NCBI GenBank assembly: GCA_964036195.1
Contig: OZ038456.1
Span: forward strand, 3,100,001-3,164,000
Direction: 5' to 3'
Length of the DNA: 64,000 bases
From: Sphaerolaimus hirsutus
Taxonomy: Eukaryota > Nematoda > Chromadorea > Monhysterida > Sphaerolaimidae
Shown here: positions 1 to 64,000 of the stretch, piece by piece
Layout: every line of letters begins with the position of its first letter
Position numbering within the stretch: position 1 is the first letter of the stretch
The notes under the pieces: model-generated
Told to the model about the DNA's origin: nothing
Database searches by the model: none
The model's input: the letters and a program-made list of their open reading frames with translations, nothing else
Position numbers and translations under genes: made by a program

Positions 1-320
1 GCTTGAATAGTTCCCCCTTGAATAATTCCCCCCTCGAAAAATCCCCCCTGTAAGACGAGTGACGAAATAATAATTCCCCCCCCCCTCGAATAGTCCCCCC
101 GTTTAAAGATTTGATAAATTTGTTACACCTAATTTTAACAAAAATGACATGTTATCTTGTTTATAAGGCATATTTCGTGAAACAAGTTGATGGAAATATG
201 CTTGAAAATTTTGACAAAATAATAACTCCCCCCTTGAATAATTCCCCCCTCGAATAGTTCCCCCTAAAAATGTCTGACGAAATAATAATCCCCCAGGGGG
301 ATTATTCAAGCAAATACGGT
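1..320. repeat. C-tract/G-tract MITE, 5' part cut by window edge
   Basis: Runs of CCCCC separated by CTCGAATA or TTGAATAA, closing with CAAATACGGTA. It belongs to the dispersed family with TACCGTATTTCCTCGAA ends described below. Confidence 0.6.
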
Positions 321-381
321 AATTACTATGCCATCACCAGGAAGGATCACAACTCTCGAAAGTAATCCATGTGAAACGTGT

Positions 382-614
382 TCAGTGGTCGCCCACAATG
401 GCCGCACTGGGATCGATGTTGCCCAGAGACGCTCCCGGGCCGACGTAATACCACCAATAAATCGCATTGAACAACGTGAAGCCCAATGGGAATAATAGGG
501 TCGAGATTTTGTCGATAGTGTCCGGATTGCAAAAACAGTGGACGTTTTGACTATTTGATAGTGATGATAATCGTCTCTTTCCATTTGGATGGTGCTGCGA
601 ACTGAGGTTGTCGC
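382..614 (-). CDS. Channel exon 10: M4 and stop
   Basis: After a CTTCCAG acceptor, a Ser/Asn-rich linker leads to [20 protein letters not shown], the conserved pre-M4 and M4 segment, then [10 protein letters not shown] and a tail of about 15 residues ending VGDH. The stop codon lies at 384-382. The longer ORFs in other frames here are shadows. Confidence 0.92.
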
Positions 615-3600
615 CTGGAAGCGGTTTAAATCCATTTATCGAACTCGTTCGAACTGTTTTGTATACCGTATTTCCTCGAAATAGCCCCAGGGGGTTTATT
701 TTTCACAGTGCAAATTTTGAGGGGGTAAATCGAGGGGGGTACTTTGAGGGGGGTTACTATTTCGCCAGAATTTTTTGAAGTACTTATTAATTCGTCCTTT
801 GTAAAGTACGCGTACGTAGGAAAATGCTCCACTAAGCGACATGTACCGTATTACCTCGAATTATCCCCTCCTTGAATTAACCCCCCCTTGAATTAACCCC
901 CCCTCAAAATGGGCTGGGGAAATAATAACCCCCCCCCCCTCGAAATATCCCCCCTTCGGAATTATGTACGTCATGTACATAATAAATACGTCATGTATAC
1001 AATGTACATGATGTATATTACTGTTAATTTGCATTGCAGCTACACATAGACTAGTTTGTGTAGCTATCTACGTTTTTATGTCCAAATATATCCTGTTTGG
1101 ACACATTTATAACCTGTTTTGGGTATGCAAATGCCTACTATTTACTACGATCCTTACGTAAATTTCTGACGAAATAATATAAAAAACCCTCGAATAACCC
1201 CCCCCCCCCCCTCGAATTAACCCCCCTCAAATATTGCTGGCGAAAAAAAAAGCCCCCATGGGGGTATTTCGAGGTAATACGGTATAAGCGTCTATAGACT
1301 TGTCCTCACGTTACTCAGTCATTGTTTTTAACGCGTATTCTGCATTACACAGATCACAAACTGCAGTTTTTGGCAAAAACATTCTCTTTACACTCATTTC
1401 AAGTCGGGGTATTTCCAGAGGGTATTTTATCATAAGCTCGCTCAGACCTCGGGAGGGGGGGGTGTATTTCTAGGGGGGGGGCTATTTCGGGGGGGGGGCT
1501 ATTTCGAGCAAACACCGTAATGCCTCATTCGGCTGGTCTATAGTCTAAAGCCTATACCGTCCAAGCGCATCCTCAGACCTCTGTCGACGGTGTTGAGCGT
1601 GTTGCTGCCGGCCATGCTGCCGCAGTCGTCGCCGTCGTCGTTGTCCAAGTCCTTGCTGGCGCTCGCGTTGGCGCCGTTGCGCTCGTGGTGCAACTGGTGC
1701 GGTTTGGTGCGGTGCTGGTGCAACTGGTGGTTGGCGCCGGCCGCTGCCAACTGGTCGCCGGGGGAATCGAGACGCTGCGCGTGCGCGTTCGCTTGGATCT
1801 GCGGCGTTTTTAGGGATCGTTTTCACTGTGTTTTTTTGATACTGCCGTTGGCGAACTGCGTCTCGCCTGTGCTTTTGTATGGTTGACACGCACACTAGTT
1901 GACAATGTGTATGTGTCAACTGGTTTGTGTTCTGTGTACTGCAGAACACACGTTAAAACAATGTCGGTGTCACGTTAGAACAGTGTACACACCATCTACA
2001 TACTAAAATTAGTCTACAGAACCTTTTAAATGGCGGTTTTTGTTGCATTTTTCGACGTCTGCGTACGTTTCAGACGACAATTTCGCACTTGGTTTTCAAA
2101 AATTTTCTTGTGAAATAATAACTCCCCCTCGAAATACCCCCCCTCTCGGGACCACTTTGAAACAATCACCCCCCGGGGGGTATTTCGAGGAAATACGGTA
2201 TTTATTTTTCAACATTGCCGCAACCGCATTTGGAGATCGCTGTGCGACCATAGCTGAAATCGGGGGTAGCATTTTAGGGGGGGGGGGTCTAACCTGCCGG
2301 CACGTGTTTATATCTCGGGAACTGCTGGGCGAAAATTGTTGATATTTGAGTATAATAAGGTTTCAGGTCGGGGCTAACATGAAAATCAAAGGCGTTTTCC
2401 TACGACCCCCCTGACCGGAGATAAGGTGGGTCTGAAAAAAAGTAAATTTTTTGATTTTTTGGGGTGTCGCCCAGAACACGTAAACTTTGCACGTCAATAA
2501 TTTGACTATTTGTGAAGCGATTTTAGTCATTTAACTTTTAAAATGATCCCAAATGACTGGAGAGTTCATTTCTGAGGTCAAATAGGCGATACCAAATTGT
2601 GTATATATCGATTTGGCCGGATTTCGAAATGCAAAATTTACATAAAATTCATTTTTTGAACATGCTATCTTATACTCCTGATCGAGAGAAACACCATACC
2701 GAACGAATGAGATCGATATCTCTCTCCGATCAAAAGTTATAGCACTTCAAACTTTCGCCTCCCATCCAAGTAAATAACCGCATGGAGGTCAATGCGTTGA
2801 AATTCAAAACTCCATATCTCGACCATTTCTCAGCCGATTTTTACCAATGAACACTTAAAATGATCAGAATAACCTGAAGATACCATTTGTATGCTCAGCT
2901 CATCTGTATCCTAACTTAAATTTCCCACAGAAGAAAATAATGCAAACTCTTGTATGAAATTATCATTTTGAAAGAGCATATTGGCAATTTGAACATACAA
3001 CTGGACTCTTCAGGTTATTCTGATCATTTAAAGTATTGATTGGTAAAAATCGGCTAAGAAATGGTCGAGATATGGAGTTTTGAATTTGAACGCATTGACC
3101 TTCATGCGGTTATTTACGTGGATGGGAGGCGAAAGTTTGAAGTGCTATAACTTTTGATCGGAGAGAGATATCGATCTCATTCTTTCGGTATGGTGTTTCT
3201 CTCGATCAGGAGTATAAGATAGCATGTTCAAAAAGAAAAATTTTCCGGAAATTTAGCATTTAGAAATCGGGCCAAATCGGTATATACACATATGTATATC
3301 ACCGATTTGACCCCAGAAATGAACTCTCCAGTCATTTGTGATCATTTTAAAATTTAAATGACTAAAATCGCTTCACAAATGGTCGAATTATTGACGTGCG
3401 AAGTTTACGTGTTCTGGGCGCCCAAAAAAAATCAATAAATTTACTTTTTTTCAGACCCACCTTATCTCCGGTCAGGGGGGTCGCAGGAAGACGCCTTCGA
3501 TTTTCATGTTAGCCCCGACCTGAAACCTTATTATACTCAAATATCAACAATTTTCGCCCAGCGGTTCCCGAGATATAAACACGTGCCGGCAGGTTAGACC

Positions 3601-6600
3601 CCCCCCCCTAAAATGCTACCCCCGATTTCAGCTATGTGTGCGACACGTCATGCAGAAATCTGTGTGTCAACCAGTGTCATCTGTATTGTGAAAAATATGT
3701 GTCAACCAGTGCGTGGGCCACCAATATCTCACTCATAACCAGGGTTGGCAAAATCTCAGAAAAGAATAAAAATAAAATTAAAATAAAATGGAAAATTGAA
3801 GAATAAAATAAAATAAAATAAAATAAAATAAAATGGAAAATTTAAAAATAAAAATAAAAATTGTATAAAAATTCAAATTTTTGTAAAATTTTTGTAAAAT
3901 TGTATACAAATTCATATTTTTGTAAAAATTGTATAAAAATTCATTATTTTTGTAAAAAAATGTTTTCTGTCGTTTATTGTTTAACCTGTTTTTTCGCGGA
4001 GCTGGGGTAGTCCCAAGCCATAAAAAGTGTCAAAATGTCATGAAATGAAATGGAAAGTGTCAATTGTCATGACAAATGTTAAGTAAAGTGTCAATTGTCA
4101 TGACAAATGTTAAGTAAAGTGTCAATTGTCATGACAAATATAAATTAGTCAATTGTCATGACAAATATAAATAAAAGTGGAAACTGTAAAGCAAATTGTA
4201 TCCAAATCTTTTATTTTGTATCCAAATCTTGTTGTCGTTTTTGTAGCCAAATCTTATGCGAACATTTGGATACAAAAACATAATATTTGAATACCAAAAC
4301 ATAAGGTTTGGATACCAAAACATAAAATTCAGATACACAATTTACACTCTGCATGACATTTGTCATGACAATCATAAATACTTTGCTTGACATTTCAGAT
4401 GTTAATTGACTCTTTACTTTACATTTGTCATGACAATTGACACTTTGCATGACGTTTTACAAATGTGCCCAGCACACTCCAGTAATCCTTCTACTGAAAA
4501 TGCAAACCATTCTTATCGATAATTGTAACTTTACACTTGCAGCTAGCTAACAATACCTATTGCATGCAACTTTTGCAGGGTAATGGAAAAATTTGTCACG
4601 CGTTTTTCATGTTTAGGTCTAATTATCACATTTTTCTGGCCTTGCATGCAAGATTCTGATTTTTTGTAAAATTTCTGTAAAATTTTTGTAAAATTTTTGT
4701 AAAATGGTCCCATTTTATTATTTTATTATTATTTTGGAATAAAATAAAATAAAATAAAATGAAACAAGAATAAAATTAAAATAAAATACATTTTTATACA
4801 ATTTTTATACAATTTGTATACAAATGATTTTTATAAAACCAACCCTGCTCATAACTACCGTATTTCCTCGAAACACACCCCCTCGAAATACCACCCCCAT
4901 CGAAATACCCTCTCAAAATGGTCGATATGAACTTATACCCCCCCCCGAAATACCCCCCTCCCCAAATTTAGTGTATAGAGAACATAAATGACAAAAGCTA
5001 TGGTTTGTCATCCGGGCAATGCAGAACACACGTTAAACAATGACTGTGTTATGTTAGAACAGTGTTATACTGTCTACATACTTATACAAGTCTATATAGT
5101 CTTATAAATGCCGATTTTTGTTGCATTTTTCGACGTATGCGTACGTTTCACGCGACAATTTAGTACTGGGATTTCAAAAAATTTCTGGCGAAATAATAAC
5201 CCCCCTCGAAATACCCCCCCCTCGTTTAACCCCCCTCAAAATTCCCACTCTGAAAAAATAAACCCCCTGGGGGTATTTCCATTAAATACGGTAGTCGTTT
5301 CCCAGTTGCCAAGCCACCGACCTGCTCGTTGCCGGGCAGGAGTCTGACGTCGGGCACGTGCGGCGAGGACTCGTCCAGCTGCGTGGAGATCTGCTGCGCC
5401 GAGTAGCTGTGCGGAGGTGCCGTGCCCGCCAGCCGGGCGCCCAGTCGCTTCGTGTCGCGCGGCCCCCCTGCGCTTAGGCCGCACATCACCGGCGTGTGCT
5501 CTGCGGCGCAAAGTTGGTGCTCTGCACTCGCGCTTATTTTGTGTCGCGTTGGAAGCGTGCCAATGATTATTGATGAATTCGGTTTTTGTGATGCATGCGA
5601 ATTCCCCACTTCATTTTTTTCTCAAAGAAGCAACTTTCGCTAAATGAGCTAATAGAAACGCGTCTGAAAATTTTGACGAAAGTACAATTCCCCTAAGTAT
5701 ACCGTATTTCCTCGAAATACCCCCCCTCGAAATACCGCCCCCTCTCGAAATACACCCCCTCAAAATAGCCACTGTCAAACAATTACCCACCCATTCGAAA
5801 TACCCCCCCCCCCCTAATTGTATGTAAGGGGAACATACATATATATTTATTCACATTCTATATTTTTTTCCGTAACTTTTATATTATGCCCTTGACTTGT
5901 AAAGCCATCAGTGGTACGTGTGTTAAATAAATGAATAAATACATACATGACTAATGTCTGACAAAAAAAAATTCCCCAAAATTATTCGACTAATTATGGT
6001 AATGAAAACGATCGTGCCGGCAAACGCACGAGTGCTGTCCCAAAAGTTATAAGTCTTCATTTCCCTGGCCGCCGCTTCAGACTGTATGCAGAGCATGCTT
6101 CCAGCAGCGGCTTCCAGCGGGAGCAGTACCAGACCCTGTAAAATGCCCTGTAAAATGTCAAATGTCATGCAAAGTGGCAAAAGTCATGTAAAATGCCCTG
6201 CAAAATGGCCATTTTGCAGGGCATTTTCCATGACTTTTGACACTTTGCATGACATTTGACATTCGACAGGGCATTTTAGAGTGTCTGGGATAGTCACCTG
6301 CTGCTGCTGTGCCGCGAGCGCTTTGGCTCGGCGTTCGCGCATCCGCTGGCACCTGTTCACGTAGCACACAACCGCCAGCTCGACCATGGTGCCGAACACG
6401 AACGTGATGCAGCCTGAGTGCGTTTTGGGTGTGTTTTTGCCTTTGCTATAGGTATCCAGAAACGATAGAAAGTTTTGGATACGATTAAGGAATTGATTAG
6501 TATATTGTCCACTACAACTTGGATAGCTGTATCATTATCATCCAATTTTATGTTATTAATTTTACAGTGTAATTGATTCACGTTTGCATTTTGCGTCCAG

Positions 6601-9600
6601 CTGTAATTCCACGGAAATTTTTCGCAGAAAACAAACAATGAATACTATTGTTTTGATGCTAACAAATTTCCTGAACCAACCGAGCATCCACACGTCCATC
6701 GCTTTCACATAGGACACCCGCGGCAGGTTCTTCAGAATATTGCCGAACTGCGAACACGACAACGTTTGAAACACTCGTCCCAAATTAACAATTTGGCACC
6801 GAGCCAACCTGGAACGTAAGTGCTAGCAACGAGCTGACGCCCACAGTCGTTCTAGCTGGCAGCGCTTTGGGGTCCATGCAAAATGCCACCCATGACACCA
6901 TTATTGTCAAATAGGTGGGCACGTAGGCTTGCAGTATGTAAAAGCCGTAGCGCCTTTGAAATACGAATGTGACTGAAAGATCGTCCCACCTGAGAGAAGT
7001 GTGCAAGTTTTCAGATAATAATAAACACCTTCCCGGTCACGTCCGGCACCCTATTTTTGATGACACTTGTGACATCCTATCTCCAGTTCTATGGTGCGCC
7101 AGAAGCTGAAACTTGGGGGAAATATTGACGGAACCCCCCTCTACTTCGCATAAATTTGAGGGGTCGCGGCGACCCCTTTAGAGGGTGGGTCGCCATAAGT
7201 ACAAAATTTTTATTGGCTTTTCTGGTGTCCCTCACAGGTCCGGCACCCACTGATTTTTTAGCTGTGGGAGGGCTAAAAATCTAAAATTTTGGGGATGTGT
7301 TACCAACACCCTTCCCCTACTATACACTATTCAAAAATGTGAGATTAATGTGAAAAAATTCTAAAATTTTCTCTTATTCTCTAAAAAAACATGACTACCC
7401 AATAGATGGATGACAAATAATTCACTTTTTGGAACTTTTTTATTAGACACTTGAAAAGCTGGTTTACAATACTTTAAAGTGAAGGGGTTGATGATTAAAG
7501 TTATGTAAAGAACCACACCTCTAAAACGCCTGCATTGCAAAATTTACTTGGGGGGAATTTCAAAGTGTAAATTTTGTAAATTTTTGTTCCTGAAATGATG
7601 TCATTATGGTGTCATAAAATTCCCCCTAAGTTAATTTTGCAATGCAGGAGTTTTAGAGGTATGGTTCTTTACATAACTTTAATCATCTAACCCTTCCGTT
7701 TAAAGTATCATAAACCAGCTCTTCAAGTGTCTAATAAAAAAGTTCCAAAAAGTGAATTGTTTGTCATCCATCTATTGGGTGGTCATGTCAATGGGACAGT
7801 CGATTTTTTCAATGAAACGAAATTGCTTGAAAAGAGACCCTGCGAAGCGAGCGATTTTTCAACTTTTAAAATAAAATACATGTATCCAATTGCATCTTTA
7901 ATCGCTTTATTTCACATTAATCGCGCATTTTCTACACTACTGTGTTCATTTTTGAACCAGAAACCAGTGACGGACCCAATGGGACATTTTTTTTCAATGA
8001 AATGAAATTGAGCCGCGGCAACCAGGAATTTAGTGAGTCGCCGGAGGCCGCCCTGAGGGGGTATAATAGGGGAGGGTGTTGTCTATACTCCCCCCAAATT
8101 GCAGCTCTTTATCACCCCCACAGCTGGAGGTACGGCATCCGAAGTGTCGCAAAATAAATTGGCTGCCGGACCTGTGCGGGACACTCAAAAAGCCACAAAA
8201 AAAACTTTGCGTATACGGCGACCCACCCTGTAGTGGATCGCCGTGGCGTACCCCATTGATGCAGCGTAGAGGGGGGTTGCAAGTATATACCCCACCATTT
8301 TCAGCTTTCTACTCCGCCCACAGCGGGAGTTAGGGCACCCGGAGTGAAATCAAAAATAGGGTGCCGGACCTGACCGGGAAGGTGTTTATAATCACTGCAG
8401 GCTGCTTTTTTACGTCCAGGGGGCACTCCCAGACCCTGTAAAAACCCTGTTAAAGTGTCAAAGACCCACATAAAATGTCGTGTGTCATGTAAAAGACCGT
8501 GTAAAATGTCATGTGTCATGTAAAAGACCCGGTAAAATGTCATGTGGCATGTAAAAGATCCTGTAAAGTGTCAAATGTCATGTAAAAGATCCTGTAAAGT
8601 GTCATGTGTATCCCAACCTATTTTTATCATATCCAAATCTTATGTTGTCGTATGCAAATCTTATGTCAAAAAGTAAAATTTGGATACAAAGAAAATATTT
8701 GGATACCAAAAAGATCAAGACTTGGATACACAGGAGACCTAACAGAGTGGCGCCAAGTAAAAAATCGAAATAACAAACCATCCATTCGGATATTCCAGCG
8801 TGAGATTTTCCGCCCTCCAGGCTATCAAGTTGAAATCAGGTAATAATATAGGTTTCATCAATGTGATAGGATTTTCGAACCAGGTCAAGTGAACTTCATC
8901 AGCATTGTGTGAATATGATTCGAACACCAGTGAACATTGCTGGGTGATTTTTGAATTCTTTTGTCCCATAATGTGTGCGTAATATTCATTTTTACCACAT
9001 ACCATATTTCCTCGAAATAGCACCCCCTCGAAATGCCTTCCCTCAAAATGGTCACTATGAATTAATAACTCCCCTCTAAATACCAGAGTTGCGAAAGTGT
9101 ATTTACACTTACCCGAAATACCCGGGTAAATGGGTATTTATATTTACACTTACACTTACACTTTCATAAAATACCCATACACTTTTTTTACACTTTCCTG
9201 AGCAAAATACCCGGGTACAGAAAGTGTATTTTTTTTCTCAGATGGCCCTGTTTTATGCTTTTGAGAAAGCATAAAATAGGGTCATGTACAAAAAATAACT
9301 GCACAGTGCACACATGCAGTTATGCATTGAATGTTGAAAATATGACAAATGTACAAACTAGCCTTTAATCTCCAACCTTTGATCAGTACTTACGGTATTC
9401 TACAGTTCATCATACTTTTGTAAAAAAGGACAAGATCAATGGAAATTCACCAGCTGGACACAAAGTCAACTGGCTTTTGCATTGACATTTGGTGCATGTC
9501 CATTCTTGCATTTAAACAGTGTGTATCGCATTGCTTAATCAGTAAAATATCAACACTGAAAAAGTGCCATTATTAGGGAACTTCATACCACTACAGTATT

Positions 9601-11404
9601 TGTTACAGTCTGAAATGTTTTATAAAATGCAGTAAAATGTGAAAAAATGCATGAAAATGACAAATAAAGTGATCTAGAGGTGAAAACAGTGGTGTTTTTA
9701 ATGCTCAACAGTGGTGTTTTTTTATGCTCAACAGTGAGAGCTCTTTCTAAAAAATTTTTACACTTACACTTTTTTTTACACTTTCCTAGGTATTTTTAAA
9801 ATACCTTACACTTTTGGTATCCATACTCAAAATTTGGAAAGTGTATTTACACTTACACTTACACTTTCCAAAAATATTGGTATTTTAACAACTCTGCTAA
9901 ATACCCCCGTCTGTACATGATGTAAATTGTTTTGGCTGCGAGCTTGCATCGCAGCTACACATACACTAGTTTATGTAGTGATGTAGGTACGTTGATATGT
10001 CCAAATTTATCATATTTTATCATATTTATTACCGGTTTGGTGTATTTAAAGGCATATTCTTTACTATGAATTTCACAAACATCTCGGACGAAATTATTTA
10101 CGCCCCTCGAAATACCCCTTCCCTCGTTTACCCCTCTCTCAAAATTTGCACTATGAAAAAATAAAACCCATGGGGTATTTTGACCCACCTGTGTATCAAA
10201 TGGGAATGCTCTGAGATCTAAATTGCAGGGAGCTTTCACGCCCATTCTGTAATTGATCCACACTGTGCCATTCTGAAAGAAGTTTATATTTATACTCGGC
10301 GGACCGCAAAGTATGCGCCCAAAATTATTTATGTATTGGTCGATAACACGCGAGTTGGATACTTATGTATGCACTTCCACAAAAAGAAAAATATTTAAAT
10401 TAAAGAAAAAGGCGGAGTCGCGTACAAATGAGGAATGTTTTTTCCCGTCATGTTTTTTCTTTTTAGCTGGAATTATTTAAATTTTATTAATGATGACGTC
10501 ATGATGGAGTGTTTCCTTCAAAAAAATGCATAGCATGCGGCCCGCCGAGTATACATATTTTTATCTAATCTCAGGATTCTTTCACACAAAATGGAACTTA
10601 CCTCATACAAAATGAACATGATGTTGTCAGTGGGCGACTTGTGTATACTGCTGTGCTTTGAGTTCATAATACACGTGTTTGGAGTCCAAATTTCCTGGAC
10701 ATACTTTGACTCCATGGTGATGTTTCTCTTGCAGGCGGACATGTTCGCGAATGATAGTGCCGGGTCATACCTGGGTTTGTACACAGTTTACTGTGGTCAG
10801 AGGTTAATTCCCGCAAAAGGAGATGTGAAATGAGAAGTGAAATGAGAAAAAATAAAATTAAAAAAAAGCGTAAAGGATGAATTTTAACTTAGAAATCATT
10901 GTTTCTGATGACGGTAATGATGATTTAGTTGGGAACGTGCCGATTTTTCACTTGTGTCAGAACTTTGACAATGCAAATGTTACTCTTTTCAAAAAACTAT
11001 TTAACTTCCCATCTCACTTCCCATTTCACTTGTCACTTCCCATTTCACTTGTCACTTCCCATTTCACTTGTCACTTCCCATTTCACTTGTCACTTCCCAT
11101 TTCACTTGTCACTTCCCATTTCCCATCTCACTTCCCATTTCCCATCTCACTTCTCCTTTCAGAGAATTGGCACCAGCCCAAATCGTCAACTAAAAATGAT
11201 CCACTCACCAGAGCTGCGAGAACAAGATATCAATCTCGAAATCGGAGGTGATCTCGTTCAGCGAGCTGATGTCCTGCACGTGCATCTCGATCTGCACCAA
11301 CACGGCCTCGTCGCCCTCCGGCAGCATCTTGGTGTAGTTCTTGAAGATTTCCTTGGTGATAGCGCCTTCGTTCAGGCTGCCCGGCGCGCACCGGTCGCGC
11401 TTAG
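382..11404 (-). CDS. Cys-loop ligand-gated anion channel, ten-exon gene (5' end missing)
   Basis: Ten exons on the minus strand (11209-11404, 10602-10770, 10189-10272, 8779-8939, 6809-6989, 6681-6747, 6298-6413, 5322-5498, 1579-1798, 382-614) join in one frame: every splice phase agrees and the total is 533 codons plus a stop. Seen: extracellular ligand domain with the IWTPNT and NGTVWINYR blocks, a Cys-loop start ([15 protein letters not shown]), a loop-C region, M1, M2 preceded by the PAR anion-selectivity motif, M3, a long intracellular loop and M4. Known: such pentameric plasma-membrane receptors gate chloride. The ligand domain resembles nematode ACC/LGC and arthropod pHCl-type channels; the ligand is unknown. 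The signal peptide exon is not identified, and the M3-M4 loop could hold a further exon. Confidence 0.9.
664..1284. repeat. Two adjacent C-tract/G-tract MITEs
   Basis: One copy begins TACCGTATTTCC at 664; a second begins TACCGTATTACC at 844 and ends GGTAATACGGTA at 1284. Both have C-tracts left and G-tracts right around an AT-rich core. The TA at each end may be a Tc1/mariner-type duplication. Confidence 0.65.
1437..1532. repeat. C-tract/G-tract MITE, right-end fragment
   Basis: G-rich tracts with TATTTCGAG ending near ACACCGTA, in the intron next to channel exon 9. Confidence 0.5.
1579..1798 (-). CDS. Channel exon 9: intracellular loop, His/Asn/Asp-rich
   Basis: Open from a CCGCAG acceptor to an AGAG|GTCTGA donor (73 codons plus one base). 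Contains His/Gln-rich [19 protein letters not shown] followed by an acidic NDDGDDCG stretch and NTLNTVDR. The phase fits exons 8 and 10. The other two minus frames here are shadows. Confidence 0.65.
1935..2200. repeat. C-tract/G-tract MITE, partial copy
   Basis: Contains the shared core (GCAGAACACACGTTAAAAC; TTTTTGTTGCATTTTTCGAC) found in several full copies, then C-tracts and the terminal GGAAATACGGTA. Confidence 0.6.
2249..3636. mobile_element. 1.39-kb foldback (long palindrome) transposon
   Basis: Ends CATAGCTGAAATCGGGGG and its inverse, flanked by the exact 8-bp duplication TGTGCGAC (2241-2248, 3637-3644). The arms mirror each other almost to the centre (about 2930), so the single strand could form a roughly 680-bp stem. 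No ORF. The 8-bp duplication suggests hAT-type mobilisation. A second, broken copy lies at 42270-44130. Confidence 0.85.
3740..4847. mobile_element. hAT-like MITE, AT-rich, 1.1 kb
   Basis: Ends CAGGGTTGG and CCAACCCTG with the exact 8-bp duplication CTCATAAC (3732-3739, 4848-4855). The interior is AAAATAAAAT simple sequence on both arms around another insertion with TGTCATGACA repeats. Confidence 0.85.
4056..4170. repeat. Tandem repeat with TCAATTGTCATGACAAAT
   Basis: About four copies of a 30-33-bp unit containing the palindromic core TTGTCATGACAA, nested in the preceding MITE. Confidence 0.75.
4856..5293. repeat. C-tract/G-tract MITE, full copy
   Basis: TACCGTATTTCCTCG at the left, AAATACGGTA at the right, with the shared GCAGAACACACGTTAAAC core. 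438 bp, immediately 3' of the duplication of the AT-rich hAT-like MITE. Confidence 0.75.
5322..5498 (-). CDS. Channel exon 8: intracellular loop
   Basis: 59 codons in phase 0 at both ends, GC-rich, flanked by an AG acceptor and a CAG|GTCGGT donor. Content is low-complexity polar with Pro, Gly and Ser, ending LLPGNEQ, as expected for the variable M3-M4 loop. Assigned by phase, composition and position, since loops are poorly conserved. Confidence 0.65.
5700..6003. repeat. C-tract/G-tract MITE, diverged copy
   Basis: Starts TACCGTATTTCCTCG with C-tracts; the right end is decayed (ATTATGGTAA). Intronic. Confidence 0.55.
6005..6118 (-). CDS. Possible extra channel exon or old coding remnant
   Basis: Open minus-strand stretch with [18 protein letters not shown] between exons 7 and 8, next to the hairpin element at 6131-6288. 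If the hairpin is ignored, exon 7 reads straight into this frame. It could be an alternative loop exon or a former exon continuation cut by the insertion. Weak evidence. Confidence 0.2.
6131..6288. repeat. Hairpin element touching a splice donor
   Basis: A near-perfect inverted repeat around 6212: CCCTGTAAAATG on the left mirrors the right arm, joined at AAATGGCCATTT. Related arms with TGTCATG and CCCTGTAAAATG recur at about 8430-8600 and 12040-12235, so this is a small foldback family. Confidence 0.75.
6298..6413 (-). CDS. Channel exon 7: M3
   Basis: Split Gly, then [18 protein letters not shown] (M3) and a basic, Gln-rich start of the intracellular loop ending in QQQ. The donor CAG|GTGACT lies about 10 bp from a near-perfect hairpin element, so the insertion almost abuts the splice site. 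Confidence 0.92.
6681..6747 (-). CDS. Channel exon 6: M2-M3 loop
   Basis: A small 67-nt exon, [20 protein letters not shown] plus ML, the highly conserved M2-M3 linker. It is separated from exon 5 by an intron of only 61 bp. Phase 1 at the 3' end. Confidence 0.93.
6809..6989 (-). CDS. Channel exon 5: M1 and M2 pore helix
   Basis: [17 protein letters not shown] leads into M1 ([19 protein letters not shown]), then [20 protein letters not shown] into M2. PAR before M2 is the classic anion-selectivity determinant. Acceptor CTCTCAG, donor CAG|GTTGGC. Confidence 0.95.
7022..8388. mobile_element. 1.37-kb foldback element, PIF/Harbinger-like
   Basis: Ends TAAACACCTTCCCGGTCA and its inverse, flanked by TAA on both sides. 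The arms mirror each other across most of the length (for example TAATAAAAAAGTTCC against its inverse), with no convincing ORF. The 3-bp TAA duplication would suit PIF/Harbinger. A truncated end of the same family lies at 44507-44604. Confidence 0.7.
8425..8740. repeat. Fragment of the TGTCATGTAAAA foldback family
   Basis: Several diverged copies of a roughly 34-bp unit with AAAATGTCATGTGTCATGT, then AT-rich sequence with GGATAC spacing. No coding signal. Confidence 0.5.
8779..8939 (-). CDS. Channel exon 4: second Cys of the loop, loop C
   Basis: Begins [20 protein letters not shown], giving the second Cys of the 13-residue Cys-loop, and runs to NLTLEYPNG. It ends in TG of a split Trp codon completed by exon 5. 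A CAC repeat remnant and a large intron with a hAT-like MITE lie upstream. Confidence 0.9.
9000..10178. repeat. C-tract/G-tract MITE split by a hAT-like MITE
   Basis: Starts ACCATATTTCCTCG and ends near GGGGTATTTT; interrupted by the element at 9084-9896, whose duplication CTAAATAC falls inside it. Confidence 0.65.
9084..9896. mobile_element. hAT-like MITE, CAGAGTTG ends, 813 bp
   Basis: Terminal inverted CAGAGTTG/CAACTCTG with exact 8-bp duplication CTAAATAC (9076-9083, 9897-9904). Both ends are packed with TTTACACTTACACTT motifs. No transposase. Relatives lie at 43031-43902 and around the BEL element. Confidence 0.9.
10189..10272 (-). CDS. Channel exon 3: first half of the Cys-loop
   Basis: Exactly 28 codons, phase 0 at both ends: [16 protein letters not shown] followed by [12 protein letters not shown]. 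The Cys is the first cysteine of the signature loop; its partner opens exon 4. Acceptor TTTCAG, donor CAG|GTGGGT. Confidence 0.92.
10293..10551. mobile_element. Mariner-like MITE, TACTCGGCGG ends
   Basis: Inverted ends TACTCGGCGGACCGCA and its inverse, flanked by TA. 259 bp, intronic. Diverged relatives lie near 11990 and 27976. Confidence 0.7.
10602..10770 (-). CDS. Channel exon 2: ligand-binding loops
   Basis: Reads [16 protein letters not shown], then [20 protein letters not shown] and [12 protein letters not shown], matching the beta-strand 1-2 and loop D/A region of anion channels. Acceptor ACCCAG|G; donor GAG|GTAAGT is perfect. Confidence 0.9.
11010..11160. repeat. 19-bp tandem repeat CACTTCCCATTTCACTTGT
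   Basis: About five tidy copies, then degraded ones, in the intron between channel exons 1 and 2. Apparent ORFs across it reflect the repeat. Confidence 0.85.
11209..11404 (-). CDS. Channel exon 1 (first certain): N-terminal ligand domain
   Basis: Reads [19 protein letters not shown] and continues to a [12 protein letters not shown] end, the usual start of a Cys-loop ligand domain. It is preceded by an AACAG acceptor and ends at a consensus CTG|GTGAGT donor that splits the Trp codon, which exon 2 completes. It is GC-rich against AT-rich introns. Confidence 0.88.
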
Positions 11405-11440
11405 CTGTTGCCTGTTATTGTAGTTAGGTTATCACACCTA

Positions 11441-11834
11441 CCGTATTTCTTCTAATAGAAGAATGCCGTTCTGTTTTTTTCCGTCAACTTTTTTACCTGC
11501 CGTTCTATTGGAGGTGCCGTTCTATATTTTTTACCAATTTGTTTCACACATTTTTCATTTGAACATAGATCCATTTTTATGAAACTTGTGCAACATTTTA
11601 ATATCAGAGCGTCAATTCGCAATTTTATATCAATATTTGATCACCTTGAAAGTGCTAGCCATCCTATTCTATGTTTGCATGTGTTCTGGTGCCATTCCAA
11701 CGTATTATTTACCTGCCGTTCGGTTGAAGGTGCCGTTCTATCGAAGGTGCCGTTCTATTGTTTTCATGAGTGCAAAAAATAGTCAAAACATGCCGTTCTA
11801 TTGGGAGTATGCCGTTCTATTAGAAGAAATTCCG
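11441..11834. mobile_element. MITE with CCGTATTTCTTCTAATAGAA ends
   Basis: Inverted ends (left CCGTATTTCTTCTAATAG, right its mirror) flanked by TA, with repeated TGCCGTTCTAT sub-motifs inside. A TA duplication suggests the Tc1/mariner class. Confidence 0.65.
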
Positions 11835-11837
11835 TAG

Positions 11838-12010
11838 TATGGAAATCTACTATAACCCATCTGAATAATGAACTAAAAATTATACAGTTTTTTCATAATA
11901 ATATTTCGTTTTTTACTATGGAATAATTAATTACGAAATTTATCACAAGATTTTATTCATTCAATTATGGTAGGATTCTGCGAATACTTTGCAGTCCGAC
12001 CAGCATACAT
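11838..12010. repeat. Dispersed repeat, inverted copy at 27975-28140
   Basis: AT-rich stretch with AAACTATACAGTTTTTTC-type sequence repeated in opposite orientation 16 kb away, near TACTTTGCAGTCCGA, a diverged mariner-like end. Confidence 0.6.
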
Positions 12011-12039
12011 GGATAGTCTGATAAGAGGTGTAATGCTGT

Positions 12040-12235
12040 GCAACTCCCTGTAAAATGTTGAATGTCATGCAGAGTGTCTAAAGTCATGTAAAATGCCCTG
12101 TTAAATGGCAAACATTGGATGCCAGGTTACAATATACCTATTTTACATGACATTTGCTATTTTGAAGGGCATTTTACATGACAAGTGACATTTGACAGGG
12201 CATTTTACATGACAATTTCCATTTTACAGAGTGTG
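12040..12235. repeat. Foldback repeat, CCCTGTAAAATG family
   Basis: Inverted arms with CCCTGTAAAATG and CATTTTACAG, related to 6131-6288. Confidence 0.6.
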
Positions 12236-12250
12236 GGAGTGCCCCCCGAC

Positions 12251-12349
12251 TGACCAAAGTGAACTGGTTGGACAGCATGGTGGCCCACAGTACGGCGCTC
12301 ATGGATGCCAGTCTTCGGATAGAGCGGATCCACTGCGCCTGCAACGTTG
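12251..12349 (-). CDS. Possible 5' exon of the channel gene
   Basis: GC-rich segment between a GTTGCAG acceptor-like site and a TTTG|GTCAGT donor-like site, upstream of the first certain exon. In one frame it has an ATG and a hydrophobic MSAVLWATMLSN run; in another the phase matches the next exon. I cannot choose, so the start of the channel protein stays open. Confidence 0.2.
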
Positions 12350-12621
12350 TTCTCACTTTTCGATTGCAAAAGCATTTGATTCCCTTGAAGAAATGGCGCT
12401 GCGCACACTGTAACACCACAGAAATCTGGGTGACATGTAAATCTGTTTTGAACACATTCAGTTTTGAGTTCACCGGAATGAGATGTTAGCCAACTGCTGT
12501 TGACGGCGATAAAAACTCAGTCATTGTGGTAAACTGAAATTTGTTCGAAACGGATGGATGAGTTTCCCAAATTTCGACGCTGTACCAGCGTGCGCGGCTA
12601 CAATGATCGCAATCTCATCAA

Positions 12622-12895
12622 TACCCTATTTCCTCGAATTACCACCCGGGGCCGGGGGGTTTATTTTTTCTGAGTGGAAATTTTGGGGTGGGGGGTTAAC
12701 GGGGGGGGAGTATTTCGAGGGGGAGTTTATTGTTTCGCCAGAAGTTTATTGAAATCTCAGTCTAAAATTGTTGTTTGTAATGTACACATACATTCTCTAT
12801 ACACCAAATTGGGGCGGGGGTTATTTCAAGGAGGGGGGTTATAAATTCATAGTGTCCATTTTGAGGGGAGGGGGGTATTTCGAGAAAACACGGTA
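12622..12895. repeat. C-tract/G-tract MITE
   Basis: TACCCTATTTCCTCGAA at the left, G-tracts, then GAGAAAACACGGTA at the right; 274 bp. Confidence 0.65.
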
Positions 12896-12931
12896 AATAT
12901 GGCCACGAACATGCAAAAACGACTGTGTGTG

Positions 12932-13100
12932 CGCGTCGGCGCGCATAGGTCCCGCTGGCGCCGCTCCACTATATTCCTTCGTGCCGCCCGCTGCAGCCCA
13001 CTGCGCAGTGCAACGCCGAGCGTTTGTGTCGATTAATTTGTTTGCGTTATCGACGGCTGATTTCTTTATCGCGGCTCCCTGTGAATTGACGTTCGATTAA
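12932..13100. promoter_or_regulatory. CpG-rich island, possible promoter or 5' UTR of the channel gene
   Basis: A short block rich in GCGC and CG stands out from AT-rich surroundings, with no C-tract MITE motif and no clear ORF. It lies just upstream of the minus-strand channel gene, where a promoter or first non-coding exon is expected. Position and composition only. Confidence 0.2.
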
Positions 13101-13704
13101 TTAAAAAGTGTATTTGGGTGTTTACGGTATTTTTGTGAATATTTGGTCGGTTTTTGAGATGAAATTGGGTGAAATTGTTTTCCGAAAGACTAGGCTACGT
13201 GGAACGGGGCGATTTCGACCGCTCGGGATGTGAAACTGGAAAAAGTGGATTAAAGGTCGATGATATCTTTACATATTTTTTATAAGAAAGCCTGTCAGAG
13301 TCGGTCAAGAATTTCCACATGCCGCATACACTGCGCATAAATGTGTATCAAAATTAGTTGAAAAATAATAGATATATAGCTCATGTGAGAAATTTATTTA
13401 CGTAGCCCGACTCGTTTTTCGGGCAGCCCATTCATTATTTTGGAAAAAAATATGCCATTAGATTGAAAAGTCAACTTAAAAACAAATATGCACTCAAAGA
13501 AACCTGTCGGGTTAATTAAATTTAGTCGCAGAACAAATATAGAAGGTGGTTATTAGAAGAACGTCATCCAGTCTATAGCGTACTTGAAAAGAGAGAAAAA
13601 CTGGGATTAATATGATGTTGCGATTAAAAGTGCCCGGGCAATTGACAGAGAGTTGCAAGCGGGTTATCAAATAGCACGTGGCAATCTTTGCCAGGTATTA
13701 TTTA
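13101..13704. other. Non-coding stretch without recognised features
   Basis: AT-rich, single-copy-looking sequence; no ORF of note, no RNA gene or repeat recognised. Confidence 0.5.
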
Positions 13705-14722
13705 CACAGTTGTTAATGTGTATCTACTTTTACCCAAAAAGTACGCATACTCGAGTACCGAACCGAGTAAATACGCATAAATACGCATAAACTCGACGGA
13801 CATTATAGAAGTCAATGGTCTAAGGAATTTTCGTACAACTGCGTATATTCGTAGTTGGCACACGTCCAAGTTACTGTTTGCGAGAATGTTACCAAATGTG
13901 AAAAACGCATGATTTCCGTCAGCGTCAACAAAAATGACTGCGGAATGCGATTAAGCGACCGCAATTGGTCGCTGATGGCAGCCCACACACGAGTTGACAC
14001 TTGTGTTGACTTAATTGCATTCCGTGGTCATTATCGTTGACGCGAACGGAAATCATGCGTTTTTTACTTTGTTCATATAAAACGCAACAGTAACTTGGAC
14101 GCAGCGGTAAGTTCATACGTAATTTTTTGAATGAATTTGACGGGACTGCGACGGTAAGATCTTACCTAAGACCTAACAATCCGACGTTCTATAACGAGTT
14201 GTCTATCAAATTCACATCATTCTCGCATAAAAAGTCGGATTGAATCAAATGTATCATGAACCGAATGGAATTCGTCCATTCAAGTTCGAATTAAAAAACA
14301 CACGTCATTGGTAACTAAGGGCCGAATCACTGATTCGTTTCATGTCCGCCGAGTTTACCTTGAAATAGTATCTGTACTTGTCCGTACGTTTACTGTTAGA
14401 GAGTACTAGGGTACAGTAGAGTAATTTGCGAGTACAGAAAGAGTATTTTTGCCATTCGAGACCCCTGCTTTCAATAAAAAATACTTAATAATAGAAGGAA
14501 AAAACCTTTTTGTTGTCCACGGTAAACATTCATAATGCTCCCTTCTACATTTTCCAGCAAGAAAAGATAATTTTGCTTTAAGATAATATAAAAGATAATA
14601 ATAAAGATATTTTACACGTTCCTGAGAAAAAAATACTCGCATTTACACTTTCTGGGAATAAAAGTATTTTACTCCCATTTACTCGCCGCAAGTGAAAGTA
14701 AAAAGAATTACTTCATGCTTTC
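13705..14722. mobile_element. Left part of a hAT-like MITE split by the BEL element
   Basis: Starts CACAGTTG and continues as CTCGAGTACC and TACACTTTC motifs. The right part resumes after the BEL element and ends CAACTCTG at 27089. Flanks ATTATTTA (left) and ATTATTTC (right) are a possible 8-bp duplication with one mismatch. An inner inverted repeat at about 13812-14116 may be another insertion. Confidence 0.6.
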
Positions 14723-14995
14723 TGTGTAACATTATCGTAAAATGTAAAAATCTTTAATATTTAAGTTGACGTTCTTATGTTCGCTTTTATATTTAATTAA
14801 TTCAATTATTACGATTCCATTCATATTTACATTCCAAGTTTAACATCTTCACATTCACCATTTAATATCTCAAGCGATGTTGTTTACAACGTGCGCTTCA
14901 CATCGCTCACATATTTAGATCTTAGTCATTGCTCACATTCCGCCACATTTCCTTGACAAGCAGCACGCAAATACGCCGTCATGTTTATGTTAAGC

Positions 14996-15034
14996 GGCGG
15001 GCCCGCCCCGAGTGGGGGGCCGGGCCCGCGCGCC
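14996..15034 (+). other. GC-rich hairpin in the BEL LTR
   Basis: CGGGCCCGCCCC, a GAGT loop, then GGGGGGCCGGGCCCG: a strong stem-loop in an otherwise AT-rich LTR, repeated in the 3' LTR at 26174-26212. Could act in packaging, dimerisation or transcript processing; role inferred only. Confidence 0.6.
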
Positions 15035-15551
15035 ATTTCAAATGTTGTCTGGCTTGTCTCACATTTTCACTATCTTGCCAGTTTAGCTCGCTTTTCATCG
15101 GAGAAGCGAGCGGGCAAGGATTGAACTTTCACAATTGGAAATGTTGGGTACAAATCGGAGATTAGAGCCGACCGATGTGCGCCAAACCAATCGCCATCGG
15201 TCTGGCCCTTAAAAGCCGATTTCACAGCTAAAATCGGCAGTGTTTGCAACCTCGTCAACTTCACACGAATCTCTTCCTAGGATCTAAATAAGCGCCGTAG
15301 TCACTTTATTAAGTCGCTTGTTTTTGGTGCTAAGTTTAACGCTTGGTGCTTTAAGTCACCTCAGTGCTTTATTTCACACCTGCGCTGTTTAAGGTGCTTT
15401 ATTCACAACCGCGCCACTTAATTGTCGCCTTTTGTCGTAATTAAGTGCCTTCTTTAAATTGCCTTATTTCTCCGGTAATTAGAGCTTCTTTTACGTTTTA
15501 TTTAAGTAATTAATTTAGTTGTAAATTAATTCCTTTGTTTACGTATAATTT

Positions 15552-15602
15552 TATATATATTTTATTTACACTTATTTCTTTGTATTTAATTGTCTAAATA
15601 AA
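15552..15602 (+). promoter_or_regulatory. BEL LTR core promoter and poly(A) signal
   Basis: TATATATA at about 15552 followed by AATAAA at 15597-15602. The close spacing implies that either the U3 promoter lies elsewhere or the R region is very short. Confidence 0.4.
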
Positions 15603-15820
15603 AACGTTCGTCAAAACCTTTGGTAAACAATCTAAATTTGCTTCACACTAACTCACGTCAATTCACTTCAACTCAACTAATCACATTTGATAAAATAACG
15701 GAACGTCAACTAGAGACGACGCTTCACGTCAACTTTCACTTGTTCACATTTGTCCTCTTCCTCGGTTAGGAATAGGAGCTGGTTCACAAGTCACTTCAAG
15801 AAGTTCCGTATTATTTTACA

Positions 15821-15840
15821 TGGCGCAGCGAGCAGGGTGA
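15821..15840 (+). other. BEL primer-binding site
   Basis: TGGCGCAGCGAGCAGGGTGA begins directly after the LTR; TGG at this position is the usual complement of a tRNA CCA end. The tRNA was not identified. Confidence 0.65.
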
Positions 15841-16098
15841 CTAATTAAACTAATTGGTCACTCTAATTAAGTCGTCTCGCGCGAAATTTCATTGGAAATT
15901 GTTTTTCACAGCCTGAGTCACACGCACGAGGTTACGGTAATACGGTTTTGGACGCAAAATCGTTAGTAGCGCGTGCATATTTACTTACGATTTTACAAGT
16001 ACAAGTCACAAGAAGCGAAATATTTATTTTTATTATTTTATTTCGTTCACAGCTAGCTACCACTTTGCTAATAAGCAATAAATCGATCGAACTTTGCT
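15841..16098 (+). other. BEL untranslated leader
   Basis: 258 bp between primer site and ORF1, AT-rich with several TCACA motifs. Likely holds the packaging signal; no ORF. Confidence 0.5.
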
Positions 16099-19000
16099 AT
16101 GGCCGACGAACGCATACGCGCTCAGCGAGGCGCCGCCGCCGCCACAGCTATGCCTGTGAGCAACGTTGATGAGTTCGACACAGCTCATCCGTTGACTCAA
16201 CATAGCCGGGCGTTGACCGGAGTGCGCAACGGAGTGCTGCGTTTCACATCCAAACCGATTCCTAAAATCGTCAAAGACGAGTCACAACCCGCCGCCGTAA
16301 ACATACGCGCGGCGGAGGAAGTATTAGAATTACTTCAGGCCTACGGCTACCAAGCCGAGATGAAACGCTTGGACCTGTCTACGGCTATGGACAAATTCAC
16401 AACTACTGTCCAAGATTACATCACAAGCCTAGACAGAGACGAAGACGGAGTGGCCGAAGAGATAAAGAGCGCCAACGCAAAATTGGAGCGCGCGCTCTAC
16501 TCGGGCTCGAACAACGCGATGATGCTCATGGATGAGCTGGAATCGAGGATTGCGTCCGCCCAAGCGCACATCAAATCCGCGGAAAGGTTGATACTTTCCT
16601 TGAAAGGTCAGTCCACTGTTGATTTAACTACTCAACCCCCTTCACAACCCCCTTACAACAATGTCAATATGGGAAGTAGTTCTCAACCTTCACAACTGGA
16701 AACTTTGTTAAAGTTACCTAAAATCGAGCTTGCTAAATATAACGGTGATCCGTTAGAATGGGCAGCTTGGTGGGAGATTTTTCGAGCTCAAATTCACGAC
16801 CGAGCTAATTTGTCAATGGGTATGAAATATACATACCTTAAGCTCAGCCTTACCGGTCCAGCAGCGGAACTGCTGGCCGGATTAAAAGGGGATGGTCGAG
16901 ATTACATCACAGCGGTCACCATGTTACAATCAAACTTTGGTGAAACGCATCGGGTACAAGCAGCCCTTTGGGATAAATTGTATTCACTCGAAAAGCCTTC
17001 GTCAAGAGGAGACTCTCTCACAAATTTCACACGAACCCTTTTGTCAACTCTCAATCAACTTAAAGAAAGGGGTGAGAGTGTCGATTCTGGTGCAGTGTTA
17101 AGAATAATTCGTGGTTATCTTCCCGATAATATTGTTCTTGCCGTCACAGAAGAACACCGGAATTCGATGCGCACCGCTGTAACCGGCGACACCGAACTCA
17201 CAGTCGTCAGGTTTGTCGATGCATTAACTACCATTGCTCGTGCTCGGTTAGATGCGATGAAAACTGAACAACAAAGTTCACAATCTTCAACTGTTGTTCA
17301 GAAATCACAAAATTCATCATTAAAAAAGCCACAAAATGGAGGAGGTTGGCAACAGCAAAAGAAAAAAGGAAATAAATCACAAAATACCTTTTCAAAACCA
17401 AAACCAATTCACAATACGGTTGCTTTTGCTGGTACCAATGCTAACGTTGGTAAATCACAAGGAAAAATTAAAAATTCCACTCAACCTCCCAGAACTCCGG
17501 CGATCGGAGCGATTAGTCAAAAGCAGTCCTCACAACCTGCTGCTGACTATCGCAAGCCGAAATTCGAGTGCTTGTTCTGCGGCATCAAAGAGCACTACAC
17601 AACTGACTGCCCTCAATACGTCACACCGAGAGAGCGCACTGAACGGTTGCAAGCTTTGGGCGACGTGTGCACGCGCTGCACGCGCAGAGGCCATCAAGCG
17701 GCACAGTGCACTCAACGATTGAGTTGCTACTATTGTCGTCAGATTGGTCAGCATCACGGGGCGTTCTGTCCTACCAGACAGGCACCCGCTAGGCGTCAGG
17801 TAAACAATTCACAAAATAAAGCCTTTGTCAAAGCAACGAGCGCTAATTTTGTTAACGCTCAGGTAATCACAACGGGCGCGGCGTCGTCACATGCACCGCC
17901 ATCGTATCCGCCTTCACACACGGAACCGATGAGCGTGTGTGTCATCCCCCCGGACGAGAACGATTTCCGGTGGAGACAGAATACGCTGTACCAGCTGGAC
18001 ATGGACGGGCCGCTAGACATGGGCGAATGGCCGAGGCCCGCTAACGCTCAACAAGCGAAAGCTCAGGAGGAAGCCCGCAAATATCACAGCGAGAACGAGC
18101 TGTGGACGACGCTCCGTGCCAACCTCATCCAGGAAGGCACAGATATGGAGACCGTCGAGGCCAAAATCCGCGGCTTCCAGCAGAAACGGTACGAGGTGTA
18201 CCCACACCTCAACCCGAATCAAATGTCATCGTCGGTGCCACTTCAACCCAGTCACAGGCCCACGGTGGAGGTGCTGAGCGCACAGGCGGGTTACGGTAAC
18301 CCCAACACCGCTACCAGACAGCAGGCTGAACAAGAATGTGAGTTCGATTTTTCACCTATTGTTCGTTTGCAAGTGGCCCAGGCTTCATTAATTAATAAAG
18401 ACGCTGAATTAAATCGAGTCACAGACCCTTTGTTAATATTCTTTGACACTGGATGCGAATATTCATACATTAAAGCATCCGTGGCAAATGAGTATAACTT
18501 TGAAAACAAAGGAGATGTTGTTCTTCAAATGAACGTGTTTGCGACAAAAACGCCCGTCACAGTCAATACGTTTTTGGTCGAGGCTGTCATGCCTATTTAC
18601 AAACACGTCGACAATAAGGGCAATATGTTACAAATTCCGCTCACCTTACGTGCAGTGGATAATTTGGCAACATATGCGTGCCCACCTCCTTTGTCACAAG
18701 ATGACAAAACAGTCATTTATATTGTGTACGGTGAACATGCACAAGAACAATTCGCGGAACCGCTTGAATTGACCGAAATGACTGATGAGTTTTGTCACAA
18801 ACTATGTCAACCAGATGTAGTCATTGGTCAAGACTATTATTGGAAGTTCGACATTCGACCAACAGAAATCGAACTCCCATCTGGATTGATCATAGTCGAA
18901 TCAATACTTGGATTGATGCTTGGCGGAAATGCGTCATCACAGTCATTTGTCACAACACCCGACATTTCACCACATCAATTCATGGTTTCATGCAGTTCAC

Positions 19001-22000
19001 ATGCTTCATCAGCTGTTGCTGTTGGACAAGAGACATTATTTCAATTTCACAGTCTCGAGTCAATAGGTATCACAGATGATCCATTATCACATGATGATGA
19101 CATAGCTGAACAATTAATTCTGGAGTCAATTACTCTCGACCCAGAAACTGGTCGCTATAGCGTAGATTGGCCATTCAAATCAACAATTCAAGAATTGCCA
19201 ACTAACAATGCAGAAGCATTTCGCCGCTTTCTGTCACTATTGAAACGGTTTCGAAAAGATCCCGATTTATTCGCTACATACGCGAAAGTCATCTCAGATC
19301 AACTTCACAAGGGTGTCATAGAACCCGTCTATGGTTCACAAGATGGTTTGCAAGAACACATCTTACCTCACCAACCTGTCCTCACACCTGGCAGGTCGAC
19401 AACATGTCGAATAGTGTATGATGGTTCTGCAGGCAAGCCAAGTCTCAATAATTGCTTATTTCGAGGCCCAGTTCTCACACCACTGGCGCTCGGATTAATG
19501 CTTCGCTTCAGAGCCGGAAAAGTGGTGTTATTAGCCGACATTGAAAAAGCGTTTTTACAAATTGCTCTTCACCCAAAATCACGCGCTTTCACAAAATTTT
19601 ACTGGCTGCGTGATGACACCATTCCATCTCACGAAGACAATATTCAAATGATGCAATTCACAAGGGTGCTGTTTGGTCTCACATGCAGTCCATCCATTTT
19701 GTCAACTGTTATCAAATATCACCTAGAAGAGGAATTAGCTCACATGCATCCTGCTGAGACCAATGAACGAATGAAACTGGAGCTGTTGCTCAACAGCATT
19801 TACGTTGATAATTTAGTTATCAGCGTAGATGATGACAAATATGCAATACAGCTCTATCGTTTAATTAAAGCTGTTTTTGCCAGAGCAAATTTCAACATGC
19901 GCGAATGGATGACAAATTCGCCTATGGTCTCGGAGAAAATAAAACCCGATGACCTCAACCCGAAAAAGTCACAATATATCAAAGTAATGGGTCTCGTTTA
20001 CGATCACATTGAAGACACCATTGCGGTGCCAGCTCCCAAGAAAGATTTCACGCTCATTGTCACAGCCACACGCCGCAATTTAAATAAATTGCTGGCTTCA
20101 ACATACGATCCTATTGGCGTCACAGCACCCGCGTTATTTCGGTTGAAATTTCGCGTGTCACAAATAATTCAAAGGTGCAATATCACAACCTGGGATGAAC
20201 TCATCGAAGACCCAGAGGCGGATGACTTACTGGACGATTTAAAACGACATCTCTCGTCCATAAGTCAAATCAAATTCCCGCGCTCATTTCATTCTTTTGG
20301 CATCGATGTCAAAGCCGTCACACGGCCATTAGAATTACATGTGTTTTGTGATGCCTCAAAAGATGGATACGCCGTTTGCGCTTATTTGCGTCAAAAAGCG
20401 ATTTCACCTGACGAATACGGTTATGAAGATGACCGATATTTTAGTGGTTTTCTCACAGCTCGCACAAAACTAGCCCCACTTCCGTCAAAACAAGGTCAAC
20501 CCCTCACAATCACACGCTTGGAATTGCTAGGTGTCACAATTGGTGCACAGCTCATCGATTATTTACATCATGAACTCGTTGAGCTGGGTGGATGGAAAAT
20601 TCACAGTAATTTCCTCTGGACCGATAGTACAGTTGTCATCGGCTGGCTATATACCGCAAAGCCGCTGGCTACTTTTGTCAACAATCGGGTCACAAAAATC
20701 CATTCACTAATGTCAAAACATTGCATTCAAATTTGCAAAGTTGCTACAAAAGACAACCCAGCCGACATTGCGTCACGGGGTTGTACTTTTGATCAACTAA
20801 TGATCGAAACAATGTGGTTTACCGGACCCACATTTTTAGCTGAATCTCTCACATCAACCATGCTTGACATTTCGCAATATCAAGCGCAACCTGTCACAGA
20901 AGAGCTTGCGAAAGGCGACACTCACATCAGTCGACCTTTATATGCTGGAGCAGTAACTTCACAGCTGGTTTCACAGCCTGATTCACAACCAGCTAATGCT
21001 CTTGCACAGCAAGTACCTGTCAACTTGGACCCCAATTTGTCACAAAATGTCACTCCTCAAAATCCGTTTGTCGAAAGTCGACAACGTCACATCCCTTCAA
21101 ATCCATTCGAAATCGACATTCGACGATTTTCAACACTGTCAAAATTGTTGCGTACTGTCGTATATCTGCTTCGTGTCAAAACATATTGGCTAAATCGCTC
21201 CATGCATAAAGCGGCAAAGCGCGAAAGCGAATATTTATCAAAACCCATCACACAAGCCGATTTAAACGAAGCATTTAGACATGTATTGCGCATTTCACAA
21301 GCAGAGGAATGTGCCAGTTGCATTTCACAAGCGCAACTTGGCAAACACCACATGCTCAAATGGGACGCGTGGAATAATTTATTATATTGTGTCACGCGTG
21401 TGTCTCACAAAGAACACCGAAACCCTTCGTTGTTTTACTACCTGCCAAAGACCGGGTGGTTAACAACGTTAGTGGTTACTCATTTTCATGAGCTTGCTGG
21501 TCACAGTGGCATGCTTCACACTTTAGCAGATTTACGCGAACACTGCTGGTTGTCAAGTGCCAAGCAGGTAGTTGCAAAAATTCTGCGAAAATGTGTCACA
21601 TGCCGCAAAGCGGAAGGAGGTCCATTCACATTACCTGATTTTCACACATTACCTGTCACTCGAACTCAATCACAAATCAAGCCATTTCAACATATTGGCA
21701 TTGATTATATGGGACCGTTAGTTTATTCACAGAACGGAACCCGTCACAGTCAACACATTTTGTTGCTAACATGCTTCAGCACACGCGCCATTCATTTAGA
21801 GTCAACCAATAGTGTCTCGACAGCCGACACAATTATGGCTCTAAATCGTTTTATTTCACGTCGAGGCATGCCGGACACAATTTGGTCCGACAATGCCCCA
21901 GCATTCAAAAATTGTGTCAAAATGCTACCGGACGTAAAATGGCATTTTATCACAGCCAATAGTCCTTGGCAGGGCGGCGTGTACGAACGCATGGTAGGCT

Positions 22001-23055
22001 TAGTCAAACGCTTGCTCAAAAAAGCATGCGGACGACGTTGTCTCACATGGCATGAATTTCTCACAGTCATGCTTGACGTCGAATTCTCCGTCAATACGCG
22101 GCCATTGTCATACTTGTCAAACACAGACATTGGTGCAGCGATACTGCGCCCAATACATTTTCTTTGGGGCACCCCACCACCATGTTACATGGATGAAAAA
22201 CGTGAGTTGGAACTCGATTCCACCACGATTGAACCCATGCGAAAAATTCCAAAAGAGGAATGGGAAAGAATGACGGATGGATCTTTCAACCTCACACCCT
22301 CACAAATCGAAAAAACCTACACACTCACACCCCCACGTGTCAATGACGTCAACTGCATTGACGAAATTGCACTCAACTCTGTGCCTGAAAAGGACAGAGA
22401 TGACATCACATTACTTTGGGACCAAATTCGTCACAATCGTGAAGTGCTTTGGTATGAGTGGTCACGTCAATACATTGACCTACTCAAAGATCGAGCTAAA
22501 AATCAACGCTTGAAAAAAGGCACAATCAACGAAGCTCCCAAACGTGGCCAAGTGGTGTTAATCACAGATGATAAACAGCCACGCGGCATGTGGCAAATGG
22601 GCCGCGTTCACGAAATACACGTGTCAAGCGATGGAAAAATACGTGCAGTCACAGTATTGTCAAGTAACGGCCGTCGCACACGTAGATCTCCATCTAACCT
22701 AGTGCCTCTTGAAATCGACACAGAGGACGGTGTTGAATATAAAATCGACACTGAGGTAAAAGATGATGATAATTCACAACCTTCACCTGATAAGGGTGAT
22801 GATTCACAAACAGATAAATCACATCAACAATCACAATCTTCACAGCAAGATGCAAGACGCGCAAACCCACGTCGAACATGTCGCTACACTGGCACATATT
22901 CGTTCTGGGGAAACGTGTCGCATTTAATGGCGCTCTCGTTGCTAATACAATCAAAATTAGCCAACGCGCTTACATGGACAGAGCAATATCACAAAACTTT
23001 TATCTGTGCCATAAAACACGCACTGGGCACGCAATACAACTTCCGGAAAAAGTAA
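16099..23055 (+). CDS. BEL/Pao Gag-Pol polyprotein
   Basis: 2318 residues from an ATG. Order seen: Gag with a DUF1759-like block (LPKIELAKYNGDPLEW, residue about 210), three zinc knuckles (CLFCGIKEHYTTDC onward, about 490), aspartic protease DTG (about 782), RT (DIEKAFLQ, about 1147; YVDN, about 1235), RNase H (VFCDASKDG; WTDSTVV), integrase zinc motif (HFHELAGHSG...CVTC), a D-D-E core (GIDYMGP, WSDNAP, GGVYERM) and a DUF5641-like tail. The RT motif is YVDN, not YXDD, as I recall for some nematode BEL elements. The last 60 residues contain a hydrophobic LMALSLLIQSKLANA run, possibly the Env signal peptide in this frame. Confidence 0.96.
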   Translation: MADERIRAQRGAAAATAMPVSNVDEFDTAHPLTQHSRALTGVRNGVLRFTSKPIPKIVKDESQPAAVNIRAAEEVLELLQAYGYQAEMKRLDLSTAMDKFTTTVQDYITSLDRDEDGVAEEIKSANAKLERALYSGSNNAMMLMDELESRIASAQAHIKSAERLILSLKGQSTVDLTTQPPSQPPYNNVNMGSSSQPSQLETLLKLPKIELAKYNGDPLEWAAWWEIFRAQIHDRANLSMGMKYTYLKLSLTGPAAELLAGLKGDGRDYITAVTMLQSNFGETHRVQAALWDKLYSLEKPSSRGDSLTNFTRTLLSTLNQLKERGESVDSGAVLRIIRGYLPDNIVLAVTEEHRNSMRTAVTGDTELTVVRFVDALTTIARARLDAMKTEQQSSQSSTVVQKSQNSSLKKPQNGGGWQQQKKKGNKSQNTFSKPKPIHNTVAFAGTNANVGKSQGKIKNSTQPPRTPAIGAISQKQSSQPAADYRKPKFECLFCGIKEHYTTDCPQYVTPRERTERLQALGDVCTRCTRRGHQAAQCTQRLSCYYCRQIGQHHGAFCPTRQAPARRQVNNSQNKAFVKATSANFVNAQVITTGAASSHAPPSYPPSHTEPMSVCVIPPDENDFRWRQNTLYQLDMDGPLDMGEWPRPANAQQAKAQEEARKYHSENELWTTLRANLIQEGTDMETVEAKIRGFQQKRYEVYPHLNPNQMSSSVPLQPSHRPTVEVLSAQAGYGNPNTATRQQAEQECEFDFSPIVRLQVAQASLINKDAELNRVTDPLLIFFDTGCEYSYIKASVANEYNFENKGDVVLQMNVFATKTPVTVNTFLVEAVMPIYKHVDNKGNMLQIPLTLRAVDNLATYACPPPLSQDDKTVIYIVYGEHAQEQFAEPLELTEMTDEFCHKLCQPDVVIGQDYYWKFDIRPTEIELPSGLIIVESILGLMLGGNASSQSFVTTPDISPHQFMVSCSSHASSAVAVGQETLFQFHSLESIGITDDPLSHDDDIAEQLILESITLDPETGRYSVDWPFKSTIQELPTNNAEAFRRFLSLLKRFRKDPDLFATYAKVISDQLHKGVIEPVYGSQDGLQEHILPHQPVLTPGRSTTCRIVYDGSAGKPSLNNCLFRGPVLTPLALGLMLRFRAGKVVLLADIEKAFLQIALHPKSRAFTKFYWLRDDTIPSHEDNIQMMQFTRVLFGLTCSPSILSTVIKYHLEEELAHMHPAETNERMKLELLLNSIYVDNLVISVDDDKYAIQLYRLIKAVFARANFNMREWMTNSPMVSEKIKPDDLNPKKSQYIKVMGLVYDHIEDTIAVPAPKKDFTLIVTATRRNLNKLLASTYDPIGVTAPALFRLKFRVSQIIQRCNITTWDELIEDPEADDLLDDLKRHLSSISQIKFPRSFHSFGIDVKAVTRPLELHVFCDASKDGYAVCAYLRQKAISPDEYGYEDDRYFSGFLTARTKLAPLPSKQGQPLTITRLELLGVTIGAQLIDYLHHELVELGGWKIHSNFLWTDSTVVIGWLYTAKPLATFVNNRVTKIHSLMSKHCIQICKVATKDNPADIASRGCTFDQLMIETMWFTGPTFLAESLTSTMLDISQYQAQPVTEELAKGDTHISRPLYAGAVTSQLVSQPDSQPANALAQQVPVNLDPNLSQNVTPQNPFVESRQRHIPSNPFEIDIRRFSTLSKLLRTVVYLLRVKTYWLNRSMHKAAKRESEYLSKPITQADLNEAFRHVLRISQAEECASCISQAQLGKHHMLKWDAWNNLLYCVTRVSHKEHRNPSLFYYLPKTGWLTTLVVTHFHELAGHSGMLHTLADLREHCWLSSAKQVVAKILRKCVTCRKAEGGPFTLPDFHTLPVTRTQSQIKPFQHIGIDYMGPLVYSQNGTRHSQHILLLTCFSTRAIHLESTNSVSTADTIMALNRFISRRGMPDTIWSDNAPAFKNCVKMLPDVKWHFITANSPWQGGVYERMVGLVKRLLKKACGRRCLTWHEFLTVMLDVEFSVNTRPLSYLSNTDIGAAILRPIHFLWGTPPPCYMDEKRELELDSTTIEPMRKIPKEEWERMTDGSFNLTPSQIEKTYTLTPPRVNDVNCIDEIALNSVPEKDRDDITLLWDQIRHNREVLWYEWSRQYIDLLKDRAKNQRLKKGTINEAPKRGQVVLITDDKQPRGMWQMGRVHEIHVSSDGKIRAVTVLSSNGRRTRRSPSNLVPLEIDTEDGVEYKIDTEVKDDDNSQPSPDKGDDSQTDKSHQQSQSSQQDARRANPRRTCRYTGTYSFWGNVSHLMALSLLIQSKLANALTWTEQYHKTFICAIKHALGTQYNFRKK

Positions 23056-25817
23056 CATGTCACTTTCCTCAAGTCACAGCCATAGAGGATATTGTGGTAT
23101 CCATATGGACGTTGCGTGTTCAGCCGCAAACGACACCAATTTATAGATGCTTTCAACAAGAGCATACTATAGTCACGTATATGAGTCTGGTGGGCGGAAA
23201 AGCTATGCTGCCACCAGAAATCATTAAAAACCACAGAGTCACAACCTACGATTGCATGATCGCCTACCAAAATAAAACTTGGAAAGGCGAACCCTTAATA
23301 AAAATTGGTCATGCATTGTGGAGTACTAACAAATCACTTCACATCGATTATTGTTACTTTTGTCACAATTTGAGTAACACAGTAATGAACTTTCACATAG
23401 AGGAAGGTGTGGTCGCAAGTCTTGACGGAAAGAAAATAGTTTCCGAAATTCAAGATCTGTCACATTGCAACCCACAAGCCGGCTATTGTTATGACAGCGA
23501 CAATGGCGTCTCTTTATGGAATGCTACTGCCTTTAACAAGCAGTGTGCATTCCAAGAGATTGGTCAATTCGATGCGCAATATTCACAAAATCACTACATA
23601 GTAGAAAAATTGCAGGCTGCATTTTCTGTCACATGGAGATCACAACAATTCCCAAATAATGCAGAATGCGTGCCAAAAGACGCTAAATATATTGACCAGG
23701 GCTCGGCATTCATTCAATTTCTTCGATATCAACTTAAGAAATTGAAAAAGCCTGAAACCGAAAAAGCTCCTCTTCATTTCAAACTCGCGCCAGATCTAGA
23801 TGTTGGTGTTTTTCACTTGCTCACAGCCCGTCAACAATACGAAGTTGACAAAATTGCACATCTAGAACAAAAACAATTTGGATCAATCTGGCAACAATTA
23901 TGTCACATCCGTCAGACCCAACTAGATATAATTCATGCAATTGTCACATTCAATCCCACACTTGGCTTGCGAGCATTGCTAGGACGTCAAAATCTCTATG
24001 CAGAATGGCATGGAGATATATTAATGTTCTGGGATTGTAAACCAGTCACAGCAGAAATTATTTATTTTCAACATGAATATAACAATACTTGTTATAAATT
24101 TCTGCCGGTCAAAGTCACAAATCACCCACATATTATGTTCGTTGCCCCTGGCACCAATGATCTGATCACACATTCACCAATAGATCATTGTCTCATGAAA
24201 GATCACAAATATTATCAATTAAATGATAATTCATGGGCCAACGAAAATGGACCAACGAATTTGCACGTCACAAAACTCCCAATCGAATTAATTTGGGCTG
24301 GCTCGTGGAAACCATTCACACTAAATGTTTCCGGGTCACCAGGTGTAAGCATGACTGATATTGCATTCAGTATCATGGCTGCACATCATCACTTTCAAAA
24401 TTTGCAACGACTCGAACAACAAGTCACACGTTCAGTCGATTATATTGCAACAAAATCCAACGATCCTAAAGCAGTGCAAGCATATATTGCTGGCATCGGC
24501 CAAGGGGTTGGTGCATATTTTGAAGGTGTAGGAAAAGAATTGGGTCACATCATTCACGGTAGTGTCACAGGTGGTGCGTCTGCATTAGACACGTTACTTA
24601 CTGGGCCACTTCAAACAGCTGTGAACATCATACTCATTATTATCACAATTGCTTGTATTGGGTATATTGGTTATGTTTACATGCAGTGGCGGCTCGTAAC
24701 CGGCAGGGGTATGCTGCCAGACATCAAGGGCTTTTTCCGAAGAAAGGGCAGAAGGGACAGAAACCCAAACAAATGGGAACCCCGTCCGTTCAACAAGGAA
24801 AAATCGGTAAGCGACGGCGACGTAACCGCCAGAAGAAACCGACAAGCGGCTTCAACAAACCCGCTTTGTCAAATCAAACCGTCACACAATCGTCAAGTTC
24901 GTCACAATTACCTTCAAAGTTTGTCACACCCCTCAAACGAGTTTCTCCATTCAAACGGCTTTCAGGACGCACGGTACAGCCTAGATCGGATCCCCCGGTC
25001 GGTTATAGTACCGAACGCGCCGAAGAAATCGAAATGGAGACGGGTGCGCGCCGGGTCACAAAACCTGCACCCTCCTGCGAGTCACAACCGCAGAGCTCGT
25101 CACCAAACGCCAGACTCACAGTCACCGAGCCTGTCACAACGGAAGTCACAATGGAAGACGCGATCCCTGACCGCGAGCCCTTGCAAAAGCGACTCAAGAG
25201 ATTCGCTGGAGTCGCAGGGCTCCCAGGTGAGCAGAAATCGTCACACCAAACATTTTCCTTTGTACCCCAAACTTTTCACAAATTCAATAACATCAATAAA
25301 AAATTGGTCAAATCAAAAGTTAAACGATCTAAAAAGATCTGTGACCTTCCTCAAACAAACACCTTCACAATCCGACATAGAAATCGGAGAGATGGAAGAA
25401 AGTCACGATCAAGATCTAGATCCCCCTCCGTACCATTTGACCAAGTCAACTCAATCACTTCACAGTGCACGACCTCATTCACAACCTCCCATGTCCCCTT
25501 GCTATCAAGCCAACCGCTTGCAGCATCGGAGCAATGGCAGCCCACCGAGCCGTCGAAGACGATCGTCGACGAGACCGACGCGCTCCGACAAGCCTTCGAG
25601 AGGCTCGCCGAGGAATCTGAGAAACTCCCCAACTGGCCGGGAAGACCAGCGGGGGCCCCAGAAGACCAGGCGCCCGGACACGGGGAAGGCAGCCAGCCTG
25701 AGGAGGATGCCGTCGAACCCATGGACGAGCATCATGAGGAGGGCCGGGAAAATGCCGGCGTCGAAGACGCCGACGATCTGCTACCACAGGAGTGATGAGA
25801 GTATCACAGGCGTTTGA
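22878..25817 (+). CDS. BEL Env-like glycoprotein with long cytoplasmic tail
   Basis: 979-codon ORF overlapping the end of Gag-Pol by 178 nt in another frame. Cys-rich ectodomain with many N-glycosylation sites (NKT, NLS, NAT, NNT, NVS), a heptad-like segment (residue about 510) and a membrane anchor (about 578-602: IILIIITIACIGYIGYVYMQ). The tail of about 370 residues is basic, Ser/Arg-rich and carries DPPPYHL (25422), a PPxY late-domain motif of the type that recruits budding machinery. The ectodomain layout recalls chuvirus-like (class III) glycoproteins known from BEL elements; this is inference. The start is uncertain, and splicing from the leader or from the signal-like segment in ORF1 is plausible. 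Confidence 0.85.
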   Translation: MSLHWHIFVLGKRVAFNGALVANTIKISQRAYMDRAISQNFYLCHKTRTGHAIQLPEKVTCHFPQVTAIEDIVVSIWTLRVQPQTTPIYRCFQQEHTIVTYMSLVGGKAMLPPEIIKNHRVTTYDCMIAYQNKTWKGEPLIKIGHALWSTNKSLHIDYCYFCHNLSNTVMNFHIEEGVVASLDGKKIVSEIQDLSHCNPQAGYCYDSDNGVSLWNATAFNKQCAFQEIGQFDAQYSQNHYIVEKLQAAFSVTWRSQQFPNNAECVPKDAKYIDQGSAFIQFLRYQLKKLKKPETEKAPLHFKLAPDLDVGVFHLLTARQQYEVDKIAHLEQKQFGSIWQQLCHIRQTQLDIIHAIVTFNPTLGLRALLGRQNLYAEWHGDILMFWDCKPVTAEIIYFQHEYNNTCYKFLPVKVTNHPHIMFVAPGTNDLITHSPIDHCLMKDHKYYQLNDNSWANENGPTNLHVTKLPIELIWAGSWKPFTLNVSGSPGVSMTDIAFSIMAAHHHFQNLQRLEQQVTRSVDYIATKSNDPKAVQAYIAGIGQGVGAYFEGVGKELGHIIHGSVTGGASALDTLLTGPLQTAVNIILIIITIACIGYIGYVYMQWRLVTGRGMLPDIKGFFRRKGRRDRNPNKWEPRPFNKEKSVSDGDVTARRNRQAASTNPLCQIKPSHNRQVRHNYLQSLSHPSNEFLHSNGFQDARYSLDRIPRSVIVPNAPKKSKWRRVRAGSQNLHPPASHNRRARHQTPDSQSPSLSQRKSQWKTRSLTASPCKSDSRDSLESQGSQVSRNRHTKHFPLYPKLFTNSITSIKNWSNQKLNDLKRSVTFLKQTPSQSDIEIGEMEESHDQDLDPPPYHLTKSTQSLHSARPHSQPPMSPCYQANRLQHRSNGSPPSRRRRSSTRPTRSDKPSRGSPRNLRNSPTGREDQRGPQKTRRPDTGKAASLRRMPSNPWTSIMRRAGKMPASKTPTICYHRSDESITGV
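24653..25795 (+). CDS. Overprinted ORF in the BEL 3' region
   Basis: 380 codons open in a third frame, fully overlapping the Env tail. The N-terminal half is Lys/Arg/Ser-rich (IGKRRRRNRQKK), then comes an SR-like SRSRSRSPS run, and the C-terminus is acidic and helical (DETDALRQAFERLAEESEKL). Either a genuine overprinted basic/acidic accessory protein, possibly reached by splicing, or a by-product of biased composition. Env tail features such as PPPY are in the other frame, so if real, both frames are used. Confidence 0.4.
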   Translation: MYWVYWLCLHAVAARNRQGYAARHQGLFPKKGQKGQKPKQMGTPSVQQGKIGKRRRRNRQKKPTSGFNKPALSNQTVTQSSSSSQLPSKFVTPLKRVSPFKRLSGRTVQPRSDPPVGYSTERAEEIEMETGARRVTKPAPSCESQPQSSSPNARLTVTEPVTTEVTMEDAIPDREPLQKRLKRFAGVAGLPGEQKSSHQTFSFVPQTFHKFNNINKKLVKSKVKRSKKICDLPQTNTFTIRHRNRRDGRKSRSRSRSPSVPFDQVNSITSQCTTSFTTSHVPLLSSQPLAASEQWQPTEPSKTIVDETDALRQAFERLAEESEKLPNWPGRPAGAPEDQAPGHGEGSQPEEDAVEPMDEHHEEGRENAGVEDADDLLPQE

Positions 25818-25900
25818 TTTTGATTTTGTTTCACATCAATTTGCCGAGATTGGCTGAGATCAAATTAAATTAAATTTAATTTTTATTCTAGTTTCGGGAG

Positions 25901-26998
25901 TGTGTAACATTATCGTAAAATGTAAAAATCTTTAATATTTAAGTTGACGTTCTTATGTTCGCTTTTATATTTAATTAATTCAATTATTACGATTCCATTC
26001 ATATTTACATTCCAAGTTTAACATCTTCACATTCACCATTTAATATCTCAAGCGATGTTGTTTACAACGTGCGCTTCACATCGCTCACATATTTAGATCT
26101 TAGTCATTGCTCACATTCCGCCACATTTCCTTGACAAGCAGCACGCAAATACGCCGTCATGTTTATGTTAAGCGGCGGGCCCGCCCCGAGTGGGGGGCCG
26201 GGCCCGCGCGCCATTTCAAATGTTGTCTGGCTTGTCTCACATTTTCACTATCTTGCCAGTTTAGCTCGCTTTTCATCGGAGAAGCGAGCGGGCAAGGATT
26301 GAAATTTCACAATTGGAAATGTTGGGTACAAATCGGAGATTAGAGCCGACCGATTGGCGCCAAACCAATCGCCATCGGTCTGGCCCTTAAAAGCCGATTT
26401 CACAGCTAAAATCGGCAGTGTTTGCAACCTCGTCAACTTCACACGAATCTCTTCCTAGGATCTAAATAAGCGCCGTAGTCACTTTATTAAGTCGCTTGTT
26501 TTTGGTGCTAAGTTTAACGCTTGGTGCTTTAAGTCACCTCAGTGCTTTATTTCACACCTGCGCTGTTTAAGGTGCTTTATTCACAACCGCGCCACTTAAT
26601 TGTCGCCTTTTGTCGTAATTAAGTGCCTTCTTTAAATTGCCTTATTTCTCCGGTAATTAGAGCTTCTTTTACGTTTTATTTAAGTAATTAATTTAGTTGT
26701 AAATTAATTCCTTTGTTTACGTATAATTTTATATATATTTTATTTACACTTATTTCTTTGTATTTAATTGTCTAAATAAAAACGTTCGTCAAAACCTTTG
26801 GTAAACAATCTAAATTTGCTTCACACTAACTCACGTCAATTCACTTCAACTCAACTAATCACATTTGATAAAATAACGGAACGTCAACTAGAGACGACGC
26901 TTCACGTCAACTTTCACTTGTTCACATTTGTCCTCTTCCTCGGTTAGGAATAGGAGCTGGTTCACAAGTCACTTCAAGAAGTTCCGTATTATTTTACA
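25901..26998 (+). repeat. BEL element 3' LTR
   Basis: 1098 bp, same ends as the 5' LTR; AATAAA at 26775-26780; followed by target duplication CTTTC at 26999-27003. Only a weak purine tract (TTTCGGGAG) precedes it. Confidence 0.97.
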
Positions 26999-27089
26999 CT
27001 TTCTGTACTCGAATGGTGAGTATTTTTATAACAAAATACTTTACGCATACGCATACATTGAAAAAAGTTCAGTACTTTTAACAACTCTG
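26999..27089. mobile_element. Right part of the hAT-like MITE carrying the BEL element
   Basis: Resumes CTTTCTGTACTCG and ends TTTTAACAACTCTG, the family's terminal repeat. Confidence 0.6.
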
Positions 27090-27324
27090 ATTATTTCAGA
27101 AGCTACTATAATCGTATGTTGCAAACTTACTGTTGCCGGCTTCAGACATACATCAGCTGCGAGTTTGATGAATTGTAATTCGATGCACTAAGAAAGAACT
27201 GTTAACCCTTTAAAAAGGACACCTTGAATACACCCCCCCCCTCCCTTGATTACCCCCCCCCCCTCCGTCGTGGCCGTGAGAGATGTGTAAACACTGCATA
27301 AACCATGAATGAATGAAACCAACC

Positions 27325-27764
27325 TACCGTATTACCTCGAATTATCCCCCCCCTTGAATTAACCCCCCCCTCGAATTAACCCCCCCTCAAAATCGGCTGG
27401 GGAAATAATAAACCCCCCCCTCGAAATACCCCCCCCCTTCGGAATGATGTACGTCATGTACATAATAAATACGTCATGTATGCAATGTACATGATGTATA
27501 TTACTGTTTATCTGTATTGCAGCTACACATTGACATGTTTGTGTAGCTAATCTACTTTTTTATGTCCAAATATATCTTGTTTGGACACATTTATTACCTG
27601 CTTTGGGCATGCAAATGCCTACTATTTACTACGATCCTTACGAAAATTTCTGACGAAATAATAAGACCCCCCCTCGAATAAACCCCCCCCTCGAATTAAC
27701 CCCCCCTCAAATTTTGCTGGCGAAATAATAAACCCCCATGGGGGTATTTCGAGGTAATACGGTA
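27325..27764. repeat. C-tract/G-tract MITE, full copy
   Basis: TACCGTATTACCTCGAATT to GAGGTAATACGGTA, 440 bp. The core has TGTACATGATGTATATTACTG, shared with the copy at 844. Confidence 0.75.
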
Positions 27765-28451
27765 ACCACAAAACGGGTGACCGGTCAGTGTTATCGAATT
27801 TTAAAGGCAAGTGCCTTCCGAACTGTTTTGTCCGAGAAAATGTACCAACTTTTTTTCGCAAGGTTTGAAAAGTATAATCACTTTGACTGATGTTCTTCCA
27901 TTCAAGTGCCACAGTTGGGAGGGTATGCTCTTTCATTTCCGGTACATCTTTTCCGATAAATATATTCACATACCTATACTTGGCGGACATCAAAGTATGC
28001 CCAGAATCCTACAATAATTTTCTGAATAAAATCTTGTGATAAATTTCATGATTAATTATTCCATAGTAAAAACGAAATATCATGATGAAAAACTGTATAA
28101 TTTTTGGTTCATTATTCAGATGGGTTATGGTAGGTTTCCATACAAACTGTGATTTCCTCAGAGTATACCATGTGTTTGGAGAACCGAATCATAGATATGG
28201 TACCTAATGATATGGAACTAAGTAGGTTATCTATCAACCCTTTGCAAAAAAAACAAATACTGATACCGCTTGTACTTTTCTTTTAACTTTTTCTTGTAAA
28301 GTTTGGGGCAGCTAGTCAACCAGACTAGTACGGTAGCACAAATTTAATGGAGTCAAACTGAAAGGCAATTTTCTCCACTCTCCAGAAACAACCGCAAACC
28401 GGTGAAATCCAATTTTCTATACAAACAATAATGTGCTACGTTTGTGGCATA

Positions 28452-28763
28452 TAATGATGGCAAAGAAAAATTGGACATTTTTAAAATATTTTCGAATTTT
28501 CAATCTTTTTTAGACTTTTCCAATTTTTATTCTATCCTTAGAAAAAAACCACTCTAAAATCTAGTTTTCTCTCGGTATTTTTATTCCAAATACACATTTG
28601 ACACGATGAAAACGGCAAATTCACGTCAATTCGAAAAGTATCCAAAAATTCGAAAATTCAGAAACTATTTTCAGTAAAAACTTCTAAATTCGAAAAGTCG
28701 TTTTACGAAAAAAAAACACAGATAAAAATTGAAACACTTTTCCCAGAGGGTTTGCCATCTTTA
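28452..28763. mobile_element. hAT-like MITE, TAATGATGGCAAA ends, 312 bp
   Basis: Inverted ends TAATGATGGCAAA and TTTGCCATCTTTA, exact 8-bp duplication GTGGCATA (28444-28451, 28764-28771). A shorter relative is at 44187-44365. Confidence 0.88.
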
Positions 28764-28771
28764 GTGGCATA

Positions 28772-29469
28772 GTAAAAGATAAATAATTACTTCACTAAGA
28801 GTACTGCGCTTTGGGTGGCCAGTCAATTGCACTCTAATTTTCTTCATGTGCATAATCGAAAGTTTGGTCATGCGAGAAGCAAAAGCTGAAATTGTTTAGC
28901 ATAAAAGCGTTTAGTTAAGAGTAAAACGCGAGCGTAAATGTTGTGGTCCTTAGAAAATTGAAAAGTTGCCCTATGGGCTTTGAACAGGATTAATTACGGC
29001 TTAACGTAGCGAGTTTGTCGCCGACATTTCAGGAAATTACTTTCGACATTAGAAATAGAATGTCAAAAGTAATACGACATAATAAAACGTTCTGAAACAA
29101 AGTAATACCGTACAACAAATCCGTCGATTGAGATTTGTCGTATTATTTTGTATTTACATATGGCTGTGGAATCGCCAAAAGCGCGGAAAATATAACTTTG
29201 CATAAAAAAGTCGTGCCGGAATTGAGCGATATCGGCCCAAAAGTGCTTGCTTTATCGCGGGGAACTGATGTCCATCAGAACGACACACGATCGTTTGCGT
29301 GCATATCAATTCTGCCCGATTGTGGTCACGCACACTATTTAGTACACCACTGAAATTTGGGAAACTCAAAAATCAGTGTTGAGAACATTTTGAGTTGAAC
29401 AGAACGAATTATTCTCGATCGCCGTCAACCAGCAGTTGACAGACTGCCCATTCCGGTCAACTCAAATGC
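28772..29469. other. Non-coding stretch, nothing recognised
   Basis: AT-rich with only short chance ORFs; no repeat family or RNA gene recognised. Confidence 0.45.
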
Positions 29470-29477
29470 GTCCAAAC

Positions 29478-30011
29478 TAGGGTGTCAACTTTCTGTTTTC
29501 CGATACCAAATTTTTTTCCGTTTCCGTTTCCGTTTTCCGGCTGCCAAATTTTTTTTCTGTTTCCGTTTTTCCGGCTCATTTTCCGTTTTCCGGCTAAATT
29601 TTGAGTTTTTCTGCCTTCTTTCCATTTTCCGGCTCAATTGTCTGTTTTTCCAACTTTTTTTCATTTTCAGAATAAACAATAGTTTTCTGTTTCAGCCACA
29701 CTGATAAACACGCATGCAGGTTCTCAATTATGTGAATTTCTTCTGTTTCCAGCCAAATTTCTGCAGTTTTTTTGCATTTCCAGAAAAAAGTTTGCAAATT
29801 TTTTCGTTTCCGGCAAAATTTCAGCAAATTTTTGGCCGTTTCCGGCAGATGTTCAGCAAATTTTTCCGTTTCCGTTTTCCGGCTTTTCATTTTTCCGTTT
29901 TCCGTTTTCCAGCATGTGCAAAAAAATTTCCGTTTCCGTTTTCCGGCAAGTGCAGAAATTTTTCCGTTTCCGTTTCCGTTTTTCCGTAAAAAAGTTTTTG
30001 TTGACACCCTA
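29478..30011. mobile_element. hAT-like MITE built of TTTCCGTTTTCCGGC repeats
   Basis: Ends TAGGGTGTCAAC and GTTGACACCCTA, exact 8-bp duplication GTCCAAAC (29470-29477, 30012-30019). The interior is a degenerate pyrimidine repeat (TTTCCGTTTCCG), so apparent ORFs here are artefacts. Confidence 0.88.
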
Positions 30012-30299
30012 GTCCAAACCACATTTACCAGTTTCCCAAATTTCTAGTGTGCGCGGCATCGAGTCGCCCAGATCGGGATGCACATAACCGCATAATCAAT
30101 CTCCATCAAGCGACGGCCGGAAAACGATCGCTGCCGCCGGGGCGCGCATATACTTTGAAAAACGACACCCTGTTGCAATGCGCCGCGCGTTCGCAGCGGG
30201 CGAGAAGTGCAAATTGCCACCGCCAATGGGAGGAGCGCATTGTTTGCACGCGAGTCAGAGTTGTTGAAATTGATGAACTTTTTTGAGAGTATATGGGTC

Positions 30300-30937
30300 T
30301 ATGTAAAGTTCTTTTTATTTTTCTCAGCCCTGAGTACAGAAAGTGTAAAATACATGAGTACAAGTGAGTAAAATCTTTTTTTTCTGGGGATAATTTAAAA
30401 GCCTTTAAAATAAAAGCCCTTTAAAAGCCCTTCTTAAAATTTAAGAGTACTTTTTCCCCAGAAAATGTAAAAGGGAGTACTTTTTCCTGGAAAGTGCAAA
30501 AGCTACTAATTTTTTCCCACAAAATTTAAAAGTAAGTGCTTTTTCCCTGGAAAATGTAAAAGGGAGTACTTTTTCCTGGAAAGTGCAAAAGCTACTAATT
30601 TTTCCCCAGAAAATGTAAAAGTAAGTGCTTTTTCCCTGGAAAATGTAAAAGAGAGTATTTTTCGTCATAGAATATGTAAAAGTGGATACTTTTTTCATGG
30701 AAAATGCAAAGGCGACTACTTTTTACATGTGAAAACGATTTTTACACTGGAAGACATAACAGATGTTCTTTTTTATGATTTTTTAGTGTTTATATATGAA
30801 AATGAAATGACTTCTTCAAGGCTTATTTTTTTAGCAACAAAAATTGCAATGTGAAGTTTCTGAAATACATTTCCTGACATTTGAAAAGTATACATACAGG
30901 TGAGTACGGGTTCTTTTTAAAAGTATATGTAAACATA
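30300..30937. repeat. Degenerate GGAAAATGTAAAAG repeat
   Basis: About ten imperfect copies of a 30-36-bp unit such as TTTTTCCTGGAAAGTGCAAA, related to the interior of the CAGAGTTG hAT-like MITEs. Confidence 0.65.
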
Positions 30938-31234
30938 CCATATATACCTTCTCGAATAATTCCCCACCTTGAACGATTCACCCTCGAATAATCACCCCCC
31001 CCCCTTTAGGCATATTATAATGTTTTTGTATCCAATTTGAACAAAAATTACATGTCATTTAGTAAATAAAGCATATTTCATGAAATCCATTCATAGAAAC
31101 CCACTTAAATTTTTTTGACAAAACTCCCTTGAATAAATCCCCTCGAAAAATACCTCCCCCTCGAAATAGTTCCCCCCTCAAAAAAGTCTAACAAAAAAAT
31201 AATTCCCCGGGGGATTATTCGAGTATATACAGTA
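30938..31234. repeat. C-tract MITE, diverged copy
   Basis: ACCATATATACCTTCTCGAATAATTCCCC at the left to GAGTATATACAGTA at the right. No core GCAGAACACACG. Confidence 0.5.
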
Positions 31235-31289
31235 TTTACCCAGTACTCGAGTATATTTATTTTTCGAGTAAACGTAAATACACTTTAAA

Positions 31290-31446
31290 AACTGCAGACG
31301 CGATTGCGGTCGCCACCGCCCCGGGCGGGCATCGTGTTCATCGGCGACATGATCGAGTTCAAGTGCGCTTCCCCCATTCCAGAAGGATCGTATTGGAACG
31401 GCGGCGAAAAGCTTCCGGCGGCCGGCAGATGGAGCTGCGCTTGTTT
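31290..31446 (-). CDS. Candidate host exon of an unknown gene
   Basis: GC-rich minus-strand stretch after a TTTCCGCAG acceptor reading GKQAQLHLPAAGSFSPPFQY, then LNSIMSPMNTMPARGGGDRN, with a stop just inside the adjoining MITE. Composition and lack of repeats suggest a real exon, perhaps cut by the insertion. Function unknown. Confidence 0.3.
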
Positions 31447-31477
31447 CCCGCTGCGGAAACCGCATAAAGTTGGGGGA

Positions 31478-31894
31478 TACCGTATTTCTTCAAAATACCC
31501 CCCGGGGTTTATTGTTTCAGAGTGAGAATTTTGAGGGGGGGGGGGGAGTAAACGAGGGGGGTGTATTTGGAGGGGCGGGGGCTTATTATTTCGCCAGAAA
31601 TTTTTTCCAGTACTAAATTGTCGTCTGAAACGTACGCAGACGTAGAAAAATGCAACAAAAATCGCTATATATAAGAGTCTATGGACTTAAATAAGTATGT
31701 AGATGGCATAAACACTGTTCTAACGTAACAATTCATTGTTTTAACGTGTGTTTTGCATTGCCTGAATCACAAACCGCAGTTTTGTCATGTATGTTCTCTG
31801 TACACTCAATTTGGGGGTATTTCGAGGGGGGAGGGGCTAATAAATTCATAGTGCCCATTTTGAGGGGGGGGGGGTATTTCGAGGAAATACGGTA
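31478..31894. repeat. C-tract/G-tract MITE, full copy
   Basis: TACCGTATTTCTTC to GAGGAAATACGGTA, 417 bp, in inverse orientation relative to 4856-5293 by its core. Confidence 0.72.
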
Positions 31895-32529
31895 CCTATA
31901 ATCCTAGTATTTTGCCAATCACTGCGGCCGTGTCTAGATTGGTGTCGTTTCAGCCTCAGCACCCACTGGGGCGAGATATTTTACGCCCACGGGTGGTCCT
32001 TTCCTCGTAGTTCGATTCTCTGTGTTATATGTTGACCGCGGCCATTCTCTTGATGAACATTTCAAGTGCTTTGGGGGGTGTCCGGAAATTGGCGCACTTT
32101 TTTTGGGTTTTTTTTGATAGTTTTAGAACCGCGTCAGATCATACTGACGGACGTTTCTACGGATATCGTTTTCCTGTCGGTAATTATTTTGTCAGTCTAT
32201 GCAAAATGCCCTATTTTTCAGCATACCGTATTTCCTCGGCTATTTACACAGGTCCCGGCCGGGGACCGGGACCCGGCAAAAAATAATTTTTTTCAAAAGT
32301 GAATAATTGGCGTGTATGGGTTGTTTGCATGTTAATTATGTGAATTATCACCAAATTAGCATGCACAAAATAGTTGCGAGACAGTTACATGTGCTGATGC
32401 AAATTTTTTTTGGGGGGTGTATAATTTTTTTTTGATTTGTCTCAAATTTGGCATGTGTGTACTCATTCGTTTAGCGAGTATGCATGCCAAATTTAAGCTC
32501 AGCGCGGTTACCGGTTGCTATTTTATTTA

Positions 32530-32982
32530 TACCGTATTACCTCGAAATACCCCCAGGGGGTTTATTATTTTGCCAGCAAAATTTGAGGGGGGATAATTCG
32601 AGGGGGGGGGGGGGGGTTTATTCTAGGGGGGGGTCTATTATTTCACCAGAAATTTTCGAAAATTCCCCATACTCGGACGTAGAAAAATCGAACAATTACA
32701 TAGATGTATATGTCTTTATAGGTATATATAACTGTATATACACATAAACCCTTCCCTAACATCACTCAATCTTTAACGTGTGTTCTGCATTGTACAGATA
32801 ATAACAAACTGCGGTATTTGTCATGTACGTTCCCTTTACACTCAATGTTAGGGGGGGTATTTCGAGGGGGGGGGGGGTTATTATTTCCTCAGCCGAATTT
32901 TAGGGGGGTATTTCGCGGGGGGGTATTTCGAGGGGGGGGGGTTAATTCAAGGGGGGGGGGGGTAATTCGAGGTAATACGTTA
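32530..32982. repeat. C-tract/G-tract MITE, full copy
   Basis: TACCGTATTACCTCG to GAGGTAATACGTTA, nested within a CCGGGGAC palindrome element whose arms continue on both sides (TGCTATTTTATTTAT left, its inverse right). Confidence 0.68.
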
Positions 32983-32983
32983 C

Positions 32984-33290
32984 TTCATTTTTTTTGATCA
33001 CTGTATTTTTGTATAGTGATCGAAATCCTGCCGGGGACCAGTCCCCGGCAACGTCGAAATGAAAGAAATTTTTTTTCAGTAAACAAAGAATTTTGGTCCC
33101 CGACCGGGGACGTTCGTCCCCGGCAGGGGACTAAAAATTCGTGACCAAAATTCTTTGTTTACTGAAAAAAAATTTCTCACCGGGGACGTTTGACCCCGGT
33201 CGGGGCCATTTCGACGTTGCCGGGGACCGGTCCCCAGCAGGATTTCGATCACTATACAAAAATACAGTGATCGAAAAAAAATGAAGTATA
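32984..33290. repeat. Palindrome with CCCCGGNCGGGGAC blocks
   Basis: Inverted arms from CTTCATTTTTTTTGATCACTG to its mirror at about 33285, GC-rich CCGGGGAC blocks alternating with AT-rich ones. A relative fragment (CCGGCCGGGGACCGGG) lies at 32250-32280. Confidence 0.7.
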
Positions 33291-34745
33291 AATAAAATAG
33301 CAACTGGTAACTGCGCACAATTGACAAAATTTCTGATGTTTACGTTTTCTGCGACAAAAATACTCACTTTAACAATTTATATGAGAAAAATAGTCATTTT
33401 TACATTTTCTGCGACAAAAAATACATTTTCTCTAAAAAAGTATTTTACTCACGTTTTACGCAGTGTAAAAGTATTTAAAAAATACTTTATGTTTTCTGTA
33501 CTCAGGGTTGAGTAAAAACAAAATTTCTTTACGTTTACGTTTACTTTGAAAAAGTGCAGTACTTTTAACGACTCTATTTTTCAGCAGCGATGTTCAGATG
33601 TCGGTCGAGAAAACTTTCTGTGAATTTTCCTATTCACAGTCTATAAATTATGCGCCCAGAAATTACAACCTCAGATTACCTACGTATAATATGAGAGAAA
33701 CGTACGGCAACTGCATTAATGTACTCTCTACACTTTTTCCTATCACAAATCACGATAACGATGTGTACTACTTTCTGAACTGCGTAAATACCCCCTCCTT
33801 ATTTGTGTTTGTGATCGCGCTTGGGTAGTGTCCTTTCGTAATTGAAGAAAACAGAAAGCGTACATACACAAAAAATGCGTAAAGATATACATACCTATCT
33901 CGCGTAAGGCGCGTAATTTTGAACCCACACATGCAATCAAACGGATGTGCGCCAAGTGATTTTGAGACCTCGTTTTGCTGTGAGTACTCCTGGCAAGATG
34001 CCAAAGCTGGTGCGTCCAGCTAGGGGTGGGAATAAAAAATTTTTCGGGTTCGGGTATTGGGTCCAAAAAAGTTCGGGTTGGTTATCCGGAATCGGTTCCA
34101 ATAATTTTGCGGGTATAAGGTTCAGTTCGGGTATGAGGGCGGACATTGTGTTTTTTTAGGTAAATATAAATATCTGGTTTAGTAACGGTGTAGTGTACCT
34201 ATCACCAGGGGTAAATATAACCAAGTGCAAATACACATGTCAAAATGAAGCAGTTTTTTCAAAAATAGAGTTTTTCTCAAAAAAGCATGACCATTTTTGA
34301 ATTGTGACAAAAAGCAATTTTAATCTTTATGCATTGACATTCAATTTCTATCTTTACTTCCAAACTAGTCCAAAGTGTATTTCTAATCTCCAATATGCTT
34401 CAGTTCCTCTGTAAAATATAACCTTTTCTGGATTTAGATTAGGCTCCCTTTTGTTACACACAGCAGCAGTGGTAGGTTAACAGTTGAACTGAGGAAAATT
34501 ATGTGGTTGATTGACCATCTACCTTCCCTTTTTAGAAAAAATATTTAGGATACAGTCAAAAAGTATATTGTAACTATTCTGGTATGATCACTTAATCTGA
34601 GGATCCCAATCTGAACCCATCATAAATATGTTTCAGGTATCCTGAGTCACCATTAGTACACGTGTCCAAGCTCAGCCCCAGCAAATGGAGCTTTGTTTCA
34701 TTATTTTTGAGAGTGAGTGTTAGCTCCATTGGTTTGATACCATTA

Positions 34746-35152
34746 GGCCGCGTTTACCCGGATTTTTTTGTGATGACTCAACATCACTAAAAAGTTCAAT
34801 AAGTTGAGTAAAAAGGTGCCATATTCATGGGAGAAAATGGTTAACTGTATATTCTACCTAGGTGAATACGCATGTCAAATTGCAGAATTGTGCTTGTAGC
34901 TTAGATTTGTATACGTTTGAAACGATTTTGCTGTTGTCGCTGCCTGTTGGGAGACTGTCCGACAATGGCAAATTTTTTTCAAACGTCTATAAGTCTAAGC
35001 TAGAAACACGATTCTGCAATTTTACATGTATATTCGCCTCCGTTGAATGTACAATTGACCACTTTTTCTCATGAATTTAGTAACTTTTTACTCAATTTAT
35101 CGAACTTTTTAGTGATGTTGAGTCGTCACATAAAATCCGTGTAAACGCGGCC
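34746..35152. mobile_element. PIF/Harbinger-like foldback MITE, 407 bp
   Basis: GGCCGCGTTTAC and GTAAACGCGGCC ends with TTA duplications (34743-34745, 35153-35155). Symmetric arms with CTCAACATCACTAAAAAGTT. Confidence 0.78.
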
Positions 35153-35210
35153 TTACACTTGTGAGATATTTTTGCAGGTATTTTCAGGTATTGAGTGCTG
35201 GGGCCAGTTC

Positions 35211-35390
35211 CGCAAAATGAGAAGTGGGAAGTAAAATGGCAAGGGCGAAGTAAAAGCGCAAAAGGCAAGGTGAAACGGCAAGTAAATTGGCAAGTGAAAT
35301 AGCGAAAGCGAAGAGAAATAACTTTTTATTTTTTACTTCGCCTTTGCCATTTCACTTCTCACTTCTCATTTTGCGGAACTGGCACCAGGT
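35211..35390. repeat. Palindromic repeat, CCAGTTCCGCAAAATGAGAAG ends
   Basis: Inverted arms CCAGTTCCGCAAAATGAGAA against its mirror, with AAGTAAAAGCGAAG filler. The same family occurs at 46220-46460; a related palindrome with AACTCTTAACT filler follows at 46460-46675. Confidence 0.7.
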
Positions 35391-35981
35391 TTGGGTATTG
35401 CTGTTGGGTATCAGGTTCTGAATTTGAGTCGGGTTTCTGTATTATGTTTCGGATCCAAAAATATGTGGTTCGGATCGTGTCGGGTTTCCCAAACCCTACC
35501 TCCAGCATCTTGATATAATTGTGACAGTGGGGAATTTTATCAACAGGGTGCGTTTTTCATGCAGTCTGACAAAACTAGTGATGCTAATTAAATTGTATCC
35601 TAGAAGTAATTAACTCACCCCGTGTCTCCTGCGTGTCTCTATACCATCGGTCATGTCGATTAAATTTAAATTTTGATTAAATTAATTGTCCACGATTTCC
35701 ACACTCGATTAAAAATTTGAATAACGTCGATATTCAATTTACAGCCGGATTTTGCTAGGAATTCAGAAAACTAATAAAAAATTAAGGCATGGTAAATATA
35801 TATTGGAACACGTAGAATTCTGTGCATCTGTGCGTATATGTCGTGTATATAGGTGCATACAGGTGGTGGGTAGCATGATGATAAGCAAATAGAGTGCATT
35901 TAATAACCTCGCCTTGCGGCTTTGTTGGTGTTTTTCGCGCGCGTGAGGTAATGATGGCAAAAACGTACAAAATTCAAATAC

Positions 35982-36583
35982 CGCATTACGTGGAGTTTAC
36001 CCCACCCAAACCCCCCTTGGATTAATACAACCCCCCTCCATCGAAATACCCGCTGGTCTGAGTTAGCTCGACAAAAATAACCCCTTTTGAAATACCCCCC
36101 TGCCCCTATCCCATAGAAATTATGTACCTACCTAAAATCCTCGAATAAGACCCCAGGGGTGTTATTTTTTCGTCAGATGTTTTGGAGGGGGGCTTATTCA
36201 AGGGGGAGTTATTCGAAGGGGGGAGTTATTTTTTCTCAGAAAACATTGCAGATATAGCCTGTCAACTCATGTTATTGAGGTATTAAACTGTACACAGCAA
36301 CAAAATGATGTGTACAAGCTGCTTTCACATCATGTTTTTATCTGCTGTCGCTGCCGTTGGCTAATATTTTTATGTATTTTGTATTGTATCCTTTTCATAC
36401 ACATGGGGAGGTATTCGGGAGGAGGGAGTTATTCAAGGGGGAGTTATTTTTTCCTCACCTCGCCAACAGGTGGGAGTTATTCAAGGGGGGGGGGGATAAC
36501 ACCCCCTCCCCTCGAATAGTCCACCACCTCGAATTTGAACGGTGAAATAAGAACCCCCCGGGGGTATTTCGAGGAAATAAAGT
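35982..36583. repeat. C-tract/G-tract MITE cluster
   Basis: ACCGCATTACGTGG with C-tracts at the left, G-tracts in the middle and GAGGAAATAAAGT at the right; probably two diverged copies. Confidence 0.5.
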
Positions 36584-36891
36584 GAGTTTCGAATGCATGC
36601 TGATTGCAACCAAGAGAACGCTTGAGAATCATTTTTGTCGATACGTAAATAGAATTTCAATACAAACGCATTAATAGGATGATATTAGAAACGCACAGTA
36701 TACAAATTCAACACCATGCGTTTTACAGGGTGCGCGACGGTGGACTAATTAGGATTGTATTTACATCATCACCGAGCGAAAAAAATTTTTTAAACATTTC
36801 ATTTCCGAATTTTCTAAATGTCATTTAAATTCAATTTTTCGATAAATTTCCATTTTCAAAATAATAAAAATCAAGTAAATTTCACATAAAC

Positions 36892-37003
36892 CGGTGATGC
36901 CGGCGATTGAGAACAATACCATGAAAAAGTGGAAAACAATGAACGGAAACTTAGAACGGAAGTGCGAATGTTTGAACAGGGCTCGCGCATGGGTAAAGTC
37001 ACT
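36892..37003 (-). CDS. Candidate membrane-segment exon of an unknown gene
   Basis: Minus strand between a CTTTTTCAG acceptor and an ACCG|GTTTAT donor-like site: SDFTHARALFKHSHFRSKFP, then the hydrophobic FIVFHFFMVLFSIAGITG. It looks like a basic flank plus one transmembrane helix. No gene could be assembled around it; it may share a gene with the candidate at 31290-31446, though the phases do not join directly. Confidence 0.3.
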
Positions 37004-37538
37004 CTGAAAAAGTATAATAGAGACACAATGCCGCTATGGCACCAGTTTTCGGTATGAACCTTTTGTTTTCGCTGGCTTTTTGTCGACTCTTCGACATACA
37101 AGTGAATAAAAAATCTATTATTTACAGGTTTTTTGACTACCAAAATACTTTTTTCTATTGGAAGCATTAAAAATACGTTGCAGCTAAATGACAGCCATTC
37201 ATGCTGGAACGACAATTTTTTACTTGAAACTTCATTAAGTGTTCATTTTAGACTGAAGGCACATTTTCAATGCAATTTATTGCATCCCACCATCTGTTCA
37301 AATACTGCTCAAATATATGTATTTAAATGTTTGTCGAATAAGTATGAAAATGAGAATGCATGTTGGGATGAACGATGGAAAAAACGTGTACAAAACCCTT
37401 TCGAAAAAGTGTTTTAAACTTTTCTTTCGAATTTCTTTCAATAAAAGTTTTCGAATTTTTTGTGATTACATTTCAAATTTTCAAATTTTTCTGCAGGAAT
37501 CTACAAAAAAAATTGTCTTGCTTGGAAGCTGTTACCAC

Positions 37539-38295
37539 CAACGATGGGTAATTTCTCCAAAAAACACTTTCTGTGTTTTGAGTTTTTCAAAAATGAATAC
37601 CTGTGTTTTGAGGGGTTTTTTTGTTTTTAAACTTGAGTTTTTATTATTTCTGTAACTTAAGTTGTAAACTTGAGTTTTTATTTTTATAACTGTTTTTATT
37701 TCTGTGTTTTTTTATTTATTTAAAAACTCAAGTTTGTTTCTCAAGTTTTTTCCCAAAAAGTCGATTTACAGCATTTTGAAGTGGAAATAGTGGTTTTCTT
37801 ATAAAATCCATAAAAATGTCCACAGTGAGGACATACACATCACAACATCAGCATCAACAAAATGTCCACAAACGACAATTTACACAGTACTCACAACATT
37901 CTTCAATGGATGTGCACCGTATGGACGACTACGGAATTGATTTGAACTACAACTATACGTAAAGATGTCGAAACTAAAATTGTCAAAACCACCAGGAGAT
38001 GTGCATGCCATCTTTTACCTCTGTTCTGTTCCATCCTAAAATATGGATACCTTATGTACATATTTACATACTTTACATGCCTTATCTTGCTTAGTTTAAC
38101 TGAATTCATATGCATTCAACCGCTTGGCTGAAAAACTCAAAAAAAAACTTTTCTGTGTTTCTGTATTCTCCAAAGAAGACTCATTAGAATTTTGAGTTGT
38201 TCAAAATTTGTGAGTTTCCGTGTTTCTGTGTAAAACAAAAACACAGAAACTCAATGAGTGTCTTTGTTCAATTTCTGTTTTTTTTTCCATCGTTG
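37539..38295. mobile_element. hAT-like MITE, CAACGATGG ends, 757 bp
   Basis: CAACGATGG and CCATCGTTG ends, exact 8-bp duplication GTTACCAC (37531-37538, 38296-38303). The interior repeats CTGTGTTTTTGAGTTTT on both arms. Confidence 0.9.
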
Positions 38296-38303
38296 GTTAC
38301 CAC

Positions 38304-39100
38304 AGATATGTTTGCACAATCTTTGTTCTGCCGCTATGAATAGATCAGATAGAATTTGATATTTTGCATCAGCCAAAAATACAAAAATAAACACACAAAT
38401 TTGAAAGAATTGCCAGTTTTTTCAGGAAAAAAATATAGTTTTGAGCATTTTTTCTTGTGGTGGAATAAAAATTCAAAACTTCCCAAACTTCAAGTATTCA
38501 AAAACATTTTTGTATTTCTGAAAGTTTGCTTTTCATCGAGAGTACTTACAGAAAACACGGACAATCTCCTTTCGTCACTATTGCAAATTTCAGCAGTCAT
38601 TTTATAAGATTTCATAAAGTGAAAAGTGAAAATTTAAAGTGAAAAGTGACTTCCTAAGGTGAAAATTTCATGCTAAAAATGTTGAAAAATTGGAAGCTTT
38701 TCATCCACCGGTCAACACAGTCAATTTTTTAATCACATCAAAATTAATAGGCCGCCCACAGAAACATGGAACCGTGAAAAAGTTGGAAATGTAAAAATAT
38801 AATTATTACTGACATTATATAGAATTATTACTAATATTATTACTGAAAACCAGTCACCAGAAGTCGAAAACAAGCTTGAAAAAACGTGGCAGTCATAACC
38901 AGTCATACTAAAACGTATTTAGTTTTATAAATAAAGTATTTTTAGGTATACTCGACGGATGTTATACTCAGATCCCCAGCACTATCACTTATTTATGTTT
39001 CACGTGCGAAGCGTCCTAATAATTTTCATATAGAAATATACCAATCAAGAGAAGAAAAACACATTTTTTATATCTTCCAGTGTAAAATCTAAAGCAATTA
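38304..39100. other. Non-coding stretch, mostly unrecognised
   Basis: AT-rich; near 38940-39166 it grades into a CAGAGTTG-family hAT-like end (AATTTTAACAACTCTG). Otherwise nothing recognised. Confidence 0.4.
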
Positions 39101-39170
39101 CATTTGCTCAAGCTCAATTCCATTGGCATATACTTTGAAGAAAGTTCAGTAATTTTAACAACTCTGCATA

Positions 39171-39500
39171 TGCCGTATTACCTCGAAATACCCCATGGGG
39201 GTTTATTATTTCGCCAGCAAAATTTGAGGGGTAAATTCGAAGGGGGGGGCTTATTCGAGGGGGGTGTTATTATTTCATCAGAAATTTTTCTAAGGATCGT
39301 AGTAAACAGTAGGTATTTGCGTACAAATACATAACAGGTAATAAATGCATCCAAACAGGATATATTTGGACACAACGTAAATTTGGACATAAAAACGTAG
39401 ATAGCTACACAAACTAGTCGTGTAGCTGCGATGCAAATTGGCAGTAACAAATACATCATGTGCATTGCATTCAAGGGGGATAATTCGAGGTAATACGGTA
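39171..39500. repeat. C-tract/G-tract MITE
   Basis: TGCCGTATTACCTCGAAAT to GAGGTAATACGGTA, 330 bp. Confidence 0.68.
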
Positions 39501-39652
39501 ATATCTTTTTTAGAGTATCCGAGGTCCGATAATATTTTATTTACAGATTTTTATTGCATTTTATTCACAACCCTGCGTTATGGTACATTTAGCAAGCAAA
39601 CAAACGGAGCGTTGCTAAATTTTTCCGTGATTGCGTTTTTTGTTGAATGTTC

Positions 39653-40435
39653 CACAGCAAAAAATAGGTGTGTGATGCGTCGTGAAGCTTCTTGAAGTGC
39701 CTTCACGCTTCGCTTCCCGATGCTTCACGACGCTGGTCCGCGCTTCCCGACGCTTCACAAAAATAGTTGTGAAGACACTTCCCGTAGCAAAAATGCTTCA
39801 CGAAGCTGCACAATGTTGGTGAAGAGTCTTCACTTCCAACGTCCCACTGTGATGTGTCTTCACAATTTCAGAGCTGTAGTGAAGGCACTTCACATGAAAA
39901 AAGTGTTGTAATTTTAGTATTAATATGCTGATTGACTTCAGAACTTTATTATGAGGATGTGACGATAAGGTACATATGAAAATAAAGTTTATGCATGACA
40001 AGATAATGGGAGATGGTAAATAGTACCTAAATACAGCAGCGTGAAATGTGACTAAACATGGCTCATTGAATTATATGGCACACACACCCATCCATCCATC
40101 CTTGGCATTTGAATCATTTTTTTGCGGTAAAATACAATTGGAAGTGTCTTCACTGTGATTATTGTATGTGAAGTGCCTTCAAAAATCTTTTTTTCTGAAG
40201 TGATTTCACCAAGTGTCACAACGCTTCCACTGGAACTCGGCATCAGTTTGATGCGTGTGGAAGCGTCAGCGTCGGGAAGTGCGCTTCACGAAATTACTTC
40301 ACGAAAGGCTTTGTGAAGCTAGGTGAAGTGAGTGGAAGACACTTCACCGAAAACTTCGTGAAGTGTGTGGAAGTGAGTGGAAGTGCCTTCACAGAGCGCG
40401 CTTCCACACACTTCACAAACTTATTTTTTGCAGTG
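39653..40435. mobile_element. GAAGTG-repeat MITE with CACTGCAAAAAATA ends
   Basis: Left end CACAGCAAAAAATAG mirrors right CTTATTTTTTGCAGTG; the interior is a degenerate GTGAAGTGCCTTCAC pattern on both strands. Flanking TTC on both sides could be a 3-bp duplication, as for CACTA-type elements. Class uncertain. Confidence 0.6.
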
Positions 40436-40626
40436 TTCGTTATATTTTTTTAATTCTAAATACCGTATTTCCTCGAAATACCCCCCCCCTCGTTTGACCC
40501 CCCCCATCTCGAGACCACTATGAAACAATCACCCCACCCCTCGAAATACCCCCCCCCCCCCCAGATTGAGTGTAAAGAGAACGTACATGACAAATACTGC
40601 AGTTTGTGTACTGCGTAGTGCAGAAC

Positions 40627-41418
40627 TAGTGATGGAAAAAGCGCCAGACTATTGGCGCCAAGCGCCATGGCGCTTTTCTGACCCCCAGCGCCAAGCGCCA
40701 ATGGCGCCAGAGGGTGATGGCGCCAAGCGCCAATAGCGCCAGCGCCAAAATATTTTTTAGCAATTCGTTTGTGGAATAATGTATTCGTAACTGGGTACGT
40801 ACCGCTGGTGTCATAGTAATCGATTTAACTATTGCCATAAAAGTGTAATAACCTCCGCAATGTTTCATACATTATTAAAATCCCTAGGGATACATTTTTC
40901 AGCCAAACTGGGGAGCTTTCAATGGGTTTTTTTTTTCCTCATGCAGTTAACAGGCTCAGTTACCAGTTGAGGCTTAAAACGAATAAAAGTGGGTATAATA
41001 CCAGTATTATTATTGAGCGAACAAGAAAATATTTTCTCCACATCCAAATATGAGCACCACTCTTTCTGTAAACAGAAAACGCATTTGAACACTTTTGCTT
41101 TTATTCTATGTACCTTTATACATTTGACCTCAAATCTTAATCAATATTACATTAATTTTAGGTAATTTCCCCTAACACCCTTATATTTATCAATATTTAT
41201 TCAGTTGTTCTCAAAATTCATCAACTGGATTGTCGATTTCACTATATAAATAACCATTTTTATAATCATGGTTGGCGCTTTTTTGGCGCCATTTCAAATG
41301 CCGGCGCCAAGCGCCAATGGCGCCAGAGCGTTTTAGCGCCAAGCGCCAAAAGCGCCATGGCGCTTTTTGCTTTGGCGCTAGCGCCAGGCGCCAGCGCCAT
41401 GGCGCTTTTCCATCACTA
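40627..41418. mobile_element. hAT-like MITE with AGCGCCAAGCGCCA arms
   Basis: Ends TAGTGATGGAAAA and TTTTCCATCACTA; 8-bp duplication TGCAGAAC/TGCAAAAC with one mismatch. Terminal arms are dense GGCGCCA repeats. A related, larger unit begins TAGTGATGTGAAAAGCGCC at about 42184 and ends CCATCACTA at about 44171. Confidence 0.82.
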
Positions 41419-41509
41419 TGCAAAACACACGTTAAAACAATGTCGGAATCACGTTAGTCAGTGTTTATACCATCTACGTTTACTACTATTAGTCTACAGG
41501 AGTCTATAC

Positions 41510-41939
41510 TGCTGCGATTACAGCTTGGGCATAAAATTGACCAGGCGTAAAATTAATTACAGGTGAATAGATAAAGATATGGTGTTGTAATTTCAGTCAA
41601 ACAAAGCGCACATGCAGATGTTGCTTGTGTCCAAAGCTCATCAGTTTATTTTTATTGTACTAGGAGTTATGAATTTTGGCGCAATTTTTGTTAATTTTAT
41701 GCCCTAATTTTACGCAACTTACAGCGCATAATTGGAAAAATTGTGCTAAGATTTATAACTCCCAGTACGATTGAAATAAACTCATGAGCTTTGGACACGA
41801 GAAACGTCTGCATCTAAGCTTTCTTTGACTGAAATAACAATGTCGTATCTCTATCCATTCATCTGTAATTTATTTTATGCCCAAAATCAATTTTACGCCT
41901 GGTCAATTTTACGCCCGAGCTTGAGCTGTAATCGCAGCA
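41510..41939. mobile_element. Foldback element, TGCTGCGATTACAGC ends
   Basis: TGCTGCGATTACAGCT and its inverse, with arms mirrored throughout (TAAAATTGACCAGGCGTAAA against its inverse). 430 bp, no ORF. Confidence 0.72.
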
Positions 41940-42269
41940 TACATGTCAGTTATTGATGCATTTTTCTACCCCAGTGTACATCGCAAACGACGATTTTGTA
42001 CTAGGATTTGAAAAAATTCCTGGCGAAATAATAACCCCCCCTTGAAATACCCCCCTCGAAATACCCCCCCCCCCTCGTTTAACCCCCCCCCCCTCTCGGG
42101 ACAACTATGAAACAATCACCCCCCGGGGGGTTGTTTCGAGGAATTACAGTATGTGGTAAACATCCAATAGTGGTGACCCGCACTAGTGATGTGAAAAGCG
42201 CCAGAACTTAGGTGCCAAGCGCCAAAAGCGCCATGGCGCTTTTCGGACCCCTAGCGCCAAGCGCCAATG

Positions 42270-44130
42270 GCTTCATATAAATTAATTAAGAATTCATATA
42301 AAACAAAAATGAGTTCAATATCTCTTTCCAATCAAAAATTATAATGCTTCAAACTTTTTCCTCCCATCCACATAAATATTCCTCCCATCCACGCATGAAG
42401 AACAATGAATGCAACTTCAAAACTCCATATCTCATCCATTTCTCAACCGATTTTCACCAATGAACACTGAAAATTATCAGAATGACATGGAGATTTCATT
42501 TTTATTCACATTTATTCATGTTAATTAATATGCATTTTCATTATGATAATTTCATTCAAGAGTTTGCATTATTTTCTTGTACAGCAAATCTGATAACCTA
42601 TACAGATAATCTGTGAATAAAAATGAAATCTCCATGTCATTCTGATAATTTTAAGTGTTCATTGGTGTACATCGGCTGATAAATGGTCGAAATATGGAGT
42701 TTTTTATTTGCATGCATCGTTCTTCATGTTGTTATTTATGTGGATTGGAGGAAAAAGTTTGAAGCGTTCAATATAACTTTTGATTGGATCGAGATATTGG
42801 ACTAATTTTGGTTTTATATGAATTCTCATTGTCTAAAGTATATGATAGCATGTTCAGAAAAGTTTATTCTCCGTGTTGTAAAACCAGGTCAAATCGATAT
42901 AAGGAATATAGACATCACTGATCAGACCACAAAAACTGAATCTACAGGTTGTGCTGATCATTTGAAGTGTTGAACGGTCTAAAACGGCCTAGGAATGGCT
43001 GAGTTATGTGCAAAGTTAGCATGTTCTGGGCAGAGTTGAAAAAACGTATTTACGTTTACCTGAAATACCTGGTTATTCGGGTATTTATACTTACGTTTAT
43101 GTTTACGTTTTCCAAAAATACCATTACGTTTTGTTATGTTTTCCTGACCAAAATACTCGGGTACTACGGAAAACGTAAAAATCTTATGGAAAATAGAAAA
43201 ACTGCTACTTATTTAGAATATTTTCAAAACCCTATGCATAAAGTTCGTGCGCGGTGACTTTTGGTGTGTTTATGTATTGTGATTCATTATGACAACGCGC
43301 TAGGGTGCTGATATTGGTGGAAAAAGATAGCCAAAACATTTCTCTACCAACATATAAAATGCACCCTAGCTTTATCCTACCCCCATCCCATGTAGTCCCC
43401 AAAATGAAATTGGCGTAGACAAAAGTTCATGCGCCAGGAACAAAAGTCCACTTCTATGATAATACTAGGGGGTACGATAAAGTTGGGGGGCTGGAATTTC
43501 ATACTTTGGTAATGAAATGTTCTGGCTATATTTTGATACAAAAATCAGCCCCCCCCCCTAGCACATCGCCATCACAAATCGCAATTATAAACACACAAAA
43601 GTTGCCCGTGCAGGAACCTTATGCGGGGAGTGTATTAGATTCCACTCACCTGTACTTGACAATGAATAAATACTTCACATGTGATGATTCATCATGTTCA
43701 GCAAACTTTAAGAATAGGTGAGGTTTTTTCACACGCTCTGATGATGGGAACGCTTCAAAATATTTTTACGTTTACGTTTCTTTAACGTTTACCTGGCAAC
43801 TTTCAAAGTATTTTACGCTTTTAGTGTCAATACTTGAAATTGAGAAAAGGTATTTACGTTTATGTTACGTTTTCCAAAAATACCGGTATTTGTACAACTC
43901 TGGTTCTGGGCGACACCCGAAAATTTCGCAAATGACCACCTTTTCACAGACGCACCCTATCTCAGGGGGGTCGTAGCGAAATTTCCTCGGACTTAACGTA
44001 ATTAACCCCGACCTGAAACCATATTATATCCAAATTTCAACATTTTTACCAAGCCGTTCCCGAGTTATAAACACGTGCTCGCGGGCCGACCCCCCCCCCC
44101 TAAAATGCTACCCCCAAGATACCCTATAAG
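42270..44130. repeat. Second copy of the 1.39-kb foldback, broken by a hAT-like MITE
   Basis: The arms match 2249-3636 (TCTGATAATTTTAAGTGTTC; CACGTGCTCGCGGGCCGACC region against the first copy's ends), more diverged and truncated at the left. The MITE at 43031-43902 interrupts GTTCTGGGCG, which is continuous in the older copy. Confidence 0.75.
43031..43902. mobile_element. hAT-like MITE, CAGAGTTG ends, 872 bp
   Basis: CAGAGTTG/CAACTCTG ends with exact 8-bp duplication GTTCTGGG (43023-43030, 43903-43910). Arms carry TATTTACGTTTACC motifs. Confidence 0.9.
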
Positions 44131-44186
44131 TGCGGTGCGGTGCCATATTCCCGGTGCCTTTTCCATCACTACGTACGAGACCTCAT

Positions 44187-44365
44187 TAACGATGGCAAAC
44201 CCTCTGAAAAAAGTATTTAAATTTTTAAGTGTTTTTTCCTAAATGAATTTTCGAATTATTTTTCGAATTTTTCTTCAAATTAATTATTAAGTTCGAACTT
44301 AATTTTTGAATTTTCGGATTTAAGAAAATTAGGTATCTATTTTTAAGTGTGTTTTGCCATCGTTA
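44187..44365. mobile_element. hAT-like MITE, TAACGATGGCAAA ends, 179 bp
   Basis: Short relative of 28452-28763; duplication GACCTCAT/GACCTAAT with one mismatch. Confidence 0.75.
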
Positions 44366-44506
44366 GACCTAATTCGAACAGTCTGATTCAGAAATATTTG
44401 GTGGACGCTTTTTTTGCATTGTAAAAATGAAATGATATGATGAAATATAATATGAAATAGCATGTGATTGATTAATTAGTGGCGGATTGAAACTTAACAC
44501 ATACTT

Positions 44507-44604
44507 ATAAACACCTTCCCGGTCAGGTCCGGCACCCGATTTTTGATTTCAGTCCGGGTGTCATATCTCCCGCTGCGGGGGAGAGTAGAAAGCTGAAAAT
44601 TGGG
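44507..44604. repeat. Truncated end of the Harbinger-like foldback
   Basis: ATAAACACCTTCCCGGTCAGG onward matches the end of 7022-8388, then is cut by a C-tract MITE. Confidence 0.7.
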
Positions 44605-45033
44605 TACCGTATTACCTCGAATTAACCCCCCCCTTGAATTAACCCCCCCCCTCGAAATACCCCCCCTAAAATTCGGCTGAGGAAATAATAAACCCCCCCC
44701 TCGAAATACCCCCCCTAAAGTTGAGTGTAAAGATAACGTGCATGACAAATACCGAAGTTTGTGATCTGTACAATGCAGAACACACGTTAAAACTGATGAT
44801 AAAGTGACGTTAGAGAAGGGTTACTGTGTATATACAGTTATAAATGCCTATAAACACATATATATCCATGTAATTGTGTGTTTTTTCTACGTCTGAGTAT
44901 GGGGAATTTCCGAAATTTTCTGGCGAAATAATAGACCCCCCCCTCGAATAAACCCCCCCCTCGAATTATCCCCCCCTAAAATTTTGCTGGCGAAATAATA
45001 AACCCCCTGGGGGTATTTCGAGGTAATACGGTA
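44605..45033. repeat. C-tract/G-tract MITE, full copy
   Basis: TACCGTATTACCTCGAATT to GAGGTAATACGGTA, 429 bp; closely mirrors 32530-32982. Confidence 0.75.
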
Positions 45034-45272
45034 AATATAGTCTTAACCACCCCCTACTCCTCATCATAGTTGTCAAAACGTATTTACGTTCACTCGACAA
45101 TTACGTATACTCGAGTACTGCATAAATACAATTACGTTTCCTTCTGAAAAAATACCGGTCCAGTACTCACTTACCTGCTCGTGTATTTTTTGATAGTACG
45201 CAAGTGCAGAAAACGTAATTTAGAACTTTGTTCTGGTGTATACAACGCAAAAACCACTGAAAGAAATTGAAA

Positions 45273-45759
45273 TACCGTATTTCCTCGAAATACCCCCCGG
45301 GGGGTGATTGTTTCATAGTGGTCCCGAGAGGGGGGGGGTTAAACGAGGGGGGGGTTATTTCGAGGGGGGGGGGGTTATTATTTCACAAGAAAATTTTTGA
45401 AAACCAAGTACGAAATTGTCGTCTGAAACGTACGCAGACGTCGAAAAATGCAACAAAAATCGCCATTTATAAGACTCTAAAGACATTTATAAGTGTGTAG
45501 ACGTACAAACACTGTTCTCACATAACAGAGTCATCGTTTTTAACGTGTGTTCTGCATTGTCGGGATGACAAACCACAGCCTTTGTCATTTACGTTCTGTA
45601 TACAGTAAATTTGGGGGGGGGTATTTCGAGGGGGGGTTTATAAGTTCATAGTGTTTATTTTGACGGGGGGTATTTCGAGGGGGGGGTATTTCGAGGGGGG
45701 GGTATTTCGAGGGGGGGGGGTATTTCGAGGGGGGGGGGGTATTTCGAGGAAATACGGTA
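45273..45759. repeat. C-tract/G-tract MITE, full copy
   Basis: TACCGTATTTCCTCG to GAGGAAATACGGTA, 487 bp, with five tandem TATTTCGAGGGGGGG units at the right end. Good family reference. Confidence 0.78.
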
Positions 45760-45950
45760 TTTATTTTTTCGTTCTTAATTTTTTTATGGTGACATATCTC
45801 TGATTTTTTTTCTAAATTTTCTCAAAAAATATTTCATATGTTATTTCAATATTTTCACGCTACCAGATGGACCTTCAGTCCAGGGGAGCCGAAAAAAATG
45901 CGTGAAGACGCAAAAATCGCCAAGATGACGTTCGGAACATACAATGGGTA

Positions 45951-46150
45951 NNNNNNNNNNNNNNNNNNNNNNNNNNNNNNNNNNNNNNNNNNNNNNNNNN
46001 NNNNNNNNNNNNNNNNNNNNNNNNNNNNNNNNNNNNNNNNNNNNNNNNNNNNNNNNNNNNNNNNNNNNNNNNNNNNNNNNNNNNNNNNNNNNNNNNNNNN
46101 NNNNNNNNNNNNNNNNNNNNNNNNNNNNNNNNNNNNNNNNNNNNNNNNNN
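45951..46150. other. Assembly gap of 200 N
   Basis: A run of exactly 200 N. GGGTA/AATGGGTA flank it on both sides, so a repeat probably caused the break. ORFs spanning it are meaningless. Confidence 0.99.
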
Positions 46151-46219
46151 AATGGGTATTGGAAACATGAATGCACATGTAAAACAATGTACACACATAC
46201 CTCCGTATGTGGGCATCTG

Positions 46220-46675
46220 GTGCCAGTTCCGCAAAATGAGAAGTGCGAAGTGAAATGGCAAAGGCGAAGTAAAAGCGCAAAGACCAAGTGAAATGGCAAG
46301 TGAATTGGCAAGTGAAATAACAAAAACAAAGAGAAATTACTTTTTATTTTTATTGTTTTACTGCGCTTTTGCCAATTCACTTGCCATTTCACTTCGCCTT
46401 TGTGCTTTTACTTCGCCTTTGCCATTTCAATTCTCACTTCTCATTTTGCGGAACCGGTGCCGGTTCCGCAAGTGGAAAAGTTAAGAGTAAAGAGTTAAGA
46501 GTTGGTTAAAATGATAAATGATAAGTTAAGAATAAAGTTAAAAGTTAAGAGTTGAGAAAAAAATTTTGTCGTTTGACTCAACTCTTAACTCTTAACTTTA
46601 CTCATAACTTGTCATTTGTTATTTTACTCAACTCATTTTAGTTTTAACTCTTAACTTTTCCACTTGCGGAACTGG
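46220..46675. repeat. Two adjoining palindromic repeats with CAGTTCCGCAA ends
   Basis: First palindrome GCCAGTTCCGCAAAATGAGA to its mirror at about 46462 with GCGAAGTAAAAG filler; the second, GGTTCCGCAAGTGGAAAAG to CTTGCGGAACTGG, has AGTTAAGAGTT filler. Confidence 0.7.
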
Positions 46676-47538
46676 CCCCTGGCCCCTGATGCGGTTAAGC
46701 TCTCCATGCATTCAGTTTCACCCACTCATTGTTTGTGGAAATTGGTTGCAACAATCGCTCACAGTAAAAGCCGCGTAACAATTGCTGACAGTATATAAAT
46801 AGGTATATCAGGTTAGTAAAGTCGGCGGACATTTCACCCTACAAAATCAGAGAGTTAGAATTCGCTCGTGAATAGAGCGAACAACGAAACTTGTGTCCCA
46901 CGCGGACGCTAGAAATTGAAAAAGAAAATCATATTAAAAGAAAAATGGACGTTTCGCTACATCCGTGAGTGCCACGCCCTAGTTATATACATTTTCAACG
47001 TTGCTCGTAAAGAATTTGACCTTTCAAACTACCGTTTTACCGTTCAAACTACCGTTTTTGTTTTTATTTTATTTTTCATTCGTTGGCTCCGTTCCAACAG
47101 AAGAGAACTTGGCAGCCGGCCAAAATTTCGAAATGTGCTATTAATATGAATAAAATAGGCTCACAACAGCTATATAACCATGTATATAAACAAAAATAGC
47201 GATTATGAAGGTAGAAATTGGCAAAGCGAAGCAAATTTTGACGATTTTTAGCTAACTTTCAGTTTTCACTCTCATTTGTATAATACGCAACTGGTAACTG
47301 GGATAAGGGGCAAGTTTTCATACGTGACCCGATCTATTCCAATGGTTAAAATATTGCGTCACAATACCTAATGCCGTCATGCACTCTCCACTGGAGAGAT
47401 TGACGCAAATGTTTGTAGGGCGATACGTCTGCCGACTTTATGTGCCAAAATGAAACCAATAACGATTTTTTCCAGTGAATTTCTATTTTAACGGCAACTC
47501 GACTCGAACGAATAAATGACAATGTAGTGTAGGTAGAT
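46676..47538. other. Non-coding stretch, nothing recognised
   Basis: Unique-looking AT-rich DNA. A 77-codon ORF at 46916-47149 has one hydrophobic stretch but no recognisable family or splice context. Confidence 0.4.
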
Positions 47539-47746
47539 ACCGTAAATCCTCGAAATACCCCCGCCCCTCGTAATACCCGCAGAAAATGACCCCTATGAAT
47601 AAATAGACCCCCTTGAAATACCCCCCAAATTGAGTGTAAACAGAACGTAGGTAAATGTCAAATGTTACGGTTTGTGATCCGGACAATTTTCCTCGAAAAT
47701 TCAGTTGTTAGAACGTATTTTCGTTTACTCGTAAAATACGCGTAAA
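47539..47746. repeat. C-tract MITE fragment and hAT-like MITE start, cut by the giant element
   Basis: TACCGTAAATCCTCGAAATA at the left; CAGTTGTTAGAACGTATTTT at 47702 begins a CAGAGTTG-family hAT-like MITE that stops after 45 bp, where the giant LTR starts. Confidence 0.55.
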
Positions 47747-49667
47747 TGTAAGAGCGTTTTTACGATGGGAAAAACACCACCCCACAAAATTTTAGACAAA
47801 CAAATGCAATAATAATTCACGGAACGTAAACTACTATGTATTTTGTAAACTAAATTTGGGCAAACTTTCTCAGACATTACGGCGGCTTTTCGACGGCAAC
47901 GGGGACTGCATGGCATGCACAGCCCTGCAGTGGGCTGCGCAGTACCCCGTCAGAGCACTGCATCGCAAGATCGACGCCGCTACCTGGGCTGACCGAGTTC
48001 GCCTTGTTTTATAGTGGTTGTAGTGCTCTGCACAATTTCGTTTCCTTACCCCCCAATTTTAATTACTATTTTCGTGCGCCAAATCTATTTAAGTCAATTT
48101 AGCTAGGTTATGTCTAACTTAGGTGTAACTGCATTCCACATGGCATAAGGTGAGAGGGGAATTTCACATTTTTCACTTTGAAATGCCGCGGCGCGGCGTG
48201 TGGCCGCCTTTGGGCTCGCCGGCACACTGTTGTGACTCTCTGGGCGGTCTAAAGCACATTCTACCCTTTACTTACCTGTGGGCAGAGGCGGAGACTGACG
48301 GCTGATAGGTAGGTGGCGACCGGAAGCCAGGAACAATGAATTTCACTCAAAAAATACAAAAGCACTGTTCCGCGTTCCTCCCCATGTTGACTAGATTGTC
48401 GTGCGTCATCTAGTATCGGTGGGTGGTAGGAACAGCTTCTGATAACGCCCCAAGTGACAAGTCGCAGTCCAAAAAATACTTTTCCGCCGCCCTAGCATAA
48501 ATATCTCCTCGCGCTCGGAAGGGTGTGGCCATCGGGCTGAAACCTTTCTCACGGGCGTTAGCTGACCGGATAGTCACAATAGTGGGTCGCGGGACTGGAG
48601 GTGATAAGCACTTCGCGCCCGCGAGCATTCTCTAGCTACCGTAACTAATGAATACAAAACCCCCAAACAAAGTTTCCATGTGACATGTAGAAACTATTGT
48701 ACAGATCGTTTCACGCCAATGCCTTTCATTCCCACGAGCTTAATTAATCGTTCTGTATCTTAATTAATTAACATTAATTGTAAGCTTGTGTTAGCTGTCT
48801 AATTATTTAGCTTAAATTGCTGTGTTGGATTATGATGCCGTAATTGCCTTTGTACATACTTTGTTCATTCTGTCTGTGTAAAAATGCGTTGCACTGCATT
48901 GTTATTTTAGGTCGTTTTATATTAAGTAGGGATTTGTAGGTAATTATGGAAGTGAGTAATTGTTGCACCGAATAAGCTTTTAACTTCTAGGCTTAGCCCC
49001 ATGTCGCATGAAGCTTTTTAATTACTTTTGTTAGCTGATATTAATTAGTACTCTTTTTATAAGCAGTTGCGTTACGTACGATTTTACTAAGTGCTTACAT
49101 CAGAGCTTATGTGATTTGAAAGTGATTTTGTAACTTCGCAATGTTATGTTCTTTTTGCTTTTTATTCAGGTCAATTATGGTAGTCTTGATTGCCTTATAA
49201 GTAGCCGAAATTGTTTTTTCCAACAACTTCGTCGATGCGACGTAAGCTAATTTTGCTTCTACTCTGCCGCTACTGTTCTTCCATCGCCAAAAAAATAAAC
49301 TCTCTTCTCAACCCAACTTGGACCCCCTTTTTGTATTGGCACTAAGTACTAACTTTTTCCCTTAGTTAGCTAATTAACAACTGCTCTAATTACCGCGCTG
49401 CTTATGCTGAGTGTAAGTGCTGTGCGTGCTGCGGGAAACGGAACAGCGTGAGCCACCGAGTGGTTCATCGCACGTTCTGAAAAACCTACCGTCTTCGGAC
49501 ACGTTTCCTTAAAATTTACAACACGCATTTATACCCTGGACCTCCGGGCCCAGTGCAGTGCACTGCAGCGGCAAGCGGCCGGTGAAGTGGGAATAGAGGG
49601 AAAAGTGCGGTAAAAAACCTCGTGAATCGTGTAATCGGAAAACAGTTGAATACACGGATTCATGACA
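47747..49667 (+). repeat. Giant element 5' LTR
   Basis: Starts TGTAAGAGCGTTTTTACGAT (same as 63848); the end is placed at GATTCATGACA, just before the primer site, giving TG...CA and about 1.92 kb. The right edge is inferred since the 3' copy is incomplete. No real ORF; a GC-rich patch lies at 47880-48000. Confidence 0.8.
49195..49299 (+). promoter_or_regulatory. LTR core promoter and poly(A) signal
   Basis: CTTATAAGTAG at about 49194-49204 resembles a TATA box; AATAAA at 49294-49299 is a poly(A) signal. Together they would put the U3/R border near 49225 and leave about 350 bp of U5. Confidence 0.45.
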
Positions 49668-49669
49668 AC

Positions 49670-49690
49670 TTGGTAGCAGACGCGAGTGGT
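49670..49690 (+). other. Primer-binding site of the giant element
   Basis: TTGGTAGCAGACGCGAGTGG directly follows the LTR; TTGGTAGCAGA is a sequence I recall at the leader start of many Ty3/gypsy elements. The tRNA was not identified. Confidence 0.6.
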
Positions 49691-49776
49691 TAGCTTAATT
49701 CACTTCAGTGAACGGTGCGGCGCCTGATCAACGCCAAGCCGTTAAGTGATAAGTAACAAACGATCTGTCGCGCCGG

Positions 49777-52700
49777 GTGGAAACGCTGCGGTCAGGAGGG
49801 CCAGCGTCGATCCCAGGGTCAGTTGAGGAAGTGTGGAGAGCTGCAGAACAGCTACAGAAGCGCACGCGCCGAGAAGCGGCTTTGCGCAGGGCACAGCAGA
49901 CTGCGGACGCGCAGGACGCTGAGGTTGAACAGGTAAGAGTTGAAGCAGGTGCGCAGGAAGCGGAAGCGGAAGCCGAGCGCGCACAGGAAGCAGCGACTTG
50001 GACCAGACGCACAGAGGATAGTACTCCCGTCGTCCGGCCAGTGCTGCAATTTGGAATTGCACGTGCAGGAACAGGCGGCAGCCGTTGGGATACGCCGGCT
50101 TGCGCGCCAGGTGCGCTACCGACTGGGGCGGCTCGACGAGCGTCCAGTGGAGGCACAGAAACAGAACGCCCACCAGATAGTCCGCTCCTGCGACCCGACA
50201 GGCCAGTAAGTGCTGAGCCCGGGCGAGAGCAGCGGAAATCAAGTAAGTGGGGTTTATTTCGACGACCGTGGGGAAAAAGCGGCCGTAGCTCCCCGGTGTC
50301 GACAGGGTCTGGATCACAGGCTGATTCAGCAGGGTACGCTGGTGAAGACGAGCCCGTGAGTTCGTCTGCATACCAGCGTAGAAGTGGTGAGACTTCCGTA
50401 AATCTAATTGACACCCCAGTAGCGATCCCAGATATAAATATTGAATTTCCCTCGTTAGCCGAAGAGCTCGAAGAGGCGGAAAATTCATTGGGGGAGCTTC
50501 AATTAAGTGCCCCGCGAAGTTCTTCCACACCACGTGAGCTTGCATCTGCGCAAGGCTCGATTGAAAGCTGTGTCTCTTCGAACAGAGCACGGCGCAGAAT
50601 CGTAGGACCGTCTCCCATAAATCAAAGTAGAATGACCAGCACCCCACCCCCAGGTTCGAGTGTGACGACCGCGCCGGCCACGCTCACAACGGTGACGACT
50701 ACCCCGGCGGCGGCCAACCAAGTGACGCCGGGCCAGATCCTGACGGCGGCGACCGCGGCGGACCCGGGCAGGGAAACCACTGGGTACACTAGAGAAGGTT
50801 GGACCTTCCCGGGCATGATACAGCTATTGCACCAGTGGTCTGGGGAACTTAACCGCGCGGGACCAGCGGCGATTTCAGTCAATGCTTCCACAGCAGATAA
50901 AAATAAGCTACAGGCCATTAGGCTAGGTTTAAGCATGTACACCAGCGTAGGTAACCCCAGCGCGCTGGAGCAGGCCACTACTCAATTTTTGGCATTTTGT
51001 TCTAACAGGGGATTAATTCCACCCATAGCATCGGCAGCTAATGCTACCTTGGGCGCGGGAACGGCCCCTGGGAACACAACCGCGCAGACTGTGCCCCCGC
51101 CGGCGAGTGTGAACGGATCAGCGGGTGGCAGTGGAGCGGCACCTGCGCCTGCAAACGCTACGGCTCAACCAGCTACCAGTGTAATCAATTTGGCGGGACA
51201 GCCGGGTCCCTCCTCTCCAGGATCGTCAGGATCGCTCTCACCTGCACCTAATCCTACGGATCCAGACTATCTGGCGCAGCACCAGGTGCCGCACGGCACG
51301 GCCGCTACGCTGACCGCCCTGGCTACGCAGTGCGATGCATTCACTGGAAGGGCTGACAAGAGTTTCAAGGATTGGAGACGTAAGTGGGATATTTTGTGTG
51401 ATGCGCTAGGTGTTTCAATGCGCTCTAGGCAAAAGTTGCTGCCTATCTTTTTACAAAAGAATGCCAATTCTATCTTTGTAGCTAGAAGGCGGGAACTGCG
51501 CGCGCTCGATTACAAAGCCATGATGGATCGTTTGGAAGAATTGTTTGCAAACCCAAACGCCCAGCATCATGCACAGCGCGAGTTTATTGAGTCAACCCAA
51601 AGTCCCACTGAATCTGTGCTGGATTGGGCAACTAGGTTGGAACGTGCAGTAAAGCGCGCATATCCAATGCTGCATTCCGCCCAAAGGGAAGGCATGTGCA
51701 TCACTAAGTTTCACCAGGGGTTGGACAAGGACATTAGGCGCAACCTGGCGGTGCACGCCAATATAAGCTGGAAGGAATTAGTTGATAATGCGCGCATGCA
51801 AGAAAGCTACAAAAACCTTGAAACCGTTCAGAAGGAACATGCGAAGTCGGCCAGCGAGATCGTCGCCGAGACGTCGAACCAGGTCATGGAGCGCATCATG
51901 GCCATGAACCTGCACCCCTCGGTCCAGTCGATGGAGGCAGAGGGTGCCGAGAATGCGAAGCTCAAGGCCAAGGAACGGGCGCTCGACGAACGACAGAAAA
52001 AACTCGACGCCCAGGAAGCTAAGATGATGGGTGCACCGCGCCCGAGGCGTGAGTTACCGCCCAAAAGGTTTGAAAATGGATGTTGGGAATGTGGATCTCC
52101 TGATCACTTTCGCTACCAATGTCCAAATAAGCCCCCTCCCGAGCCATCTGCCGGCAACGATAGCAATCAGCGGGGCCGCGGAGGCGACTTTCGTGCGCGC
52201 GGTAGAGGTGGCGGCCGAGGGCGAGGCCGTGGACAGGGAGGACAATATCCACAAAACTTTGGGTATCCAGGTGGATGGGTACCGATGCAATTAAGTCAAC
52301 CTATGACCGTGCCTTCTTCGCAGATGATGCAGCCTGTGTACGTCCAGAGCCAGCAGCCCGCGGCCATCGGATGGCACCCGCAGCCACCACCGGCACAACG
52401 GCCGTTGGAATCGCAGCAAGGCCAGAGCAGCAGCGTGCTGCTGTTGAACCCGACGACAGTGACACAGGTAGGTGAATGCACTTACAAGGCCGTGACCGAG
52501 TCATCGCCGTCTTATGCTAGAATTCTCTTCCATCATGATCAACTATTGACATTGCAAGGGCTGGAACCGGAAGCCCCTGACGAGGAGGAGATGGAGGAGC
52601 AACCTGTAGCTAGCCTTCAATGTAAAATGCACGCGCTCATGGTAGATAGGGAACAGTGGATTAGCCACTGGGCGTATCAACGCGAAGCCACGTCAATCCT

Positions 52701-55700
52701 ATTTCGTACCAGTTGGTTAGATTATCTGCGGCGCACTGCAATGCATGATCTGAAGGATGAAGATTGCGTGGTGCTCCCAGACTGTTGCCCGCATGACGAC
52801 CACAATGACACGCTTACTAGAATCGAGTGGAGGGTTTTGCGTGACGCCCCATTAGACCCATTCCTAAATGAGCCCCCTGTGATTTTGTCCCCGCGTACGT
52901 TTTCGAGCACATGCGTTGATAAAATGGCCGAATTTAGAGACAAAACGTCCGCAGTGCCTCGCCAGCGAGCGTATTCTGAGCCACCGTATAATAATCAAGT
53001 CTTTGGCGCTTTGTTTACAGTTTTCACCATCGCCGTGGTGATGGCGTGCTTGAGCTTGATGCCGTTGGCGGGGGCCACGACGATGCCGGACACGCCACTG
53101 CTGTGCAGCGACCTGACCGATCATTACGACTTGTACACCTACCCCGACCTGCCTAATTGCACCGCGTTAGTCGATTCTGCTGTGTCGTTGACTAAACCGG
53201 TTCCCCTGAAACTTACTATTTACAAACGCAATATGGTAGAGTATCGTGCCACTGCGTATCGATGTGTAGCGGCCACGCGGTCGGCTCATACATACCAGAA
53301 CTTCTGGGGTGACGTCACTTTGGAACATTTTGACTCGCAGCCGCGTGCGGTAGATCCCTCGGAGTGTGAGAGCATGATGAAGTACCATAAGTGCAACGAC
53401 GGCGCGCTTCAGCCAGTGGACGAGCTGAGCAACGCATGGGACACTCAATACCCGACAAACGTGAGTTACTCGGGGCACGGGCTGTACTGTTGCAGCTGGT
53501 TAATTACCAAGACCCCGCAGTGTGGGTTGTTTAAGGGAGATGTACGCATGCGCTACGGCGCCAAGGTTATGCAAAGTACGTTAGGAGAAGTGTCAAAGTG
53601 TAATTACGAGGAGGGCACCTGTACCCTACCCGACGGTAGCCAATTAGTCTGGAAACCAAACCCAAAGGCTGAATGCCCCTATGAGAAATGGCAAGAAATA
53701 GCTGGGTTAATTAGACAAGATATTTGGCTCGCGCGTGATCACACTTTGGCATTGTCATTTCGAGCAAAAGAAGAAATCATTTCATGTGGTGAAAAACTAT
53801 GGAAATCAGACCAGGATATTGTTGTGGCGCCGTTCGAAATCCCCCCAATTAGGTATGTGCGGGAAAAGCGTCGCGCAGCACGCCCCGGATTTGGCGTAGT
53901 GGACACCGGTCACTTGGCCGCAGCGATGCAAGCGGTGTACGAGACATCTGAGCAAACTATGCGTGCACAGGCCGTGTCTACTTGTAGGCATGTGCAACAC
54001 TTTCAGGAACTTCTTCGCTTAGCCATGACCGAGCACCCGACGACCACGGCGCGCTGGTACATGCGCGACAATGAGATATTGGCCAAGGCGGCGCCAGACG
54101 GATTTCTAGTGCATAAGTGCTTTGCGGTAAAGACTTATCAGTTGGGTACCGAAACAGGTAAAGGCGCGTGCCACGCTACGGTCCCAATACGAATGAAATT
54201 GCATGGACAGAATGTGACCTTGCATTTGGATACAATTACAAATGCCCTTCTGTTCCAGCCGGTTATGGGAACGTGCACAAATCGCCACAACCGTGTGTTG
54301 AAATTGCATGGGCAGTGGTACAAGTATTTACCTGAGAAAGGCGCCCTGGAACATATCCCCGTTTACAACACCCACAGTTTCCCACACAGGTGGCAACTCG
54401 AACGACCGACGGACGTGCACCATCAGATCTTTGCCGCAACGACAATGTACAATTTGTCTGAGCTGCTGCCGACCACCACGCTGAACGACGTGTGGCACTC
54501 ATACGCGATTGTGCGGCGCGTGCATGGAATGCCGACGCATGCGGTTGATGGCAGTTTACAATCGCATCGATTAATGGCCAGGTCAATGGTAAGCGTGGGA
54601 TTTTGGGATTTTGACGCCTTAAGGTCATGGCTGCAGATATGGATTTACCTGGTGTGCGCCATAGTGACTTGCCAGTATTTATTAGCAGCTCTGTTAGCCG
54701 CCGCGCCCCCGGCAGCTACGACGCTAATTGAACGAGCGCGCCGACGACTGCGACGGGAGTCGAGGCCGCTAATTACCAGACACAGAGACGCAGGTAAGCG
54801 TAGCTTTATGAAAAGCTATGACGGCCGATTGACCGTGTTGAATCCGACAACAGGTGCGTCCGAGCGCGCATCAGATGACACGGTAACGGTACAGATGTTT
54901 CCATCAATTGAATATAATCACCAATTAGAAATGGCGGAAATTTCCATGAGCCCATCAGTGGATAGAATCAGAATGATTACGCTATCAAAAGATGAACAGG
55001 AAAATATAAAGTCTGTCGTCGCGAGGCGGAACGGGCCTGTGCATGTCTACTACAGTCCTGCAGTCCCCGTGTGCATGGACGGCATCATGTACCACCGATG
55101 TTTGCTGGACACCGGCGCCATGCGCTCGTTATGCAGCAGAGACGTGTTCCAGGAGCATCGACATGGACATGACGCCGTTGAAGAAACTTCTCCCATTTCT
55201 CACATGCGATGCGCTGCGGATTCTAAGCTAATGATAATTGGTCAGTTGGAAATGCCCATTGATATAGGGGGACACACGTTCCGTGTTGTTTTTCAAGCCA
55301 TCGATGGGCTGGTTGACAATTTAATTTTGGGCGCGGACGTGCTGCGGCACATGATAATTGACATGCCCGCGCGCCTCTTAAAAATCCCCTCAGTAGGCGT
55401 CAGCATTCCCTTTGATAACCACAAGCCGGACGTGCAGATTCGTGCAGTGTTTGCATTAGTCACAGCGGCTACCGAAATCAAGGCAAGGCATGAAGCAATG
55501 GTGCCGGTGCGCCTATCAGCTCCAGTTAGCTACCGCACATTTACGGTCACTGGGCTGGAATCTGTAAACTTGAAGGATGGGGTAGTTGCCGCATCTGCAG
55601 CATATGAAACAAGTGACGAGGTGTTTCTAATGAGGGTCGCAAACGTGCGTGATCAACCGGTTACCTTGCAGATGGAACAAAAAATCGGCTTGGTTGAGCC

Positions 55701-56283
55701 CGTCGATTGTGTTCTGAAAGTCAAAGCCGGCGACCCCCCGGAGGAATGGATACGGCAGTGCCGCGCCAACGAAGCGACAGAGCCGGTATCTTCAAGCGTT
55801 CCAGAGAAGGTAATTGAAGACCACTTAGGTGAGCCATTGCATGTGAAATGTCCAGATGGACACGAAATGGAATTTTCTGTGCCCCAAACATTGTCGGAAA
55901 ATGAGCGCAAGGAACTTGCAGCCGTACTTTTGAAGCACAAAGGCGCCTTTGCGAGACACAAGTACGACATAGGGTACAGTGAATTAGTCGATTATCGACT
56001 GCAATTGACTGATCGAAAACCGATTGCGTGCCGCATGTATCGGTTGAGCCTGGATGACCAGCAATACTTGGAAAAGCACCTGCGCTGTCTAATTGAACAC
56101 GACATAATTGAAACAAGCACAAGCCCATACTGCGCTCCCACATTAGTTGTTTCTAAACCTGATGGTTCTAAACGCATGGTCATTGATTACAGGCGATTAA
56201 ACTTGGTTTTGCATGCGCCGCAATTTCCATTGCCGAGGCTGGATGACACCGTGGATGCACTCAGCAACTGCAAGTTTTTTTAG
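49777..56283 (+). CDS. ORF1: Gag, Env-like glycoprotein, protease and RT start in one frame
   Basis: About 2168 codons; the frame is open from 49753 but has no ATG until 50632 (MTSTPPPG, good context), so 49777 is a GTG and not a trusted start. Order (residues from 49777): Ala/Glu/Arg-rich coiled region (1-70), capsid (about 500-695, WDILCDALGVSMRSRQKLLP), zinc knuckle CWECGSPDHFRYQC (769), RG-rich box, then an Env-like unit: hydrophobic signal/anchor (1077-1101), Cys-rich ectodomain, basic REKRR cleavage-like site (about 1361), second ectodomain half with NVT and NLS sites, membrane anchor (WLQIWIYLVCAIVTCQYLLA, 1617). Then protease LLDTGAMRS (1777) with ILGADVL, and RT to residue 2168. Env between nucleocapsid and protease is highly unusual. 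Confidence 0.9.
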   Translation: METLRSGGPASIPGSVEEVWRAAEQLQKRTRREAALRRAQQTADAQDAEVEQVRVEAGAQEAEAEAERAQEAATWTRRTEDSTPVVRPVLQFGIARAGTGGSRWDTPACAPGALPTGAARRASSGGTETERPPDSPLLRPDRPVSAEPGREQRKSSKWGLFRRPWGKSGRSSPVSTGSGSQADSAGYAGEDEPVSSSAYQRRSGETSVNLIDTPVAIPDINIEFPSLAEELEEAENSLGELQLSAPRSSSTPRELASAQGSIESCVSSNRARRRIVGPSPINQSRMTSTPPPGSSVTTAPATLTTVTTTPAAANQVTPGQILTAATAADPGRETTGYTREGWTFPGMIQLLHQWSGELNRAGPAAISVNASTADKNKLQAIRLGLSMYTSVGNPSALEQATTQFLAFCSNRGLIPPIASAANATLGAGTAPGNTTAQTVPPPASVNGSAGGSGAAPAPANATAQPATSVINLAGQPGPSSPGSSGSLSPAPNPTDPDYLAQHQVPHGTAATLTALATQCDAFTGRADKSFKDWRRKWDILCDALGVSMRSRQKLLPIFLQKNANSIFVARRRELRALDYKAMMDRLEELFANPNAQHHAQREFIESTQSPTESVLDWATRLERAVKRAYPMLHSAQREGMCITKFHQGLDKDIRRNLAVHANISWKELVDNARMQESYKNLETVQKEHAKSASEIVAETSNQVMERIMAMNLHPSVQSMEAEGAENAKLKAKERALDERQKKLDAQEAKMMGAPRPRRELPPKRFENGCWECGSPDHFRYQCPNKPPPEPSAGNDSNQRGRGGDFRARGRGGGRGRGRGQGGQYPQNFGYPGGWVPMQLSQPMTVPSSQMMQPVYVQSQQPAAIGWHPQPPPAQRPLESQQGQSSSVLLLNPTTVTQVGECTYKAVTESSPSYARILFHHDQLLTLQGLEPEAPDEEEMEEQPVASLQCKMHALMVDREQWISHWAYQREATSILFRTSWLDYLRRTAMHDLKDEDCVVLPDCCPHDDHNDTLTRIEWRVLRDAPLDPFLNEPPVILSPRTFSSTCVDKMAEFRDKTSAVPRQRAYSEPPYNNQVFGALFTVFTIAVVMACLSLMPLAGATTMPDTPLLCSDLTDHYDLYTYPDLPNCTALVDSAVSLTKPVPLKLTIYKRNMVEYRATAYRCVAATRSAHTYQNFWGDVTLEHFDSQPRAVDPSECESMMKYHKCNDGALQPVDELSNAWDTQYPTNVSYSGHGLYCCSWLITKTPQCGLFKGDVRMRYGAKVMQSTLGEVSKCNYEEGTCTLPDGSQLVWKPNPKAECPYEKWQEIAGLIRQDIWLARDHTLALSFRAKEEIISCGEKLWKSDQDIVVAPFEIPPIRYVREKRRAARPGFGVVDTGHLAAAMQAVYETSEQTMRAQAVSTCRHVQHFQELLRLAMTEHPTTTARWYMRDNEILAKAAPDGFLVHKCFAVKTYQLGTETGKGACHATVPIRMKLHGQNVTLHLDTITNALLFQPVMGTCTNRHNRVLKLHGQWYKYLPEKGALEHIPVYNTHSFPHRWQLERPTDVHHQIFAATTMYNLSELLPTTTLNDVWHSYAIVRRVHGMPTHAVDGSLQSHRLMARSMVSVGFWDFDALRSWLQIWIYLVCAIVTCQYLLAALLAAAPPAATTLIERARRRLRRESRPLITRHRDAGKRSFMKSYDGRLTVLNPTTGASERASDDTVTVQMFPSIEYNHQLEMAEISMSPSVDRIRMITLSKDEQENIKSVVARRNGPVHVYYSPAVPVCMDGIMYHRCLLDTGAMRSLCSRDVFQEHRHGHDAVEETSPISHMRCAADSKLMIIGQLEMPIDIGGHTFRVVFQAIDGLVDNLILGADVLRHMIIDMPARLLKIPSVGVSIPFDNHKPDVQIRAVFALVTAATEIKARHEAMVPVRLSAPVSYRTFTVTGLESVNLKDGVVAASAAYETSDEVFLMRVANVRDQPVTLQMEQKIGLVEPVDCVLKVKAGDPPEEWIRQCRANEATEPVSSSVPEKVIEDHLGEPLHVKCPDGHEMEFSVPQTLSENERKELAAVLLKHKGAFARHKYDIGYSELVDYRLQLTDRKPIACRMYRLSLDDQQYLEKHLRCLIEHDIIETSTSPYCAPTLVVSKPDGSKRMVIDYRRLNLVLHAPQFPLPRLDDTVDALSNCKFF

Positions 56284-58996
56284 CAGTGCCGATATTAATC
56301 AGGCTTTCTATAACATTGCACTGCATCCCGACGACAGACACATCACTTCATTCCGTAATATTTTTGGTCAATTCCAATTAAAGAGATTACCTATGGGATT
56401 AAAATGCTCACCAAGTTTGGCACAAAGGTGTTTTGAGCTTGCAATGGCGGGATTGATTCATCGCAATGTGCTATTGTACATTGACGACTTGTTAATTTAC
56501 AGTCAGGATTGGAAAACCCATTTGAGTGACATTGGCCAAATTTTGGATCGATTGATCAAAAATAACTTCAAAATTAGTCCCCGTAAGTGTTTTTTCGCAC
56601 GCATTACCGCGGTAAAATTTCTGGGCTTCATGATCGGCCGTGAGGGCATTTGCATTCCCATGGACAAACGCAATATTATCTCAGAATGGCCCCTCCCGAA
56701 AACTGTCAAGGAAGTCAAAGGGTTTTTGGGAGCAGTGGGATTTTTCAGACGCATGATACACAGGTGCGCCGAAATAGCAGTGCCGCTATCGAATTTGACA
56801 CGCACCGGTCCGCGCGAGAACTACGATGGAAACGCGCCGGTAGATCTCAACGACAATCCTGAGGCTCTGAGAGCCTTCTTCCAATTAAAAGAAATACTAT
56901 TACACAGCCCCTGTTTGCAATACCCGAACCCAAATAAAACGTTCATCGTAATTACAGACGCGTCACAAATTGCGGTCGCTGGAGTGCTGGTGCAGCGAGC
57001 CGACGAAAAATCTGGACTGCATGCGTGCGCGTTCTACAGCCGGAAGTTGACTGAGGTTCAGAGCAGATGGCCCGCCATCACTCTAGAGGCTTACGCAATT
57101 TTTGAGAGCGTCCGAAATTGGCATTGCTACTTGGCGGGACGCCCCTTTGAAGTGTGGACTGATGCCAAAAGTATCCCTTGGGTGAAGAACCCCAATTTGG
57201 AGGCTACACCACACGCCGCATTGCATAAGTTTGCATTGGCCATTGCCCCGTATCAAATTACATTCAAGCATTTGAAAGGAAAATGCAATGAGCTCGCAGA
57301 TGCTCTGTCCCGAAGGCGCGATGCGCCAATAACTTTCGACGAGAAATTAGAACTTGACGAAGCATTTGAGCAATTTGCACTCATTAAAATATCACACAAT
57401 AAAACTGTCGCGACACAGACCGCAATCGACCCGTGGGATACGGTAGCTACTGTTTCCAGACGCGCGCCCATCAAGGAACCAATGAGGACACGCGCGCGTG
57501 CGAGGGCGGAGTCTGCGGCGCGTGACCACATCCCTGGGACAATGGACACGCGACAGCCGACGAACAATGGGGTGGAGCCAATTACCGGACTCACTACCGT
57601 AGGTCCACAAACAATGGCTGGTGGCCCCGCGGCTACCGAAGTGCGCGTCAACGGTTTTCACACTGATCACGTTTTGCCCCCGTTTGTCCCCATAATTGAA
57701 TTGAAACGCTTGCAGATGCAAGAAGCGTATATAGTGAATTTGATGGAAGTTTGTAAGGATGCACCTGGACAATGTGTGCCACCGTTTTTCATTGACCAAT
57801 ATGGAATCATGCGAAAAAGGGCTGAGGCTTCAATAGTACCGGGGATCAAGTTGTATGATCCTGTGTGTATTCCAGCCTCACTGTGCCCGCTAGTATTCGA
57901 ACTAGCACACAATCACCCTACAGCGGGACATCTGGGAATAATGAAAACGTTCGAAAGATTACAGGAATTTGCGTGGTTCCCAAATATGCGCCCCGAGAGC
58001 GCGCATTGGGTCGCCACGTGCCCTTTGTGTTGTGCGCGAAAAGGACTCAGGCAGTCGATGCAGACTTTGATGGCGTGCCGGAAAATCGCGCGATCTCCCG
58101 GCGATGTCATCGCAGTCGACGCCGTTGGCCCGCTGCCACGCACGCGGCGCGGGCACAAACACGTGTTGGTTTTCGTTGACCAGTGCACGCGATTTGGTAT
58201 CGCTGTTCCGGTACCCGATATCCGGCAGGATACTGTAGCATTTGCATTCTTGCTACACATTCTTCCCATATTTAGCGTACCCGGCGCCATTTTGAGCGAT
58301 AACGCGCCAAGCTTTGTCGAAGGGGCATTCAAAAGATTGTTATTGTATTTCAATACCCTTCAGCATCGCTCATTTGCGTATATGCCAAAAGGCAACGGAA
58401 TGGTGGAGCGCCGAAACGGTGTTCTGATGGAAATCGTGTCCCATTACGTGAACCAAACTCATTCCGATTGGGATTACCACTTAGGCGCCGCGGTGCATGC
58501 GTACAATACGTCGAAACACCCGGCAATGGGCACCACGCCGTACGCACTTTTGTTTGGGCGCCCAGCCGCGTCGCTATGGGAAAGAATGTTGACGCCCCCC
58601 GCGCCTGGCGCAATGCTACCCGAGTCGACAGATAAGCACGGTGAACCCACCGAGCTCGCGCAGCGTCTCTCGGCGGCGCGCAATGCGGCGCATACCGCGC
58701 TTAGGAATGCTCAATTGAAAGAGCAATACTACGCCAATCGCCGCGCCCGCCATTTGAATTTGAAGCCGGGCCAAGCGGTTCGTATTTTCACTCCGCGCTT
58801 GACCGATCAGACCGGCCCTTGTAAAAAATTTGCTGCTTTCTTTTTAGGCCCCTACGAATGCATTCGCTATGCTCATCCGCTTGTAACTATTTATAATGAT
58901 ACTAATGATAAGATTTATGTAGTGCATGCGGATCGCTGTAAACCAACGCTTGAAAACATTATCCCCACCTGTACGCAGAATCTCGGCCCTACTTAG
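56213..58996 (+). CDS. ORF2: RT (continued), RNase H and integrase
   Basis: Coding in practice from 56284, where RT continues from ORF1 (SADINQAFYNIALHPDD) after a T-run. RT catalytic YIDD (about 56477), then RNase H (VITDASQIAVAGVL; AFYSRKLTEVQ; LADALSRR end), integrase zinc motif (HNHPTAGH...CPLCC), D-D-E core (AVDAVGP, LSDNAPS, GMVERRN) with the usual spacing, and a C-terminal domain ending LGPT. Ty3/gypsy order. No Env or other domain follows integrase before the stop; the helicase starts 240 bp later. Confidence 0.95.
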   Translation: MRRNFHCRGWMTPWMHSATASFFSSADINQAFYNIALHPDDRHITSFRNIFGQFQLKRLPMGLKCSPSLAQRCFELAMAGLIHRNVLLYIDDLLIYSQDWKTHLSDIGQILDRLIKNNFKISPRKCFFARITAVKFLGFMIGREGICIPMDKRNIISEWPLPKTVKEVKGFLGAVGFFRRMIHRCAEIAVPLSNLTRTGPRENYDGNAPVDLNDNPEALRAFFQLKEILLHSPCLQYPNPNKTFIVITDASQIAVAGVLVQRADEKSGLHACAFYSRKLTEVQSRWPAITLEAYAIFESVRNWHCYLAGRPFEVWTDAKSIPWVKNPNLEATPHAALHKFALAIAPYQITFKHLKGKCNELADALSRRRDAPITFDEKLELDEAFEQFALIKISHNKTVATQTAIDPWDTVATVSRRAPIKEPMRTRARARAESAARDHIPGTMDTRQPTNNGVEPITGLTTVGPQTMAGGPAATEVRVNGFHTDHVLPPFVPIIELKRLQMQEAYIVNLMEVCKDAPGQCVPPFFIDQYGIMRKRAEASIVPGIKLYDPVCIPASLCPLVFELAHNHPTAGHLGIMKTFERLQEFAWFPNMRPESAHWVATCPLCCARKGLRQSMQTLMACRKIARSPGDVIAVDAVGPLPRTRRGHKHVLVFVDQCTRFGIAVPVPDIRQDTVAFAFLLHILPIFSVPGAILSDNAPSFVEGAFKRLLLYFNTLQHRSFAYMPKGNGMVERRNGVLMEIVSHYVNQTHSDWDYHLGAAVHAYNTSKHPAMGTTPYALLFGRPAASLWERMLTPPAPGAMLPESTDKHGEPTELAQRLSAARNAAHTALRNAQLKEQYYANRRARHLNLKPGQAVRIFTPRLTDQTGPCKKFAAFFLGPYECIRYAHPLVTIYNDTNDKIYVVHADRCKPTLENIIPTCTQNLGPT
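56274..56284 (+). other. One-base slip in a T-run inside RT
   Basis: ORF1 reads AAG TTT TTT TAG and stops. Six T instead of seven would join ORF1 and ORF2 without loss of any residue. It falls in the RT palm just before the DINQAF motif, where retroelements do not normally place programmed shifts. An assembly error, a disabling indel, or a slippage site. Confidence 0.8.
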
Positions 58997-59236
58997 ACTC
59001 TCATTGCGGTAAAGCCCTTAAGTGGCTATCGACGTAGCCACTGAGCAAATTAATTAACTGTGTTCCCGTAATTCGATTAATTCCCTCCTCACGTAAGTTT
59101 GATAAACTTGTGATCCCAAGTGTGTGTGAGTGCGGTTGTAATTCGCTGGTACACTAGTGGGCTCCGAGAGTCCACTGCAGTGCCGGTGATTGATTGTGAT
59201 TAATTGCACTCTTCCTTAAAACTTAAAAAACGTAAC
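58997..59236 (+). other. Spacer between integrase and helicase ORFs
   Basis: 240 bp without an ORF, with GTAAGTTTG (59093) and AATTAATT motifs. Expression of the helicase needs a spliced or internal-promoter transcript, or reinitiation; none can be proved here. Confidence 0.5.
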
Positions 59237-62200
59237 ATGGCCGGAAGGAGCATGGGCGCCAAACGGCAGCACAATGGCCGGCGTGCCAGCGCCGCGGGCT
59301 CGGGCTTCACGAAAGCCACCACCCAACGTGGCGAACCGGGCGCCACCATACCGCCCCCCAAGGTGGATCACCAGTGGGGTGAGAACCAGCGGCCCCCGCC
59401 GCCCGTCTACGCGAAGCGGATGTTCGCCGGCTGGGTGGACCGTGTCTATTGGAGACACGACACTGCAGACCGGGAATACTACCAAGCCCACGTGCGACTT
59501 CACGACGACGCGCTGGCCGAGCTGGCCGAGAACGACGAATGGAACGACGCCGACAACGTGTACCCGTTCTTCACCTACTCGACCAACATCGCGCGCGGCG
59601 CCCGCGACCGCCGCACGTCGGTCGTGGTGGCGCAGTACGCCAGCGTCAACGAGAAGTACGGCCCGGAGCTGCACTTGCCGCTTGTCAGACACGGTATGAA
59701 GTTTACGGCCAGGTATGTGCAGCGTTGCACTGCCAAGCCCGACTACTGGGAGTTCTTTGACATTAAATTGGACATGAACAAAAGCGCTAGCCCCCTATTG
59801 GTGGCAGTGCCCGTCGTCGTAACCGTACAGGGACGCGCCCCGGCCGACCATGAATACGACGCGCAGCGCGACGAGGTCGGCTACCAGCGCTACTCAACGA
59901 ATTGGCGGTCGCTGCGGCTGCGAGTGGCGTTCACGCCCCGTCGCTACAAGGAGCTGCCGGAGTTGGGCGCGGGCGAGCGCAACGACTGCGGCCCGGAGCG
60001 CTTGGCGTTCGCGCACCGCGAATACACCATGCCCGGCAACCCGATCCCGAGTGCAGGTATGTTGGGGATTGCACACGTCGAGTTTCACGACCTGAACAAC
60101 GACGTGTTTGACAACGTCTATTACGCCCATGCGTATGGCGTTTTCTTGCTCGAAAAATCGGCGCTGGAAGATTTTTACTTCCACGACCCCCACGAGGTGG
60201 AATTGAACCGGGTGCACCCGCCGCACCTGCGCACCAAGTACGTGATGCTGGCCGCAGCATACATGTACCACGAGTCCTTGTTGCGTTTCCGAGCGGCACG
60301 CGCCACGGCGGTGCGCGCGCTAATTGAGTGGGAAGCGACCGACGCAGGTACCAAGGCGTGCATCACGATCAACAGGCCGGACCTGGCCGACGCCGTCAAC
60401 GACGAGCAGGAGCAGATGGACGAGCAGCAGAGACGCGCGAACGCGCAAATCAACGCGCTACCCCAGCTGCTGGTCGGCGCCGGACCGATGTCGGTGCTGA
60501 CGTTGACCAAGGCGATGCCCGACGACGACAGGCCCGACCCGACGCAGCCAAAGTTGCAACTGCGAGTGGCCACCTTAGAGGTAAGTCCGGAGCGGGCTGT
60601 AATTGTGGGCAATTTGGACTTGAAATTGAGCCAGGCGGCGCTCCCGTCCGAGCTCGAGAACGGCGACTACATGGTGCGCACCACCAATGAGTCGCCCAAC
60701 TACGTGCGAACCATGCGCTCTTTGCAAGGCGCTATCGAGCGCCTGAACGAAGGTTGGAGACCGTCCAACATACGCTCGGGCAATGTCCTAAAACTGGGTG
60801 ACCAGATCGCCATTGCCATTGTGTATGATGATCGGTTGTCCGACACGTTCACCCAGTGGTCACACATCCGCGCCACAGCCGCGCCCCTAGAAGACGAAAT
60901 CCGTCAGGGCACGTCCGAAGCGCTGCTGGTGAGTAAGCCCGGCGAGTTCAAGCCGTTGGGAGGCCAGGCGAAAACCCTGGCGGCCGTTTTAGCCGCCTTG
61001 AAGCTGGCGTGGCCGCTGTTGCTCATGTGCGACTCCCCGTTCGGCACTGGCAAGACCACTGTGCAGAACCAGGTGGCGTACATGTGCTCGTTGTACTTCA
61101 ACCAGTTTAATGGTCGCCCATTCCCAGACAGTAATTCCACCCTTTCCTCCGACATCACTTCCAACGCCAAGTACCACTCCACTATCGTCACGTGCACTGT
61201 CAACTCGGCGACGGACGAGAGCGCTAGGCGCGCTGTGCAAAACATGCAGCGCACCGGCTGCGACGGCGTGCACGATGCCGTGCGCCGCCTGCTGCTGGGC
61301 CGCAAGCAGTGGTCCGAACTGCCCGCCGCACAAGTTAAGGACATGCTGCAAGAGCCCGGGTACGTCGAATATTTGAAATTGAGAGCGGCGTTCGCTGTAA
61401 GGGTGCTGAGCCCCCTGTTGGAAACCCAGGAGGTCTACAGCGACCTCGCTGTAGACGACCTGCCCGCGCTGCACAAAATAGCGCAGGACACCCCTTTCTC
61501 GGTCGCGCGGATCGACGCCCAGTGGATAGAGCTGGTAGACCAGTACTGGGCGGTGAAAACTGAGTACGAGACTGTGCACTCCATCGTCGCAGGTCCCAAT
61601 CAAACCCCCCAGCAGGTGATGAAGGCGCTCATGGAGAAGGTGCCGCACCTGGTCGTCACTGGCGAGGACGACGACGAAGAATGGGACGACGACAACGACG
61701 AGGTCGTAGCGGGTCGCACGGGCGTCGACGTGAACGACCCGGACCTCGAGGACACGGACTGGGGCCGCGTGCTGCGCAGGGCCGCCCGGAGGTACGCCAA
61801 GGGCACCGTCAAGCTGCACAAGTACGTTCTGGATTTGTTGCAGCCAGGACAGATCCACGTGACTGTCGATTCGACACATGATGTGCGCATCAAGCACATC
61901 AGGTACTGTGCCATGATAGTGGACGAGGCGTCGCTCGCCACGAACATTTCCATGGTCACAGCGTTGAACCCCGTGTCGCTCCCCCACAACGGCTTAGTCT
62001 TGCTGTTCGGCGACAGCAAGCAACTCACCCGCAAAGTTCAGACCCAGCGATGGGTTGAACCCTTCCTTAATCCCTCTCCATCTTTGATTGATGGACTCAC
62101 AGCGTCCAAAATGTGCCCCTTGCTGCGGCTGGAAACGGTCTTCCGTGGGCACCCCCAGCTGATCAACGCCAACTCGCACGCGGCGTACGAGGGCCGGCTC

Positions 62201-63241
62201 CGCCCCTACCATCAGAAATCGCCGTGCCGGGACGACAACTTGCCGCGCATGCGGGGCGACAACGTCCCGATCCCGCTGTCCACGGTCATCAACCACACCG
62301 GACTGGAGACCAAGGAGGGCACGTCGACCGTCAACGTACCCGAGCAGCTCATCGTAGTGCAGTTGGTTAAACATTTTGTCGAATTGGCGAACCAGGGCGG
62401 CGTGCCCTGGAGTGATTTGAGTCGGGCGGATGCCATTTTGGTGGTCACTTTTTATGCGGCGCAGCAGCGCGCGCTGATCGACAAATTGGCAACCGACCCG
62501 TCGTTGAAGCACTACGGGCGAGAATTCTGGGCGACTCGAGTGCTCACCGCCGACAAGGCGCAAGCCAGAGAAGCTGAGGTGACCATCGTGTCATGCGTGC
62601 GCAGCAGCGAGCCGCCCGCGCGTGACAGGTTGACCACCCAGTATTCCCAGCAGACCACTCGAGTCGGCTTCGTGGCCCAGCTGGAGCGTGGAAACGTGGC
62701 CACCTCCCGCTCGCGTTGCGCCAGAGTCGTGGTGGCCAACGTGGAGACCTTGTTGTGGTCTGACTTCTTCCACATTTTCTTTTCGTATGAATTCGCTTCG
62801 GCTGGTCTTTACCAGTACCACGCAGAAAAAATCTGGGGATCCAGGATATGGACCTGGTCGCCCGACTGGAGACCACAGGCCCACTGCCCCGAGCACCAGT
62901 ACGACGATGACGACGAAGCCGCCCAGACCGAGCTCGCCCAACCGGACGTCAATATGGACGAGCCCGTGGACGTACAAAACGCGCCCCAGCCGGCGGACGA
63001 GCCGCTGCCGTACGACCCCACGGACGAGGTCGAGGACATCGCCAGCACCTCCGACGGCGATGGCGACGACGCCACGTTCTCCGCACCGGAAGAGGAGGCG
63101 CCGCTAGCCCCCGACGGCGACATCGAGCCCGATGAGCCCGTGGCGCTCGCCGCGCCGGCGCCGGCTAAAGAGGACGACATGCAGCCCGAGGTTGCCACCG
63201 AAGAAGACGTGCCGATGGAGGGCACCGACGAGGGAGTTTGA
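59237..63241 (+). CDS. ORF3: Upf1-like superfamily 1 helicase carried by the retroelement
   Basis: 1334 residues from ATG at 59237 (AACATGG; the upstream frame start is TTG only). Motifs seen: Walker A SPFGTGKTT (about 602), Ia TCTVNSATDESA, motif II VDEAS (about 896), III FGDSKQL (about 924), IV-like LETVFRGHPQLI (about 967), a VVTFYAAQQ block (about 1071), V LTADKAQAREAEVTIVSC (about 1102), VI NVATSRSRCARVVVAN (about 1153). DEAS and GDSKQL with this spacing are typical of Upf1-like SF1B enzymes that unwind RNA or DNA 5'-3' using ATP. Residues 1-590 are unrecognised; about 290 residues lie between motifs I and II, including an acidic EDDDEEWDDDNDE stretch; the tail is very acidic. All key residues are present. 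Not Helitron: no Rep domain, and it lies between integrase and 3' LTR. Confidence 0.9.
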   Translation: MAGRSMGAKRQHNGRRASAAGSGFTKATTQRGEPGATIPPPKVDHQWGENQRPPPPVYAKRMFAGWVDRVYWRHDTADREYYQAHVRLHDDALAELAENDEWNDADNVYPFFTYSTNIARGARDRRTSVVVAQYASVNEKYGPELHLPLVRHGMKFTARYVQRCTAKPDYWEFFDIKLDMNKSASPLLVAVPVVVTVQGRAPADHEYDAQRDEVGYQRYSTNWRSLRLRVAFTPRRYKELPELGAGERNDCGPERLAFAHREYTMPGNPIPSAGMLGIAHVEFHDLNNDVFDNVYYAHAYGVFLLEKSALEDFYFHDPHEVELNRVHPPHLRTKYVMLAAAYMYHESLLRFRAARATAVRALIEWEATDAGTKACITINRPDLADAVNDEQEQMDEQQRRANAQINALPQLLVGAGPMSVLTLTKAMPDDDRPDPTQPKLQLRVATLEVSPERAVIVGNLDLKLSQAALPSELENGDYMVRTTNESPNYVRTMRSLQGAIERLNEGWRPSNIRSGNVLKLGDQIAIAIVYDDRLSDTFTQWSHIRATAAPLEDEIRQGTSEALLVSKPGEFKPLGGQAKTLAAVLAALKLAWPLLLMCDSPFGTGKTTVQNQVAYMCSLYFNQFNGRPFPDSNSTLSSDITSNAKYHSTIVTCTVNSATDESARRAVQNMQRTGCDGVHDAVRRLLLGRKQWSELPAAQVKDMLQEPGYVEYLKLRAAFAVRVLSPLLETQEVYSDLAVDDLPALHKIAQDTPFSVARIDAQWIELVDQYWAVKTEYETVHSIVAGPNQTPQQVMKALMEKVPHLVVTGEDDDEEWDDDNDEVVAGRTGVDVNDPDLEDTDWGRVLRRAARRYAKGTVKLHKYVLDLLQPGQIHVTVDSTHDVRIKHIRYCAMIVDEASLATNISMVTALNPVSLPHNGLVLLFGDSKQLTRKVQTQRWVEPFLNPSPSLIDGLTASKMCPLLRLETVFRGHPQLINANSHAAYEGRLRPYHQKSPCRDDNLPRMRGDNVPIPLSTVINHTGLETKEGTSTVNVPEQLIVVQLVKHFVELANQGGVPWSDLSRADAILVVTFYAAQQRALIDKLATDPSLKHYGREFWATRVLTADKAQAREAEVTIVSCVRSSEPPARDRLTTQYSQQTTRVGFVAQLERGNVATSRSRCARVVVANVETLLWSDFFHIFFSYEFASAGLYQYHAEKIWGSRIWTWSPDWRPQAHCPEHQYDDDDEAAQTELAQPDVNMDEPVDVQNAPQPADEPLPYDPTDEVEDIASTSDGDGDDATFSAPEEEAPLAPDGDIEPDEPVALAAPAPAKEDDMQPEVATEEDVPMEGTDEGV

Positions 63242-63847
63242 GTAAACCCAGGACATTTTTGTTTTGCAAGTTTTTTGAAAGTTTTTGGAAACTAATAACG
63301 TAATGGAAACTATAACCAACAGTGAAACAAACAAAACAATTAACCAAGTATCTCGAAATCACACACCAAATAGTTTCCAAGACGTTCGCTGCGGCACCGA
63401 ATGGCCGCATTTTGTTCCCCCGAATTGACGAACGTAACCGCCGCCCCCAGTTGACCGTCCAAAATTGGCACTTTTCTGAATAAAAAACAAAGTTTTTTGT
63501 AAATTTGAAAAGAGCAGAATATTTTTGAAAATGGAAATACCTCCAGAACCCAATTGGCAATTCCATTATAAAGTCACGACTGCAAAAGGCAGGGCAGTTG
63601 ATTAACTCCCATACCGTTCTCAGCTTATTATTGCATTTCTGTAGTTGCCAGCCACGTTTCGGAATTTGATTTTCGACTGTGAAATACACGCAAGCCATTT
63701 TGCATGCAAACAACCTCTTTTTGAAAATTTCGAAAAGATGAACAACTTTTATATTTAACGAAAAATTTTGTGCATGCAATCGTAAAAATAATCACCGGTC
63801 ACACCCCAATAGTTTAGCCAGGAGGTAAACCGCAATGGCTGGTGGGT
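63242..63847 (+). other. Untranslated region before the 3' LTR
   Basis: 606 bp, AT-rich, no plus-strand ORF. A short purine run (CCAGGAGGTAAA, about 63819) and GGCTGGTGGGT just before the LTR could be the polypurine tract; weak. Confidence 0.5.
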
Positions 63848-64000
63848 TGTAAGAGCGTTTTTACGATGGGAAAAACACCACCCCACAAAATTTTAGACAA
63901 ACAAATGCAATAATAATTCACGGAACGTAAACTACTATGTATTTTGTAAACTAAATTTGGGCAAACTTTCTCAGACATTACGGCGGCTTTTCGACGGCAA
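63848..64000 (+). repeat. Giant element 3' LTR, first 153 bp
   Basis: Matches 47747-47899 base for base as far as I can see; the rest is beyond the window. Confidence 0.93.

What the first reader, a model, noticed from the sequence alone, without database searches (positions are those of the whole stretch)
47747..64000. Giant LTR retrotransposon encoding a Upf1-like SF1 helicase
Seen: a 1334-residue helicase ORF with Walker A, DEAS, GDSKQL and motifs IV-VI sits between integrase and a repeat of the 5' LTR start, so it is inside the element. Known: LTR elements carry Gag, Pol and sometimes Env; SF1 helicases occur in Helitrons (Pif1-like, with Rep) and RNA viruses (nidoviruses), not, to my knowledge, in LTR retroelements. 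The ORF is intact and GC-rich like Gag-Pol, suggesting selection. This is the best candidate for an undescribed system.
Basis: partly seen in the sequence, partly recalled or inferred. Interest (0 to 1): 0.95.

Follow-up and report, generated by a model that had tools for sequence, protein, structure and literature searches.

The report
Giant retroelement carrying its own helicase
An 18-kilobase, virus-like jumping gene in a probable nematode genome carries, besides the usual machinery, a large nucleic-acid-unwinding enzyme kept by natural selection in two separate families, which suggests that the element needs this enzyme to copy itself.

Summary
Confirmed and extended. The window ends inside one 18,022-bp LTR element: two identical 1,921-bp LTRs, TG...CA ends, 4-bp target duplication. 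Order: LTR / Gag-Env-protease-RT start / RT-RNaseH-integrase / helicase / LTR. ORF3 (1,334 aa) is a UPF1-like SF1 helicase (AAA_12, E 3.7e-23). It is no one-off capture: 49 of 49 scored Pol copies of this family (A) have it downstream, 18 of them seen only in a 501-bp slice. A second family (B) carries a homologue, 43-45% identical, inside its LTRs in 10 of 10 sampled copies (frame uninterrupted in 6). Among those ten, pN/pS is 0.09. A +1 frame switch inside RT, at a stop codon, is shared by A and B and looks programmed. The helicase's role is inferred: most likely remodelling or protecting the element's own long RNA, as HIV-1 does with host UPF1. Env in frame between Gag and Pol has a precedent (planarian Burro). 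A separate SF1 helicase gene in a complete LTR element appeared in none of my paper searches.

The parts
47747..49667 (+). 5' LTR, 1,921 bp, TG...CA
   Evidence: 100% identical to C9:3163848-3165768 (L009); TSD TAAA
49671..49689 (+). primer-binding-site-like TGGTAGC..., 3 nt after the LTR
   Evidence: sequence; family B has TGGTAGCG... at the same place; the tRNA was not identified
49777..56283 (+). ORF1: Gag (CCHC) - Env - protease - N-terminal part of RT, 2,168 codons; no AUG before residue 286
52081..52122 (+). CCHC zinc knuckle of Gag (aa 769-782)
   Evidence: motif; zf-CCHC E 0.041, under its cut-off
52993..54711 (+). Env segment in frame (aa 1073-1645): hydrophobic start, furin-like REKRR (residues 1362-1366), transmembrane segment at 1618-1645
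   Evidence: Monjiviricetes_fusion PF24664 E 1.5e-6, 26.9 bits against a cut-off of 27; family B 67% identical, E 3.6e-7, 29 bits, above cut-off
55063..55350 (+). aspartyl protease (LDTGA; aa 1763-1858)
   Evidence: gag-asp_proteas E 0.004, Asp_protease_2 E 0.023, both under their cut-offs; motif
56270..56283 (+). frame switch inside RT at UUU-UAG-C; ORF1 stops here and RT continues in the +1 frame
   Evidence: same place and core sequence in one family-B copy; ORF2 frame of 919-931 aa in 49 of 49 scored A copies, 931 in 45
56213..58996 (+). ORF2: RT C-part - RNase H - integrase (YIDD; H2C2; DD36E)
   Evidence: RVT_1 5.9e-22, RT_RNaseH_2 4.6e-28, Integrase_H2C2 5.1e-15, rve 1.6e-7, the last just under its cut-off; motifs
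59110..59237 (+). structured leader upstream of the helicase start codon
   Evidence: RNA fold z -4.22 (0 of 200 shuffles as good); the matching stretch of one family-B copy z -3.31 (0 of 200) with another sequence; stretches chosen after hairpins were seen
59237..63241 (+). ORF3: UPF1-like SF1 helicase, 1,334 aa
   Evidence: 35 scored family-A copies 99-100% identical
60926..62938 (+). helicase core of ORF3 (residues 575-1245 of the open frame)
63242..63847 (+). 3' non-coding region ending in TTTAGCC.GGAGGTAAA...AATGGCTGGTGGG (presumed plus-strand primer region)
   Evidence: same motif before the 3' LTR in family B; 266 genome-wide matches of the junction against 1 for the reversed control
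63848..64000 (+). start of the 3' LTR (continues to C9:3165768, outside the window)

Best explanation
This is a recently inserted ~18-kb Ty3/Gypsy-type LTR retroelement with a virus-type Env, of a lineage in which a UPF1-like SF1 helicase is a standing gene. Shown: anatomy, many copies, presence of the helicase in two families, purifying selection on it in family B, and a frame switch in RT shared by both. Inferred: Gag-Env-protease is made from ORF1, and RT-RNase H-integrase by +1 slippage at UUU-UAG in RT. The helicase is made separately, from a subgenomic RNA or by internal initiation behind the structured leader. It then acts on the element's own long genomic RNA, loading on it and using ATP to strip proteins and unwind structure, so that an RNA with long tracts behind early stop codons escapes decay, is exported or packaged, and can be reverse-transcribed in full. 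In effect the element brings its own version of the UPF1 that HIV-1 borrows from its host.
For: LTR pair, TSD and boundaries. Two families share helicase, Env inside ORF1 and RT frame switch (one B copy seen for these two) and the 3' junction. Helicase next to Pol in 49 of 49 scored A copies and before the 3' LTR in 10 of 10 B copies. pN/pS 0.092 among the ten B copies; variants shared by two or more copies 33 nonsynonymous against 173 synonymous, ratio 0.059. In nine of them (L040 left out) positions 1, 2 and 3 diverge 1.9, 1.2 and 8.8%, beside 6.9% in adjacent non-coding DNA and 6.1% in the LTRs. Because LTR pairs within a copy differ by only ~0.06-1.2% substitutions, most divergence between copies arose over cycles of replication, so selection acted on replicating elements. 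SF1 motif residues are shared by A and three B sequences. HIV-1 uses host UPF1 for genomic-RNA export (PMC4693258, abstract read).
Against: No biochemical or expression data. Nothing shows on which nucleic acid the helicase acts. The N-terminal ~560 residues match nothing, so its targeting is unknown. In 4 of the 10 sampled B copies the helicase frame is shortened or interrupted, so some insertions are decaying. Both AlphaFold models failed (mean pLDDT 34 and 35), so there is no structural support. The frame switch and internal initiation rest on sequence alone.
Confidence: 0.6

Rival explanations
1. The helicase is a counter-defence protein: it unwinds or shields element RNA from the host's small-RNA silencing, as proposed for viral-type SF1 helicases in insect LINEs.
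For: Published proposal with weak silencing-suppressor activity of such helicases in a plant test (PMC6338049, part 1 of 4 of the text read). The element is abundant and the insertions examined have near-identical LTR pairs. The helicase diverges faster between A and B (43-45% identity) than Env (67%) or RT (71-81%), as a factor in an arms race might.
Against: Within family B the helicase is strongly conserved (pN/pS 0.09), not diversifying. No silencing-suppressor domain was matched in Pfam, and the N-terminus matches nothing.
Confidence: 0.2
2. The helicase is a particle-borne replication factor that helps RT copy an 18-kb template or displace strands, and is not a factor of RNA surveillance.
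For: Unusual length of 17.5-18.0 kb; helicase encoded beside Pol; motif residues shared.
Against: Ogre (16-25 kb) and Burro (over 30 kb) are described in the section I read with no such helicase named (PMC6431247, section 7). ORF3 is a separate ORF, not fused to Gag or Pol, so packaging would need another signal.
Confidence: 0.2
3. The helicase is a passenger: a host gene captured once, or a nested host gene, with no role in the element.
For: SF1 AAA_12 genes exist in the host (L001, L002); 4 of 10 sampled B copies have a shortened or interrupted frame; LTR elements do capture host sequence (recalled).
Against: Present in 49 of 49 scored A copies and 10 of 10 sampled B copies; one uninterrupted 1,334-aa frame in the window copy and full-length frames in 6 of 10 sampled B copies; pN/pS 0.09; only 24-25% identity to the host genes.
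Confidence: 0.02

Closest known systems
Burro giant Gypsy-like elements of planarians (PMC6431247, section 7)
   Same: Giant Ty3/Gypsy-like element; Env-like domain in frame between Gag and Pol; extra domains; Env region with hits to mononegavirus fusion proteins
   Different: Burro is over 30 kb with a 4.9-kaa polyprotein. Its listed extras are AIR1, Smc, MATH/TRAF, BIR, BCL2-like, ankyrin, SUMO-like and dUTPase-like motifs, with a midasin-like AAA ATPase region in the Dugesia relative; no SF1 helicase is named there. Kinship of Pol was not tested.
Viral-type SF1 helicases in insect LINEs (TRAS, Jockey) and fused to Ty1/Copia pieces (PMC5563155, PMC6338049)
   Same: SF1 helicase domain carried by a retrotransposon
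   Different: Those are domains of RNA-virus type, mostly inside LINE ORFs. Here it is a separate 1,334-aa UPF1-like protein in LTR elements with LTRs, TSDs and Pol. Viral_helicase1 is matched only weakly (3 of 4 members of A1, best E 0.012).
UPF1 / NAM7 (also SMUBP-2), cellular SF1 helicases
   Same: AAA_12 core; the PDB matches are UPF1/NAM7, SMUBP-2 and an annotated 5'-3' RNA helicase-like protein
   Different: 26-29% identity over 45-51% of the compared stretch; no cysteine conserved between A and B before residue 609, so no UPF1 Cys/His domain; N-terminal region without matches
Env-bearing LTR elements with Jingchuvirales-type glycoproteins (PMC7642597, PMC10084718; search listing only)
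   Same: Glycoprotein related to Monjiviricetes fusion proteins in an LTR element
   Different: Those concern arthropods; here Env sits inside ORF1 and a helicase follows Pol

Membership tests
Ty3/Gypsy (Metaviridae) LTR retrotransposons | Two LTRs with TG...CA ends and short target duplication | tested here: met
   1,921-bp LTRs, 100% identical, TSD TAAA. Family B: LTR pairs in 10 of 10; by eye a duplication of 4-5 bp in 7 of the 8 copies where it could be judged (L034 none seen; L040 and L046 not judged)
Ty3/Gypsy (Metaviridae) LTR retrotransposons | Pol order protease - RT - RNase H - integrase | tested here: met
Ty3/Gypsy (Metaviridae) LTR retrotransposons | Closest Pol relatives are Ty3/Gypsy | tested here: met
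   420 proteins at E <= 1e-20 among 8,000 scored; the 120 listed carry RT and RNase H Pfam domains, nearly all an integrase core too, and are 25-34% identical; names include transposon 412 and Gypsy. No tree was built
UPF1 family | SF1 AAA_11/AAA_12 helicase core | tested here: met
   AAA_12 82.5 bits (cut-off 27); AAA_11 only 23.6 bits, under its cut-off of 27; motif residues
UPF1 family | N-terminal Cys/His zinc domain | tested here: not met
   No cysteine invariant between A and B before residue 609; no Pfam match there in P0001
UPF1 family | Role in nonsense-mediated decay, 5'-3' RNA unwinding | not testable with these tools
   needs biochemistry
Viral SF1 helicases (alphavirus-like, nidovirus) | Best match to Viral_helicase1 (PF01443) | tested here: not met
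   best E 0.012 against 2.4e-26 for AAA_12
Burro-like elements | Env in frame between Gag and Pol | tested here: met
   one family-B copy
Burro-like elements | MATH/BIR/BCL2-like/ankyrin domains and an internal region of 20 kb or more | tested here: not met
   No such Pfam match in ORF1-3 at E up to 1; the region between the LTRs is about 14.2 kb
Helitrons | Rep-helicase protein and no RT/integrase/LTRs | tested here: not met
   no Rep domain matched; RT, integrase and LTRs present

The most novel reading that the evidence does not exclude
A previously undescribed lineage of enveloped, virus-like LTR retroelements that encode and depend on their own UPF1-like helicase as a third core gene beside Gag-Env and Pol. 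It would parallel large positive-strand RNA viruses, which encode helicases, and would be combined with a programmed +1 frameshift inside RT.
Probability: 0.65. Interest if true: 0.88.

Novelty: new variant of a known kind. Interest (0 to 1): 0.83.

Why it matters
Reverse-transcribing elements are usually described as using the host's helicases, RNA export and RNA surveillance (recalled). A retroelement lineage that keeps a complete UPF1-like helicase under purifying selection, with 266 matching 3' junctions in one genome, shows that such a function can become element-borne. It would make a direct test possible of whether RNA surveillance or template length limits the size of retroelements, and offers a natural counterpart to HIV-1's use of host UPF1.

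Tried and rejected
Rejected: nested host gene or one-off capture; viral-type helicase; element with a lesion-broken RT (the frame switch fits 49 of 49 scored A copies and one B copy).

Led nowhere. Two AlphaFold jobs gave useless models, so no fold search was run. Viral-contig scans with helicase and Pol found no relative. Protein search with the N-terminus: no hit at E <= 1 among 7,999 scored candidates. SL1 RNA search: no match, but it rang in no control genome either, so it is uninformative. Rfam and tRNA scans of the window were empty. Paper searches to name the host found none. A search for sister Gypsy lineages with and without helicase did not complete, nor was one for the Env family; when and from where the helicase was acquired therefore stays open. 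A third family with another 3' junction is not excluded.

First expectation corrected: I took the AAA_12 hits for copies of the window element. One search (megablast) found no DNA match and one search showed a second family. A more sensitive blastn finds patches of the helicase gene, in the rows shown at 69-82% identity, but still none in LTR, leader or non-coding parts.
Full report
What is there. The window is G000:C9:3,100,001-3,164,000 of a 348.5-Mb genome in 762 contigs. The DNA beyond the window completes a 3' LTR of 1,921 bp, identical at every base to the 5' LTR. The ends are TG...CA, and the element is flanked by TAAA on both sides. The element is 18,022 bp long and, having identical LTRs, inserted recently; I give no age because no substitution rate is known for this host.

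Coding content. ORF1 (49,777-56,283) holds a Gag with a CCHC knuckle, an Env segment with a hydrophobic start, a furin-like site and a transmembrane segment, an aspartyl protease and the N-terminal part of RT. The Env matches Pfam's Monjiviricetes fusion glycoprotein at E 1.5e-6 but 0.1 bit under the curated cut-off; the family-B Env passes it (29 bits). The protease matches are weak (E 0.004 and 0.023, under their cut-offs) and rest also on the LDTGA motif. ORF2 (56,213-58,996) holds the rest of RT, RNase H and integrase (rve just under its cut-off). ORF3 (59,237-63,241) is the helicase of 1,334 residues. Its core matches AAA_12 at E 3.7e-23; AAA_11 stays under its cut-off. The solved relatives found by sequence are UPF1/NAM7, SMUBP-2 and an annotated RNA helicase-like protein. 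In a search of 5.8 billion proteins with the core, 16 proteins reached E <= 0.001 among 7,999 scored candidates; the informative names are UPF1, and identity was 26-29% over 45-51% of the query. The N-terminal 560 residues found nothing at E <= 1. There is no cysteine conserved between the two families before residue 609, so the zinc domain of UPF1 is absent.

A family, not an accident. Pol of the window element finds 49 scored copies, 95-100% identical, 45 of them without a stop inside (2,401 candidates, so this is a lower bound). ORF3 finds 35 scored copies, 99-100% identical (619 candidates). In 34 of the 35 the matched stretch holds one TAA. In 13 of the 18 slices described below such a stop stands just before the ATG, so I take it to lie upstream of the gene; I did not check each of the 34. 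Of the 35, 31 have a scored Pol 211-245 bp upstream; four have no scored Pol. For the 18 Pol copies without a scored helicase I fetched 501 bases downstream: all 18 encode the helicase there, 87-99% identical, and in one (L057) residue 167 stands where the start is expected. Thus 49 of 49 scored Pol copies have it, though for 18 only the slice was seen. Scoring favours the best copies, so old copies without a helicase could have been missed.

A second family. A Pfam search for AAA_12 gave 150 scored places among 454 candidates. The first two look like host genes: L001 has stops inside the match, as introns would give, and both show only 24-25% identity to ORF3 in a short stretch. The other 148 score higher than the window copy and are, I think, one different family, B; I judge this for most of them by score and span only. 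Of 147 open-frame lengths that I copied from those 148 rows, 98 were at least 1,300 codons. The protein of ten sampled B copies is 44-45% identical to ORF3 (43% in a global alignment of three of them), in most over residues 36-1244, unique N-terminus included, while at the DNA level only patches of the gene match, and the LTRs not at all. In 10 of 10 the helicase lies just before a 3' LTR with a matching 5' LTR at the expected distance: nine pairs over 1.67-1.68 kb at 98.7-99.9%, and one (L040/L041) over only 1.27 kb at 98.9%. The helicase frame is uninterrupted in 6 of the 10 and shortened or interrupted in 4 (L034, L036, L040, L042). Nine give lengths of 17,543-17,567 bp (L040 left out). In one B copy, Env (67% identical) also lies in frame in the expected place and RT follows (71-81%). 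The same 3' junction occurs 266 times in the genome, against 1 for the reversed control; of the 100 places listed, 26 have the A form and 74 the B form, counted by eye.

Selection. Among the ten B copies the pooled pairwise codon differences in the helicase are 5,206 synonymous and 1,547 nonsynonymous, pN/pS 0.092. Variants shared by two or more copies are 33 nonsynonymous against 173 synonymous (ratio 0.059), single ones 101, two of them stops, against 200 (0.157). Codon positions 1, 2 and 3 diverge by 1.9, 1.2 and 8.8%; neighbouring non-coding sequence by 6.9% and LTRs by 6.1% (nine copies, L040 left out). LTR pairs inside a copy differ far less (0.06-1.2% substitutions), so most of the divergence was laid down while elements were replicating. 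The helicase was therefore needed, or at least favoured, during that time. These ten copies were not a random sample: they include five of the six best AAA_12 scorers among the 148. The binomial values treat variants as independent, which copies of one family are not; I rely on the ratios. Family A was not tested for selection.

A frame switch in RT. ORF1 ends, and RT continues in the +1 frame, at UUU-UAG-C. One family-B copy has the same core and the same switch while differing around it, and 49 of 49 scored A copies keep an ORF2 frame of 919-931 aa, 931 in 45. This looks like programmed +1 frameshifting at a slow stop codon, in an odd place: inside RT. That is an inference from conservation; no stimulating RNA structure stood out (z -0.72).

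Expression of ORF3. It lies about 240 nt behind the Pol stop. The 128 nt before its start fold much better than shuffles in A and in one B copy (z -4.22 and -3.31, each 0 of 200) with different sequences. I chose these stretches after seeing hairpins, so the z-scores are somewhat favoured; the B stem region hardly varies among ten copies, so covariation could not be tested. Internal initiation or a subgenomic RNA are both possible.

How it may work. In HIV-1, host UPF1 associates with Gag and promotes export of genomic RNA (PMC4693258, abstract read), and UPF1 is reported to stabilise HIV-1 genomic RNA (PMC6022449, start of abstract in the search listing). An 18-kb RNA with stops far from its 3' end is the kind of RNA that nonsense-mediated decay attacks (that pathway degrades mRNAs with long 3' UTRs: PMC4764554, start of abstract in the listing). 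An element-borne UPF1-like helicase that lacks the zinc domain, which in UPF1 serves regulation by UPF2 (recalled), could do the RNA-remodelling work without calling in decay. This is my preferred reading, at about 0.45 on its own; the anatomy and the standing presence of the helicase are far surer (about 0.95). Rivals are silencing suppression and a replication factor in the particle.

Known or new. Env in frame between Gag and Pol was reported for the planarian Burro element as a first case (PMC6431247, section 7 and passages read). Bdelloid LTR elements capture esterase, exonuclease and other ORF3s (PMC5408684, abstract read). Helicases of viral type occur in insect LINEs, and fusions with Ty1/Copia pieces have been reported (PMC5563155, abstract and passages read; PMC6338049, part 1 of 4 read). 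In my searches of the open library (at most 20 papers listed per search) no listed title or abstract start describes a separate SF1 helicase gene in a complete LTR element; subscription papers, preprints and Repbase entries were not searched. I call it a new variant of a known kind.

Host. Arrays of TTAGGC stand at 6 of 16 fetched ends of chromosome-size contigs; this is the telomere repeat of C. elegans (PMC12921731, start of abstract in the listing). The mitochondrial contig reads well under code 5, with genes on both strands (gene names other than COX1 recalled).

Noticed in passing
window 56270-56283; L053: +1 frame switch inside the RT domain at UUU-UAG-C, shared by family A and a family-B copy about 71-81% identical there: probably programmed frameshifting at an unusual position.
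   Followed up: partly
window 49777-50631; L039, L047, L049: The Gag frame has no AUG in its first 285 codons in A, and the short stretch seen in three B copies has none either; its N-terminus is nevertheless related between A and B at the protein level (37-40%). A leader stretch GCGCCTGATCAACGCC is shared. Initiation may be non-AUG or supplied by splicing.
   Followed up: partly
window about 14723-26200: A second LTR element, of the BEL/Pao type: 300-nt perfect repeats at 14723-15022 and 25901-26200, a 2,318-codon Gag-Pol (DUF1759, Peptidase_A17, RT, integrase zinc domain, DUF5641) and an overlapping 979-codon Env ORF matching Monjiviricetes_fusion (E 3.1e-11).
   Followed up: partly
G000:C9:24526304-24530326 and 24542434-24546456: Two family-A helicases 16,130 bp apart in the same orientation, nearly the distance of one LTR plus internal region in the window copy: probably tandem elements sharing an LTR.
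   Followed up: no
window 63808-63847; family B copies: The sequence before the 3' LTR (AATGGCTGGTGGG) is not a usual polypurine tract yet is conserved between families whose LTRs show no blastn similarity.
   Followed up: partly
G000:C762 (L031): Mitochondrial contig: COX1 followed directly by an ATP6-like frame, an ND1-like frame on the other strand, and long direct repeats at the end of the fetched piece; a gene order that might name the host's group (names other than COX1 recalled).
   Followed up: no
window 59110-59237 and L032:6919-7046: A strongly folding leader before the helicase start codon in both families, with unrelated sequences.
   Followed up: partly
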